Positions 1 to 64,000 of a stretch of 64,000 bases of DNA are shown one piece after another (within the stretch, counting starts at the first letter, position 1; each line of letters opens with the position of its first letter). The notes beneath the pieces were generated by a model, which was not told where the DNA came from, made no database searches, and saw only the letters and a list, made by a program, of their open reading frames with translations. A program made the translations under genes and the position numbers. The stretch is from Aphrocallistes beatrix (taxonomy: Eukaryota; Porifera; Hexactinellida; Sceptrulophora; Aphrocallistidae): positions 4,751,723 through 4,815,722 of the forward strand of contig OY725496.1 in NCBI GenBank assembly GCA_963281255.1. The letters are read 5' to 3'.

Positions 1-3000
1 ATCTGTAATACAACGAAAGATTTAGAAAAATTACTTTCACTTTGCTTACCTTGTCTTTCTCTATTGTTTATTTCCTCTAACATCTATGCGCAACACTTTC
101 AATGTGTTTTAATGACGTTTTTGTTTACTTATTAGTTTACTCTTTTATTGAAATTACCTAATATTTATAGAAAATTGTTTACTAATCGAATTGTCAGAAT
201 ACCAGGAAAGTCGTCGAGTGAAGTAATTGATATCATTGGTTATGTCCCATTATGTAATTACTATAATGTACTATAATTAGTTTGTGGTTATAATTAGTTA
301 CTCATCGAAGTTATCTTCATCTCTGTCTATTAAAGGCTAGGGTTCAAATACTATGACCTGTACAACGTTAACTTATTCTAATACATGTCACTTCCAAATA
401 AGGTTGAGAGTTTTTTAAATTTTGATTATAACTGTTCTATCATATTCCTCTCAGCAAATATAATTTATCCTTTCACATGTCCTGAGCTCTAAACTTCCTA
501 ACCCAATTTCCTTTTCCAAAATTATAACCCCAATTCGCACAAGCAAATAATAGTGGGCTGAAATTTTTTTTTGAAATCTGTAATTTATGTCTGCATTCCA
601 CAGTTGTGAAGAAATGCCAAATAATAGAATATAATTTTTTGAGGACATAGCTAAAAATAATTTTCATTTATTAGCAGTAGTCATATAATCATTACCAAAT
701 TACTCTTTTCATGATTAATACATGAAGTTTGCATTCTTCTTTTTTATTATTTAATATTTGCAGAGTGTTTTCATTTGTGAACATTTGTAAATACGTAGCT
801 AATTTTAGAACAAATCACCTTACGAAATTCAAGTTAAATGAAGTATAGGTACTTTAATCTCACGAAAGAAAATTGTACTAACCAATCATAATTGAGTATT
901 TTATATTGCATTTGGATTGGAATCCGAACAGTGGTTGGATAATCTACACGAGTACAAACTATTCGAGATTGAAACCATTAGTTCATTTGGCCAATCACAA
1001 TCATTTGACTTTTGAAGCTGGTCATAAGATTTAAATTTAATAGTTGAAATATTATGTTATTATTGTAAAATTTCCTCTTGTAAGAAGAAATGACAATAAG
1101 AATGACCCTCGTGACAAATTAGCTTTGTTGTTCAAGTTATTTGGGGACAAAGCTTAAGATAGGAGAATATAATTTCATTGTTAACGTACCACAAATCCAC
1201 TGAACTCTGTCTATTATGAAACTTCGGGAGATGAGCTGAATCTTGTTGAGATGCAGTACAAGCCGACTTGGAAAGATCTTTTCTTTCCAAGCGTGCATTC
1301 GCTGCTAAACCAACGTAGAAAGTCCGACCCTTCTCTTTTTAGATTAGGTTCACTAGATTCTACTCACATTCCTCTGTTGTCAAGCTTAGAGACCTTTCCG
1401 AATATGTCCAATTTTTTGTTTGCTAACTCCGGTAGATCAGAAATACTATATTTAATTTAATTTACTTCCGTCATATCTTTGAATATGTGATTGTTACTTG
1501 TAAATTGTGATACCGCAAACATAATATTGTATCCTGGCACAAACTCACATCTGATTTTCAGCCAGTCTGGCTCAGCAATTTGAATGGATTCTATTACCTT
1601 AAAATATGTTTAAAGATCCAATTTTGCTGAGGTAATTTAGAGAGGTAGCCGCTACGGATGGCACCCAACCAATTTAGGAGAATTTGGAATTTCAGGAAGT
1701 TACCTACATCAGAGTATTTCACTCTTATGTAATCAGACACGATACTTGGAATATGCGATAGAATATTTGATATTTATTTACCTGGAATGTCCTAGAAATT
1801 ATGGGACTAAGGTTCTATCATAATATTGTGTAAGAGCAGTAAGGATGCGGGAGTTTAAGAGAAAAGGGGAGTGTTTTGTTTGAGGGTGGAAATCAAAGCT
1901 TTAGCCGTTTACACTTAATTACTCAACAAGAAACAGCGTTTTTTCAGATGAATTAAATTAGTTTAAGTCGAGATTACCTATGACTCTCTAATCGGTATAT
2001 AATTCCATTGGCTAATTTTGATTAAGCATTACTCAATACTTAAGTCAACCTCCTCATTGCTCGTGTTGGAGCATAGGATATGGTTGAACACAGCTATACT
2101 GTGTAATACCTGAGCGTTATCATTAGCAGCTAACTTCCTAGTTTGCAAGGGATATATGCTTACATCTGAAATAAGCAACTGTTTTCAGGGAATTTGTGAC
2201 GACATTTACCAGACTATCTGCATTGAATTCAGGACATAGTATATGAACTGTCCGAGTGATCAAACTTCCATTAACTTTCACACACAAACATTCTATTTTA
2301 TTTGTTCATGGCAATTCGCCAAATGGAATGGCGAATTATCAATAAAATGTAATATTGATATTTAGTTCGTCTAACAAGCGCGAAATTATTTTCTTCGAAT
2401 GGAGAATCATATTAGATTTTAAAATGTTCAGTGTTTTTAGCAGATATCTATAAATATAAATGTAGTATAAAACTATTATTAGACAAAGCATGGGGGATGG
2501 CGTGTACACTTGAAATAGTTTAAAACGCAAAAATGTACCTAATTTTATTTTAGAAGTTTCTAGTTGTAGCAGCAGACCTGTATTACAGTTCTTTCCAGTG
2601 GAAAAGCTAATTTTATCTTCACTGTATCTATAAATAATTAATGGGTTATACTCAGCAGATTTTCCCAGAGATTTTTGCCTTGTCCCTAAACTAGTAAGTT
2701 TATTTATGTCGTAAATGACTTTAAGTAAAAACTCGTGGAAAACCATAGATTGATTTCAACCAATAATTGCAACTTGATATCTGCTCTCAGACAATAACAT
2801 GGTTGCAACACTATTGTATGCAACTTTCAACATTCAACCTAGCTGTACCACATGTTTGTACTGTCGAATGAATCCTACTAATTTACTCAGTAAACTCCGC
2901 CTATCCCAATTGTTGTATTTTATAACAAATTTCTTTGCAGTTTTGCGGTGAAATTATTATTTAATCTTTGAACTAAATGTTTCCCCAGCTACCGAAAGCT

Positions 3001-3881
3001 GAAATAGGAATTTATCCTACATTGGTTAATTTGCTGTATCAAGAATTATGTTAATAATCCCAATAGTTAGTAAACTAAAAAGATAAATCAAAGAATTGTC
3101 CCAAATAAAATAAAATAATTTTTCCATTTTTTTCGGGAAATGAAGAAATCATTAAAATTTCAGTGAATTTGTGCTTATTCCACCTGGATATGTTATCAAA
3201 GGGGCATGCCCTCCCTCATTGATAATTTTGTTCCCCGCCCGAAATATCCACTTGTATATTTTTAAAAATATAAAATAGCTATGTCTTTTATACTCAAATA
3301 AAACTACGGTGGAACCCCTCATAACATTCACCACAGAATCCTCATAATCCGAATTCCAGTCATTTGTTGTAGAACGAAACCATATTTTTAACCTCGGTAT
3401 TACGGTCAATACCTTTAACTTAGGAAATCATTATTACATGTTTGAAAATCAAAACAAATTCTTGACAATAAAATAACAGTACATTGTATTAGTTATATAT
3501 ATAATTCATACACATTTTTAGGTCATCGGAAGCAATAAAAATTACGTATTTTAGCTAGTAATTATGTAATAGTTAGTTCTAATTGGTACAGTAAGTTAAT
3601 GGAAAGTGGTTTCTTTCAAAAAGTTCCACAATCAAGACCACTTTTCTCGGTCCCAAGGGTGACAGCAATTCCGGGGGTCCACTATATATGTACTAAGGAA
3701 TGTTGAGATACTCAAACAACCGATTTATTAAACGATCTGCCCCATTCCGAATGAATCGTAACCATGGACTAGTAGGAAATTTATCAACTAAAAGTCTGTG
3801 TATTCAAATTTAACAATTTGATTGGCTATCCATGTTCTTATCGACCCACTGGTAGTTCACTGGCCATCCCAGGTCCCCACA
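1..3881. other. gene-poor AT-rich stretch
   Basis: I see no convincing gene here. The longest open frames (for example 2339-2746 minus and 3152-3409 minus) have AT-driven composition, no recognisable domain and no supporting splice structure. No RNA gene was recognised. The stretch ends at a short inverted-repeat element at 3882. Confidence 0.6.
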
Positions 3882-4056
3882 TACAGTAGAACATCGTTAA
3901 TAGGAACACCAGGGATGGTCGAAAGTTGTTCATATTATCCGGGATTTGAATTACCGGAAAGATTTACATGCGTTTTCCTACGAAGGGGATAAAGTAACTG
4001 CTCATATTATCCGGAGTTTTGAACTATCTGTGTTTGTCATATGAGTTTCTACTGTA
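3882..4056. repeat. MITE with TACAGTAGAA ends
   Basis: The element starts TACAGTAGAA and ends TTTCTACTGTA, so it has short terminal inverted repeats including a TA target duplication. Internally, 'catattatccgg' recurs near both ends. It resembles the pogo/Tigger-like MITEs further along the window (25901, 34119, 40405, 43033), which also begin TACAG and end CTGTA, but its sequence differs. It is non-coding. Confidence 0.6.
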
Positions 4057-4229
4057 TATTCTAGCGACCCTGTCAGCCTATGGAAATTATCTCCTGATAT
4101 GTCACAGCCATTCCCAGTAGATCTCGTTATTCACAAACTTGGGATATTATATACGTTAAATATAAACCATGGATTAGATCGGTGAATATCGATCTCTCTC
4201 AGAAAAATATTGTATCGCTCCATGTTTGT

Positions 4230-4275
4230 GTGTGCCATACCGCATAGCGCAAGCAAGCAAAGCTTACTTGTATCA
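4230..4275. repeat. short dispersed repeat (GCGCAAGCAAGC type)
   Basis: This contains a degenerate copy of a short GC-rich repeat also found near 31573-31625 and 32049-32110, with the core word GCGCAAGCAAGC followed by a CTTGT end. This copy is the most diverged of the three. Confidence 0.4.
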
Positions 4276-4565
4276 TTGAAACCTAAAATCGAATTTTTGG
4301 TACCACAACTATAATGAAGATTATGACTCGGACACATTTTTAAGTGGATTTATCTCTGTTTTAGGCTTTCATCTGTCAGATGGACGTTTTGTAAAAATGT
4401 TATATCACATAAGTTTAGCACCAAATCACGAACTAAGATTCAGATAAATCATAAAAAGCATAGGAAAAGTGAATAATAAAAAGGAAATACGTCCCATTCT
4501 AAATAGCTCTACAAACTCTATTGTTAGGACACTAAAACAGACTAGAGGGAGTTTTTGTATATAAT

Positions 4566-5501
4566 TCAATCTAGGATTTTCCCATGGTTCTCAGTACAGA
4601 AGTCTTTGAACGTTGTTGGCTGAAAGAGAGCTTTCACCGCTTTCATGTCACGCTTAGCACAGTATTCATTGTTGTGGTCTCGCTTGAATTGGAACATGTT
4701 ACCTATCTCTGTCGCTCCTGGGAATCCCAATTTCCTGTATGCATCCGGTTCCATAGGGACATAAACCACTTTGCGACCACTCACTGCACTCAGACACTCT
4801 GCCATCTCAGACATCTTCAAGTGTTCACTCGCTACTCCCACGATTTCTCCTCGTTCCCCGAGGCCCTTCGAGAAGACAGCAGCCACTGACCGTCCAATGT
4901 CCTTCACTGTCACGCCTGGCAATAGTGCATCTCCCATTGGGTAGGGCATTGTGAAACTCCCGTCTTCCTGTTTCTGAGGTCGAAGCATGGTAATCAAATT
5001 CTCCCAGTAGAATGAAGTGTGGAGAAGTGTCACAGGTAGTCCTATTGACTTCATGTACTCGTTAGCTCGCCCCTTTTCATCGAAATGTGCCACTTTGTAC
5101 TCTCCAATTTTAGGAATGTCATCTTGGAATAGACGTGTGTCCTCAAGAGTGCTCCATACCACGTGTTTCACTCCAGCTGATTTACAGCCATCAGCCAATG
5201 AAGTGGCTTGTGCATACTCTTTCTTCGCATCCATGTGCTCCCAGAAGTTGGTCACAAGGAATGCGCCGTGACAACCAATGAACGCGGGTGGAATGCTAGC
5301 TTTCTCGTCGAAATCCAGCTTCACCACTTCACACCCCTTTCCTAGAAGGAGTTTTCCCTTCTCGCCGTCGGGATTTCGTGTCAGAGCTCGGACTCGGAAC
5401 TTTTTTGTGTCGAGGAGGGCGTTCACGACACTGCCACCTTGTGCGCCAGTTGCACCACACACCGCGATGAGAGGTAAATCTCCAGAACTAATGCCAGCCA
5501 T
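4566..5501 (-). CDS. NmrA-like NAD(P)-binding protein, copy 1
   Basis: A 311-residue intronless reading frame of the NmrA/HSCARG (NMRAL1-like) family, atypical short-chain dehydrogenase-like proteins that bind NADP(H) and are regarded as redox sensors rather than classical enzymes. The Rossmann motif GATGAQGG lies at residues 16-23, near the N-terminus as expected, and the length is close to the usual 300 or so. I chose the ATG at 5501 because the homologous copy at 7396 starts at the same residue. The frame stays open upstream only through a TTG codon. The copies match over the whole coding region and about 14 nt upstream, then diverge on both sides. The 7396 copy has a TATA box; this one shows none, so its expression is less certain. 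Cytosolic location is inferred from the family. Confidence 0.88.
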   Translation of the reverse strand: MAGISSGDLPLIAVCGATGAQGGSVVNALLDTKKFRVRALTRNPDGEKGKLLLGKGCEVVKLDFDEKASIPPAFIGCHGAFLVTNFWEHMDAKKEYAQATSLADGCKSAGVKHVVWSTLEDTRLFQDDIPKIGEYKVAHFDEKGRANEYMKSIGLPVTLLHTSFYWENLITMLRPQKQEDGSFTMPYPMGDALLPGVTVKDIGRSVAAVFSKGLGERGEIVGVASEHLKMSEMAECLSAVSGRKVVYVPMEPDAYRKLGFPGATEIGNMFQFKRDHNNEYCAKRDMKAVKALFQPTTFKDFCTENHGKILD

Positions 5502-7302
5502 TGGAATTGCAGATCTACATATACTTATGAGGTAAGAACTTCTTCCCCGCAATTGTAATTATAATTACAATATCAATGTCTTAAATTGATTTGTTGACAT
5601 GTTCAATTTTTGCAATAACTTCCTGGGAAATTAATTTTGTTGTATAGTTGAAATATTTACTAGAAAATTATGAAATTTGTCCTAAGTATTTAATGTGTTT
5701 TTTATTACATTTTAAAATTTTGAGTTTTAATTTGAAATTATTCCAAAGATTCACGCATTTAGAGAATAAACTATTGGAAACAATGGAAAAGTTGCAATTC
5801 AAGAAGTTAGAAAATGAATCCATTAAATCAACATCAGTTTGGTCCATTGAACTTTTATACTAAATGGATTGTTAGGCATAAAGGAGAAAATTTAGCGCCC
5901 AAATTATCGCTCCAATCCTAAATTCAGCGCTTAAAATGTTCTAGAATCTGAACTGAACTACTACGTCATCAAACGTAATACTATCTCTGTTCATCTTTCA
6001 TGATTTCTGAATGCAACAACCAAAGGAATTCTTGCACCTAAAATTTGAAGAATCACAAGCTAGGTGTTAAAATGACTGGGATTCAGAATAATTGTTAGCC
6101 GTTTGATCAGTGCAATCATGATTTTTTCAATTCATGGAATACTATTGGGATATTCTTAATTTCATGCATACAGAATTATAAAGTCAATAAGCTTATCTGC
6201 ACAACAAATATCAAAATATCTTTTTGTAAGTTCAAGTTCTTCATAATAATGGTTTAATCTCTTAATAAGATAATTTCCATTGTTAGCACTTGAGTTAAAT
6301 CTTACAATATGCTACATTAGTACATAGAATTATCTCAAGTTTCGTCATCAGTATCAACGCATTTATTTTGCTTGGTTCCTGACTCTATTTAAAAATGCAA
6401 CAATCATTCTCTATAGCAAATTGTAATCTGATTATTGTGTTGTAAAATTGGTTTAGGGTCTGACCTCGTTAACTATGTGCTTGATACGCAGAAGCAATTT
6501 CTTAATTCGTCGTTATCTTCAGCAGTAAGTTATCGTGTCTAACCCTCAGCATTAAACTTAACAAGCCATAGACATCAAGTGTGAAGTGAAGTGAGGTTTA
6601 TTACATCTACGTAGAAGGTAATAATAGGTCTAGACTTTTGAAATAGTGACGTGTTGAATTTATTATAGCTAAACACACCTAGTTTTCACTTCAAGGATAA
6701 ATTGTCTCAATAATATGTGTATGCTAATCTAAACCGAATTCACCCAAAGTAATCGATTTATCAAACAGTAATTTCTATTAATTATAAAATGAACTTGGCT
6801 TATATGCAGTTTCAATTGCAAGTTCTCTAAGTTGGTAACAATATTAAATATCCAATAGAATTTCAGTCCTGTTTTAGTTATCATTAGTCGAAATTGTACC
6901 ACATTAACAACTAGAAGAATGTGAGTTAGTTCGTAAGTTGGATGTTAGTTATTTTTCAGAGAAATTCTTCTCAATTTTTTTGTTGGTTGCAAATAACGAG
7001 AATTGATAATGGAATATTTGCAAGAGATTTCTAGATATCATGTTAACTTAGTAGAAGTGTATTCTAGACGTTTCTAAAAGATAATAATTTACAATTCATA
7101 CATCGTGATCATCCCCCAATGCAGATTACCTTACAACTAATTAAATTAGTTTTGCTATAGGGAATGATGTTGTTGTTTCACTCGTGATCTGGATAGATAT
7201 CAGTTAAGAAATTGCTCATGGTTCGTACACGGTAACTGTAGCTTTAGTTAATTAACAAACCACAATTTCAGGATTTGTTATCCTTCTATCGTCTCGAAGC
7301 AA
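5502..7302. other. intergenic space between divergent NmrA-like genes
   Basis: This is the shared upstream region of two head-to-head genes, AT-rich and without a convincing coding frame. The TATA box of the right gene lies at its right end. No equivalent TATA box is visible close to the left gene, and no transposon ends were recognised. Confidence 0.5.
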
Positions 7303-7310
7303 TATAAATA
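7303..7310 (+). promoter_or_regulatory. TATA box of NmrA-like copy 2
   Basis: The octamer TATAAATA lies 86 nt upstream of the ATG at 7396, in a region without similarity to the other NmrA-like copy. The spacing fits a short, unspliced 5' UTR. The call rests on motif and position only. Confidence 0.6.
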
Positions 7311-7395
7311 CAGTTGTTATCATTTGAGATACAAATACCAAACTAACAACAACTAACAACAACCAAACAGTAAAACTAACAGATCTGCAATTCCA

Positions 7396-8331
7396 ATGGC
7401 TGGCATTAGTTCTGGAGATTTACCTCTCGTCGCGGTGTGTGGTGCAACTGGCGCACAAGGTGGCAGTGTCGTGAACGCTCTCCTCGACACAAAAAAGTTC
7501 CGAGTGCGAGCTCTGACACGAAATCCCGACGGCCAGAAGGGAAAACTCCTTCTAGGAAAGGGGTGTGAAGTGGTGAAGCTGGATTTCGACGAGAAAGCTA
7601 GCATTCCACCCGCGTTCAGTGGTTGTCATGGCGCATTCCTTGTGACCAATTACTGGGAGCACATGGATGCGAAGAAAGAGTATGCACAAGCCACTTCATT
7701 GGCTGATGGCTGTAAATCAGCTGGAGTGAAACACGTGGTATGGAGCACCATGGAGAACACACGTCTATTCCAAGATGACATTCCTAAAATTGGAGAGTAC
7801 AAAGTGGCACATTTCGATGAAAAGGGGCGAGCTAACGAGTACATGAAGTCAATAGGACTACCTGTGACGTTTCTCTACACTTCATTCTACTGGGACAACT
7901 TGATTACCCAGCTTCGACCTCAGAAACAGGAAGACGGGAGTTTCACAATGCCCTACCCGATGGGAGATGCACTATTGGCAGGCGTGACAGTAAAGGACAT
8001 TGGACGGTCAGTGGCTGCTGTCCTCTCGAAGGGCCTAGGGGAACCAGGAGAAAGCGTGGGAGTAGCGAGTGAACACTTGAAGCTGTCTGACATGGCAGAG
8101 TGTCTGAGTGCAGTGAGTGGTCGTAAAGTGGTTTATGTCGCTATGGAACCGGATGCATACAGGAAATTGGGATTCCCACTAGCGACAGAGATTGGCAACA
8201 TGTTCCAATTCTACCGAGACCACAGCAAGGAAAGTTGTGCTATGCGTGACATGAAAGCGGTGAAAGCTCTCTTTCAACCAACAACGTTCAAGGAGTTCTG
8301 TACTGAGAACCATGGGAAAATCCTAGACTAG
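7396..8331 (+). CDS. NmrA-like NAD(P)-binding protein, copy 2
   Basis: A 311-residue intronless gene, near-identical to the divergent copy at 4566-5501. The glycine-rich dinucleotide-binding motif GATGAQGG is at residues 16-23, and the last residues match copy 1. Substitutions are scattered and the frame is fully intact, so both copies look selectively maintained. The family (NmrA in fungi, NMRAL1/HSCARG in animals) binds NADP(H) and acts as a redox-responsive regulator; which role applies here is unknown. A TATA box at 7303 and the absence of an upstream acceptor suggest a single-exon transcript. Homology to copy 1 ends right after the stop codon, which is unusual for a recent segmental duplication and could reflect gene conversion restricted to the coding part. 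Confidence 0.9.
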   Translation: MAGISSGDLPLVAVCGATGAQGGSVVNALLDTKKFRVRALTRNPDGQKGKLLLGKGCEVVKLDFDEKASIPPAFSGCHGAFLVTNYWEHMDAKKEYAQATSLADGCKSAGVKHVVWSTMENTRLFQDDIPKIGEYKVAHFDEKGRANEYMKSIGLPVTFLYTSFYWDNLITQLRPQKQEDGSFTMPYPMGDALLAGVTVKDIGRSVAAVLSKGLGEPGESVGVASEHLKLSDMAECLSAVSGRKVVYVAMEPDAYRKLGFPLATEIGNMFQFYRDHSKESCAMRDMKAVKALFQPTTFKEFCTENHGKILD

Positions 8332-8750
8332 TTAGAGCTATTAGTCTAGTGCATGCTTACCATAGTGTGTCATAGTGTGTGATAGTTAGACTGCTTACTC
8401 CGTTTGTCTGTATATCCTAATCTTAGCTCATATCTTAGGTCTGTAGTTGTTTTAGTTTGGACTAATTAATGTTTTGAATGTAGTTTCATTTTAGGATTAA
8501 AACATTGTTGATAGACAATTGTGCAACTTCAGTAATCAAATGCTAAGTCATTTCCCGTTTAAGCCGTTTTGAATCTCATTGGTCAAAATTGATTACAGAC
8601 TAAAACCTGATTTAGCCATTATTAAATAATTATGAGTAATTCTGTGTGATATTTTGTATTTTATGTACGGTAATACCCAGGCATGATTTACATGATTTGC
8701 TGTGTTATTATTCTCTGAAATGGAATGATTCAATCAGCTCCTTATAAATG

Positions 8751-8758
8751 TATAAAAG
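8751..8758 (+). promoter_or_regulatory. TATA box of membrane-protein gene copy 1
   Basis: A canonical TATAAAAG ends 32 nt before the ATG at 8791. This close spacing implies a very short 5' leader. The second copy has a comparable TATATAAG near 10740, about 50 nt before its ATG. Confidence 0.55.
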
Positions 8759-8790
8759 TTTCAAGTTAACTAACTCTTGTCAAGTTAATA

Positions 8791-9867
8791 ATGAAAGTTT
8801 TAATAATATTATCTCTCATAATATCTTCCTTACCATTGCTTTTCCTAGTGATGAGTTTATACTGGGTACTTTTCTTCATTGCCCGAATTCTTCAGTTCAA
8901 AAAGTACCTGAAAGCAGCATCAAGACACACTTCAACCACAAATGAGTCTGGGAACATGTTTGAACAAGCTGCTTACTACCACCAGACCGAAATTAAGAAA
9001 TACATTTATTTAATCTGTATTAACATCGCTGAAAGCTACGGAATAATCATGAATTTCTCAAGTCAATCTCTAGCTGGGAACTATCTGATAGTCCCAGGGG
9101 TAAGCGGTATAACGGACATGAATTGTACTCGTAGTGACTTATCAAATGAACTCGTTATGAGGACAGTTATCAGCATTGTCACAGCTCTACAGAACGTTGC
9201 AGATCTGTATGTTGTAATGCTTGTAACACGTTTGATGTGTTACCTCACTCAGAGAATCAAGAAAATCCGGTTCCCCTGCAACAAATCTAATTATAGATAT
9301 TTTCCAGTCATCACTGTTGTGTTAAGCTCGCTAATAATAGTAACATCAGCCTTCCTTGCGAATTTGATGATATTTCCGTTTGTAAATCTTGTTTATTTGT
9401 GCATATTCTTGAGAAGTGTGAAGCGGTTCGAGAGGACTTTGTTACAGAGAGCAAGAGAACGAATGACACAATACGGATCCAACAAAGTAGAAATTCGAGA
9501 GTACAGAAATTTCAAACTGACCATGAGATTCATCTGCATCGGTTTTTCATTGATTGTTGTGTCAGATTTCCTGATCGAATTTCCAGAATTCACAATGAGC
9601 ATTATGGCATATTTAAGATGCTACTTCCCTCTCCTTCAATCCTCTACAGTTTCAAGCTATTTTGTGATAGGAAAGGAAGTTGTTTCTTATTGGATGCTGG
9701 CAGGCTACGCATTGGCTTATCTCGGTGGAATCTCAGCATTCTCTCCATTCGTTTTGATCACATTGAACACTTGGTTCATTCTACTCTACAAGGCTATTAA
9801 TAGAAAGTCTAAATACATATATAGCTACCACATAGGTGAACTAACTGAACCATTTCTGAACTATTAG
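8791..9867 (+). CDS. multi-pass membrane protein, copy 1 (unknown family)
   Basis: A single-exon protein of 358 residues. I do not recognise the family. About seven hydrophobic segments are visible: residues 3-33, 70-92, 123-150, 170-195, 196-212, 243-265 and 298-335. A basic, helical stretch (residues 212-240, with FLRSVKRFERTLLQR) lies between segments five and six. The number of segments would suit a 7TM receptor, but I see no DRY, NPxxY or other rhodopsin-class motif. The paralogue is at 10795-11853. The N-terminal halves differ substantially while residues from about 197 on are nearly identical, see the gene-conversion finding. A polyadenylation-type AATAAA lies at 10113-10118. Function, ligand and membrane orientation are unknown; plasma membrane location is only a guess. 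Confidence 0.75.
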   Translation: MKVLIILSLIISSLPLLFLVMSLYWVLFFIARILQFKKYLKAASRHTSTTNESGNMFEQAAYYHQTEIKKYIYLICINIAESYGIIMNFSSQSLAGNYLIVPGVSGITDMNCTRSDLSNELVMRTVISIVTALQNVADLYVVMLVTRLMCYLTQRIKKIRFPCNKSNYRYFPVITVVLSSLIIVTSAFLANLMIFPFVNLVYLCIFLRSVKRFERTLLQRARERMTQYGSNKVEIREYRNFKLTMRFICIGFSLIVVSDFLIEFPEFTMSIMAYLRCYFPLLQSSTVSSYFVIGKEVVSYWMLAGYALAYLGGISAFSPFVLITLNTWFILLYKAINRKSKYIYSYHIGELTEPFLNY

Positions 9868-10738
9868 TAAAATAATGTAAATAGTTTTGTTAGAATTGAA
9901 AACATTTTGATTTTTTTCTCTATTAATATGCTCCACTCTACCATATATGTATATTTTCCCTTTCTTAGTCAAAATAAGATACATTTGTCATAACAACGTT
10001 ACATTCTGTTTCCTGTATATTATATTAGATGGTTTGTACCTATGATCCATTATTATAGTATATGTAGGATGCTCGATACTACAAGTAAAATGTGTTGTTG
10101 TCTGTCCTCCCTAATAAAGGTTGAAAAGATATATAACTTGAATTTCTTGTGAAGATTCAAATTTATATCTAAATCTCTACCTAATTCTTCGATTTATTTT
10201 CCCTGCAAGTCTGCTATTTCCCTGTTTAGGACTACTGCAGTGGCTCAAAGTGGCACATGTGGTTGCAATTGTCATTTGAGAAGAATTATTTTATAGATAA
10301 GATTAATTTTTGAGACATCACTCTTAATATCAAACTAAATAATTGTCAATAGAAACATGATGATATAGAAATATTCTAATTTTTCACGCTCCAAACACTT
10401 TCATTCTTAAAGGAGCGTCTTGCGCTCCTAGAAAACCACTTGATTAGGAACAACGTTGCAGTTTGGATAAATTGTTTAAGGATGGATGCATTTTTATATT
10501 TTGATGGAAACCAATGTGATACTTGAGTCAATGAGAAGAGATTAGTTGTGACTACTTAGTTCTGCAAACATCATTATGATTTGATGGTGGAAGGAAGCAT
10601 ACATACTTTCTATACTAATTCTTAATAATATCTTGTGATGTTAGTTAGAAAGTGTATTTTATCATTTTGCAAACTCTTTCCAAGCATGTTTTCACTGTCA
10701 CATTCTCTAAAATGAAATGTGATATCGAAATTCATGTG
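9868..10738. other. 3' region of copy 1 and promoter region of copy 2
   Basis: AT-rich non-coding DNA between the two tandem membrane-protein genes. It holds a likely polyadenylation signal AATAAA at 10113-10118, followed by sequence with no recognisable feature until the TATA-like motif near 10740. No similarity between the two genes' 3' flanks is visible. Confidence 0.5.
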
Positions 10739-10794
10739 TATATATAAGTTCTTAATTATTTAAGTTTTAAAATACAATTTCAATTATATTTACA

Positions 10795-11853
10795 ATGAAG
10801 ATATTTATTTTCATTTTATCTTTCTCTCCTTTATTTCTCCTGCTGATGAGTTTATACTGGACCTTCTTCTTTATAGGCCGAATTATTCAGTTCAAAATAT
10901 ATTTGAAAGCGGCATCACGACACATTTCCACCACAAATAAGTCTGGGAATATGTTTGAACAAGCTGCTTACTACTACCAGACGGAAATTCAGAAATACTT
11001 TTTTCTGATAGTTATTAACTTCGCTGAAGGCTGTGGTTTTGCATTAAACCTCTTTAGTCAATATCTAACAGTGAACTATTTAATAGTACCAGGGATAAAA
11101 GGCACAACGGATATGAACTGTACTCATACTGACACATCTAATGAACTCGTTATGTGGACAGTTATCAACATGGTAACGACTCTACAGAAAATTACTTATT
11201 TGTGCAATTCGCTGTTATTGATGTCTCTGATGCATTACCTTACTCGGAGAATCAAGAAAATCCGGTTTCTCTACGAAAGCTCTAGACCAAGATGTATTCT
11301 AGTCGCAACTGTAATCTTGAGTTTGCTCCTAATAGCAACCATACATATTAATGGAGTAATCTTTCCGGTTGTAAATCTTATTTATTTGTGCATATTCTTG
11401 AGAAGTGTGAAGCGGTTCGAGAGGACTTTGTTACAGAGAGCAGGAGAACGAATGACACAATACGGATCTAACAAAGTGGAAATTCGAGAGTACAGAAATT
11501 TCAAACTGACCATGAGATTCATCTGCATCGGTTTTTCATTGATTGTTGTGTCAGATTTCCTGATCGAATTTCCAGAATTCACAATGAGCATTATGGCCTA
11601 TTTAAGATGCTACTTCCCTCTTCTTCAATCCTCTACAGTTTCAAGCTATTTTGTGATAGGAAAGGAAGTTGTTTCTTATTGGATGCTGGCAGGCTACGCA
11701 TTGGCTTATCTCGGTGGAATATCAGCATTCTCTCCATTCGTTTTGATCACATTGAACACTTGGTTCATTCTACTCTACAAGGCTATTAACAGAAAGTCTA
11801 AATACATATATAGCTACCACATAGGTGGACTAACTGACTCACTTTTGCAATAA
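10795..11853 (+). CDS. multi-pass membrane protein, copy 2 (unknown family)
   Basis: A 352-residue single-exon paralogue of the gene at 8791-9867, same orientation, about 2 kb downstream. It has the same layout of about seven hydrophobic segments and the same basic loop. The N-terminal half is clearly homologous but diverged, with conserved SLYW, the GNMFEQAAYY block and Asn/Cys-containing loop residues. From about residue 193 (nt 11371) to near the C-terminus (nt 11835) the DNA is almost identical to copy 1, with only a handful of mostly silent differences. The last few residues differ again. A TATA-like TATATAAG lies about 50 nt upstream of the ATG. The family and function are not recognised. 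Confidence 0.75.
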   Translation: MKIFIFILSFSPLFLLLMSLYWTFFFIGRIIQFKIYLKAASRHISTTNKSGNMFEQAAYYYQTEIQKYFFLIVINFAEGCGFALNLFSQYLTVNYLIVPGIKGTTDMNCTHTDTSNELVMWTVINMVTTLQKITYLCNSLLLMSLMHYLTRRIKKIRFLYESSRPRCILVATVILSLLLIATIHINGVIFPVVNLIYLCIFLRSVKRFERTLLQRAGERMTQYGSNKVEIREYRNFKLTMRFICIGFSLIVVSDFLIEFPEFTMSIMAYLRCYFPLLQSSTVSSYFVIGKEVVSYWMLAGYALAYLGGISAFSPFVLITLNTWFILLYKAINRKSKYIYSYHIGGLTDSLLQ

Positions 11854-11924
11854 TATTAAAAGTTTTATTGCTTTGTTGTATATATTAAATATATTCTTAA
11901 TTTGTTTACTTATCTGTTAAATGT

Positions 11925-11946
11925 TATATATATATATATATAGTAT
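11925..11946. repeat. TA-rich microsatellite
   Basis: A short run of TA dinucleotides in the 3' flank of the second membrane-protein gene. No further feature is seen between here and the first GTPase unit. Confidence 0.6.
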
Positions 11947-13192
11947 ATACGGTTAGTAGGTAGCATCGGGCAGATGCATAGCCTACTGAATTAAAATGTG
12001 CAACAAAGGTACAACACAAATTGTTGGGGTGCATCCTCTCTAAGTCTCTCTGAGAGAATCATGAGACATGATGATAGTCTATTTGCAAACGAGTGGAGTG
12101 GTTGTAGCTAAATTCTTTATATATTTAAATAAACAAATCCAGGAATATGAGCAAATGTCCAATGAAAATCAGTTATGTGTCCAGGGAATTGACTGTATAA
12201 GTTGTCAGGTATGCTAGAGTGTATGTTTATCTTCTGGCATCACCTTATGCTGATACGAACTGTTCGCAAGATGTAAGCTCTGATTTATTTTAATAATGTT
12301 GTCATAGAATTGATACTACACTCTCCATGTGAGAACTTAGGAGATGATAGGTTAGCCTGGTCAGTTCTCATAAATAATAGTCTCAAGTTTTCAATTCTTA
12401 TAGCAACTCTCACTTTTCGCGATTTCGAATTTCGCAGAAAATATTTTGTTACATACCTTTAGTCCTTCGCGGTTAAATTCGAATAGCACAAGTTTGACGA
12501 AATAAATGATTAATTATTCATAACAGATATGACCGCCATGAGACTGTATAACTAGAAATGTAGGCATCCAATTCTAGAATATAAATTATTCAATAACTAA
12601 CAATCGTTCAACATTATCTCAAAACATTTCCATTTATCATTTCAACTGTTATAATTATTCGTCTCTGGACATAAAGTATGTGAGTTATTCATTCATTAAT
12701 TAAATATAGGAACGTAACCCTCGAAAACAGGAAGAGACCCTATACATCACAGTATGTTAAACTCAGTAAGCATCCTAGGATCTTAGATTCAGGGATTTAG
12801 TTGAATAAAACTATAAAAATGCTCCGCATCTAGGGTTTTCGTTTAAATCCAGGGAAAATCTTAAAATCCAGCGATTTCATTTTAAAAAATATTATGAAGA
12901 AATTGGCAAGTAGTATTTCTCTTTAATTTATCATTGTACAGTTCTGTACTGACCACACGTAACAATTGCCATGATGATGAAGATAGTTGAGACACTTGTT
13001 GGATAATTGCTTCAGCATATGCGTACATTTTTGCAGTTCCGACTGAACACTTCTGTAGTCTAATTACACTTTATCTCAGACAATAGTGTTATATCATTAT
13101 GTTTACAATCAAAAACGATGATTATTCTAGGTTTTGGCAGTATTTTGTTCCATTACTTATTTCATATTAATAACTTTTATTGTTGTTAGATA

Positions 13193-14227
13193 ATGGCTAC
13201 TCCAAACCACGATAATATTCTACCAAATGAAGAGTTCGATCAAATGCTAGAGCTGGAATTCTATCTAAACGCAGAAACTCATCACTACGATCGCTCAGTT
13301 CTATTTATAGGGATTACTGGCCAGGGAAAGAGTTCCCTCTGCAACTTCCTAATGAATGAACAGAAGTTCCAAGTCGACGATTCGATGATGTCTTGTCCCG
13401 AGCCTTCCAAGCAAGCACTAACCAACCTCAAAGGTAAGAATTATTTGTTAGTTGATATCCCTGGTGTCTGTGATGCGGAACGAGACCCAAAAGTTGTTCT
13501 CTCAGAACTTATGAAATCTTTCTTTTTCGTGAGGAAACAAGGAATTTCTGCAATCGCAATTGTGATTAATCCGAATCAGAAAATGATCACTGAACACTAT
13601 GATGCTCTTGTGGAATTTTTGGGAAGGATTTCTCCTAACATCTGGGAACGTGTTGTTGTTGTGTTTACACACGAAAAACAAACAATAGAGAAATATGCAT
13701 CTGGTGATAAGTACATTTCTAAAATGTTACAATCTAAATATTCCCCAAAATTTCTGAAATTTGTTTCAGAGAAATGCAAACACCGTTTTTTACACGTGGA
13801 ATGTGAAACTTTATCAGATGATGAGCTATACTGGGAAAAGAAAATTTCAGATTTCACTGAGTGTGTGGAATCTATAATGGCTAAAAACGTTCATTTGAAA
13901 ACAGAAATGATGAATAAAATCGATCAAAAGTATCAAAAACTCATTGAATTGCAGAAAAATCAAGAAGATTATGATAGACAGCAGGAATTTATGCATAAAG
14001 ACCCGATAACAGATGAAGTTGAAATAGTACGGGTTGAAAAGTCACAAATTGAAAAATCAGGTGTAATGACGACTCTGGAAGATATAGTTCTAGCATCTTT
14101 AGGCCTAGCCTTTCTGGCTGATGTACTTGAAATTGGAATTGTGGCTACGGCAGCTATAGCTATTCCAGTGGCGGTTGCAGGCGCTTTTGTTTTTGGAAAA
14201 AAGATCAGAGACCACTTTCGTGACTAA
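13193..14227 (+). CDS. AIG1/GIMAP-like GTPase, copy 1
   Basis: A 344-residue protein with an N-terminal GTPase domain of the AIG1 (GIMAP) type. The P-loop GITGQGKS is at residues 40-47, the G3 motif DIPG at 88-91 is followed by the usual VCDAER stretch, and a G4-position segment is VVVFTHEK. THEK replaces the canonical T/NKxD, so guanine specificity should not be assumed. The C-terminal part is a charged helical stretch (about 235-290) followed by an Ala/Ile/Val-rich hydrophobic segment (about 305-335) ending in a basic tail, suggesting a tail-anchored membrane GTPase like several vertebrate GIMAPs. An acceptor-like TTGTTGTTAG directly precedes ATAATGG, so a 5' UTR intron is likely. Animal GIMAPs act in immune-cell survival and organelle membranes; an immune role here is inferred. 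Confidence 0.82.
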   Translation: MATPNHDNILPNEEFDQMLELEFYLNAETHHYDRSVLFIGITGQGKSSLCNFLMNEQKFQVDDSMMSCPEPSKQALTNLKGKNYLLVDIPGVCDAERDPKVVLSELMKSFFFVRKQGISAIAIVINPNQKMITEHYDALVEFLGRISPNIWERVVVVFTHEKQTIEKYASGDKYISKMLQSKYSPKFLKFVSEKCKHRFLHVECETLSDDELYWEKKISDFTECVESIMAKNVHLKTEMMNKIDQKYQKLIELQKNQEDYDRQQEFMHKDPITDEVEIVRVEKSQIEKSGVMTTLEDIVLASLGLAFLADVLEIGIVATAAIAIPVAVAGAFVFGKKIRDHFRD

Positions 14228-14632
14228 CTGTTACTTTAAACTAATATGTTTACTTCTAGATTTTAGATTTTGCATGGCAAATTGTCCTATATTATTATTC
14301 AATTTGTACGTAGTATCAATATAACATGTAGTTAATATACACTTCCTTGTCAAAGTATTGGGACAGCATGTGCTTTGCAGCATAAATAATACTAAAATGA
14401 ATCTACGAAGACCAATTGGTTCAAACCACGGTAGCTACTGAAAATCTGCCATCAAATTCAGAATCTACTAAGTTTTGAAGGTTAATAAACGGGGGATAGG
14501 ACATATATAATTCAGATCGAAATAACTGATATAAAACATCAGTAAATGTGCATTGGATAAAAAATTAAAAGTCAATATGTATACGAAATTTAATAATTTA
14601 ATAAGCGGAGGCCTTTATTCGGACCCCTAGAG

Positions 14633-15035
14633 TACTGTTGCGTGATATCTTGAGATCGTAATATTTTGAGATATCGTAGCATTCTGAAATTTTGTTTGGC
14701 TTACTCAAATGGCCTTGTGGTTCAATCGGTTTCATTGTGGCACTAAATTGTGGCACATGACAAAATTTGATGGCACGCGACACAATTTAGTGGCACGCGA
14801 CACAATTTACTATGGTAAAACCCCATATGGACCATAAATTATTAAAATATAATTGATACAATATAAATTGTGTCGCGTGCCACTAAATTGTGTCGCGTGC
14901 CATCAAATTTTGTCATGTACCACAATTTAGTGCCACAATGAAACCGATTGAACCACTAGGCCATTTGAGTAAGCCAAACAAAATCTCAGAATGCTACGAT
15001 ACCTCAAAATATTACGATCTCAAGATATCACGGTA
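14633..15035. repeat. 403-bp palindromic MITE, copy in unit 1
   Basis: A non-coding element made of two inverted arms of roughly 185-190 bp around a short AT-rich centre (14815-14860). It starts TACTGTTGCGTGATATC and ends GATATCACGGTA. Inside each arm, words such as 'gtggcacgcgacacaattta' are repeated in tandem. A full-length hairpin would form. The same element, same length, sits at 17838-18240. The corresponding place in unit 3 (about 21093) has GAGTAGTACTAAC with no insert, a probable empty site. Confidence 0.85.
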
Positions 15036-15848
15036 CTAAATCATCCATGGTTACTTAATAGCAGGATCTCAATTCATTCTTTTTTTGTAATTCTAAACGT
15101 GAATTATTTAACTGATAATTATAAACCATTACTTCGAATATTGTGATGTCAGACCAGAATTTGACTGTATTTCTTCAAAATAAATTATAGATATTTAAAT
15201 AAATCGCATCGAGGAGTATGAGCAAATATCTAATGAAAATCAGTTATGTGTCCAGGGAATTGACTGTATACGATGTTGTCAGGTATGCTAGGGTGATGTT
15301 TATCTTCTGGCATCACCTTATGCTGATACGAACTGTTCGCAAGAAGTAAGTTCTTTTGATTGAATTTAATAATGTCGTTATAGAATTTCAACTCTACTCT
15401 CCATGAGAACATATAAGATAATAGGTTAACCTGGTCAGTTCTCATAAATAAAAGTTTTCAATTCTTACACAGGCAACCCTCACTCTTCGCGATTTCGAAT
15501 TTCGCAGAAAATATTTTATTACATACCTTTAATCCCTGGAGTATTCGCGGTTAAATTCGATTTGCACAAGTTTGACGAAATACTTGAATGATTAATTATT
15601 CATAACAGATATGACCGCCAGGAATGTATAACTAGAAACGTAGGCTTCAAATTCTAGATTATATATATTCTTTCATAACTGGCGGTCGTTCAACATTATC
15701 TCAAAACATCTCAAAACATTTTCATTTATCATTTCAACTGTTAGAATTATTCGTCTCTGTACATAAAGTATGTGAGTTATTCATTCATTTATTAAATCTA
15801 GGAACGTAACCCTCGAAAACGGGAAGAGACCCTATACATCACAGTATG

Positions 15849-15963
15849 TTAATAATATACATCCTTCGCCTGGCTAGGTCTCAAAAGTATAAATAGAGAA
15901 AACCCCACTTTCATTTTCACTTTCAGTTCACTTTCAACATTCCTAGCCAACCGCGGGTTTTAA
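15849..15963 (+). promoter_or_regulatory. TTAA-flanked TATA + GAAANN module, GTPase copy 2
   Basis: A 115-bp segment bounded by TTAA (15849-15852 and 15960-15963). It holds TATAAATA at 15888-15895, then a run at 15907-15938 which on the minus strand is a tandem array of GAAANN hexamers, including GAAAGTGAAAATGAAAGT. That matches the GAAANNGAAA core of interferon-stimulated response elements bound by IRF proteins. A GGCTAGG/CCTAGCC inverted repeat brackets the core. Unit 1 at 12755 has an uninterrupted TTAA where the module would be. It lies about 400-520 nt upstream of the ATG at 16367, so it may supply the core promoter of a spliced transcript. Confidence 0.6.
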
Positions 15964-16366
15964 TTCAACTCAGTAACCATCCTGGGCTATTATACTGATT
16001 CAGGAATTTAGTTTAATAAAACTATAAAAATGCATTTCAGTTTTAAAAAATGTTTTAAAAATATTGGCAAGTAGTATGTTCTCTCTAATTTATCACTGTA
16101 CAGTTCTGTACTAACCACACGTAACATTACCATGATGATGAAGATAGTTGAGACATTTGTTGGAATCTTGCTTCAGCATATGCGTACATTTTTGCAGTTC
16201 CGACGGAACAGTTCTGTAGTCTAATTACACTTTATCTCGCAATTGTGTTACATCATTATGTTTAATTTGTAGAAAAGACAGAATCAAAAACGATTATTAT
16301 TCTAGGTTTAGGCAGTATTTTGTTCCACTACTTATTTCATATTAATAATATTATTGTTGTTAGATA

Positions 16367-17407
16367 ATGGCTACTCCAAACCTTGATAATATTCTACCAA
16401 ATGAAGAGTTCGATCAAATGCTAGAATTGGAATTCTATCTAACTGCGGAAACTCATCACTACGATCGCTCAGTTCTATTTATAGGGATTACTGGCCAGGG
16501 AAAGAGTTCCCTCTGCAACTTCCTAATGAATGAACAGAAGTTCCAAACCGACGATTCGATGATATATTGTCCCGAGCCTTCCAAGCAAGCACTAACCAAC
16601 CTCAAAGGTAAGAATTATTTGTTAGTTGATATCCCTGGTGTCTGTGATGCGGAACGAGACCCAAAAGTTGTTCTCTCAGAACTTATGAAATCTTTCTTTT
16701 TCGTGAGGAAACAAGGAATTTCTGCAATCGCAATTGTAATTAATCCGAATCAGAAAATGATCACTGAACACTGCGATGCTCTTGTGGATTTTTTGGGAAG
16801 GATTTCACCTAACATCTGGGAACGTATTGTTGTTGTGTTTACACACGAAAAACAAACAATAGAGAAATATGGTGATAAGTACATTTCTAAAATGTTACAA
16901 TCTAAATATTCCCCAAAATTTCTGAAATTTGTTTCAGAGAAATGCAAACACCGTTTTTTACACGTGGAATGTCAAACTTTATCAGATGATGAGCTATACT
17001 GGGAAATGAAAATTTCAGATTTCACTGAGTGTGTGGAATCTATAATGGCTAAAAACGTTCATTTGGAAACAGAAATGATGGATAAAATCGATCAAAAGTA
17101 TCAAAAACTCATTGAATTGAAGAAAAATCAAGAAGATCATGATAGACAGCAGGAATTTATGCATAAAGACCCGATAACACATGAAGTTGAAATAGTACGG
17201 GCTGAAAAGTCACAAATTGAAACTGTCAGTTCAAAATCAGGCATGATGACGACTCTGGAAGATATAGTTCTAGCATCTGTAGGCCTAGCCTTTCTGGCTG
17301 ATGTACTTGAAATTGGAATTGTGGCTACGGCAGCTATAGCTATTCCAGTGGCGGTTGCAGGCGCTTTTGTACTTGGGATGAAGATCAGAAACCACTTTCG
17401 TGACTAA
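16367..17407 (+). CDS. AIG1/GIMAP-like GTPase, copy 2
   Basis: A 346-residue close paralogue of copy 1 with the same P-loop (residues 40-47), DIPG motif, FTHEK segment, helical charged stretch and C-terminal hydrophobic anchor. Relative to copy 1 it lacks two residues near the FTHEK region (two codons missing at about 16870) and carries three extra residues before the hydrophobic tail. The frame is intact. The same acceptor-like sequence precedes the start codon. Unlike copy 1, its upstream region contains the TTAA-flanked TATA/GAAANN module at 15849-15963, so regulation may differ even though the proteins are almost the same. GTP binding is expected from the motifs; the biological role is inferred. 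Confidence 0.82.
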   Translation: MATPNLDNILPNEEFDQMLELEFYLTAETHHYDRSVLFIGITGQGKSSLCNFLMNEQKFQTDDSMIYCPEPSKQALTNLKGKNYLLVDIPGVCDAERDPKVVLSELMKSFFFVRKQGISAIAIVINPNQKMITEHCDALVDFLGRISPNIWERIVVVFTHEKQTIEKYGDKYISKMLQSKYSPKFLKFVSEKCKHRFLHVECQTLSDDELYWEMKISDFTECVESIMAKNVHLETEMMDKIDQKYQKLIELKKNQEDHDRQQEFMHKDPITHEVEIVRAEKSQIETVSSKSGMMTTLEDIVLASVGLAFLADVLEIGIVATAAIAIPVAVAGAFVLGMKIRNHFRD

Positions 17408-17837
17408 ATGTTACTTTAAACTAATATGTTTACTTCTAGATTTTAGATTTTGCATGGCAAATTGTCCTAGCTTATTATTCAATTTGTACGTAGTATCAAT
17501 ATAACATGTAGTTAATATACACTTCCTTGTCAAAGTATTGGGATAGCATGTGCTTTGCAGCATAAATAATACTAAAATGAATCTACGAAGACCAATTGGT
17601 TCAAACCACGGTAGCTACTGAAAATCTGCCATCAAATTCAGAATCTACATACATCTAAGTTTTGAAGGTTAATAAACGGGGGATAGGACATATACTTAGT
17701 ATAATTCAGTATAATTCAGATCGAAATAACTGATATAAAACATCAGTAAAATGTGCATTGGATAAAAAATTAAAAGTCAATATGTATACGAAATTTAATA
17801 ATTTAATAAGCGGGGGCCTTTATTCGGACCCCTAGAG

Positions 17838-18240
17838 TACTGTTGCGTGATATCTTGAGATCGTAATATTTTGAGATATCGTAGCATTCTGAGATTTTGT
17901 TTGGCTTACTCAAATGGCCTTGTGGTTCAATCGGTTTCATTGTGGCACTAAATTGTGGCACATGACAAAATTTGATGGCACGCGACACAATTTAGTGGCA
18001 CGCGACACAATTTACTATGGTAAAACCCCATATGGACCATAAATTATTAAAATATAATTGATACAATATAAATTGTGTCGCGTGCCACTAAATTGTGTCG
18101 CGTGCCATCAAATTTTGTCATGTACCACAATTTAGTGCCACAATGAAACCGATTGAACCACTAGGCCATTTGAGTAAGCCAAACAAAATCTCAGAATGCT
18201 ACGATACCTCAAAATATTACGATCTCAAGATATCACGGTA
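17838..18240. repeat. 403-bp palindromic MITE, copy in unit 2
   Basis: The same palindromic element as at 14633-15035, with the same ends and length and near-identical sequence. It sits at the same distance from its GTPase gene, so it was copied with the tandem unit rather than inserted independently. Confidence 0.85.
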
Positions 18241-19043
18241 CTAAATCATCCATGGTTACTTAATAGCAGGATCTCAATTCATTCTTTTTTTGTAATTCTA
18301 AACGTGAATTATTTAACTGATAATTATAAACCATTACTTCGAATATTGTGATGTCAGACCAGAATTTGACTGTATTTCTTCAAAATAAATTATAGATATT
18401 TAAATAAATCGCATCGAGGAGTATGAGCAAATATCTAATGAAAATCAGTTATGTGTCCAGGGAATTGACTGTATACGATGTTGTCAGGTATGCTAGGGTG
18501 ATGTTTATCTTCTGGCATCACCTTATGCTGATACGAACTGTTCACAAGAAGTAAGTTCTTTTGATTGAATTTAATAATGTCGTTATAGAATTTCAACTCT
18601 ACTCTCCATGAGAACATATAAGATAATAGGTTAACCTGGTCAGTTCTCATAAATAAAAGTTTTCAATTCTTACACAGGTAACTCTCACCCTTCGCGATTT
18701 CGAATTTCGCAGAAAATATTTTATTACATACCTTCAGTCCCTGGGCTATTCGCGGTTACATTCGAATAGCACAAGTTTGACGAAATTCTTGAATGATTAA
18801 TTATTCATAACAGATATGACCGCCAGGAATGTATATAACTAGAAATGTAGGCATCCAATTCTAGAATATAAATTATTCAATAACTAAGAATCGTTAAACA
18901 TTATCTCAAAACATTTCCATTTATCATTTCAACTGTTATAATTATTCGTCTCTGGACATAAAGTATGTGAGTTATTCATTCATTTATTAAATATAGGAAC
19001 CTAACCTTCGAAAACGGGAAGAGACCCTATACATCACAGTATG

Positions 19044-19158
19044 TTAATAATATACATCCTTCGCCTGGCTAGGTCTCAAAAGTATAAATAGAGAAAATCC
19101 CATTTTCATTTTCACTTTCAGTTCACTTTCAACATTCCTAGCCAACCGTGGGTTTTAA
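19044..19158 (+). promoter_or_regulatory. TTAA-flanked TATA + GAAANN module, GTPase copy 3
   Basis: The second copy of the module, almost identical to 15849-15963. TTAA ends are at 19044-19047 and 19155-19158, TATAAATA at 19083-19090, and the GAAANN array (minus-strand sense) at 19101-19134. It lies about 400-520 nt upstream of the ATG at 19564. It shares with the copy at 33504-33621 only the core (TATA box, CCCC and GAAANN array), while the outer parts differ. Confidence 0.6.
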
Positions 19159-19563
19159 TTCAACTCAGTAACCATCCTGGGATATTATACTGATTCAGGA
19201 ATTTAGTCGAATAAAACTATAAAAATGCATTTCAGTTTTAAAAAATGTTTTAAAAAGATTGGCAAGTAGTACTATGTTCTCTCTAATTTATCACTACACA
19301 GTTCTGTACTAACCACACGTAACAATTGCCATGATGATGAAGATAGTTGAGGCATTTGTTGGATGCTTGCTTCAGCATATGCGTACATTTTTGCAGTTCC
19401 GACGGAACAGTTCTGTAATCTAATTACACTTTATCTCACAATGGTGTTACATCATTATGTTTAATTTGTAGAAAAGACAGAATCAAAAACGGTGGATTAT
19501 TCTAGGTTTAGGCATTACTTTCTTCCATTACTTATTTGATATTAATAATATTGTTGTTAGATA

Positions 19564-20646
19564 ATGGCTACTGCAAACCCTGATAATATTCTAGAAAATG
19601 AAGAGTTGGTTCGAAAAGAGCTGGAATTCTATCTAAATGCGGAAACTCGTTCATACGATCGCTCAGTTCTATTTATAGGGATTACTGGCCAGGGCAAGAG
19701 TTCTCTCTGCAACTTCCTAATGAAAGAAGAGAAATTCAAAGTCGAAGATTCGATGATGTCTTGTCCCGAGCCTTCCAAGCAAGAATTAACCAACCTCAAG
19801 GGTAAGAATTATTTGTTGGTTGATGTCCCTGGTGTTTGTGATACGGAACGAGACCCAAAAGAAGTTCTCTCAGAACTTGTGAAAACTTTCTTTTTCGTGA
19901 GGAAACAAGGAATTTCTGCAATCGCGATTATGATTAATCCGAATCAGAAAATGACAACTGAACACTACGAGGCTCTTGTGGATTTTTTGGGAAGGATTTC
20001 ACCTGATCTCTGGGAACATGTGATTGTTGTGTTTACACACGAAAAACAAACAATAAGGAAACATAAATCTGGCGATGAGTACATTACTAAAATGTTGCAA
20101 AATACCAATTGCCCAAAATTTCTTAAATTTGTTTCAGAGAAATGCAAACACCGTTTTTTACACGTGGAATGTGAAACTTTACCAGAAAATGAGCAATACT
20201 GGGAAAAGAAAATTTCAGATTTCACTGAATTTGTAGAATCTATAATGGCTAAAAACGGTCATTTGGAAACAGAAATGATGAATAAAATCGATCAAAAATA
20301 TCTAGAACTCATTGAATTGAAGAAACAAAAAGAAGATTATGATAGACAGCTTGAACTTATGCGAAAAGACCCGATAAGATTTAAAGCTGAAATAATACGG
20401 GTAGAAAAGTTACAAATAGAAACTATCAGTTCAATGTCAGCCATAATGACAACTCTGAAAGGTATAGTTCTAGCATCTTTAGGCCTAGCGATTCTGGCTG
20501 ATATACTTGGATTAGGAATTGTGGCTACTGCAGCTGTTGCAGCTGTTGCAACTGTTGGAGCTGTTGGAGCTGCTATAGTTATTCCAGTGGCGGTTATAGG
20601 CATTTTTGTATTTGGGATGAAGATCAGAGACCACTTTCGTGACTAA
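19564..20646 (+). CDS. AIG1/GIMAP-like GTPase, copy 3 (diverged)
   Basis: A 360-residue paralogue of the GTPases at 13193 and 16367, more diverged than they are from each other. The P-loop GITGQGKS, the DVPG G3 motif and FTHEK are kept. The C-terminal hydrophobic segment is longer: an in-frame expansion of short Ala/Val/Gly-coding repeats (nt about 20526-20575) adds roughly a dozen residues before the conserved IPVAV block and the basic RDHFRD tail. Charged residues in the helical stretch are partly exchanged. The start is at the conserved ATAATGG after an acceptor-like TTGTTGTTAG. It lies in the third tandem unit, with the TTAA/TATA/GAAANN module upstream. Likely a membrane-anchored GTPase; substrate and partner are unknown. 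Confidence 0.82.
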   Translation: MATANPDNILENEELVRKELEFYLNAETRSYDRSVLFIGITGQGKSSLCNFLMKEEKFKVEDSMMSCPEPSKQELTNLKGKNYLLVDVPGVCDTERDPKEVLSELVKTFFFVRKQGISAIAIMINPNQKMTTEHYEALVDFLGRISPDLWEHVIVVFTHEKQTIRKHKSGDEYITKMLQNTNCPKFLKFVSEKCKHRFLHVECETLPENEQYWEKKISDFTEFVESIMAKNGHLETEMMNKIDQKYLELIELKKQKEDYDRQLELMRKDPIRFKAEIIRVEKLQIETISSMSAIMTTLKGIVLASLGLAILADILGLGIVATAAVAAVATVGAVGAAIVIPVAVIGIFVFGMKIRDHFRD

Positions 20647-22109
20647 CTGTTACTTTAAACTAATATGGATTACTCACATATATTTTAGATTTTGCATGTC
20701 AAATTGTCCTATATTATTATTCAATTTGTACGTAGTATCAATATAACATGTAGTTAATATACACTTCCTTGTCAAAGTATTGGGACAGCATGTGCTTTGC
20801 AGCATAAATAATACTAAAATGAATCTACGGAGACCAATTGGTTCAAACCACGACAACTACTGAGAATCTTCCATCAAATTCAGATTCTACATACACACTA
20901 AGTTTTGAAGGTTAATAAACGGGGGATTGAACATATTTAATTTTCTGATTGGATAGGATTAGAATAGAACGTTCGATATAATTCAGATAGAAATAGCTGA
21001 TACACAATATCAGTAAAATGTGCATTGGATAAAAGATTCAAAGTCAATACACGAAATTTAGTAAGCAGGGGGCCTTTATTCAGATCACTAGAGTAGTACT
21101 AACAGAAGCTATTGTTCTAGAATGATATGGATGTAGACTTGTTTACAATGTTCACTCTTAAAAGAGTCAAATTCTATCTACAATCCCAGTCCATTGTTTC
21201 TAGTAGTATATACGCATAGTATCATTTCCTATACAAATCCATTGATACAATTCATTATAATTTATAACACTTATTATTCTTGATATCGCTTTTGTTTGTT
21301 TTGGTGACAAACAATACACATCCATAGACACTTTTAATATAAATAAATCAGGCAAACTCATTCATTCATTATTTCTTTGTAATTATAAACGTGAATGATT
21401 TAACTATTATATCCATGGTCCAATGGAACCATTACTTCGAATATTGTGATGTGTCGTACAGACCAGAATTTAACTGTATTTTCTTCAAAATAAATTCGTT
21501 TCGCTAAGATTTGTAAAAAGAGTCCGCACAATGGATTATTTTTAAACAGAGTAGCCTAGAACCATGGATCTCAGGAGTTTAGACTAGTCACATTGTCACT
21601 CAGCGCCATAAGTATTCTGAAATGAGAACTATTTTAGTCCTTTCGGGATTTTTTAAATAATCATTACTAAATTTAGATTTTAATGAATAGCCATTGGTTA
21701 GATTATTTAAATTGTAACTTCTAAAAATTCCTTATTTGATCAATCTGGATTTATCACAAAGTTGGAATACCAGATAATCCATTTTAACATAATTTCCCCT
21801 AATTTTAAGAATTTCAAGCTAAATTTGTAGCTAGCACTGACTGAAGTATTCTAAATGCTTTGAAGAAATCAAAAAATGTTTGTTATCAGACTTCAGTTCA
21901 CTTCACAGCTAACCAAACAATTGCTTTGCCTTTATAGCCCCAAATAATATGAGTATTCAGCTTTCTACGGTTTTAATATAAATTCTGATACTTTTCTTTA
22001 GGCCACTGTTAATTATAAAAGATTTTTCGCTCACTAAATCTCCTGAAACACAGATATGTGCATATTATTATCGTTGTTTATTATATAATCACATCAGTGA
22101 CTTCCATAC
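20647..22109. other. end of tandem array and intergenic DNA
   Basis: The 3' part of unit 3 is recognisable to about 21505 by similarity to units 1 and 2, including the sequence following each GTPase stop. Around 21093 it has the uninterrupted site corresponding to the palindromic MITE. Beyond 21505 I see AT-rich DNA without a supportable gene. Confidence 0.5.
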
Positions 22110-22380
22110 ATGCGTACCGTCCCCCTTTTCACACTTCTATTGAACTAATTTTCAAGATTTCCCGTTTTTACATGAATTTCTCCATTATGCAGGAGCGTAG
22201 ACACCGGTCTGGTTGGTCCGGTTCCAACCTGCCCACTTTTTAGTCTCAACCGGACCACTTCACACCTCTTGACTACAGCCTTGTTATATCCCGCCTTTAT
22301 TTTATACTTTTCTATTGCGTCCTGCCACATCCAGATAAATTCAGCGTCTCACCCCATCTTTATCATGGCTCATGGTTCAA
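22110..22380 (+). repeat. dispersed 'tcccgctttt' repeat, interrupted copy
   Basis: A diverged copy of a roughly 200-bp dispersed repeat found also at 29570, 48745 and (inverted) 52460. Shared words include 'gagctaatttt', 'cccgctttt' and 'ttttatcatggctca'. In this copy about 100 bp around 22190-22300, carrying 'ggtccggttccaacc' type sequence, interrupts the repeat and looks like a later insertion. It is non-coding. Confidence 0.6.
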
Positions 22381-22700
22381 GATGGGATATATGCGTATTG
22401 ATCATATTGTGAATAGTTAAGAATTGTTTTAGAAAAAAACCATTGTCAAAGCTCCTAAATGAGGTTCGAGTGACTGAAATTCCCAAACAATAGTTGCTCT
22501 TACGCACCCTATTGTCTCTAAAAATAGGAATATTTTGGTTTTAGTAGGTATTTAGTAGGCACAATCATGGTTTCATCTTGAATAGAACTTGTATGAATAT
22601 ATACATTGTTTGTGAAATCCAGCTTTGACTTCATAAAATTCGCCTTCCATAAAAATATTTATTTACATATTTATTTTTGTTTACTAGCCTTAGCGACATA

Positions 22701-23465
22701 ATGTCAGCCGGAGATCTTATATTCCGAATCACTTTCTGTGTCCTCAATTTTCTGATCGGAGCGGTTGGAGCTGCCCTGATCATAATAGGAGGAATTTTCC
22801 TCTCAATGTCGAGGGAGTTTATCAGTAGCATCACTATAACATCGTTTGACCAGTTCCTAGTCTCTGTTCTATTCAACTCCTCGATTCTCCTTATCATCGT
22901 GGGAGGTATTCTCCTCATCATTGCTGTCATTGGAATAATTGGCGCCATAAAGCATAGGATATGTGGGGTCGTACTCATGCTCTATATCTGTATTGTCGGG
23001 GTACTCCTCGTTCTTCAAATAGTTCTAGTCATCGTTATCGCCTCACGAAACGCCGAAGCTAAAGATTTCCTCAGTAACAATGCTCCCGCCATATTCATTG
23101 CCAACCTAGCCAATGACACTCTTCTCCAGGCAGGGTTGAGTCAAGTGGAGCGTTTATTGCAGTGCTGTGGGATCAACGACACATACAGAGACTACACAAC
23201 TAACGGACTCAACATATCAACATCCTGTAACTGTAACAATGACACCAGCACATGTACCCCTCTACCTAACAGCGTGGCTTCCTTCAGTAACGGCCTTGCC
23301 TACGTTTACCCCACGGGGTGTGTTTCCGCTATCCTTGGTCACTTAGAGGATCCTCGTTTTCAATATGGGCTTGGAGCGGGTGCACTAGCTATAGTGGTGA
23401 TTGAAATTCTGCTTATCTTATTCGCTATATGCATGGTTTTCCTTGACTTCAAGAAGGAGGACTAA
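22701..23465 (+). CDS. tetraspanin
   Basis: A 254-residue single-exon tetraspanin. Four transmembrane segments lie at about residues 6-34, 52-84, 88-115 and 226-248. A large extracellular loop (about 116-222) holds the family hallmark CCG at residues 155-157, further cysteines (CNC, TC and GC), and Asn-Xaa-Ser/Thr sites for N-glycosylation. The C-terminal tail is short (DFKKED). Tetraspanins organise membrane microdomains with integrins and other partners. I start at the ATG at 22701; the frame continues eight codons upstream only from a TTG. TTTGTTTACTAG ending at 22686 looks like a 3' splice site, so a 5' UTR intron is likely. The subfamily cannot be told from the sequence alone. Confidence 0.9.
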   Translation: MSAGDLIFRITFCVLNFLIGAVGAALIIIGGIFLSMSREFISSITITSFDQFLVSVLFNSSILLIIVGGILLIIAVIGIIGAIKHRICGVVLMLYICIVGVLLVLQIVLVIVIASRNAEAKDFLSNNAPAIFIANLANDTLLQAGLSQVERLLQCCGINDTYRDYTTNGLNISTSCNCNNDTSTCTPLPNSVASFSNGLAYVYPTGCVSAILGHLEDPRFQYGLGAGALAIVVIEILLILFAICMVFLDFKKED

Positions 23466-23645
23466 AGGACTAATTCACTCGTACTATTTTTATGAACTCC
23501 ATCACTTAGTTAATCTCTATTTACCCTTTCACTCTACTTATTTCTTATTCTCTAACTGCCTCATTATTGATGAGCTATTACTAATGACTTTGTTTTTCCA
23601 ATTCAAATGCTTCAATTTTAAATTCTGAACCAGGGATTAATAAAT

Positions 23646-23930
23646 TATTCCAGTGTCGAAGTGGTAATGCGGAAATGGTTCGACTTTTCGAAAAAGGAAA
23701 TAGTTCGAATTTTTATCATTAGGATTAATGGTGTGTTTTTTTCGAACTACGTATTTCCTTTTCCTTTTTTGGAAAGTCGAACTATTTCCACCATACCGTC
23801 GAAGTGCAGGGAATTCCATCGGACAATTGACTCTAGGCAAGGGCCTATGATCCAGGAATATCTGAAATAGGATTAGCTGTCTGGGGACACAGCTATCCCG
23901 GTGGACTGCTGCCACTTCGACACTGGAATA
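23646..23930. repeat. MITE with TTCCAGTGTCGAAGTGG ends
   Basis: A 285-bp element between the tetraspanin and ALG11 genes. Its ends are a 17-bp inverted repeat (TTCCAGTGTCGAAGTGG and its complement), flanked by TA on both sides. The inner sequence also has an inverted pair built on 'ggttcgacttt / aaagtcgaac'. It is non-coding, probably a Tc1/mariner-type non-autonomous element given the TA target. Confidence 0.75.
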
Positions 23931-24190
23931 TGGGATATTGGTTAGGGCAGTGTCTTCAGGTTCCAAGAATGTTAAAATGTCATTTTATTTCCGAATGTGA
24001 AGTTGGCATTTATGCAAATTTAAAACTAATTCTATTTGACGAACACTTCTGTATTTCATTCAATGATAATTCATTATGCAATATTGAGAATTCAATTCTA
24101 AATTTATTATTTCGCTTATTCATAGTTCAAATCTAAAATTATCTTACTTGTGTATAATTTTAACTTTAATTTCTTATTTTAGCTCTCAAA

Positions 24191-25642
24191 ATGTTCCTTC
24201 AAATCATCGGAAATCTATTTTTAATCTTTTCCATCCTCACCATCTGCCTATTCACTTTCTACTGTGTCAGAGTCAAACGCCATGTTCACAAATATAAGCC
24301 TAAAATAAACAAAAACAACCCTCGTCCTCTCAGAATAGCATTCTTCCATCCCTATTGCGATGGAGGTGGAGGAGGAGAACGTGTGTTGTGGCAGGCTGTC
24401 CGTGCCATCCAAGTGGAGTACCCAGACACTCAATGTGCCATCTACACCTGTGACGAAGTAGACCTGAGAACTCTAATGGACAACGTCAGTCGCTGTTTCT
24501 ACATAAACCTTCAGACTAACATAGAGCTAGTGTACCTGGACGGACTCAAGTTCATTCAGCCACAGACCTACCCCAGACTCACCATCTTAGGCCAGAGTAT
24601 TGGGTCGCTATTTTTAGCACACGAAGCACTGAATAAGTACCAGCCGGATATTTTTATCGACACGATAGGTTTCGCGTTCACCATTCCTTACTTTAAGCTG
24701 CTCGGCAGTGCGGTTACAGGATGCTACGTGCACTACCCCACTGTTAGCTCTGACATGTTGAACAAAGTGAAATCGCAATCAAACACCTTCAATAACAATT
24801 CCCAAATCAGCAATAGTCCAGTGCTGACATTCTTGAAGATAACTTACTATAGAATTTTCGCGTGTTTGTATGGCTGGGCTGGTGCCCAGAGTGACCTCAC
24901 TCTAGTGAACTCCAGCTGGACCAAAGGACACATTGACCACATTTGGGGGAGGAAATCGGGCGCGCAAATCCTCTACCCACCCTGTGACACCTCTGCGTTT
25001 GCTGGTCTCGAATTAGAACGTCTCCATCCTAAAAATAAATTCATCGTTTGTTCAATCGGGCAATTCCGTCCGGAGAAAAACCATCAGGCACAGCTGAAGG
25101 CATTCCAATCGCTCCTTCAAAGCGTCCCGGAGGAATCTCGTCCGGATTGTGAGTTGTTCTTAATCGGGAGTTGTCGAGATGAGGAAGACCTTTGGAGAGT
25201 CCAGGAGTTGAGGAAGTTGGCATTCTCGTTGGGTATTGAGCATTGTGTCAGTTTCCATTTAAGCATTCCCTTCCACAAACTGCTCACTTATCTCAGCCAA
25301 TCAGATGTCGGCATTCACACCATGGAGAACGAGCACTTCGGGATCAGTCTGGTGGAAATGATGGCTGCAGGATGTGTCGTGTTAGGACACAATTCGGGTG
25401 GTCCGAAAATGGATATCGTTTGCAACTCCAACGGGAAGAAAACCGGATTTTTAGCTGAAGACGAGAAAGATTTCGGTGCTAAATTGAAGGAAATCTACGC
25501 GCTAACACCTGAAGAGAGAATGGAAGTGTCGGAAAACGCGCGGCAATTTGTCACAGAGAAATTCTCCATCGATACATTTGAGCGGGAATTCATGCTTAAA
25601 ATAGAACCTTTGTTCCAGAAGTTGCTCGCTGCAGCTAACTGA
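24191..25642 (+). CDS. ALG11: ALG11-type alpha-1,2-mannosyltransferase
   Basis: A 483-residue GDP-Man:Man3GlcNAc2-PP-dolichol alpha-1,2-mannosyltransferase, close in length to known ALG11 proteins. It adds the fourth and fifth mannose to the dolichol-linked N-glycan precursor on the cytosolic face of the ER. An N-terminal membrane anchor spans about residues 5-26. A glycine-rich donor-domain loop GGGGGERVLW is at 58-67, and GCYVHYPTVSSDML is a family-typical segment. The GT4 C-terminal half has GQFRPEKNH and the EX7E motif (E381 to E389 in NEHFGISLVE), followed by GGP. No introns interrupt the coding part. TTATTTTAG just before the start could be an acceptor of a 5' UTR intron. Single copy and apparently fully functional. 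Confidence 0.95.
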   Translation: MFLQIIGNLFLIFSILTICLFTFYCVRVKRHVHKYKPKINKNNPRPLRIAFFHPYCDGGGGGERVLWQAVRAIQVEYPDTQCAIYTCDEVDLRTLMDNVSRCFYINLQTNIELVYLDGLKFIQPQTYPRLTILGQSIGSLFLAHEALNKYQPDIFIDTIGFAFTIPYFKLLGSAVTGCYVHYPTVSSDMLNKVKSQSNTFNNNSQISNSPVLTFLKITYYRIFACLYGWAGAQSDLTLVNSSWTKGHIDHIWGRKSGAQILYPPCDTSAFAGLELERLHPKNKFIVCSIGQFRPEKNHQAQLKAFQSLLQSVPEESRPDCELFLIGSCRDEEDLWRVQELRKLAFSLGIEHCVSFHLSIPFHKLLTYLSQSDVGIHTMENEHFGISLVEMMAAGCVVLGHNSGGPKMDIVCNSNGKKTGFLAEDEKDFGAKLKEIYALTPEERMEVSENARQFVTEKFSIDTFEREFMLKIEPLFQKLLAAAN

Positions 25643-25900
25643 CTCTATTAAATGTTTTCTATTCTATTCCATAGATCAGCTGTGTTATGAAATGTTTTGA
25701 ATTAGACTTTCTTATGCTAAGCCACCTGCATTATTGAGGTTCCACTGGGGACATATTTGGGGCGACACTTTGTTAAAACACTGATATTCGAGTGTCACCA
25801 GTGTCCCTAACCCTTTTTCACATTTGTAGTTTGTTGAAACTATTTGACATATCTGATCTCACGGAAAAGCTACTGCGTGGCATCACAAAAGATTTAATTA

Positions 25901-25975
25901 TACAGTCAACTCCGCTTACTTGGGACAACCGCTTAATCGGAACCAAAGTGTCCCGATTAAGCGGAGTCACTTGTA
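25901..25975. repeat. 75-bp pogo-type hairpin MITE
   Basis: Starts TACAGTCAACTCCGC and ends GCGGAGTCACTTGTA, with 'cttaatcgg' and 'ccgattaag' inside, so it is nearly one complete hairpin. The ends resemble pogo/Tigger terminal repeats (CAGTCRACTCCGCTTAATCGGG type) with TA target duplication. Related longer elements are at 34119 and 43033. Confidence 0.8.
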
Positions 25976-26643
25976 TATTAAAATACAAGTATTGTAGCTA
26001 TAATTATCTTCATAGTAGAACAATGGATAATAATAGCTTAACAAAAATAAACTTTGCAATGCATTCTATTTAAGAAACTAGTTGCTATGTCTCTAAGTTT
26101 AAGTTATCGATCCGCATTCTCTTGTTGCCTTGTCATAATACTGTTAAAACTTTATCAATTTAGTACGTCTAACGCTCAAGTTAACGTGCACTAAATATGG
26201 TGTTATTACCTAAGGGGTTGTGAACTTATTGACATTTTCATGGGTGGCATTTTGTGTCATCCTGCATAAGCACAAGTCGTTAAAACAGAGTTGGAATTAG
26301 ATCCACGTTTTCAAAACTCGAACCAAACTCTGCCTGAAATCCGATTTAGTAGGTGTCCCATACTTTTCGTCCCCATTAAACAGAAATACTATTTTTTATA
26401 AATTTATGATAAATCAATACAACAATTAAACATATATTTCACTGTCATTTGAATAATATTCGATAAGGAACAGTGGAAGAACTAACACTACTAACAAACT
26501 GATTCTACATATACAATATTCTAGGTATTTATAAAGATTAAATGAGTTGCTTAATTAAGTCCTTATAGTATATCCTTGATCAGGTTTTGAAAAATCTGAT
26601 TCTTTCTCCTCACTGTCACTTGAATCAGAATGATCCTTCTCTC

Positions 26644-29283
26644 CTAGGGGCTCTCTAAAATTGCTTTTGCCACAGCTAATCCGGTTTTGATACCAATGTC
26701 CACTACTGTCTTAACCTGACTAGATTCCTTAACTCCAGTAGCACAGAATTTGGCAAAATGTTCACAGTTTTTGAACGCAAGACTGTACTCTCCCCACTCA
26801 TCCGGATTTTTGTGGTAGTAGATCGCTGTCTTGACTATCTCTCTCCCAGAACGAGGATTTTTTACCCTAGAAACATCGGAAGCAAATTATATAAATAGCG
26901 ATTTCAGACTTTTCCCTATTTACGTAGGTCATTTCATAAGTACTGAGCCGTGATCTGTATTCAGAAGTTAGTCAAAATATACTATTTTCGATTTGTCCAT
27001 TGTATAGCTGAGGGGATCAGCTTTCGATTTGCATATAGGATTGTTGTGATAAAACAATTATGGTGATTGGTACGTTCGATTTATATACATGGTTTAGGTG
27101 ACTGTTGGAAAATTGGAATTTCCCCATTGAAAATGGCTTAGAAATGAATTTGGTGATTTTTTTTTGAATTCGTGGAATAAGATCATTAAAAGGCCAAATA
27201 ATTAGGAACATATGTGTGATGAAGTAAACGGGAGGTGTTCAGTACAATAACCTGTGATAGAAAGTTATTATGCAACTTTACGTGGATTTTTTCCCAATTT
27301 TCTCCCCCTAAAAATGGGACAAAAGTGGTAGTACGAGGGGTGCCCGATAAGTTTTTAGCCTTGATTCGAAAACAGCATTATAATAGAATGCATTATTATA
27401 ATTGTTCAAAATACTCTCCTCCAGCTTTAATACACTTGTCCATTCTGCAAAACCAACTATCAAAAGCTTCGGCGAACTCATTTTCTCGGATGTCCTCCAA
27501 AGCCTCTGATAATGCTGACCGCACTTCATCATTGCTGCTGAAAACCCTCCCCTTCAACTTCTTCTTAATACGAGGAAAGAGCCAGAAGTCACATGGAGCT
27601 AAATCTGGGCTGTAGGGTGGGTGAGATAACTCCTCGAAGCCAGTTTCTTCAATAAATTTCCTTGTTTTCAGGGCCTTATGTGAACTTGCATTATCATGAT
27701 GCAGCAGTAAACCCCTTGTCCCATCTTCTGGTCGCATTTTATGAACATTTTGAATGAGTTCTGGGAGGCAACTAGTGGTGTACCATTCTGAAGAGACTGT
27801 TTTTCCACTCTCTAGTGCAACTACTGCACGAATACCTTTAGGATCAAAGAATATTGCATACATTTGCTTCTTAGAATACTGACTTTTCCTAACTTTTTGA
27901 GGGGGAGGTTCACCTATTGGAGTCCACTGACGGCTCTGCTCTTTGGATTCTGGGTCATAATGATAAATCCATGTTTCATCACCCGTAATCACTTTGGAAA
28001 CCAGAGGAGAAGTGCCTTTTTTGAATTTTGACTTCATTTTCTTGCACCAATCAATTCGGGCTACTTTCTGCTCAGGTTTGAGCAAATGAGGAATCCACCT
28101 TGCACAGACTTTTGTTAAGTGTAGAATTTCGTGTAGGATGAATTGGATCACATCATTACTGATACCCAACTCGTACTGAATCTGTCTATAGGTTATGTGC
28201 TTATCATTAAGTACCAACTTCTCAATTGCGCTGATGTTCTCTGGGGTCGAAGCAGTCAACGGCGACCCTGGTCTAGGTTTGTCAGTAAGGTCAAAATTTC
28301 CTCTTCTAAACTCTCTGTACCAGTTTTTTACAGTAGCAAGAGATGTAACATCGTTACCGAAAGCTTGTATTAACTGTTGGTAACAATCATCAATTGTTTT
28401 ATCCATTTTAAATTGAAAAAGAATAATTGCCCGAATTTGCTCTTTTGTGAGGATAATATTTTCAGTAATATTTGCCTGAGCCATCATACAAAATGTAGCA
28501 AAACTTCAGAAAAATATATAGTAGAGAGCTAGGATTTACAGAGTCAGTTAGTAAAGTATCGAGTTATAAGAAAAATGTATGGTTCGTTAATAATGACTTA
28601 ATATATGTTCAAGGCTAAAAACTTATCGGGCACCCCTCGTATACCAGTTCATAAACATTTTATTCCCCAGCCTAAAACCATAATGCTACAAATAAATCAA
28701 TATTTAAGGGGTTTTTGATAGTAGAATTTAATGGAAGGATCAGTTTTAATCCAAATTTGCTCAGAAATGAAATACAGCCTTAGGGAACTCAAAATTCACG
28801 TTTGAAGGCAGTATCCTAAACTGATGTACTTAAATTGGATGTAGGAACCACAAAAAGTATCCTATCACAGTAATTCTGTATGCAAATCGAAAGCTGATAA
28901 CCTCAGCTATACAATGGGCAAATCGAAAATAGGATAATTCCACTAACTTTTGAAAACAGATCACGGCTCAGTACTTATGAAATGACCTAAGTAGAAAGAG
29001 AGAGATTCTATATCCAAATATATCAAACGTTTGCTCTGTATTACTTAAAAAAGCTGACTCACTTCTCCTTTGAGACTTCCAATCCAGCTGCAAATTTATC
29101 CAAACTGCACTTACGAACACCAAACTCTCCTGAAAAGTCAATCACTGTGTCATCCCCGATGTAAACTCCGTAATGAAAACCTATCTTGTTTGAGGTGGTG
29201 TAATTAGTGGATTTTCCTGCAGAGCCATCCATCTCTCTATAAATGACATCCCCCGCTTCGAATCCACTCTGCTCATTAGCCAT
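26644..29283 (-). CDS. LRAT/PLAAT-like (NlpC/P60-fold) protein, two exons
   Basis: Exon 1 is 29063-29283 and exon 2 26644-26866. The donor is GTGAGT, the acceptor TTTCTAG, and the phase matches, giving 147 residues. This is an H-rev107/LRAT-type domain. It starts with a GD motif (residues 11-12), then HYGVYIGDD with the candidate catalytic His38, and ends with NCEHFAKFC containing nucleophile Cys108. Vertebrate members are phospholipid acyltransferases/phospholipases or lecithin:retinol acyltransferase. The second conserved His of many members (VxH) is Asp here (VIDFSG), so activity is uncertain. No strong C-terminal membrane anchor is visible, unlike PLAAT proteins. The 2.2-kb intron is filled by nested transposons. 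Confidence 0.82.
27334..28639 (-). mobile_element. mariner transposon, apparently complete
   Basis: A 1.3-kb element with terminal inverted repeats of about 30 bp (CGAGGGGTGCCCGATAAG at the left, its complement at the right). It is bounded by TA target duplications at 27332-27333 and 28640-28641. It contains one intact transposase frame. It is nested in an older inverted-repeat element and inside an intron of a host gene on the same strand. The ends are nearly perfect copies of each other, indicating a young insertion. Confidence 0.92.
27396..28487 (-). CDS. mariner transposase (D,D34D)
   Basis: A 363-residue, uninterrupted Tc1/mariner-superfamily transposase that cuts and reinserts its own element at TA sites. 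An N-terminal paired helix-turn-helix DNA-binding region spans about residues 15-125. WIPHLL corresponds to the WVPHEL motif. The catalytic triad is complete: D170 in GDETWIYHYD, D265 in HHDNASSH, and D300 in SPDLAPCDFWLFP. Exactly 34 residues lie between the second and third Asp, the mariner signature. Length is as expected (about 345-365). Start at 28487 (MMAQ; the second ATG is equally possible). No stop codon or frameshift is seen, so it may still be active. Confidence 0.95.
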   Translation of the reverse strand: MMAQANITENIILTKEQIRAIILFQFKMDKTIDDCYQQLIQAFGNDVTSLATVKNWYREFRRGNFDLTDKPRPGSPLTASTPENISAIEKLVLNDKHITYRQIQYELGISNDVIQFILHEILHLTKVCARWIPHLLKPEQKVARIDWCKKMKSKFKKGTSPLVSKVITGDETWIYHYDPESKEQSRQWTPIGEPPPQKVRKSQYSKKQMYAIFFDPKGIRAVVALESGKTVSSEWYTTSCLPELIQNVHKMRPEDGTRGLLLHHDNASSHKALKTRKFIEETGFEELSHPPYSPDLAPCDFWLFPRIKKKLKGRVFSSNDEVRSALSEALEDIRENEFAEAFDSWFCRMDKCIKAGGEYFEQL

Positions 29284-29470
29284 TTTGTGCAATTGGTATT
29301 TGTGTGTTGGATGAAGGAAATATATTAATAATATTTCATATGTAATTACCTTTATATACATATAAGACGTGCATACTAAACTTGAGGCAGTTCTTACTGC
29401 CTACTCAATGCTTGATTGTTGTTGAATTTCGTAAATTAAAATTGGAATGTTTGCCCCTCTAATCACGTCA

Positions 29471-29527
29471 TTATATATTCACTATATATTAGCATTATAT
29501 ATTAGCAGTCACTATATATTAGCATTA
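29471..29527 (+). repeat. short tandem repeat (cactatatattagcat)
   Basis: Two to three imperfect copies of a 16-20-bp unit containing 'actatatattagcatta'. It lies just upstream (genomic right) of the LRAT-like gene start. Confidence 0.6.
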
Positions 29528-29569
29528 GTAAGAGCTTTATAATGATAATTATTATACTTTCCAACAGTC

Positions 29570-29765
29570 TTGTTTTTGGCTGGACAGGCTGACTTTTTTC
29601 ACTCTTCCATTGAGCTAATTTTCACGAGTGTCCCGCTTTTAAATAAAATTTCCCATTATGTCCCGCTTTTTTAAATTCTATGTATATTACTTTTCTATTG
29701 AGTCCCACCATGTCCCGCGAAATTCAACGCTGCGTCTCGCTTTTATCATGGCTCAAGTTGCCATG
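29570..29765 (+). repeat. dispersed 'tcccgctttt' repeat
   Basis: A copy of the roughly 200-bp non-coding repeat also at 48745-48940 and, inverted, 52460-52650. It has evenly spaced 'tgtcccgctttt' words and the segment 'cgcgaaattcaacgctgcgt'. No clear terminal inverted repeats are visible. It could be a solo end of a larger element. Confidence 0.7.
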
Positions 29766-30477
29766 TATGTTATAAACACCGATTTGACACTGATCCTTCA
29801 TACAACCATGTAATCTTAAACACACATTGTTTATGAGCATATTTACCATTTGATCGGTTATTTTCATTTCTAGACAACTTGTATTCAGGTATTAATTAGG
29901 CAATGGTTCAAATGAAATAATAATATTAATGATAATAGTTTGTACTTTGGATTCTCTAAACATCATAGTAATTAAGTAAACAATTATTAGTTTTATTCTC
30001 TAACATTACAGATCATTGAGTTGTTTACCACGCTACCAATACGAACAATGATCACATTCTTTATCAAGAATCTGTAGTTACCTAAGATTCTTAAACTCCT
30101 CCTACTTGTATTAACTCCTATGTATTATGTTTCAAACTTTCTAAGTGGAATTCCTTACACAATTATTGTAACTAGGAGGTATGGCAGAGTTTAATGCAAT
30201 TGTCTTAAATTAGTTTTCTCGTTTCAAGTGAGACATGAAACAGATCGCATCAAAATGGAACTTTTTATTTAAATTTAAACAAATCTATTTTATTTAGTAA
30301 CATTGAACTCAGAAAGAATGGAGTGGCATGGACCTTCCAAACCTCCTCGCTTCTGACAGGTTTGTATTGGTGAGAAGTTTGTTTCAACACGTTTATTTCA
30401 ATGTTGTTAATTCCGTATATTAGTGTATATGTTAAGATATACACATACTAAACAGTAATTCCTATTCACAACTCTTC

Positions 30478-30790
30478 TTCCACATAAACTGTGCTCAGAC
30501 TATTCATGTCATTCTAGAGCTGAGCATACTGAGATTGTATTTCTGTAGTTTCAATTTGGTACACAGTTAAATATTAATGAATCTGCAGAGGAGTTCGAAG
30601 ATCTAAGCGTGTCTAAGTGCTGGCCAATGAAAGCACTAAAGATTGGATAGGAGATAGCTCTACTCTCATTAGCTCAACTCTAGAATGAGATGAATAGTCT
30701 GAACACAGTTTATGTGGTAGAGGTGCTGTGAATTAGAATTGATAACGAGTGCACCTGACTATTGCATTTGATAATACTGATAATGCAGCT
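30478..30790. repeat. segment duplicated at the outer edge of the large inverted repeat
   Basis: 30640-30775 matches 32583-32725 in direct orientation ('gatagctctactctc' through 'gtgcacctgactattgcat'). Also, 30478-30535 is an inverted copy of 30665-30720, forming a small palindrome. The direct copies lie about 1.95 kb apart, and the second one marks the start of the left arm of the inverted duplication. Confidence 0.65.
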
Positions 30791-30882
30791 CCATTAAGTG
30801 ACTGTAGTAATCACTGAGAGTTGTTTGCTTCATTTATTTGAATAATATACATCTTATATATTAAAACTCTAGGATTTTATTT

Positions 30883-30912
30883 TTTTGTTTGTTTGTTTGT
30901 TTGTTTGTCCGA
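30883..30912 (+). repeat. TTTG/TTTGT microsatellite
   Basis: A run of tandem TTTG units. A shorter similar run follows exon 5 of the MOSPD2-like gene near 44997. Confidence 0.7.
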
Positions 30913-31572
30913 ATTGATTGAAGAATTGGCAAGTCGTAGAGATACGAAAATTGGCATGTAGGTGTCAAATGATGAATCTAGGATTAAGTTCGAAGATCTA
31001 AGCGAAATGTTTACACCTCGCCGAGATAGGTGACAAAATGTGCTGACCAATCAAATTCGATTATTTTATAATGCAAATACATTGGAATAAAATAGTAGTG
31101 ACTTATGCATACAATCAAAAGAACTATTTTTGATTGAAATTCATTGGTTTATGTGAACCAATCAATTATCAGTCTTTTATAATGCCATTCACACGATTCT
31201 ATTTCATATAAATGATTGAATACTGCTATTTTGAGTCTATAATTTGATCGTTAACAACAATTAAAGTGTGTTATATGCTACGATCAATCAATTCGATCAT
31301 AAAATAACTTTTAACGACATAGACTGGAATTGATTATTTAACTATAATAATCTATAGCAATGTGAACTTTGTGTATTCAAATTGAGCTCACATTCAGGAT
31401 TAGTTGACTTAATACGAAGTAAATTATATTTATCACGAAACAAAATTTCTGCTACAGTTCTGATTTATTAAATGTAATCGTAGACAAATGACAATCCAGC
31501 GTACTTAGTATAAAACAAGAAAGCGACGTATTGTTTCTCTAATATCCCCAAGCTCCCACTGGGTAAATCTGC
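30913..31572. other. AT-rich DNA, no gene seen
   Basis: I find no coding frame, RNA gene or recognisable element in this stretch. It contains scattered degenerate AT repeats only. Confidence 0.5.
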
Positions 31573-31625
31573 GGACACACAGTGTCCGCAAGCCGCGCAG
31601 CGCAAGCAAGCGAAGCGCGCTTGTC
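31573..31625. repeat. short GC-rich repeat, copy 1
   Basis: Contains GCGGACAC followed by GTGTCCGC (a small hairpin) and then GCGCAAGCAAGCGAAGCGC ending in GCTTGT. The same arrangement recurs at 32049-32110 and, degenerate, at 4230-4275. The high GC content contrasts with the AT-rich surroundings. Confidence 0.65.
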
Positions 31626-32048
31626 TTTAATTACTTTCTAAACAATTTCCTTGTAAACCAATCAGATTTAGGGAGTCATTATAATTCATTTATATGCATT
31701 GAGTTAGGTATAATCCTATTAGTCAATAATCGAAGCCAACTGTGTTGTTAAATCGCTTGATTCTGATTGGCTAATCCAATTTGATACCTTGTGTAAAAAG
31801 GTGCGAAAATTTTACTAAACTTGTACCCAGGTTCAAATCTCAGCCATATAAGGATTATTAATAATATATGGTCCAAGTCTGATGCAAATTTGGTCCAATA
31901 GAATTTCCAGGAGTGAGCATACGGATGGCGTACGTACGTACGTTCTGTTGTTTTATATATCATGACTGAAGGTATCTCCAATACTAGGAGCTGCACACGA
32001 CGTATTTAGAGATGTCATCTCCCTTATAACTAATCAATGTGACCCCAG

Positions 32049-32110
32049 GCGCCTCCGGCGGACACAAAGTGTCCGTCAGCCCCGCAGCGCAAGCAAGCGA
32101 AGCTCGCTTG
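32049..32110. repeat. short GC-rich repeat, copy 2
   Basis: Same hairpin-plus-GCGCAAGCAAGCGAAGC arrangement as at 31573-31625. It is followed by 'tatatatcatgactgaagg', which also occurs at about 31955, so the flanking DNA is itself part of a local direct duplication. Confidence 0.65.
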
Positions 32111-32143
32111 TATATATCATGACTGAAGGCATCTCCAATACTA

Positions 32144-32574
32144 CCCTACCTGGCCAAAGGTATTGGAATACCATATTGCTCTGCATCATAAGTAATACTA
32201 AAATGGGTCTATTAATGGACGTCAATATATTAAAACCACCAAGGTTAATGAAATCTAACATCAATTTCAAAATATACACACTCGGATCCATTCCAAAGCG
32301 CAATTGCTAGTACCTGTATCACCTTGTTCCACTTGCCACCATTATATATTATGGGAACAAGTGGAACAAGGTGGCACAAGCGTTATTAATTCCCTTTAGG
32401 CATAATTGAAGAATAGAAAACTTCTACCCTGAGTAACTCCAGTGTGTAGATTTCGAATTTGATATCAGATTTTCAGTACTGTCGTGCGTTTAATGAATTT
32501 GCCTCCATGCAGAGACCCAATTTAGTATTATTTATGATGCAAAGCAATATTCCAATACTTTTGGCCAGGCAGTT
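32144..32574. repeat. Tc1-type MITE with ~65-bp inverted repeats
   Basis: A 431-bp element whose arms contain CTGGCCAAAGGTATTGGAAT and its complement. TA duplications lie at 32142-32143 and 32575-32576. The paralogous sequence at about 31975 reads 'ccaatactaggagctgcac' without interruption, a matching empty site that confirms the boundaries. Similar single ends ('gtcaaagtattgggacagc') follow each AIG1-like GTPase gene (about 14350, 17530, 20768). Confidence 0.85.
32320..32373. repeat. 16-bp perfect hairpin inside the Tc1-type MITE
   Basis: CACCTTGTTCCACTTG at 32320-32335 is perfectly complementary to 32358-32373, separated by 22 bp. It lies in the middle of the MITE and is probably a structural remnant or nested insertion. 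Confidence 0.75.
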
Positions 32575-33503
32575 TAGGAGCTGCACTAAAGATTGGATAG
32601 AAGGAGATAGCTCTACTCTCCATTAGCTCAGCTCTGAATGGGATGAATAGTCTCAACACAGTTTATGTGGTAGAAGAGCTGTGAATTAGAATTGATAACG
32701 AGTGCACCTGACTATTGCATCAGCGAGGAATTTGCTGAAGGGACATATTCTCACATTTCCATTAATTAACAGTTAATGTGGTTGTAGTAAGGTTGAGAGT
32801 TCTGTGATCCAAACTCTCTTTAATCTATCCGATTTCTATATATACTGACAATCTGAGAATAATCCATCTTCACATAAACATAAACAACAATAACAACAGC
32901 TTTAACAGCAAACAAAACAATCAATCATTACACGAAATCAATTTTCGAAAGCTTCAAAGCCAAACTGAACTCAATTGATACATTGAATCATATCATTACG
33001 ACGGTTCAGTACAGAAACACACGAATAGAGACCTCGCTTCAATCATTGAAAAGTTAGTTGTTCTCTTGAATTTAACTTAAAATTAATTGCTTTACGTTAA
33101 TATACAAAATCTGTTTTGAAATTCTAACTCAAATTCTCAACGATTCGTGGAACTCTCGAAATTACTAAAATCTATTTTCTTGATGCTATACTGCTAGTAC
33201 AAACTTTAACTATTATTTACTTAAAACTATCAATTATTGCAAAAAAGTAACATTTTGATTATTCATTTCTCTTCCTAAATCTTAAAAAATATATATTCGA
33301 AATTTTCCAGTTTTTTGTTCCTTTTAATCCTTAAAAAAATACAGAAAGATTCAATTATTTTATTTTTCGAATAGAGTTTTTGAATTTATAAAATTGTACA
33401 AAATCTTTTAAAATGCGTGAATTTATTAATGAATAGAATTGCATTCGATTCGATAGACATAGCATAGATATGAGACATAATATTAACACACAATTGACAC
33501 ACA

Positions 33504-33621
33504 TTACACTTGCATGCCCATAGCGAAAGTGAAAGTAAATTGAAAGTGAACTGAAAGTGAAAATGAAAATGGGGTCATTTCTATTTATACCTTTGACCCC
33601 AAAGGCATTGCAGGGTTTTAA
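33504..33621 (-). promoter_or_regulatory. TATA + GAAANN module, left NLR upstream region
   Basis: This 118-bp segment shares a core of about 50 bp with the modules upstream of GTPase copies 2 and 3, in reverse orientation. TATTTATA is at 33582-33589 (TATAAATA on the minus strand), with tandem GAAA-containing repeats at 33524-33570 including GAAAGTGAAAATGAAAATG. It ends at TTAA (33618-33621) and starts at TTAC (33504). At the matching place in the right arm (about 63149-63156) there is just ATTAAAG, an uninterrupted TTAA, so the module was inserted into, or lost from, one arm. It lies about 2 kb upstream of the left NLR and its TATA box faces away from it. Confidence 0.55.
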
Positions 33622-34118
33622 AGTAACTCAATTCATTCTGAATCGATTCTACACTGAGCTACTAAGTACACCATGGATGCTAGTGAACTATCATTACATC
33701 AATTCTTCATTATAGACCATGGAAACCAATAATTTCTATTTGTGGCTGTCTTATTTAACAATAATACCATGGATACTTATATTTAATTAATTAAACCAAC
33801 TAATGGCCTGGGGTCCGTTCTATTTATAGCATGGACTCCGCATTTCTAAAGTTTCCCCGCTCAAAATGACTTAACCGGAAATGAGTTAGCAAAATCCATG
33901 GTGCTTTGTTAACAATAGTAATACTACACAATGACTTAACAGTCTTTATCATCAAATGACTTTTCCAAAATTTAAATATTTTCATTACTCCGGAATTCTA
34001 CTCAGCTACCTTCCATTTCTGTTTAAAACTTGTTTGAAAATTATAACTTAAATGTGTTATTCATGAATTTTGTCATTTTTAAGGCAATTTTGCCCATTTT
34101 GCTCAATTATTATTGTTA

Positions 34119-34278
34119 TACAGGTGACTCCGCTTAATCGGGACTATTTTATCTCGATTAAGCGAAGTTCTCAATTAACCGATGAAATTTAGTATTAGCT
34201 TCTATGTATGGGAACCATTCCGTTCCTGGAGACTTGTCTCAATTAAGCGGTTGTCTCGATTAAGCGGAGTTGACTGTA
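34119..34278. repeat. pogo-type MITE
   Basis: A 160-bp element starting TACAGGTGACTCCGCTTAATC and ending GCGGAGTTGACTGTA, with TA target duplication. Inside are further partial copies of the 'aattaagcgg' word. The equivalent place in the right arm (about 62665) is uninterrupted. It lies upstream of the left NLR 5' UTR intron. Confidence 0.8.
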
Positions 34279-34877
34279 TTAATTTTGAAGAAATAGAATT
34301 ATGACGCTTATATAAATTCAGTTCAATAATTGGCTAAATAGGAAGCTACATGGAGTAATAGTCAGGTAGTCCATCTCTATTTCTGTTCCTCTATTGGCAA
34401 TGATCTGTTAATTGAGCAACGAATTTCAGCGTTTAACTAAATTATATTTTTTAAGAATTGTGTAATTTTTCTGAGACACATCACAAATGTGCTTATCAAT
34501 TTTTTATATGTTTTAAGAATATTTTCATTAAAAAAAACCGAGGTTTCTCAGGGAAAATTTGAGTAAATTTGTTCACTTAACAAACTTTCAATCTAACTTT
34601 ACTTTTAAGTTCGTAGTTTAATGATTTTCCCAAACATTTGCAAATAACTTCTAGCAAAATTCCTTAATTTCATGTTTGAATTGTTGTAAAATGTTGTTTA
34701 AAGAACTGAGAGTGAATTTTGATTTGTTAAGGTTTTCTCTGTATTCTAACATCCTGTATGCAATGGGAGAATTAATTCAGCTATCTTTATCGTAACAAAT
34801 ATTTATATTTTCTATTCTATTTTTAGAGTATTTACTTTCAGAATTTTAATCTCAAGACAGAGTACTTATAACTCAAG

Positions 34878-35592
34878 GTAAGAGAGAGAAAGTATTTGTA
34901 CGTTGTTATCTTTGTTAAGTTTCACAATATTCTAAACTGAGTGCTTCCTAACAAGAATTGCAAAGGACTTACATACTAAATGCATTGTAATAACCAAATT
35001 CTATTGTTTAAGCCTATTAGCAACCAATTTCAAGTCACAAGTGTAGATTTTGTACTTCAATTCTGTTCCCTTATTAGCAACTTCGCGTATTAGCAACATT
35101 TTCGCGAACAAAACCTGACTTACTAATAATATTACACTGTATGTTAATTCGTTCGAATGAATTGAGTTAAGGGGAGATTATGAACAGACGAGGTTGTGAA
35201 ATTCTTACATTCCATTGCTGATGTTTTAGAACATATTTACCTTAAGGCAGACACCTAAAATCATCAATAAACAAATATTTGAAATATGTATGTAGATAAA
35301 CCAAAGAAAAATTAAATACTATTTTGTTGAAAGCTTCCTAAATTTCATGATTTTTCTGTAATTTCAGGCATATTTTTTGATGTTTTTCGGTTATACAAGT
35401 AACAGTGAGTATAGATGTACGATGTTACGAGTATTGCGATTCATCTGTAAAACTTTCACAAAATGAGAGCCAAATAAATTGAGCTCAAAACTTTGTGTCA
35501 TGAAAACATCTTTATTTACAAACAAAAAGGAGAAACATTTGAAAATCCCCGGGTTCTGTAGAATTTCCATAATATCGATTAATATATTTTAG
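34878..35592 (+). other. predicted 5' UTR intron of the left NLR
   Basis: A strong donor, ACTCAAG/GTAAGAGAG, is at 34877/34878. An acceptor-like AATATATTTTAG ends at 35592, six nucleotides before the ATG. The right arm has the same donor (62020) and its own acceptor CTTTCTCTATAG (61157). The last about 45 nt of this intron, with the acceptor, belong to the block that differs between the two NLRs. Confidence 0.6.
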
Positions 35593-35598
35593 ATAAAG

Positions 35599-38500
35599 AT
35601 GTCCCACACGTATAACAGAGAAGAAACTCAAACGCTTGAAGAATTTTCCAAACAGTTAACCCGTGATAACGTCACAGTACTGCAGCAATGCCTTCAAATG
35701 CCAGCTGGCATGGCAGAGGACATAGGCGATGATCCTGACGATTTCCTGCACGAGCTGAAGACCTGGGATGGATTTGACCCCGCGTTTTTTCAAAAATCGT
35801 TAGTTGAAATTAATCGATCCGATTTAACCGTACTGGCCAATAGAATTCCATGGATGGGAAGTAGAGAAGTCGTGGTAAGAGAGGAAAAGCCTTCCGCAAA
35901 GTCGTTGTTGAAAATATTACGTAGCGAGTTAGAAAATCGAGATTGGAAACGGATTCTAAGAGCTTTGTCCGAAAATCCGAAAGGCAAAGTTGAGTTTGAG
36001 CAGGCATTCCAAGTGTGCATGGAAAAAGGGATAATCGACAAAAACCTCGAAAATTTGTGTCATATTCTGTCTGACATTGGTCGAGCGGATTTAGCGGGTA
36101 AAATGGAACTCCACATAAGCACTTTCCGTAATCTTTCCGAAAGTGAGTTTCGTCGTGAACTAATTTCTGATCTGGGAGAGGTAGACCCCGACACAATTGC
36201 TCAGATTATCCAATTTTTGAAGGATTATCTGAAAATGCAACATTCCAAAGTGAGTGTCACGTTCGAGAGTGAGAATACTGAGTCCATGGAGCATATCTAC
36301 ACGCCGTTGACCGTTGTAGAGGAGTTCCCTATAGTAGAGGCAGAGTCAGAAGAGTCCAGTCTGAGCGAAATTAGCAGCATTAGGGCCATGGTAGCTAAAT
36401 TGACACATGTGGATGAAGTGGACTTCGACGAAATCCTAGCCACAACCTTTGACTCATTTCCTCAGTTGTGGTTGATGATAGGAAGCCCGGGAAGTGGGAA
36501 GACTTTTCTCTGCAAAAATATTGCGTTTAGATTCGGGATTAGCGAAGTGAGCAATTTCCAATTCGTTCTATGCATCCCGTGTAGAAGTGAGAAGTGGCAC
36601 GAAATGGAAGCCACCAGAAATGATAAGGGTCGCATCGTGACGGGTCAATTTGTCCAGGAATGGCTCGCCATCAGCATGTCCGCATTCTCCAAGTGGTCCG
36701 AGTCCCTCTCCAAACGGCTGGTGGAAACTGACGGAGAGTCCCTGCTGGTCATCATAGACGGGGTGGACGAGTTCACCAAGAAGGTCCCGTTCCAGTCCAC
36801 TCTCCTGAGCCTGATCCTGCGTCGAGGACTCCTCTCCCGAGCGAGCTTCCTCATCACGAGCAGACCTGGTGCATGGTCCCAACTGTCCCACCAGCACGGC
36901 GCCACCTTCCGAGTCGATTCCTATTTCCAGGTGGTGGGGTTCTCTCCTAGCAACCGAGACCTCTATTTCCGAAAGCGAATTCCTAACGAGCAGAAGCTGT
37001 CCGCCGTTCGGCAGCTGCTACGGCGACACGATGAGATTAACCAACTGGCACTCGTACCCGTGAATGCGAGTCTGTTCAGCTCCCTCTTCAACCAGGCCGC
37101 CTCCATCCTCTCCTACACCCTGACGAACCTCTACTCCGAGTTGGTGGTCTACATAATCAGGCGCCAGTTGTCGCGAATGGGTCTAACTGCCTACATGAAT
37201 AATGTGTCGAGCATGTCCGATTTCCACCCGGGCATCCAGGAGTGCTTCCGTGCCATCGGAGAAGAGGCGTACGACGGCGTTTTCGACAGACATTTGACGT
37301 CCAGCAATGCGATCCCTCTCTGCCTGGACGACGGAGATGTGGAGAGTGAGCGTCTCGGTCTGATGGAGTCCTGCATTAAGGAGGTGAAAGTGGGCGAGAA
37401 AGAGAAGGTGTGGACGTTCACACATCTCACAATTCAAGAGTTCATGTCGGCCTTGTTCTTCCGTGCGAAAAGCTGGTCTGACCAATGCGCCATGATTCGA
37501 TACCTCGTTTCCTCCTCTGCCACTTTCTCCATGTTCAAGATGGTGATCCGGTTCTCGTGTGGCCTCTTGAAGGGGAACACAGGCGCCATTATTCCTATTT
37601 TATGCCATAAACTAACACCCACCCCGATACCAATGCATGACATGCCAATGCTCCATCAACTCCACTATAATACGGCACTTGTTGAAGTATCTGATTGGTA
37701 CAAATTCACCTCCGCCTTCCTCATGCTGGCTACCATCATATGCGAAACGAACCCTGAGACCATTCGTAAGCAGTTCTGCTACTACTACGATAAGTATCTA
37801 CCACATCCTCTATACTTCTATTTCCATGGTAGCGTCGTGTGTCCTAACGAGTGGTACTGTTTCGTACAGTCACTGAGATATGTGAGTAGAATCCAACTGA
37901 TCTATATTGATACCGGGTTTATAAGTCCTGAGCAGTTCAGTGAGTTCTTGCATCAGCTCTCTTCCTGCTCTCTCTGCTACCTAGCTCTAGGCTTTGCTTT
38001 TGAGACCTCCTCTTCTCTTGCACGGTACACACGTCTCCTCACCACCACCACTCTGCCACCTGACACTAAAATTAGTATCTACCTACATGAATGTAAACTA
38101 GTAAAGAATGTACAGCTGTTCCGAACCAATCAATTCGTTGGGAGTTTAGGCTTGTATGATTCTAATTGTTCGTTAGAAATGTTGCTCCGACTAACCAATC
38201 AATTCTCTTCGATTGAGAATATTTTTTTCTTTTGGCGCACTTCTGCTAATTCTGATTGGTCCATTCTCCAGCAGTCCATTGGCTATCATCAGGTTACTGG
38301 ACTGTTCATTCAAGATCCTAATGCCTATGCCGTCACTCCTGACTTCTTATCAGGTCTCTCTTCCTTACAAGAGTTGAATTGTAACACCAAATTAGATTCC
38401 TTCGAACTTCTGCCTTCCTTGCAGTCGCTTAGCCGCGTAACTTATCTGCGTCTACTGTCTACTCAGTTCCCTCCATCTAATGAATCCCACAGAGACAGGA

Positions 38501-38979
38501 TAGTCCAGCTTATAAATAGGAACAGCAACTCGTTGAAACATTTAGACTTACCTTTCCTACACTTAGCTGGGTTCCACGACTGGAGTAGTTTCCTCCCTAC
38601 TCTCCATTCCTGTTCCAACCTCGTGTTCCTGTTGCTAACAAACACTAAGTTTCCTCTTCACGACATCAGCTGCTGGTACGAAGCTGTGTCAGCTCTGAGA
38701 TCTCTAGTTTTCTTTGGACTCGTCGCTATCCCTTTACGAGATGAAGGTCTGTGGGTGGTGTGTCACAGCCTCACTCACCATCCTGCCATCAGGAGTTTGT
38801 GGATAGAAAAGTGTGATCTCACTTCGAAATCGTGTCGCACTCTGTCGTGTCTCATCCAGACACTCCCACAGATACGAAAACTAACCATTTATAAAGCTGA
38901 ACTCTTCCGGCCAGACTTCCAACTACAGAGCCTCGTGCTAGCAGCAGAGGAATGCTCTGTCGAGATAGAACTCCGCTAA
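35599..38979 (+). CDS. NLR immune receptor (NACHT-LRR), left copy
   Basis: A 1126-residue single-exon NLR protein. Residues about 8-90 and 100-175 look like two alpha-helical death-fold modules (DED/Death-like: FxxSLxEINRSDL and related), which I cannot classify further. The NACHT domain has Walker A GSPGSGKT (295-302), Walker B LLVIIDGVDEF (382-392) and a TSRP sensor-1 motif. The winged-helix part carries FTHLTIQEF (607-615), typical of animal NLRs. The C-terminal 400 residues contain degenerate leucine-rich repeats. NLRs sense microbial or danger signals in the cytosol and signal through the N-terminal domain. The partner gene at 57771-61151 shares everything after about residue 225 but not the N-terminus. 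Confidence 0.93.
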   Translation: MSHTYNREETQTLEEFSKQLTRDNVTVLQQCLQMPAGMAEDIGDDPDDFLHELKTWDGFDPAFFQKSLVEINRSDLTVLANRIPWMGSREVVVREEKPSAKSLLKILRSELENRDWKRILRALSENPKGKVEFEQAFQVCMEKGIIDKNLENLCHILSDIGRADLAGKMELHISTFRNLSESEFRRELISDLGEVDPDTIAQIIQFLKDYLKMQHSKVSVTFESENTESMEHIYTPLTVVEEFPIVEAESEESSLSEISSIRAMVAKLTHVDEVDFDEILATTFDSFPQLWLMIGSPGSGKTFLCKNIAFRFGISEVSNFQFVLCIPCRSEKWHEMEATRNDKGRIVTGQFVQEWLAISMSAFSKWSESLSKRLVETDGESLLVIIDGVDEFTKKVPFQSTLLSLILRRGLLSRASFLITSRPGAWSQLSHQHGATFRVDSYFQVVGFSPSNRDLYFRKRIPNEQKLSAVRQLLRRHDEINQLALVPVNASLFSSLFNQAASILSYTLTNLYSELVVYIIRRQLSRMGLTAYMNNVSSMSDFHPGIQECFRAIGEEAYDGVFDRHLTSSNAIPLCLDDGDVESERLGLMESCIKEVKVGEKEKVWTFTHLTIQEFMSALFFRAKSWSDQCAMIRYLVSSSATFSMFKMVIRFSCGLLKGNTGAIIPILCHKLTPTPIPMHDMPMLHQLHYNTALVEVSDWYKFTSAFLMLATIICETNPETIRKQFCYYYDKYLPHPLYFYFHGSVVCPNEWYCFVQSLRYVSRIQLIYIDTGFISPEQFSEFLHQLSSCSLCYLALGFAFETSSSLARYTRLLTTTTLPPDTKISIYLHECKLVKNVQLFRTNQFVGSLGLYDSNCSLEMLLRLTNQFSSIENIFFFWRTSANSDWSILQQSIGYHQVTGLFIQDPNAYAVTPDFLSGLSSLQELNCNTKLDSFELLPSLQSLSRVTYLRLLSTQFPPSNESHRDRIVQLINRNSNSLKHLDLPFLHLAGFHDWSSFLPTLHSCSNLVFLLLTNTKFPLHDISCWYEAVSALRSLVFFGLVAIPLRDEGLWVVCHSLTHHPAIRSLWIEKCDLTSKSCRTLSCLIQTLPQIRKLTIYKAELFRPDFQLQSLVLAAEECSVEIELR

Positions 38980-40180
38980 ACAAAGGTAAACTCTGATTTA
39001 TTATTTAATCTTAGAGTCGTCGCTCTAATTTCTAAAACTTTCAATCTAACAATATTTACTCAAATACGGTCAAATAAAAGTTTACTTTTCTAAAAAATCG
39101 GGCATCAGTATTCCCTCTAAGTATTACAAATCTAAATTCTTTCTGTCGGTTTATTTAATATTTCATTGATTTAGAGTTATGAAATTATTCCTATGAAATC
39201 TAATCTAATTAACTGAGAATTTCAAATGTAAATCGTCTGAATCGCTTAGAGAATTCTGTTGCTAATCTTTTTAATCGTGATCTATCACAAGAATGGCAGA
39301 AAGATGGTCGCGAGGAAATAAAATTCACTTTCAATTTGAATCGGTTTCAAACTGAAAATGCTCACTTTCTCACTGTTCTCCTAACGTTTCCGACATAAAT
39401 GCCTACTTCACGCGCTTTAATTTTCAAACATCTCTGATATTTCCTCGCGGCCATCTTTCCGTCAACGCTATCACAAAATCTCTGAGAATATCTCTCTTTG
39501 TGTCTCTTCCTATCTCCGTTCTTTCTCACCTCTTAGCATTCCTATGTCACACTTAGCTATGCTACATCTCTGCTATTGCATCACGTAAGTTTGTAATGAT
39601 TAATGCAGAAGTGTCACGATTTTAACCAATCATCATCCACCACTTTTTGAATGAATTTACGAAAAAAGCGTGTGCATTCCATTGCAGCATATCTGTTGTT
39701 ACCCTGATTAACAGTATATTTGTTTGTATCCTCTAGAGTGACACTTGACACCTCTCTACTTCCTGTCTGCTCACTGCTACTTCCTGTTCTATCTATGCAG
39801 TACATCTCATCCCTATGCTCTCTAACTCAACTAGTTAACTCGTATCGCATTCCAATGCTATTCTGTTGTTGTTATATTCACACATTAAACTCCCTTTCTT
39901 TCAAACTGTTTGTTTACTTATTTACTGGGACACTAAATACACAATATAAACAAATATTAGTTCATAAATAACTGGGATAAGTACAGAATGTTTCATGGTT
40001 GAATTTCTCTTTACACAATAAAGTGCTTACAAGTTTTTGGGAATCATTTTCATGTATAATACCAGTTCTAAATACGTATAGCTATTAGCTCAGTAGTCCA
40101 CTTAACTACGTTCCTCTACCAACTAAGCTGTTTATCTTGGAAACACATTGTGTCATTGGCATTTCATTGCATTGTAAAAT
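38980..40180 (+). other. 3' region of left NLR with likely non-coding exons
   Basis: ACAAAG/GTAAAC follows the stop codon, a possible donor. CACCTCTTAG/CATTCC (about 39535) and GCATCAC/GTAAGTTTG (about 39587) could bracket a small exon, and CCATTGCAG/CATATC (about 39686) another. These are conserved in the right arm (57157, 57045). An inverted-repeat pair (39302-39320 and 39438-39458, 'agatggtcgcgaggaaat' type) forms a MITE-like element here and at 57246-57470. A piece resembling 39670-39850 recurs at 52900-53160 and, shorter, near 55990-56040. No coding frame is supported. Confidence 0.45.
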
Positions 40181-40404
40181 GCAAGTTGAATTTGTCGTTT
40201 TGGTTGCTTTTCCTTGATGAGTCAAGTGTCTCAATTGTTTAACACAAACCTAATAGCAATACGTACGTACATTCAAATGTATTAGCTTTGAAGACAATAA
40301 AATTCCTAATTTTAAGAATATTTCGCTTTTTAATTATTTAACTGAAAAAAGACTGACTCTATAAGCTAGATTACTACTGCATACCACTGGGGCGTATTTT
40401 TAAT

Positions 40405-40566
40405 TACAGTCAGGGTCGCTTAATATGAACATTTGTTTATTATGAACTAACCTCCTGGTCCCAATTTCATTTTTTAGATCTGGTTTGTATTGAATCAAGT
40501 TCGCTTAATTCGAAGTATCTCTATTTTTGGTCCCCTGGTGGTTCATAATAAGCGACCCTGACTGTA
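40405..40566. repeat. MITE with TACAGTCAGGGTCGC ends
   Basis: A 162-bp element starting TACAGTCAGGGTCGCTTAAT and ending AAGCGACCCTGACTGTA with TA target duplication. It is a variant of the pogo-type elements with different inner terminal sequence. It is non-coding. Confidence 0.8.
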
Positions 40567-40861
40567 CTCCCTAAACACCTAATGGCATTACATATGTAGC
40601 ATGATTTCCATTGGGAGTTGGGGATATCTGGATATGATTCCCTAGTGTTAGCTAATATGGTAATACTACAAACCCATTTATAAGCTCATCCCACACTAAC
40701 ACCATGGTATGGCACTCGTGAACGAAGTCTTGAAATTAATTCTCTAAATACCATGCATTTCTCTTTTCACTATTTTCTACGTACTCACTTGTACAGTATA
40801 ATACACTATTAAGCTTGTGCATCTTAGATTCTTTAACTCATTTAATCCTAATACTCTATAG

Positions 40862-41398
40862 CAGTGGTTCTCAACCGGGGGTGTGAGAAAGTATAGCCAC
40901 TTGATTAATATTTACTGAGTAATAACAAATTTGTTCCATTTTGCCTACTTAATGAAGTGCACCGTTTAGCTTTAGCACATTTTATTGTATTCTTGGAAGT
41001 TCTTTTTCAAAATCATATGAGCATGCCTAATTTCCGGGAATTAGGTATCTTAACCCGTCCCGTCCTTGAAATTAGGCATCTTAACCCGTCCCGTCCCGGA
41101 AATTAGGTACCTTTTCTGTCCCATCCCGGAGATTAGGCATTTTGACTCGTTAGGTACCAAATTAGGTACCTGATGGTTCCGTCCCGTCCCGGAAATTAGG
41201 CATGCCCAAATCATAATGTGTAAATCAATGCATTTTATTGAATAGGCGTAATAACGCTACCTTTATATTAAAAAGGGGTGCGAGATTTGATTTCGAAAGC
41301 TGAAGGGGTGCGGGAGTCTAAAAAGGTTAAGAAACACTGACTCCTGATATCTTCTGTGGAGTACTCAGGGTCCATGGACCCCAGGTTGGGAACCACTG
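40862..41398. repeat. hAT-like non-autonomous element
   Basis: The ends are CAGTGGTTCTCAACC and GGTTGGGAACCACTG, the classic hAT (Charlie-type) termini. CTCTATAG precedes and CTCTAGGG follows, an imperfect 8-bp target duplication. Phrases such as 'aaggggtgcgag' are typical of such elements. No transposase frame is present. Its central part (41020-41215) is a minisatellite. Confidence 0.75.
41020..41215 (+). repeat. minisatellite of ~40-bp units
   Basis: About four imperfect copies of a unit built from 'ccgtcccgtcccggaaattaggcatc'. Similar 'aaattaggtacc' words occur near 42480-42560 and, as 'taatttacggaa', in a kelch-gene intron at 50105-50185, so the unit is dispersed. Confidence 0.65.
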
Positions 41399-41400
41399 CT

Positions 41401-41656
41401 CTAGGGGTACGAATAAACGGAGGGGGTTGGAATAAGCCCTGCGGCTCAGGAAATCTATTAGTTACATAGCACAGCCACGGTAGATAATATCATTACTATT
41501 AGTGGGCCGTGGTTCTGCCTACAATTTGTCATGACCTTATCTTCTTTGCTCATTCTACAAATTGTCCCGAATGGACCACCAAACTTGAGTCGACCCCAAA
41601 GTCTACGCCCCTGAATTAATAAGCGGGGGGGGGGGGCGTTTATTCGGACCCTAGGG
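41401..41656. repeat. MITE with CTAGGG...CGAATAAACG ends
   Basis: The left end reads CTAGGGGTACGAATAAACGG. The right end, on the opposite strand, reads CCCTAGGGTCCGAATAAACG next to a run of 12 G residues. It abuts the hAT-like element. A single end of the same family precedes the palindromic MITEs after the GTPase genes (about 14600-14630 and 17805-17836). Confidence 0.6.
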
Positions 41657-42690
41657 TAGTGAAATTTTCTCTTTCAGAGTAGCTGCACTCCTAGCCATTA
41701 GTCATTTAAACAAAAGACTACGATAGCAAAATGAATCCCTCGGATGGCATACAAAGATTGGGAGAAATTGTGGCGGGCGTGAATGTTAAACGATTAATAC
41801 ATTTACATGGACAACAATAACGTTATCACTGAACTTAGATGGAGCAAGCATTCTAACAGTGTCGAATGCCATGATTGGAGCTGTGTAGATTATGGCTTAT
41901 TATTCACAATCTCAACAATAATCACCTCAAAAGATTAATTCTGATTGGTTCTATCTCGAACTAATCCAGCTACTTAGAGAATAGGTCTGTCGATCTGTCG
42001 ACTGATATTTCAAATGACTCCAAATCTTCAATTTTCATCGTATTTTCCTGTGAGTATTTTTCAGCCGAATTATCTCGCATCTTGGAATAAGAGTCATTCA
42101 ACATTTTCTGTTATAACACAATCCCAATTAAAAGTGAATGGATGTGTCGAGAATTAATAACTTAGTTTAGGAGTTAGGAGTGAATTGTTGAAAATTCCTG
42201 GTCCAAATATCTCTTAAACACTTGATACTCCATTATATAATTTGTTTATGCGGGTTTATGCAATCTCTCAATTCCTGAGAGGGGATATTTTAGTTTAGAG
42301 AATTATTTCCGTTCACAGACTGTTTAATTAAAACCATACAGACAACTTTAAATCGGAATTTCTACCAAAGGCCCAATGCCAAACTTTCGAAACTAATCGA
42401 ACCATTTTAAAAAAACCAAACAAAACAGCTTTTGAGGTCACAATTAGTTCACTCTGATCTTAATGGGATTGCCTATTCCTGGGATTGTCCCGGAAAATCT
42501 ATCTCACCGAATTTCCGAGACAGACGGAGATTAGGTGTTAGATACGACCCCTGTCCCTAGAACTAGGTATGCCCTCTTAAATCCGGTCTTTTGATTGGTC
42601 AATGCGATATCCATTACCTCACAGGACTGTGCATACTAAAGCTGCGTATCTGACTTCTGTGACAATTTCTCCTAACATTCAGTGCATAGC

Positions 42691-45600
42691 ATGGCAGCAG
42701 TAGGAGTGGACGAAGAGAGAATCCAGGAAGTGAGCCAGTATCTGAGGGAGAGAATACGGACGGAATATGCTAGCGACAAGGAAATCGATGCTCGAGACAT
42801 GGACAGAGTCCAGACAGACCCTAAGTACGCCTATCGGTTTGCGAAACAGCGGCTGAACACTCCTGGAAGCGATGAGACTGATTGCTTGAAGATGTTAGTG
42901 ACAGCTCTTCACTTCCGGACCTCTTATGGAGTGAATGATCTCACATTCCAGGTTAAACTTACTCTGTCGACCGAATGTTTCAATATTTGAGAAAATCTAT
43001 TAGATTTCCCGCAAATTAAACTAACATTATAATACAGTCGACTCCGCTTAATAGTGTCACTGTTTAATCGGGCCACTTTTGGCAGGACCAGAATACCTCT
43101 CACACATAGAAGCTACTACAAAATATTTTCGGTTAATCGGGCCAAAATGTCTTCTGATTGGTCCATTAAACGGAGTCGACTGTACCGCGAAAGCTGCGAT
43201 TTGATTGGCTGATATTTGTGTGTAGGATATCAATAAGGAACTGATGCAGTCTGGTATCTGCTATCCTCGCGGACAAGACAAGGACGGTAGCGACATAGTC
43301 TACCTGGTCATCAGGATGCACCGCAAGGAGAAAGAGAAAGGGGAACAGTTGAAAAGATTCGCTCTTTATTTCTTAGAGAAACATGACAGGTTTGTTAGTG
43401 GTTTATTTCTAATTTAAATAAACCTTTCTCATTGGTCATATAATTATAATTTGAGATTTTATTTATTACTTGATGAAACAGTATAGATGATAGAACCTTT
43501 TCAATAGGCATAATCATAGTTATTTTAATAAATTGAAACAGGCAATAGTTTTTCTTCAAAAGGGTAACAATTTTAAAAAAAATTTCTTAGGGGGGGGCGT
43601 TTTCTTCATTGTCCTATCTTCGACTGTAAATGTTGTGTTGATACTCCCAAATGACCAAATGTTTTGCTATAATTAAATTTTATTTATTGTTTTCACACCT
43701 TATAATACTCTGAAGATATGCATGCCATTTAACCATTTCTATCACCTAGATACCTCCCTAATCGGACTATGTCGCTATTTATGGACTGCTCAGATGCTGG
43801 CTACTCTAACATGGACCTGGACCTCGTGAAGTTCATCATAAGCCTATTCAAGCAGTTCTATCCAATGAAATTGGGTTCTATCTACGTGCATGAGATGCCT
43901 TGGGTCATGAACGCTGCCTGGGGAATCATAAAGGCGTGGCTATCTCCTGCGGCCAGGAATAAGATGCGGTTTGTGAATAAAGATTCTGTGATGCAGCACT
44001 TCAACAGGAACCAACTCTCAGTCAGGTATGGGTTATTTAGAAAGACGAAATTTCGTACAAGTGTCCCGCATTTTGTTGAAATCCCGAAATTCCTATCTGT
44101 CAATTTGACTATAGTTTGATCATTACGACCTTGGGAATGTTGAAGATTGGAATTCCCATTCAATGTTAATGTACATACTTATTTCCATTCTCAGTTCAGC
44201 ACAAACTGCATTTCAGAAGTGTGCAGTTCGTGTAGAGAATAAGCGTGGATGAATTGAAATTGATTTTAAATGCAGGAAATGCTATACAGATATAGATATC
44301 TTAATTTAGAATATTTGTCCCAAAATATCTGCTTGATTTACATATTTTCAGTATTATATGGTTTATTGAGTATGTGGATGGCATAGTAACGAGTTATGAC
44401 ATCAGGAATTCGTTTAATCTGAACAGAGAATCAGCTGTTGTGTGTGTAGACACGGAGGGAGTGACAGCTGGCAGTTCTCTTTCCCGCCTAAAGGGGAGCT
44501 GGAGAGTGAGGGGTTGGAGAGAATTCTGCCACTTCTCCAGAACGAGAAAGAGAACGAACAGAAGATCAGAGACCTGGTGATGGAGATGGTGCAAAGGTAT
44601 GAGGGTAAGCAGAATCAAACATTTTAGTACAGTACTACTTCGGTTATCTAAACCTATTCTATTTTCACACCTCTTGAACTGATCTATATTATTGGAGTTC
44701 TATTAATAGCATACTGCGTCTATAAATAGGTACAATGAAGGTGTTTATTCCAGAAGTGAAAGAGGAACCACCAGAGCTAGAACCAATCCAGGACACTCCC
44801 AGCACAGAGCACGAATCAGCTGATGAGACAGCTGACAGAGACAGTCAGTCTATTAATAGCGATGTTACTAATAATAGACCGGAAGTTAAAGAAGAGGATA
44901 GCAGCAGTTCTAAAAAGGTACACTTCGCACAAGTTAAAGAGACTTCTTCTATAAATAGCACACCCAAACCTGGTGAGTCTTGTTTGTGTATATTTATTTG
45001 TTTGTTTGTTTGTTTATAAACAACTGAAAATAATTTGATACTAAACTTGGCATAGATGTCACAATTCTAAATATAGTTCACTTCCTCTCAGACTGAATTC
45101 CTACTTATCCACCTAGCTACGAATCCTTGATTCTGATTGGCTATTCTAGTGACGACACGCGGGATAATGAAGCAGGTGGCTCAACCTGAGATAAATATGT
45201 CCCCACTGCCACATGTCGGAAACCTCCTCGATGTGTCGCCCCAATCAGAGCTCGTATTCCACTCCAGAGACTTGACACCTTCCTGCATCCTCTCTCTCAC
45301 CAATCTGTCTCCTACCCTCGTGAGCTTCAAGATAAAGACCACTTCTCCCAGCAGATTCAAGGTTCAGCCCAGTATGGGAGTGATTGCCAGCAGAGAGAAG
45401 GACACAATCTACATCACTTGTCAGGCTGATGACCTTTCTACGGTGAGTAAACAACAACAACAACAAGTTGTATACAGCAGGGCATGACAGCTGTTAAATT
45501 TATGAAACGGTTTAAAAATAGGATTAAGCATCTTGGTGTCATATGTGAAAGTGGCATAAAGTGGCACAAGTAAATCTTAACATTAATTTTCATGGTAAAT

Positions 45601-45990
45601 GTGTCTCAGATCAACGAAGATAAATTTCTGGTGCAATCCACCTCTCTGCATCCAGACACTCACACAGGGCAGACAGAACTGAATCACCACTGGCGCACAG
45701 TGGCACAACAGTTGATTCTGGAGAACAGACTCAAATGCAAAGTCGTCGACGCCCTCAGTGAACTGCCTAGCAGCAAGCGTGACTCATTGGAATGTTCATT
45801 CCCACCCCAACCTCGCCCGATAGAAAAGCCTAATCGAACGAATTCAGAACTGCCACTTTTGCTAGAGGCAGTTAGGTCTCTGTGTCAGAAAGTGGAGCTG
45901 GTACAGATCGGAGTTAAAAATACCTACACACTTGTTATAATTTTAGCATTCGCTAACGTGCTGTTATTACTCATTATCCTGATGTCGTAA
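42691..45990 (+). CDS. MOSPD2: MOSPD2-like protein (CRAL-TRIO + MSP + TM), complete
   Basis: Seven exons: 42691-42951, 43226-43389, 43750-44025, 44450-44604, 44730-44972, 45150-45442, 45610-45990. All junctions are GT-AG and phases agree, giving 590 residues. Exons 1-4 encode a CRAL-TRIO/Sec14 lipid-binding domain (VHEMPWVMNAAWGIIKAW, HGGSDSWQFSFPP). Exon 5 is an acidic linker. Exons 6-7 hold the MSP (VAP-type) domain (about 385-490) with FKIKTTSPSRFKVQP, the signature that binds FFAT motifs. The last 22 residues are a membrane anchor. MOSPD2 tethers the ER to other organelles. The ATG at 42691 is preferred; only a GTG lies upstream. A pogo-type MITE sits in intron 1. Confidence 0.9.
43033..43184. 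repeat. pogo-type MITE in MOSPD2 intron 1
   Basis: A 152-bp element beginning TACAGTCGACTCCGCTTAAT and ending ACGGAGTCGACTGTA, flanked by TA. Intron 1 of the truncated MOSPD2 copy in the right arm (55170-55342) is short and lacks it. Confidence 0.85.
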
Positions 45991-46208
45991 TCCCTATTCG
46001 GTGTATCTATATTTAGAACTGCTCTCATTGTTACTTTGTTTTTGTAGCTGTTGACTGGAAAGAATATAAACTGAATGTTTGTTTATTCGATTCTAATCAA
46101 TTATCCGAATTGACATTCTATATCAACCAATCATTACTAATTATCTGGATACTGAATTAAGAGCTAATTCCACTACATTCTAAATATAGAACTTTATACC
46201 TAAATTTA

Positions 46209-47573
46209 TCACTTCACAATTGTGTTTCGGAGTGTCTTAGCTCGACAAATTCCCTTATCTCCGACTTGGAATGCAGCGCCTCTATAATTAGCTACTCCTT
46301 CTGAATCAGTGTTCAGTTCGGCTAACACCTTCTCTAGAATCTTCCTTTTGGGGTTTAGTTGCACATCCGGTTTGTGGGGATAACCCTCAAAGGTGATTGG
46401 TTCTCCTGGAAAGCAGTTGGGAGGAGGGTCGATGAACTCTGTCGTTTCATTGGCGTCTTTTGTACTAGCACACATGACCATTGCTTCTGAGAGAACTGAC
46501 CTCATCTCTCTCGGCTTAAGATTGCAACAGACTAAAATGGAATAATTTGTCTCACAGTAGAGTGGCTAATTTGGACCAGGGATGCGGTCGAAGCCGATTG
46601 AAAGATTACAGGATTGCCTTATCGATAATAGGATCGGCTTCGACCGCATCCCTGGTTCAAATTCACCATCTTTAGGCAAAAAATAGAATTTTGTACTTTT
46701 TTCTGAATAAATTTAACTCGAGGATAAGATTTGATATTTTATGACTTCTCAAATGGTTTCACTATTCTCGTTATCAGCATCAACCAATGAATACAGACTA
46801 TTCCATTTCAATACCAATAGTAGAATTAAAGGATTTGGATACTCACCTATTATAATTCTATCCTGGATCTCTTCGATGGGGATTTTGCCCACCAACCCAC
46901 TGACCACCTGTCTCACCCTGCCATCTGGATCTCCACAGTTAATCTTTTCTATAAATAGCGTGTCAGCGTTAGGGTGCTTGGTTACCTGGATGGAGTATAG
47001 GAATGTCAAAAGGGTTTGACTGAGAATATTACTCAGTAAAAGGTCCGTTACCTCAAGAACCTTCCCGATCCTAAAGTCCATTCTACTGATATCAGGAACT
47101 TCTTCTTCTGGGGGTTTCGAGGCACCCTTGGTCTTCTCGCCCCCTCTCCCCTTTTCAGCACCCCTCCCCTTCCCCTTTGGCGCCGCGGGCTTGTCTCCTG
47201 TAGGCCTACTTCCGTTCAGCACGAGAGAGCTGCTGGAATTCTTTGTGGGATCTCGCTTGTCTAGTTTGGGAGAAGGCTCGGATTCTGATTGGCTGACGTC
47301 GCAGGCTCGTTTCTGAGGGAATACGATGGCGGTGTTAGAAGGTCCCGCGTCGGGTATGGGGACATGCCAGTGTCCTCTCATCAGCTGGAGACCAATCAGC
47401 TGATCTGACAGCTGACTGCTCTTGTCTCTCAAAGCTTGATTCTTATTGGTCAGCTGCTTGTGGCTTGTATAGGTGTCAAGTTTCGTTTGCAGCTTGGACA
47501 GCTGACTTTGCAGTGATTGGACGGATTTTAAGTTGGATTGGTACAACTTCGTGGCGCGCGCTAATTCTGACAT
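46209..47573 (-). CDS. AIMP1: AIMP1 / EMAP-II-like tRNA-binding protein
   Basis: Three exons on the minus strand: 47052-47573, 46847-46985, 46209-46531, with matching phases, 327 residues. Residues about 1-65 form a coiled coil, as in AIMP1 (p43), which docks arginyl-tRNA synthetase in the multi-synthetase complex. A Lys/Gly-rich linker (about 130-155) precedes the EMAP-II/Arc1p-type tRNA-binding OB fold: ISRMDFRIGKVLEV, KHPNADTLFIEKINCG and CCNLKPREMRSVLSEAMVMCAS, then the EMAP-II-specific C-terminal extension. Length is close to the vertebrate protein (about 312). The gene is convergent with MOSPD2, with about 220 bp between stops. Intron 2 holds a 96-bp hairpin element. Confidence 0.92.
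46568..46663. repeat. 96-bp hairpin element in AIMP1 intron 2
   Basis: Two 31-bp inverted arms, nearly perfect (GACCAGGGATGCGGTCGAAG and its complement), separated by 34 bp. The right arm ends with GGTTCAAATT, superficially like a tRNA B box, but the rest does not fold as a tRNA. It is probably a very short MITE. Confidence 0.75.
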
Positions 47574-47727
47574 TCTTGACAGCTAACTGGTTACTATGTA
47601 GCTAAATATAACTTAACAGGACAGATCTCAGATGTATTTCAGAGAGCAAAAAAATCTGATTTCATAAATATTCTCTTATATTGAAATATAATATAATACA
47701 CACTTCTTGTTTACAAAACAACAGCTA

Positions 47728-50533
47728 TTAATATAACTCAGTACTTGGTCCGTAGACGTAATGGGATTCCTGCTGCATTGAAAGGATGAATTCCTCTACA
47801 CTTCTTACCATGTGCCAAGGCAGTTGATTCTGAAAATCTATTTTGTTGTCTAAGATTACGTGTATACATCTCTGTTTGAGTTTGGGGAAGAGTTCGATTA
47901 TAATTGTGTCGCTTATGTCGTCAAGAGCTTGATCTTGTGACCTGTTTACAAGTATATTTGTGTGTAAACAACATTTGAGAGATGGCAATGTTGATTTGAA
48001 AGTAGAATGATATATTAATGCATCCATGGTCCATGGTGAAGTAACTTAAAGTTTTTTCAGTGAAAAGGCAAATTTGAATGAATACAATTTGCAATTTTCT
48101 GAGCCATTATCGTTACCTAGTGCGTGCTAACGGAGGAAAGCTACATTAAATTCAGATTGTCCTGTGTAACTACTGAAAATAGACTGATAAACTAATAAGT
48201 TGAATGTCCATGGTTCAACTAACACTATATCATAACTAACCCGTTGAAAGACTGCTCTAGTAAGTTCTTGTCTGTTTTGGCCTCGAATTTGGGAGCAGTG
48301 CCACCAAAAACCACTAATGAATTGTCCACCAGGACACACCCATGAGACCTCCTAGGCCTCGCTCTCATTCCAAAAATGTTTATCTTGTACCATTGAGAAA
48401 TAGCTGTATCGAAGAAGTAGCAATCATTGAAATGGTGGAGAGAGTTAACGTTGCAGCCACCGAATACGATCATGTATTGCTTATAGGCTGTGGCAGTGTG
48501 TCCTCTCCTTGTGCCAGGTGGTTTCCCTACGTGCTGTATCAGCTTCCTGAAATGATTGGTTAGATTTGTGAGGGGAAGTGTTAATGCAAACAGGTGTGAA
48601 ATGACAGTTAATTTGATCAGCTGATTCTAAATTATTCCCTAATAACTGAGACTCTATTTTTAGAATTCTAGATAAAATTACTAAATATAGACTAAACAAA
48701 CTAATTATAGAGTCGAATAGGCGCCCAATAGTTCTAGTTCATGCATACTTTCCAACTGTCCCGCTTTTTTCACTCTTCAAATGAGCTAATTTTCTCGAGT
48801 GTCCCGCTTTTACATGAATTTTCCCAGTTATATCCCGCTTTTTTAAAATTCTATATATAATACTTTTCTATTGGGTCCCGCCATATCCCGCGAAATTCAA
48901 CGCTGCGTCCCGCTTTTATCAAGCCTCAGGTTGGCCTGTACATTCATGGACTGACTCTTACCATTTCTTGGAGTTAATGTTGAAGGAGTAGAGTTTGTCG
49001 GAGAGAACATTTCCGAACCCGAATCTGTTCCTCACTCTGCCACCAAACACGTACAGACACTGGCTGATGTAAACCATTGAGTGGCAGTCCATGTAGAGAT
49101 CATTCAGTAGACTCTCAGATTCCACAGGACGGACTATGGATATTGTGTCGGTGCGCATGTCGTAATGGTAAAGCCTAAAGGTGTGAAATATATAAGTAAA
49201 CACAAATTTTTAAATTATAAAGAATTTTTTTAAAATTACGTATCGTAGCATTTGATTGGCATATTTTACAAATTCGATTGGTACTAAATATAGCAGAATG
49301 CACCAACTTTATGAATGTATATCTTAAAATAGCATCAATTCTAAAAATAGCACTTACAAGTTGGAAAACTCTCCAAAATACATTCCACACAAAAACCCGC
49401 CATGAATGTACCAGTCATGTCCATCATAGCAACTAGCATGGCACATTGTAATGCTAGGAATGTTCCCCTTCAGTTTGGGGATTGTCCAAGTACGATTCTC
49501 GAAATCGAAGCACTCCACCAGCTGTAAGTCTCCTGATTGGCTGTCCTTATCCCTGGTAGCTCCTCCATAGACGTAGAGCTTCGATTCAAACTGGGCTGAC
49601 CTATGTCCGTACCTCTGAACGAATGCGTTTTGAAACAGCTGACATTGATTCGCGAGGGATTCTAAAAATAGCATAGATTTCTATATATAAACTCCATTTA
49701 TAGTTTCGTGTTGTGTAGAAGTTATGGTGTGGATGTTCGATCTGTAGCCCATTGGTCAGTTTTCAACCAGACCGCTTTAAACCCTCAAGTTCTTGAATCT
49801 ATGTCCCATCACCTAAACGACTCAATGAGTGTTCTCGTCCAATAGAATCCCACTTAAATGTGTGACCTCAAGCTACAGATCTCCACGTCATAACACAACG
49901 GCTAGCTACAGTATGGCACGGACCAGGGATGATATATTTTGTGATGTATTCTTGGGAAGGAATTGTTCTCCACGTGTGTGAGTCTAAGTCCATTACGTGG
50001 ATCACCATCTTTCTCTGCTCGACACCTTTCTGAGAGATCTCCTCCATCTGCTCGTCCGTCATGTACCCACCTGACAGAGGTGTTAAAAGTTAACAAATGA
50101 GGGGCGGAGTACCTAATTTACGGAACGGTTTCAGAATTTAAAATGCCTAATTTACGGAATATTCCATAAATTAGGTATTTCCACAAATGAGTTGTATGAG
50201 TTTCTGAAAGCGTGAAAAAAGTGGAATCACAGTGTAAACGATCGTATTATTAACCACAGTTCAATTTCTCTCACCAATTCCATTTGTACACATAAAGAAA
50301 ACAACAAACAAACCCAGACAATACAGCTTTCTCTGAGAGGCGTCGTAAGAGTATGACATGTTGGACCGGGGTACGTACCCCTCAATGGAGGCTAGACAGT
50401 ACACATTCTTTACGAGACAACTGATCTCCGTGGGGTCTCTGTACCCCGAAGCGAGGAGCTGTCTGTAGGAGATAGGCATAGAGGTGTAACTTCGTACTTC
50501 AGTCGACATACCGGTATCCTTTCCATTCTCCAT
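47728..50533 (-). CDS. kelch-repeat protein, putative CUL2 substrate receptor
   Basis: Six exons on the minus strand: 50275-50533, about 49877-50070, about 49358-49638, 48962-49174, 48241-48546, 47728-47941, about 488 residues. The junction between exons 2 and 3 is uncertain, because donors there are weak and an acceptor at 49661 is an alternative. Kelch motifs include KLYVYGG, CLYVFGG, MIVFGG and SLVVFGG, with paired RYGHR and RRGHT stretches, forming a beta-propeller. The C-terminal LKQRCIHVI plus LPWHMV fits a BC box and Cul2 box as in KLHDC2/KLHDC3/KLHDC10, which present substrates ending in particular C-degrons to CRL2 ubiquitin ligase. The exact orthologue is not resolved. Confidence 0.82.
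48745..48940 (+). repeat. dispersed 'tcccgctttt' repeat in a kelch intron
   Basis: A close match to 29570-29765, with 'tgtcccgctttt', 'gagctaattttc' and 'cgcgaaattcaacgctgcgt'. It lies between exons 4 and 5 of the kelch gene. Confidence 0.75.
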
Positions 50534-52459
50534 GCTAATCTTACAAGTAGGCTATTAATAGGAAATATCGTCATGTTAAAAAAGGGAGTCATCTTTTAGA
50601 TGTATGCTCGTTTATGGTCTCCTTAAATCCGATATATCAACCAATCAGATTACCCTTACACAGTGGTGTACCGACGAATTGTTTAATTCGTTGGGCTCGG
50701 GTGAAGTCTTAAAGTGGCGCTTCTGCCCCATTTCGCCCTCTCTCCCTCCCAGATTTCACATCGAATGCGGGTTTTACGACTCCTAATGCGGGTCAGAGGG
50801 TTTCGACTTTCAAATGTGGGTCATTTGGGACCTATGTATTTATCCCATAGCGCGTTTACATTAGTTTGCGAATACGGCTAGAATGAGACTGGAGCTTCTA
50901 CAGTGTAATGATTGCAGCATCGCCCGACCCTATTTTGACGATCGAATGAACAGAAAGGATTCATGAGTTTCGTATCAGTGTTTATTAATAATCTTTACTA
51001 TCACTCGTGTAGTGATTCAGTCTAGACCCACAAACCACTGCGATTCAGACTAGTGCCTACACAACGCGTTCACCTCAGCTCAATTTTTCCGTTGTTTGTC
51101 ACTAATGCCAGACTCTCCTTGTTAATGGTAGAATTCTAGCAAATAATCTCTGATTTAAGTATCTGCGGAGTTATTATTAATTAAAACCCTTCGTTGCCTA
51201 GGAATTTTGCTGTGTCTTTTCCGTTTTAAACTATTTTAGTAGGGAAGCAATACAAGTTAGCGTAGTTACATAAATAGACAAATCCCCGGTCCAAAATAGT
51301 CAATTAACATACAAGAAAAATGTGGCAGCCTAACTTTACTGAGGTATATACCGCCGTGTGCCACTTTTAAACTAATTCTAAGCCTACTATAGTCTAATAT
51401 TTGATATTTGGAATAATTCATCATTCTTCACCATTTTTTTATGACTAATCAACTTTGATTGCAACATTGAAGATATTATCAGTGTAATTATTATTAGTAG
51501 AACTTCTAGAATTGTAATAGATTATTTATAATCTTAGCTTAGTTTAGTTTTAGTTTACCTCCCACGTCGATTAGGATCCGTAGACTTATATATTCAAGTT
51601 GTAGGCTAGTAGATCTTACCAACGTATTCACTTATTGTGTTAACTGTCTAAACTTGATAATTCTACCGTTCTCAGGGCCGGCGGAACTGGTCCGGCTTTG
51701 GCCGGACAAATTTTATGCAATTATGGCTTATTTCATATGCAAATTTGCTTTTGGCCAGACCAACTTCCACTTTGGCCGGACCAACTTCCGTTTTGGCCGG
51801 ACCAATAAAAAGTTGCTTCCGCCGGGCCTGGTTCTTATTGTGCTCTTGATTTATCTACATCGGCTTGATTGGTAGCTACAGATTAGGGCGTAACAGAATG
51901 ATTCGTTCTTGAATCTGGCATTATTGACGATTTCCAGCTTTGCAGAATTAAATGCATCTAACTAATTCATTGAAATATGATGAAGAATTATGAATTATTC
52001 AAAATCTCAAACATTAGTGCAGATTCTATGCCCAAAAGTGGTTAAAAGGTTGCTCATGTTATATACCTCTAACATTGCTCAGTCCCTAAGCGAAATATCA
52101 AATATTCTTTTAATTATTTTAGTTTCAAATTTTGAGTAATTCATTAATAATTCATGAATTAGTCAACTTAGATATGCATACATACATATATATATTTTCT
52201 AAGATCTGAATTCACATGCCAACTTGAGCCACACCTCTTTTCAGAGTAGTCCGACACAATTGGACCACTTTTATGGTTCCGCCATTGCTGAAACACATTT
52301 CATTCTGGCACGAAGTAGCTGGACCACGTTCCCATATCTGCTACTGCGTTAGCGGATCACATTCCAATCCCTGGTGCATCATAGCAGTTCCTTCAAAACG
52401 CCTATGAAATCCGTATAAATCAACTTTAGTCGCCGTACCACTTTTAGAGTTGCCACGCC
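50534..52459. other. intergenic DNA, largely featureless
   Basis: Upstream of the kelch gene. No gene was recognised. The stretch holds the short hAT-like MITE at 51673-51830. The small frames here have no homology I recognise. Confidence 0.5.
51673..51830. repeat. 158-bp MITE with CAGGGCCGGCGGAA ends
   Basis: Starts CAGGGCCGGCGGAA and ends TTCCGCCGGGCCTG, an inverted pair typical of small hAT-type elements. Between them 'ttttggccggaccaacttcc' is repeated two to three times. GC-rich relative to its surroundings. It is non-coding. Confidence 0.75.
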
Positions 52460-52650
52460 TGCAAGCGGTACGCAGCGTTGAATTTCGTGGGACATGGCGG
52501 GACATGATAGAAGAGTATTATACATGAAGTTAAAAAAGCGGGACATAATGGGGAAATTTCATGTAAAAGCGGGACACTCGTGAAAATTAGCTCAGTGGAA
52601 GAGTGACAAAAGTGTCCCGCCAAAAAAGGGACAGTTGGCAAGTATGTTAA
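52460..52650 (-). repeat. dispersed 'tcccgctttt' repeat, inverted copy
   Basis: Reads 'aaaagcgggaca' on the plus strand at intervals and matches the repeats at 29570 and 48745 on the minus strand. Confidence 0.7.
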
Positions 52651-52899
52651 TTAATTTAATTTTGTTGTTAACTAACAAACACTGATTACTCTCCTAAATC
52701 TCAGCTTGGGTAGTTTTCAAGTTGGAATTCTTATAAAGAAAAACGTGTACAGCGATTTACTACCCTTAAAATAATAAAAAATAAACTGAGTTTTAAAATA
52801 AATCATCCCTAGTCCACCTTTCTAATAAGTGCTGTTCTTCTATACTCCATCTACTTGTTACAGTATAATGTAAATTTGAACAAACAAAAATAAATAAAT

Positions 52900-53160
52900 A
52901 AACTTCTTGATACAAAAATCCTTAATGCTTACATAGAGTGTTCCATAAAAAATAAACAAGCAGCTCGAGCAAATAGTTTACTGATATGTACATATATTTC
53001 AACAAAAGAGCAAATTGACTAGTTAGAGAGCAGAGGAATGAGCTGTACTGCGAAGATAGAAACAGGAAGTAGAGAGGTGTCACTCTAATGGAGGTAAACA
53101 ATAATACTGTTAATCGGGGTAAGCAACAGATATGCTGCAATGGAATGCACACACCTTGCT
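52900..53160 (-). repeat. extra copy of the NLR 3'-region segment
   Basis: On the minus strand this matches 39670-39850 of the left NLR 3' region, and hence 56880-57060. Shared features are CCATTGCAG/CATATCTGTTG, 'gagtgacacctctctacttcctg' type sequence and 'tgctctctaact'. It lies immediately past exon 5 of the truncated MOSPD2 copy and marks where similarity to the complete MOSPD2 gene stops. Confidence 0.65.
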
Positions 53161-53249
53161 GCTATCACGCATATAAAACTGTCACTTCTCACGGAATGAA
53201 AATAAACGATTTGAGTTTGTACATTAGTGACAAATCAAGAATAACTTAC

Positions 53250-55600
53250 CATATTTGGGCATAATGTTGTTGGTATTCTCTTCTTTCACTTCCTGTCTAA
53301 TTTTAGTAGCATCGCTATTTTTAGATTGGTGGTTCTCTCTGTCAGCTGTCTCATCAGCTGATTCTGGAGTGTTCTGTGCTGGCACTGATTTTGGAAGTTC
53401 CTCTTTCACTTCCGGAACCTTTGTAGCACCTCCAAACGTGTGAAAATATGATTAATCGAATTACTCTCTACTAAATCAGTATCTATGATGTGTCAACAAT
53501 TTCATTTTAAGCCAATCAATTTTCAGGCTTATACTCAATAGGAAAATTTAAGATTCAGTTATCATAAGAGCTGTACTCAAATGTTTGATTCTGCTTACCC
53601 TCATACCTTTCACCATCTCCATCACCAGGTCTCTGATCTTCTGTTCGTTCTCTTTCTCGTTCTGGAGAAGTGGCAGAATTCTCTCCAACCCCTCACTCTC
53701 CAGCTCCCCTTTAGGCGGGAAAGAGAACTGCCAGCTGTCACTCCCTCCGTGTCTACACACACAACAGCTGATTCTCTGTTCAGATTAAACGAATTCCTGA
53801 TATCATAACTCGTTACTATGTCAGCCAGACACTCAATAAGCCATATTATACTGAAAATAATATATTTTGGAATGCAAGTTTCGAATTTAAAACTATCTGG
53901 AATATTATTCCCATTTTAAAATAGATTCTGCAATCAGCTGATTTATCTACATTTTCACAATTGTCCTTTAACAAGAACTTCACACTTCTGAAATGCAGTT
54001 TGTGCTGTATTGAGTATGGAAAAGTATGTTACCAATCTTTAGATAGGATTATACTTTAAAGAGAAATGGCTAATAATACATTTGTTCATAATCAACATTT
54101 ATTTGTTTGTTTTTTTTATTTTGAAAGTTGTGATGAAACAAATAAACAACATTCTGGAGGTGGGTCACTACTACCTGATTGAGAGTTGGTCTCTGTTGAA
54201 GTATTGCTTCACAGAACCTTTGTTAACAACCCTCATCTTGCTTTTAGCAGCTGCTGACAACATTGTCTTCACAATAGCCCACACGGCATTCATTATCCAT
54301 GGTACTTCATGCACGTAGATAGAGCCTAATTTCATTGGATAATACTGAATGAATAGGTTTATGATGAACTTCACAAGGTCCATGTCTGAGTTTGAGTATC
54401 CAGCATCTGAACAGTCAAGAAATACCGATATGTCCCGATCAGGGAAATATCTAGATGGAGAAAGGTGTGAAATGGAGTTTGTTGGAGCATTACAATTGTA
54501 ACTCAACCAATCAAATTCGAGGTGGACATACATAGTATAACATTGCAACGAAAGTTAATTATAGAAATGCAATTATTGTTACGCTGAATCAGTACCAGTG
54601 CATTCCTATTGGTTAAAATCTACTTAAAATGTACTTGCAAACTAATACACTATTCACTTGCAAGCACTACATAGTGTACGATACGATGTGTATACTGATT
54701 AGATTCACATCTTAATATATTATAATATGCTCAAACTTTGGTCAGTTAATTTATCAATTGGGGTGTTAAAATTTCGTTTCAAAAACCACTATGTTTCTTC
54801 ACAGTCTAAAGTTGGTTATTGCTACATATTTTCTTATTCCTCTTAACAACTCTGGAGTAACAAACATCAATATACTTATATATATTCTTTTAAACTCCTC
54901 TAGGGAGAAATCGAATGTCTAGGAAATTTTGTAGGCATAATTCATGGAAAATGTCAAATTAGAAGTCTATTTATAAACCAACAAAGTCTTAAATTTAAAA
55001 CAAAATGGAACCTGTCATGTCTTTCTACAAGAAATAGAAGAAATCGTCTGAGCATATCTCCTCTGTCTTTGTGGTGAAGTCTGATGTTAATGTAAATGAC
55101 GTCACTTCCGTCTTTATCCTGACCTCGAGGATAGCAGATGCCAGACTTAAGCAGATCCTCGTTGATATCCTGAACAAGAAATATCAGCCAATCAAAATGC
55201 AGCTTCAGAATTTTAGTATTTTGGTGAATGAACTACATCAGTTTTGCGGAAAATGTGATAAATTATTTTGGTCAGAAATTTGTATGTTAAACTCATCCTA
55301 TATTTAGTACTAACATCAAATCCTTAGATACAAACTGCGCACCTGGAATGTGAAATCATTCACATTATAAGAGTTCCGGAAGTGAAGAGCTGTCACTAAC
55401 ATCTTCAAGCAATCAGTCTCATTTCCAGAAAGATAAAGCCGCTGTTTCGCAAACCGATAGGCGTACTTAGGATCTGTCTGGACTCTGTCCATGTCTCGAG
55501 CATCGATTTCCTTGTCGCTAGCGTATTCCGTCCGTATTCTCTCCCTCAGATACTGACTCACTTCCTGGATTCTCTCTTCGTCCACTCCTACTGCTGCCAT
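53250..55600 (-). pseudogene. truncated MOSPD2-like copy (CRAL-TRIO part only)
   Basis: Exons 1-5 correspond to the complete gene: 55343-55600, 55012-55169, 54175-54450, 53599-53752 and 53250-53429. All open reading and splice sites are kept, but exons 6-7 (MSP domain and membrane anchor) are missing; a piece of NLR 3' region follows instead. Exon 4 has lost one base near its 3' end (GTGAAAGG against GTGCAAAGG). Using the GTATGAG donor eight bases earlier than the original would restore the frame into exon 5. Exons 1 and 4 are almost identical to the complete gene while exons 2 and 3 differ at many residues. It could be a decaying copy or a gene for a soluble Sec14-like protein ending in a captured exon. 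Confidence 0.75.
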
Positions 55601-57770
55601 GCTATGCACTGAATGTTAGGAGAAATTGTCACAGAAATCTTACACTCCGTATCTCATTGTAAATGATGGCCATGAAATGTTTACACAAATCTATCAAATG
55701 CTGTCCTCTCTAACTCCATAAATGGACAATTGTGACTTAACTATTCTCTGTGTAGGTCCATCTAATTTAAAAACCGAAATATCACAACTACTTCTGTCGT
55801 CAAATGGCACTAGACTTTATCATCTCTAAAAACTTGCTTGGGCAAAGAACTTAAATAAACTTTCCTATTCTCTATCTAAAAACTCCAAAATCAACTATTG
55901 CAATGGTATATTTTTGCAAAATTTCCATCCTGCAATCTTTTTTAGAAGTAAACAACGAGTTTTCATTCCATCTTGTTTTTCTTGACGAAATCGACGGGAA
56001 ATTCCATTGCAGCGTATCTGTTGCTTACCCAATCGCGATCGAGATACGAGGCAGCTTTTAAAAAAACTCAAATTTAATTGGTTAGTACAATGTATCACTT
56101 ATCTTAGTTACAGTTACTCCTCTAAAGAATTTCCCGTTAATAAACTATTTTCTATGCAAATTTAAACTGATGAGCTTATAAAGTCTAAACTGATGAGCTT
56201 ATAAAGAACTATTAAATTTCAAGACTTCGTTAATGAGTGTAGTACCACGATGTTAGTGTGGGATAGCACTACCATGGGTTAGTGTGTAGAGTTGCCATAC
56301 CAGCTAACACTACGCAATCATGTCTCAGTTCATTAGCACAAGTTCAATATTTAAAATTAGAAAAGAACTTTCATAAAAAGATTCTAATATTTGGATTGAG
56401 TAGATAGAGTTTATGTTAAAGGTGTTGACACTTTGACACTTTTTAGTTGAGTGTTTTTAAATGTGAAGATTTATATTTTATCATGCCATATATACCACAA
56501 CTCTAGTTTTCCAATATTAGCTAGTGAGCACGAATAGTTTAAGAACTTCCATTATACAATGTAATGAAATGCCAATGACACAATGTGTTTCCAAGATAAA
56601 CAGCTTAGTTGGTAGAGGAACGTAGTTAAATGGACCACTGAGCTAATAGCTATATTTAGAACTGGTATTATACATGAAAATGATTCCCAAACTTGTAAGC
56701 ACTTTATTGTGTAAAGAGAAATTCAACCATGAAACATTCTGTACTTATCTCAGTTATTTATGAACTAATATTTGTTTATATTGTGTATTTAGTGTCCCAG
56801 TAAATAAATAAACAAACAGCTTGAAAGAAAGGGAGTTTAATGTGTGAATATAACAACAACAGAATGGCATTGGAATGCGATACGAGTTAACTAGTTGAGT
56901 TAGAGAGCATAGGGATGAGATGTACTGCATAGATAGAACAGGAAGTAGCAGTGAGCAGACAGGAAGTAGAGAGGTGTCAAGTGTCACTCTAGAGGATACA
57001 AACAAATATACTGTTAATCAGGGTAGCAACAGATATGCTGCAATGGAATGCACACGCCTTTTTTCATAAATTCATCCAAAAAGTGGTGCATGATGATTGG
57101 TTAAAATCGTGGCACTTCTGCATTAATCATTACAAACTTACGTGATGCAATAGCAGAGATGTAGCATAGCTAAGTGTGACATAGGAATGCTGAGAGGTGA
57201 GAAAGAACGGAGATAGGAAGATACACAAAGAGAGATATTCTCAAAGATTTTGTGATAGCGGAAAGATGGTCGCGAGGAAAATTCGTCGCTGGGAAATATC
57301 AGAGATGTTTGAAAATTAAATCGCGTCAAAGTAGGCATTTTATGTCGGAAACGTTAGAACAGTGAGAAAGTGAGCATTTTCAGTTTGAAACTGATTCAAA
57401 TTGAAAGTGAATTTTATTTCCTAGCGAAGAAATTTTCCTCGCGACTATTTTTCTGCCATTCTTGTGATAGGTAACGATTAAAAAGATTAGGAACAGAATT
57501 CTCTAAGCGATTCAGACGATTTACATTTCAAATTCTCAATTAATGAAATTAGATTTCATAGGAATAATTTTCAGTCTAAATTAATGAAATATTAAATAAA
57601 CCGACAGAAAGAATTTAGATTTGTAATACTCCGAGGGAATACTGATGCTCGATTTTATCAGAAAAGTAACTTTTATTTGGCCGTATTTGAGTAAATATTG
57701 TTAGACTGAAAATATTAGAAATTAGAGCAATGATTCTAAGATTAAATAATAAATCAGAGTTTACCTTTGT
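55601..57770. other. 3' region of right NLR and MOSPD2-copy promoter region
   Basis: 56558-57770 mirrors the left NLR 3' region, including the inverted-repeat element at 57246-57470 and the likely non-coding exon borders. 56210-56330 mirrors 40655-40750. Near 55990-56040 there is a third, plus-strand occurrence of the CCATTGCAGCGTATCTGTTG segment. No coding frame is supported. Confidence 0.5.
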
Positions 57771-60700
57771 TTAGAGGAGTTGTATCTCGACAGAGCATTC
57801 CTCTGCTGCTAGCACGAGGCTCTGTAGTTGGAAGTCTGGTCGGAAGAGCTCAGCTTTATAAATGGTTAGTTTTCGTATCTGTGGGAGTGTCTGGATGAGA
57901 CACGACAGAGTGCGACACGATTCCGGAGTGAGATCACAACTTGATATCAACAAACTCCTGATGGCAGGATGGTGAGTGAGGCTGTGACACACCACCCACA
58001 GACCTTCATCTCGTAAAGGGACAGCTGTGAGTCCAAAGAAAACTAGAGATCTCAGAGCTGACACAGCTTCGTACCAGCAGCTGATGTCGTGAAGAGGAAA
58101 CTTAGTGTTTGTTAGCAACAGGAACACGAGGTTGGAACAGGAATGGAGAGTAGGGAGGAAACTACTCCAGTCGTGGAACCCAGCTAAGTGTAGGAAAGGT
58201 AAGTCTAAATGTCTCAACGAGTTGCTGTTCCTATTTATAAGCTGGACTATCCTGTCTCTGTGGGATTCATTAGATGGAGGGAACTGAGTAGACAGTAGAC
58301 CCAGAAAAGTTACGCGGCTAAGCGACTGCAAGGAAGGCAGAAGTGCGAAGGGATCTAATTTGGTTACACAATACAACTCTTGTAAGGAAGAGAGACCTGA
58401 TAAGAAGTCAGGAGTGAAGGGATAGGCATTACGATCTCGAATGTACAGTCCAGTAACCTGATGATAGCCAATGGACTGCTGGAGAATGGACCAATCAGAA
58501 ATATCAGAAGAGCGCCAAAAGTAAATATTCTCAATGGAAGAGAATTGATTGGTTAGTCGGTGCAACATTTCTAACGAACAATTAGAATCATTCAAGCCTA
58601 AACTCCCAACGAATTGATTGGTTCGGAACAGCTGTACATTCTCTACTAGTTTACATTCATGTAGGTATATACTAATTTTAGTGTCAGGTGGCAGAGTGGT
58701 GGTGGTGAGGAGACGTGTGTACCGTGCAAGAGAAGAGGAGGTCTTAAAACCAAAGAACAGAGCCAGGTAGCAGAGAGAGCAGGAAGAGAGCTGATGCAAG
58801 AACTCACTGAACTGCTCAGGACTTATCAACTGAGTATCAATATGGATCAATTTGATTCTACTCACATATCTCAGTGACTGTACGAAACAGTACCACTCGT
58901 TAGGAGACACGACGATACCACGGAAATAGAAGTATAGAGGATGTGGTAGATACTTATCGTAGTAGTAGCAGAACTGCTTACGAATGGTCTCAGGGTTCGT
59001 TTCGCATATGATGGTAGCCAGCATGAGGAAGGTGGAGGTGAATTTGTACCAATCAGATACTGCAACAAGTATCGGAGTATACTGGAGTTGATGGATCATT
59101 GGCATGTCATGCATTGGCATCGGGGTGGGTGTCAGTTTATGACATAAAATAGGAATAATGGCGCCTGTGTTCCCCTTCAAGAGGCCACACGAGAACCGGA
59201 TCACCATCTTGAACATGGAGAAAGTGGCAGAGGAGGAAACGAGGTATCGAATCATGGCGCATTGGTCAGACCAGCTGTTCGCACGGAAGAATAAGGCCGA
59301 CATGAACTCTTGAATTGTGAGATGTGTGAACGTCCACACCTTCTCTTTCTCGCCCACTTTCACCTCCTTAATGCAGGACTCCATCAGACCGAGACGCTCA
59401 CTCTCCACATCTCCGTCGTCCAGGCAGAGAGGGATCGCATTGCTGGACGTCAAATGTCTGTCGAAAACGCCGTCGTACGCCTCTTCTCCGATGGCACGGA
59501 TGCACTCCTGGATGCCCGGGTGGAAATCGGACATGCTCGACACATTCTTCATGTAGGCAGTTAGACTCATTCGCGACAACTGGCGCCTGATTATGTAGAC
59601 CACCAACTCGGAGTAGAGGTTCGTCAGGGTGTAGGAGAGGATGGAGGCGGCCTGGTTGAAGAGGGAGCTGAACAGACTCGCATTCACGGGGACGAGTGCC
59701 AGTTGGTTAATCTCATCGTGTCGCCGTAGCAGCTGCCGAACGGCGGACAGTTTCTGCTCGTTAGGAATTCGCTTTTGGAAATAGAGGTCTCGGTTGCTAG
59801 GAGAGAACCCCACCACCTGGAAATAGGAATCGACTCGGAAGGTGGCGCCGTGCTGGTGGGACAGTTGGGACCATGCACCGGGTCTGCTCGTGATGAGGAA
59901 GCTCGCTCGGGAGAGGAGTCCTCGACGCAGGATCAGGCTCAGGAGAGTGGACTGGAACGGGACCTTCTTGGTGAACTCGTCCACCCCGTCTATGATGACC
60001 AGCAGGGACTCTCCGTCAGTTTCCACCAGCCGTTTGGAGAGGGACTCGGACCACTTGGAGAATGCGGACATGCTGATGGCGAGCCATTCCTGGACAAATT
60101 GACGCGTCACGATGCGACCCTTATCATTTCTGGTGGCTTCCATTTTATGCCACTTCTCACTTCTACACGGGATGTACAGAACGAATTGGAAATTGCTCAC
60201 TTCGCTAATCCCGAATCTAAACGCAATATTTTTGCAGAGAAAAGTCTTCCCACTTCCCGGGCTTCCTATCATCAACCACAACTGAGGAAATGAGTCAAGG
60301 GTGGTGGCTAGGATTTCGTCGAAGTTCACTTCCTCCACATATGTCAATTTAGCTACCATGGCCCTAATGTTACTGATTTCGGTCAGACTGGACTCTTCTG
60401 ACTCTGCCTCTACTATAGGGACCTCCTCTACAACGGTCAACGGCGTGTAGATATGCTCCATGGACTCAGTATTCTCACTCTCGAACGTGACACTCACTTT
60501 GGAATGTTGGATTTTCAGATAATCCCTCAGCCTACTACGACACTCTTCCTCCCCCTCACTCTCCCCGCACTCGATTTCATTGGAGAACAAATCGCGGAAT
60601 TCGGTTTTGGTTATTTGCGAGAAAGTGGCACTATACGATGACAGTTGGGACGCTATGTCATTTCGTTTTACCCTTTCCATTAACTCAGAAAGTTCAGTTA

Positions 60701-61151
60701 GGTCCTTGGTTATTAAATTGTTCTCTAAGCACAGCTTAAGCACCTCTCTTGCCTGGATCTTACCGGTTCTACGCGTACTTATTTGCGAAACGATTATTTT
60801 CCATTGTCTGGACGTAACATCGTCTGCTAACATACGAACGAGCGTTTTCACGGATCGCGGTTCTTCGTGTCTCACGGTTTGCTTGGAAGATGGTGTGCAC
60901 AGCCATTCCAGTTTTCCGGCTTTTGCTAGGATGTCACTTCTTCCCATCACTTTCAGTGCATCATGGAACGTCACAGGGTCATAGTCCTCCCACGTTTTAG
61001 CTGTGTTGAGGAAGTCAATTGGATCCTCGATTTCTTCGGCCATTCTCGCTGGGATTTGTAGCGCATTTTTGAGCGTTTCCAGGATGGGACTTGTCAACAG
61101 TTCATCCAATTCGGCGAATGTCTCTACTTCATCCTTGTTGAGTTTTTCCAT
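57771..61151 (-). CDS. NLR immune receptor (NACHT-LRR), right copy
   Basis: A 1126-residue single-exon NLR, convergent with the one at 35599. Its N-terminus (about 1-225) again looks like two helical death-fold modules but shares only roughly a third of residues with the left copy (common points: QxPAxMAE, DFL, KTW, DP, GRSD). From YLKIQHSK onward the proteins differ at only scattered sites. Walker A GSPGSGKT starts at residue 296. Walker B, TSRP and FTHLTIQEF are intact, and substitutions in the LRR part cluster (for example residues 750-980), possibly the ligand side. A 5' UTR intron (61157-62020) is predicted. Both copies look functional. Cytosolic immune sensing is inferred from the family. 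Confidence 0.93.
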   Translation of the reverse strand: MEKLNKDEVETFAELDELLTSPILETLKNALQIPARMAEEIEDPIDFLNTAKTWEDYDPVTFHDALKVMGRSDILAKAGKLEWLCTPSSKQTVRHEEPRSVKTLVRMLADDVTSRQWKIIVSQISTRRTGKIQAREVLKLCLENNLITKDLTELSELMERVKRNDIASQLSSYSATFSQITKTEFRDLFSNEIECGESEGEEECRSRLRDYLKIQHSKVSVTFESENTESMEHIYTPLTVVEEVPIVEAESEESSLTEISNIRAMVAKLTYVEEVNFDEILATTLDSFPQLWLMIGSPGSGKTFLCKNIAFRFGISEVSNFQFVLYIPCRSEKWHKMEATRNDKGRIVTRQFVQEWLAISMSAFSKWSESLSKRLVETDGESLLVIIDGVDEFTKKVPFQSTLLSLILRRGLLSRASFLITSRPGAWSQLSHQHGATFRVDSYFQVVGFSPSNRDLYFQKRIPNEQKLSAVRQLLRRHDEINQLALVPVNASLFSSLFNQAASILSYTLTNLYSELVVYIIRRQLSRMSLTAYMKNVSSMSDFHPGIQECIRAIGEEAYDGVFDRHLTSSNAIPLCLDDGDVESERLGLMESCIKEVKVGEKEKVWTFTHLTIQEFMSALFFRANSWSDQCAMIRYLVSSSATFSMFKMVIRFSCGLLKGNTGAIIPILCHKLTPTPMPMHDMPMIHQLQYTPILVAVSDWYKFTSTFLMLATIICETNPETIRKQFCYYYDKYLPHPLYFYFRGIVVSPNEWYCFVQSLRYVSRIKLIHIDTQLISPEQFSEFLHQLSSCSLCYLALFFGFKTSSSLARYTRLLTTTTLPPDTKISIYLHECKLVENVQLFRTNQFVGSLGLNDSNCSLEMLHRLTNQFSSIENIYFWRSSDISDWSILQQSIGYHQVTGLYIRDRNAYPFTPDFLSGLSSLQELYCVTKLDPFALLPSLQSLSRVTFLGLLSTQFPPSNESHRDRIVQLINRNSNSLRHLDLPFLHLAGFHDWSSFLPTLHSCSNLVFLLLTNTKFPLHDISCWYEAVSALRSLVFFGLTAVPLRDEGLWVVCHSLTHHPAIRSLLISSCDLTPESCRTLSCLIQTLPQIRKLTIYKAELFRPDFQLQSLVLAAEECSVEIQLL

Positions 61152-61156
61152 TATTT

Positions 61157-62020
61157 CTATAGAGAAAGAACGGTGTTAATAAAATGTTTTTTATTGGCTA
61201 ATTTTGGTGTTTGGTGTTTTACCATTGGATTTTCAGATGTTTCTCCTTTTTGTTTGTAAATAAAGATGTTTTCATGGCACAAAGTTTTGAGCTCAATTTT
61301 TTTGGTTCTCATTTTGTGAAAGTTTTACGAATGAATCATAATACTCGTAACATCGTACATCTATACTCACTGTTACTTGTATAACCGACAATGCTTGAAA
61401 TTGCAGAAAAATCATGAAATTTAGTAAACTATTAACACAAAATTGGTTCAAATCTTCTTTGGTTTATCTATAAATATATGTTTATTGATGATTTTATGTG
61501 TCTGTCTTAAGGTAAATATGTTCTAAAACATCAGCAATGGAATGTAAGAAATTCACAACCTCTCATGTCAATAATCTCCCCTTAACTCCAACAATTCATT
61601 CGAACGAATTAACATACAGTGTAATTAACATATTATTATTAGTAACTCAGGTTTTGTTCACGAAAATGTTGCTAATATGCGAAGTTGCTAATAAAGGAAC
61701 AGAATTGAAGTACAAAATCTAAACTTGGTACTTGAAATTGGTTGCTAATAGGCTAACTCCACCTAGAAACAACCAAATTGAAAGAGAATATAGTGGAGTG
61801 AAAGTGTATTCAGACCAGGAAGCGTGAAACTTAATAGTAAGTAGCTGTGGAGCTTTGAGAAAAAATAATTCGTTATTTTGAAAGGTCTTAAACAATAGAT
61901 TTGGTTATTACAATGCATTTTAGCATAATTCCTCTGCAATTCCTGTTAGGAAGCACTCAGTTTAGAATATTGTGAAACTTTAACAAAGATAACAACGTTT
62001 AAATAATTTCTCTCTCTTAC
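61157..62020 (-). other. predicted 5' UTR intron of the right NLR
   Basis: The donor CTCAAG/GTAAGAGAG at 62021/62020 matches the left arm exactly. The acceptor TTTCTCTATAG ends at 61157, five nucleotides before the ATG, and is different from the left copy's acceptor. Homology to the left intron stops about 75 nt before the acceptor. Confidence 0.6.
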
Positions 62021-64000
62021 CTTGAGTTATAAGTACTCTGTCTTGAGATTAGAATTCTGAAAGTAAATACTCTAAAAATAGAATATAAAATATGAATATT
62101 TGTTACGATAAAGATAGTTGAATTAATTCTCCCATTGCATACAGGATGGTTAGAATACAGAGAAATCCTTAACAAATCAAAATCGAAGTTTCAGATATTT
62201 CTTTTGGTAATTCACTCTTAGTTCTTTAAACAACATTTTACAACAATTCAAAAATTAAATTAAGGAATTTTTGTTAGAAGTAATTTGTAAATGTTTTGGA
62301 AAATCATTAAATAACGAACTTAAAAGTAAAGTTAGATTGAAAGTTTGTTAAGTGAACAAATTTACTCAAATTTTCCTCTGAGAAACCTCGTTTTTTTTCA
62401 TGAAAATATTCTTAAAACATATAAAAAATTGATTTGCACATTTGTGATTATAACTTCGCTATAGGATGGTGTCTCAGGAAAATTACACAATTCTTAAATA
62501 ATCTAATTGAGTTAAACGCTGAAATTCGTGACTCAATTAACAGATCATTGCCAATAGAGGAACAGAAATAGAGATGGACTACCTGGCTATTACTCCATGT
62601 AGCTTCCTATTTAGCCAATTTAAACTGAATTTTTAAAAGCGACGGAATTCTATTTTTTGAAAATGAATAATAATAATAATTAAGCAAAAACAAAATTGCC
62701 ATAAAATTGTCAAAATTCATGAATAACACATTTAAGTCAACCAAGTTTTAAATAGAAATGGAAGGTAGCTGAGTAGAATTCCAGTGAAATGAAAATATTT
62801 AAATTTTGGAAAAGTCATTTGATGATAAAGACTTAAGTCGTTGTGTAGTATTACTATTGTTAACAAAGTACCATGGATTTTGCTAACTCATTTCCGGTTA
62901 AGTCATTTTGAGCGGGGAAACTTTAGAAATGTGGGATCCATGCTATAAATAGAACGGACCCCAGGTCATTAGTTGGTTTAATTAATAAACTATAAGTATC
63001 CATGGTATTATTGTTAAATAAGACAGCCACAAATAGAAATTATTAGTTTCCATGGTCTATAATGAAGAATTGATGTAATGATAGTTCACTAGCATCCATG
63101 GTGTACTTAGTAGCTCAGTGTAGAATCGATTCAGAATGAATAGAGTTACTTTAATGTGTGTCAATTGTGTGTTAATATTATGTCTCATATCTATGCTATG
63201 TCTATCGAATCGAATGCAAATCTATTCATTAATAAATTCACGCAATTTAAAAAGATTTTGTACAATTTTATAAATTCAAAAACTCTATTCGAAAAATAAA
63301 ATAATTGAATCTTTCTGTATTTTTTTAAGGATTAAAAGGAACAAAAAACTGGAAAATTTCGAATATATATTTTTTAAGATTTAGGAAGAGAAATGAATAA
63401 TCAAAATGTTACTTTTTTGCAATAATTGATAGTTTTAAGTAAAACAAAAGTTAAAGTTTGTACTAGCAGTATAGAATCGAGAAAATAGATTTTAGTAATT
63501 TCGAGATATTTTTTAGTTCCACGAATCGTTGAGAATTTGAGTTAGAATTTCAAAACAGATTTTGTATATTAAAGTAAAGAAATTAATTTTAAGTTAAATT
63601 AAGAGAATAACTAACTTTTCAATGATTGAAGCGAGGTCTCTATTCGTGTGTTTCTGTACTGAACCGTCGTAATGATATGATTCAATGTATCAATTCAGTT
63701 CAGTTTGGCTTTGAAGCTTTTCGAAAATTGATTTCGTGTAATGATTGATTGTTTTGTTTGCTGTTAAAGCTGTTGTTATTGTTGTTGTTTATGTGAAGAT
63801 GGATTATTCTCAGATTGTCAGTATATATAGAAATCGGATAGATTAAAGAGAGTTTGGATCACAGAACTCTCAACCTTACTACAACCACATTAACAGTTAA
63901 TTAATGGAAATGTGAGAATATGTCCCTTCAGCAAATTCCTCGCTGATGCAATAGTCAGGTGCACTCGTTATCAATTCTAATTCACAGCTCTTCTACCTCA

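Follow-up and report, generated by a model that had tools for sequence, protein, structure and literature searches.

Paired receptors are represented, among others, by the CEACAM and CD300 pairs. For Siglec-11/16, the available excerpt of the source describes one ligand-binding part on two signalling ends, which is kept by gene conversion (PMC5701461). According to excerpts of further papers, N-terminal repeat types combine with different NACHT groups in the zebrafish NLR-B30.2 genes, where partial gene conversion also occurs (PMC4852459), one part of the fungal NWD/het-D/het-E NLRs undergoes concerted evolution (PMC1805685), and domains are recurrently exchanged in NLRs at a plant integration locus (PMC5819176). 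For receptors of fish and fungi, separate histories of signalling and sensing parts have been described before, in other forms.

Here we analyse two NLR genes on a 64,000-nucleotide stretch of the genome of the sponge Aphrocallistes beatrix (contig OY725496.1), hereafter called the window. The initial annotation knew of no described system of this exact form, while taking domain shuffling in NLR families as established; as far as the excerpts cited above go, the zebrafish NLRs (PMC4852459) and Siglec-11/16 (PMC5701461) are in fact comparable.

Results

An abrupt 5' cassette separates two near-identical NLR genes

The two NLR genes lie on the arms of an inverted duplication (Table 1). Both reading frames are uninterrupted over 1,126 codons and hold all modules in one frame, rather than on separate exons. 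The window also contains three tandem AIG1/GIMAP-like GTPase genes (13190-20643; 87-93% DNA identity), two of which were scanned and matched PF04548 with E 3.9e-18 and 2.4e-20, an inverted pair of NmrA-like genes that are 95% identical (4569-8328), and a Mos1/mariner-type transposase frame open over 369 codons (27399-28505).

Table 1. Features of the inverted NLR duplication, in window coordinates.
Feature	Position	Strand	Basis or remark
Left arm of inverted duplication	32669..40187	+	self-BLAST; further separate matches out to 44632
Right arm of inverted duplication	56544..63997	-	self-BLAST; further separate matches from 53571
Left NLR ORF, 1126 aa: probable tandem DED, NACHT (residues 292-463), LRR-like C-terminus	35599..38979	+	Pfam NACHT
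Right NLR ORF, 1126 aa: probable tandem DED, NACHT (residues 293-464), LRR-like C-terminus	57771..61151	-	Pfam NACHT; Foldseek
Left cassette, type I: last 44 nt of likely intron, acceptor, ATG (35599), probable tandem DED	35549..36221	+	39-60% identity to right arm
Right cassette, type II: likely intron tail, acceptor, ATG (61151), probable tandem DED	60526..61227	-	alignment, DED HMM, predicted helix bundles
Likely 5'UTR intron of left NLR, donor AAG/GTAAGAG, acceptor TTTTAG/ six bases before ATG	34878..35592	+	sequence
Likely 5'UTR intron of right NLR, acceptor CTATAG/AAATA-ATG	61157..62020	-	sequence; donor as in left arm and T
ATCTGAAAATCCAA at intron-side border of right cassette	61225..61238	-	14-bp match between the two borders
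ATCTGAAAATCCAA at body-side border of right cassette	60507..60520	-	14-bp match between the two borders

Base-by-base MAFFT alignment of the arms revealed 82-100% identity per block of 100 aligned columns outside the cassette, most blocks ranging at 92-100%; in the 5' flank, several blocks contain gaps. Within the cassette, seven 100-column blocks covering 35563-36245 reach 39-60%. This confirms the diverged block of about 0.7 kb that the initial annotation had seen between near-identical NLRs. The near identity itself holds for flanks and bodies at the DNA level. As proteins, the bodies share ~96% of amino acids and are not identical. Both borders are abrupt and not gradual, as had been claimed. 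Upstream, identity extends up to TGAAAATCC (35548 in the left arm, 61227 in the right arm) and is then lost; on the body side, two-state segmentation places the change at nt 623/624 of the coding sequence (window 36221/36222). The intron donor AAG/GTAAGAG is identical in the left arm, the right arm and a third copy, T (see below), and the left acceptor reads TTTTAG/ATAAAG-ATG. Judged by these signals, the upstream border likely lies inside a 5'UTR intron, 44 nt before the end of the left intron, in agreement with the initial proposal.

Of two explanations offered at the outset, cassette replacement and conversion sparing the signalling domain, both are kept. We favour the former, which we consider modestly probable: cassette and body would have recombined independently between paralogues, and a type I cassette in the right arm would have been replaced by a type II cassette. 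The latter is possible and in our judgement the less probable of the two. It supposes old, separate type I and type II NLRs, whose NACHT-LRR bodies (and in the trio of left arm, right arm and T also the 5' flank) were overwritten through repeated gene conversion or break-induced copying, sparing a cassette too diverged to convert. Matching flanks on either side of abrupt borders speak for replacement; under homogenisation, conversion in the trio would have to have acted upstream and downstream of the cassette and to have taken in ~2.9 kb of 5' flank.

Further features of the borders are in line with replacement. The 14-bp ATCTGAAAATCCAA is found as an exact match at both ends of the right cassette, as compared to a corresponding match of 7 bp in the left arm; a match of 14 bp occurred in 8 of 19880 random window pairs. 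In the left arm and in T, the corresponding sites read differently from either copy, and the repeat therefore probably arose on the right-arm lineage. That it is a trace of microhomology joining is a guess. Moreover, 42 of 45 family rows have an acceptor-like site 3-15 nt upstream of a Met close to the start, as compared to 1571 of 9000 control positions. This test is more lenient for the rows, since any Met within 25 residues was tried in each.

Both cassettes probably encode tandem DEDs

The NACHT domain was recognised by PF05729 above the Pfam cut-off in both proteins (E 1.2e-19 left, 2.2e-20 right). Pfam gave no LRR match in the window NLRs. Models of the right protein and of T display alternating strand/helix repeats from about residue 739, mostly at pLDDT over 80, and the best Foldseek matches of the right-protein model by E-value were NLRC4, NLRP3 and NOD2 (~1000 columns, E 5e-19), with TM-scores of only 0.16-0.36 among the matches listed. 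On the basis of these models, the C-terminus is very likely an LRR. Between the left arm and T, dN/dS in the LRR-like part is 1.67 (Fisher p=0.27), and we do not claim diversifying selection there.

For the N-terminal pieces, the DED HMM PF01335 yielded E 1.5e-4 (left) and 6.8e-6 (right), both below the curated cut-off, as were the values for the family members P0086 and P0103 (E 2.1e-7 and 3.5e-7). Four of eight family members scanned gave no DED match at 1e-3; P0086, P0096, P0103 and P0112 carry PF01335 in the precomputed annotation column. The predicted structure of the right protein has six plus six N-terminal helices in two bundles, and so has the AF2 model of T, a close copy standing for the left protein, with one helix split. 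These bundles are modelled mostly at pLDDT 75-87, the whole models at pTM 0.55 and 0.57, respectively. No DED chain appeared among the 50 Foldseek matches listed for the right-protein model. In sequence searches of solved structures, the right cassette found no match and the left cassette nine weak ones, the best at E 0.021 to a design construct.

The motif R-x-D-[LIVM] is a hallmark of DEDs, and it is present in both bundles of both window proteins. Across the family, whose N-terminal types are defined below, this motif occurs in DED1 of 8/8 type I, 1/27 type II and 9/10 other rows, and in DED2 of 7/8, 26/27 and 10/10, respectively. The right arm is the sole type II row of the 27 that keeps R-x-D-L in DED1; in the left protein the DED1 motif is located at residue 73. 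The two cassettes are homologous, with 31-32% amino acid identity. Thus, different kinds of signalling domain at the two ends, as initially suggested, were not found: both blocks look like tandem DEDs and probably represent one domain class in two old versions. Signalling by both proteins would rely on contacts of their DEDs, with DED adaptors or caspases as probable partners, and activated NLRs would expose clustered DEDs that recruit DED partners.

As to the genomic surroundings, 58 caspase-domain matches were counted in the genome, pieces of split genes included, and one such frame (G000:C10:4747528-4748202) lies ~3.5 kb left of the window. There are also many separate DED-like frames of ~200 aa. 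On contigs C17 and C13 such frames occur within ~10 kb of caspase domains, and two frames of 201 aa on C7 (G000:C7:815717 and 826460) precede NLR N-termini of like orientation by ~1.7 and 2.5 kb; the C7 frames are possible cassette sources or partners.

A third copy and a pseudogene carry the two cassette types elsewhere

The phenomenon is not confined to a pair, as had been thought, as a third copy and a pseudogene also exist. The third full copy T (L009) is located on the same contig, ~140 kb to the left, and has the left cassette at 96% amino acid identity together with the same body and flanks; it carries the type I cassette along with its intron tail. The pseudogene, which contains stops, is on contig C1 (L072; G000:C1, 8807500-8815500) and joins a right-type N-terminus to the same body. 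It resembles the right cassette at 81% of amino acids over residues 27-110. At the DNA level, identity is 92% in one 233-bp segment, which argues for replacement, and 82.5% over 537 aligned sites of nt 1-620, as compared to 45% between the right cassette and the left arm. Upstream, the pseudogene is unlike the trio except for one 105-bp piece, and an 84-aa piece of it matched no Pfam family. Its DED region (L072 4393-5533) holds 17 copies of a 69-bp unit, 37 bp of which are exactly antisense to the coding sequence of the NLR's own LRR region. The array reads as a fragment of the far end of the gene that was inverted and amplified within the front end. Upstream of the pseudogene, a minus-strand frame starting at 2384 is also repetitive and encodes a related peptide.

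Assembling a near-identical inverted duplication is difficult, and an assembly artefact or collapsed haplotypes might be suspected. We regard this as very unlikely. T independently has the left version elsewhere on the contig, the right version is also present on C1, and the left arm, right arm and T differ by ~2-7%, with indels. In addition, P0001 (the right version) and P0002 (matching T) are each listed on a 379,208-base contig, distinct in size from the contig used here.

Three-way site counts of left arm, right arm and T are nearly star-like in flanks and body. When the pseudogene serves as outgroup, left and right are grouped by 12 body sites, as compared to 4 for right and T and 5 for left and T (binomial p=0.021). 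The cassette change would therefore fall after the split of left and right, which favours replacement. Likewise, the left and T cassettes differ at 22 of 629 sites (3.5%; dN/dS 0.24), which is within the 2.2-4.8% of body segments; type I thus looks inherited with the locus, and the right cassette appears as the odd one. However, synonymous divergence between left and T is higher in the cassette (11/134) than in the body (21/655; p=0.014), which fits homogenisation of the bodies and counts against replacement. Right-specific sites common to the pseudogene number 0/7 up to nt 1700 and 5/22 beyond, and their absence near the border also speaks against replacement.

N-termini and bodies have conflicting trees

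In the N-terminal tree (45 rows), type I comprises the left arm, T and six others and is neither resolved as a clade nor rejected as one (p 0.41). Type II comprises the right arm and 26 others with support 98, which is 86 in a larger tree; the right cassette branches as the sister of all others of this type, with the same support values. In the body tree, the trio forms one clade (support 100) that is sister to the other bodies of its clade. A trio clade is rejected by the N-terminal data (p-AU 0.0024). So are the C7 group (7e-103) and, weakly, the C2 group (0.035), both groups having been chosen after seeing identities. Conversely, body data reject type I as a clade (p 5.5e-6), and the body tree calls for at least five changes of type over the 35 rows counted. 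N-terminal type is thus not tied to body group, and these comparisons support separate histories of N-terminus and body. We had also considered whether types I and II are older than the families in other genomes; this is unsupported, as the N-termini of 50 of 51 other rows form a clade of their own (support 98), with the long row P0065 apart.

The tree conflict and the repeated type changes argue for replacement. On the other hand, the N-terminal types are deep and each occurs in several body groups, and the bodies group partly by contig, as expected for homogenised bodies. The direction of replacement may also be the reverse: type II is possibly native and type I the newcomer, given the type II outgroup pseudogene, the place of the right cassette as sister to the remaining type II N-termini, and that of the trio body as sister to the remaining bodies of its clade. 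A further explanation, fast evolution of the N-terminus in place after duplication under diversifying selection, would be in line with N-termini that are on average more diverged than bodies. However, the low dN/dS of the left and T cassettes, the abrupt intronic border with an intron tail included in the block, and the N-terminal data rejecting the trio argue so strongly against it that we consider it ruled out for practical purposes.

Mismatch of body and N-terminus recurs across the family

The family was represented by 46 rows (one of them a duplicate) out of 94 NACHT matches listed in the genome, chosen by similarity to the cassettes and NACHT and giving 1,035 pairs. Among the 45 NLR genes, 45 of 990 pairs are at least 90% alike in the body and less than 70% alike in the N-terminus. 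The mismatch hence recurs in other families fetched from the genome, and the window pair is not special in the way first assumed. N-termini more alike than bodies by more than 5 points were found in 0 of 1035 pairs. This is consistent with homogenisation of bodies and counts against replacement, as nothing points to a recent import from another body family; such an origin of the right cassette is unsupported.

The pair at C2:480k/519k is 99% alike in the body and 49% in the N-terminus. Most of the ~850 nt past the stop is common to this one pair, with one gapped block at 56% directly after the stop. It provides a second case for replacement, and also for homogenisation, as body and 3' flank are common and the 5' end is not. 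Further examples are the most different C7 sub-groups (body 91-95, N-terminus 30-45), C20:798k and its relatives (93-97 and 60-65) and much of the C13 group (93-96 and 57-98). In nine mismatch pairs outside the trio that were profiled, the 5' flank is also unrelated, apart from two far bins of one pair. Among the cases profiled, the trio is therefore alone in having matching sequence to either side of the cassette, a singularity that weighs against replacement. In the other upstream stretches fetched, the trio's 5' flank is matched in short pieces only, which weighs against homogenisation.

The last border before nt 900 falls at nt 546-756 in 43 of the 45 mismatch pairs; the remaining two have their main border at nt 634, and identity dips once more over 10 nt at 854-863. 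The pairs are not independent of each other, and their selection by identity partly forces the border position. A short dip near nt 1166-1182 occurs in two pairs, the N-terminus is mosaic in three, and in other pairs borders are found elsewhere, e.g. at ~nt 1080 for L016/L017. Among 105 related rows of a protein collection, bodies are at least 80% alike in 825 pairs, and in 600 of these the N-termini are lower by at least 20 points. The N-terminus is higher by at least 5 points in 31 of 5,460 pairs. Part of the 600 may reflect a rate difference, because N-termini are more diverged on average. These rows are the 120 full-length relatives listed (207 found) minus 15 resembling genes fetched from this genome; some may still be this genome's own, as only about half of its NLRs were fetched.

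Discussion

Taken together, our data are best accounted for by exchange of a 5' cassette, and for the copying mechanism, its direction and the donor we infer the following scenario. The cassette would consist of the 3' end of the 5'UTR intron, the start codon and a tandem DED of ~200 aa, and would be exchanged ectopically between paralogues. One border would lie in the DED-NACHT linker, within homologous sequence, and the other could lie anywhere in the intron ending just before the ATG without harm to the gene; the 5' join would be tolerated because the intron adjoining the start codon absorbs it. A type I tandem-DED NLR would first have been duplicated in inverted orientation. Subsequently, the type I cassette of the right copy would have been swapped for a type II one. 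This would have been copied from a type II relative that shared the body and whose lineage may now be represented by the C1 pseudogene. The donor would have been joined by homology on the body side and perhaps by microhomology on the intron side.

The locus offers a clear natural case of an NLR whose signalling and sensing ends have separate histories, with readable borders and without exon borders between the modules. The survival of such exchanges may have a simple reason in the intron adjoining the start codon. Should type I and type II DEDs differ in signalling, the family would lend itself to tests of how NLR output is rewired.

Exchange of a tandem-DED cassette at a start-codon intron was not described in the titles and abstract starts of the matches listed from open-licence PubMed Central. 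Excerpts of papers on the NLRs of Dysidea avara (PMC12909245) and Sordariales (PMC12258605) contain no matching case. According to another excerpt, the NACHT/NB-ARC genes of Trichoplax sp. H2 are devoid of LRRs (PMC6321704), and they do not fit the genes described here. As far as the excerpt of the plant study goes, the domains integrated there are exogenous and are not the signalling N-terminus (PMC5819176). The fungal NWD/het-D/het-E genes, as excerpted, are alike in that one part is homogenised across loci while other parts have their own history; there, however, WD repeats are exchanged (PMC1805685), whereas here the NACHT-LRR body stays with its 3' flank in the single pair examined. The zebrafish NLR-B30.2 genes likewise form a large NLR family with mixed N-terminal types, in which part of the gene is homogenised and the rest is left. 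According to the excerpt, their N-terminal peptides, NACHT exon, LRRs and B30.2 are on separate exons (PMC4852459). Here, in contrast, DED, NACHT and LRR-like part are in one frame with a likely intron on the 5' side only, and the types are probably two versions of one tandem DED.

With paired receptors, the locus has in common that a near-identical, putative recognition part is joined to different, putative signalling ends. The excerpted account of those receptors reports opposite signals and tested glycan binding by Siglecs (PMC5701461), while in the present case both ends are DED-like. We therefore put forward only as a speculation, and one we think rather doubtful, that the family is a cytosolic counterpart of paired receptors: the sensor body would be kept alike across loci, two DED versions with different outputs would be maintained (type I with the R-x-D-L contact motif in both DEDs, type II without it in DED1 in 26 of 27 rows), and exchange at the start-codon intron and the DED-NACHT linker would allow any sensor to be paired with either output.
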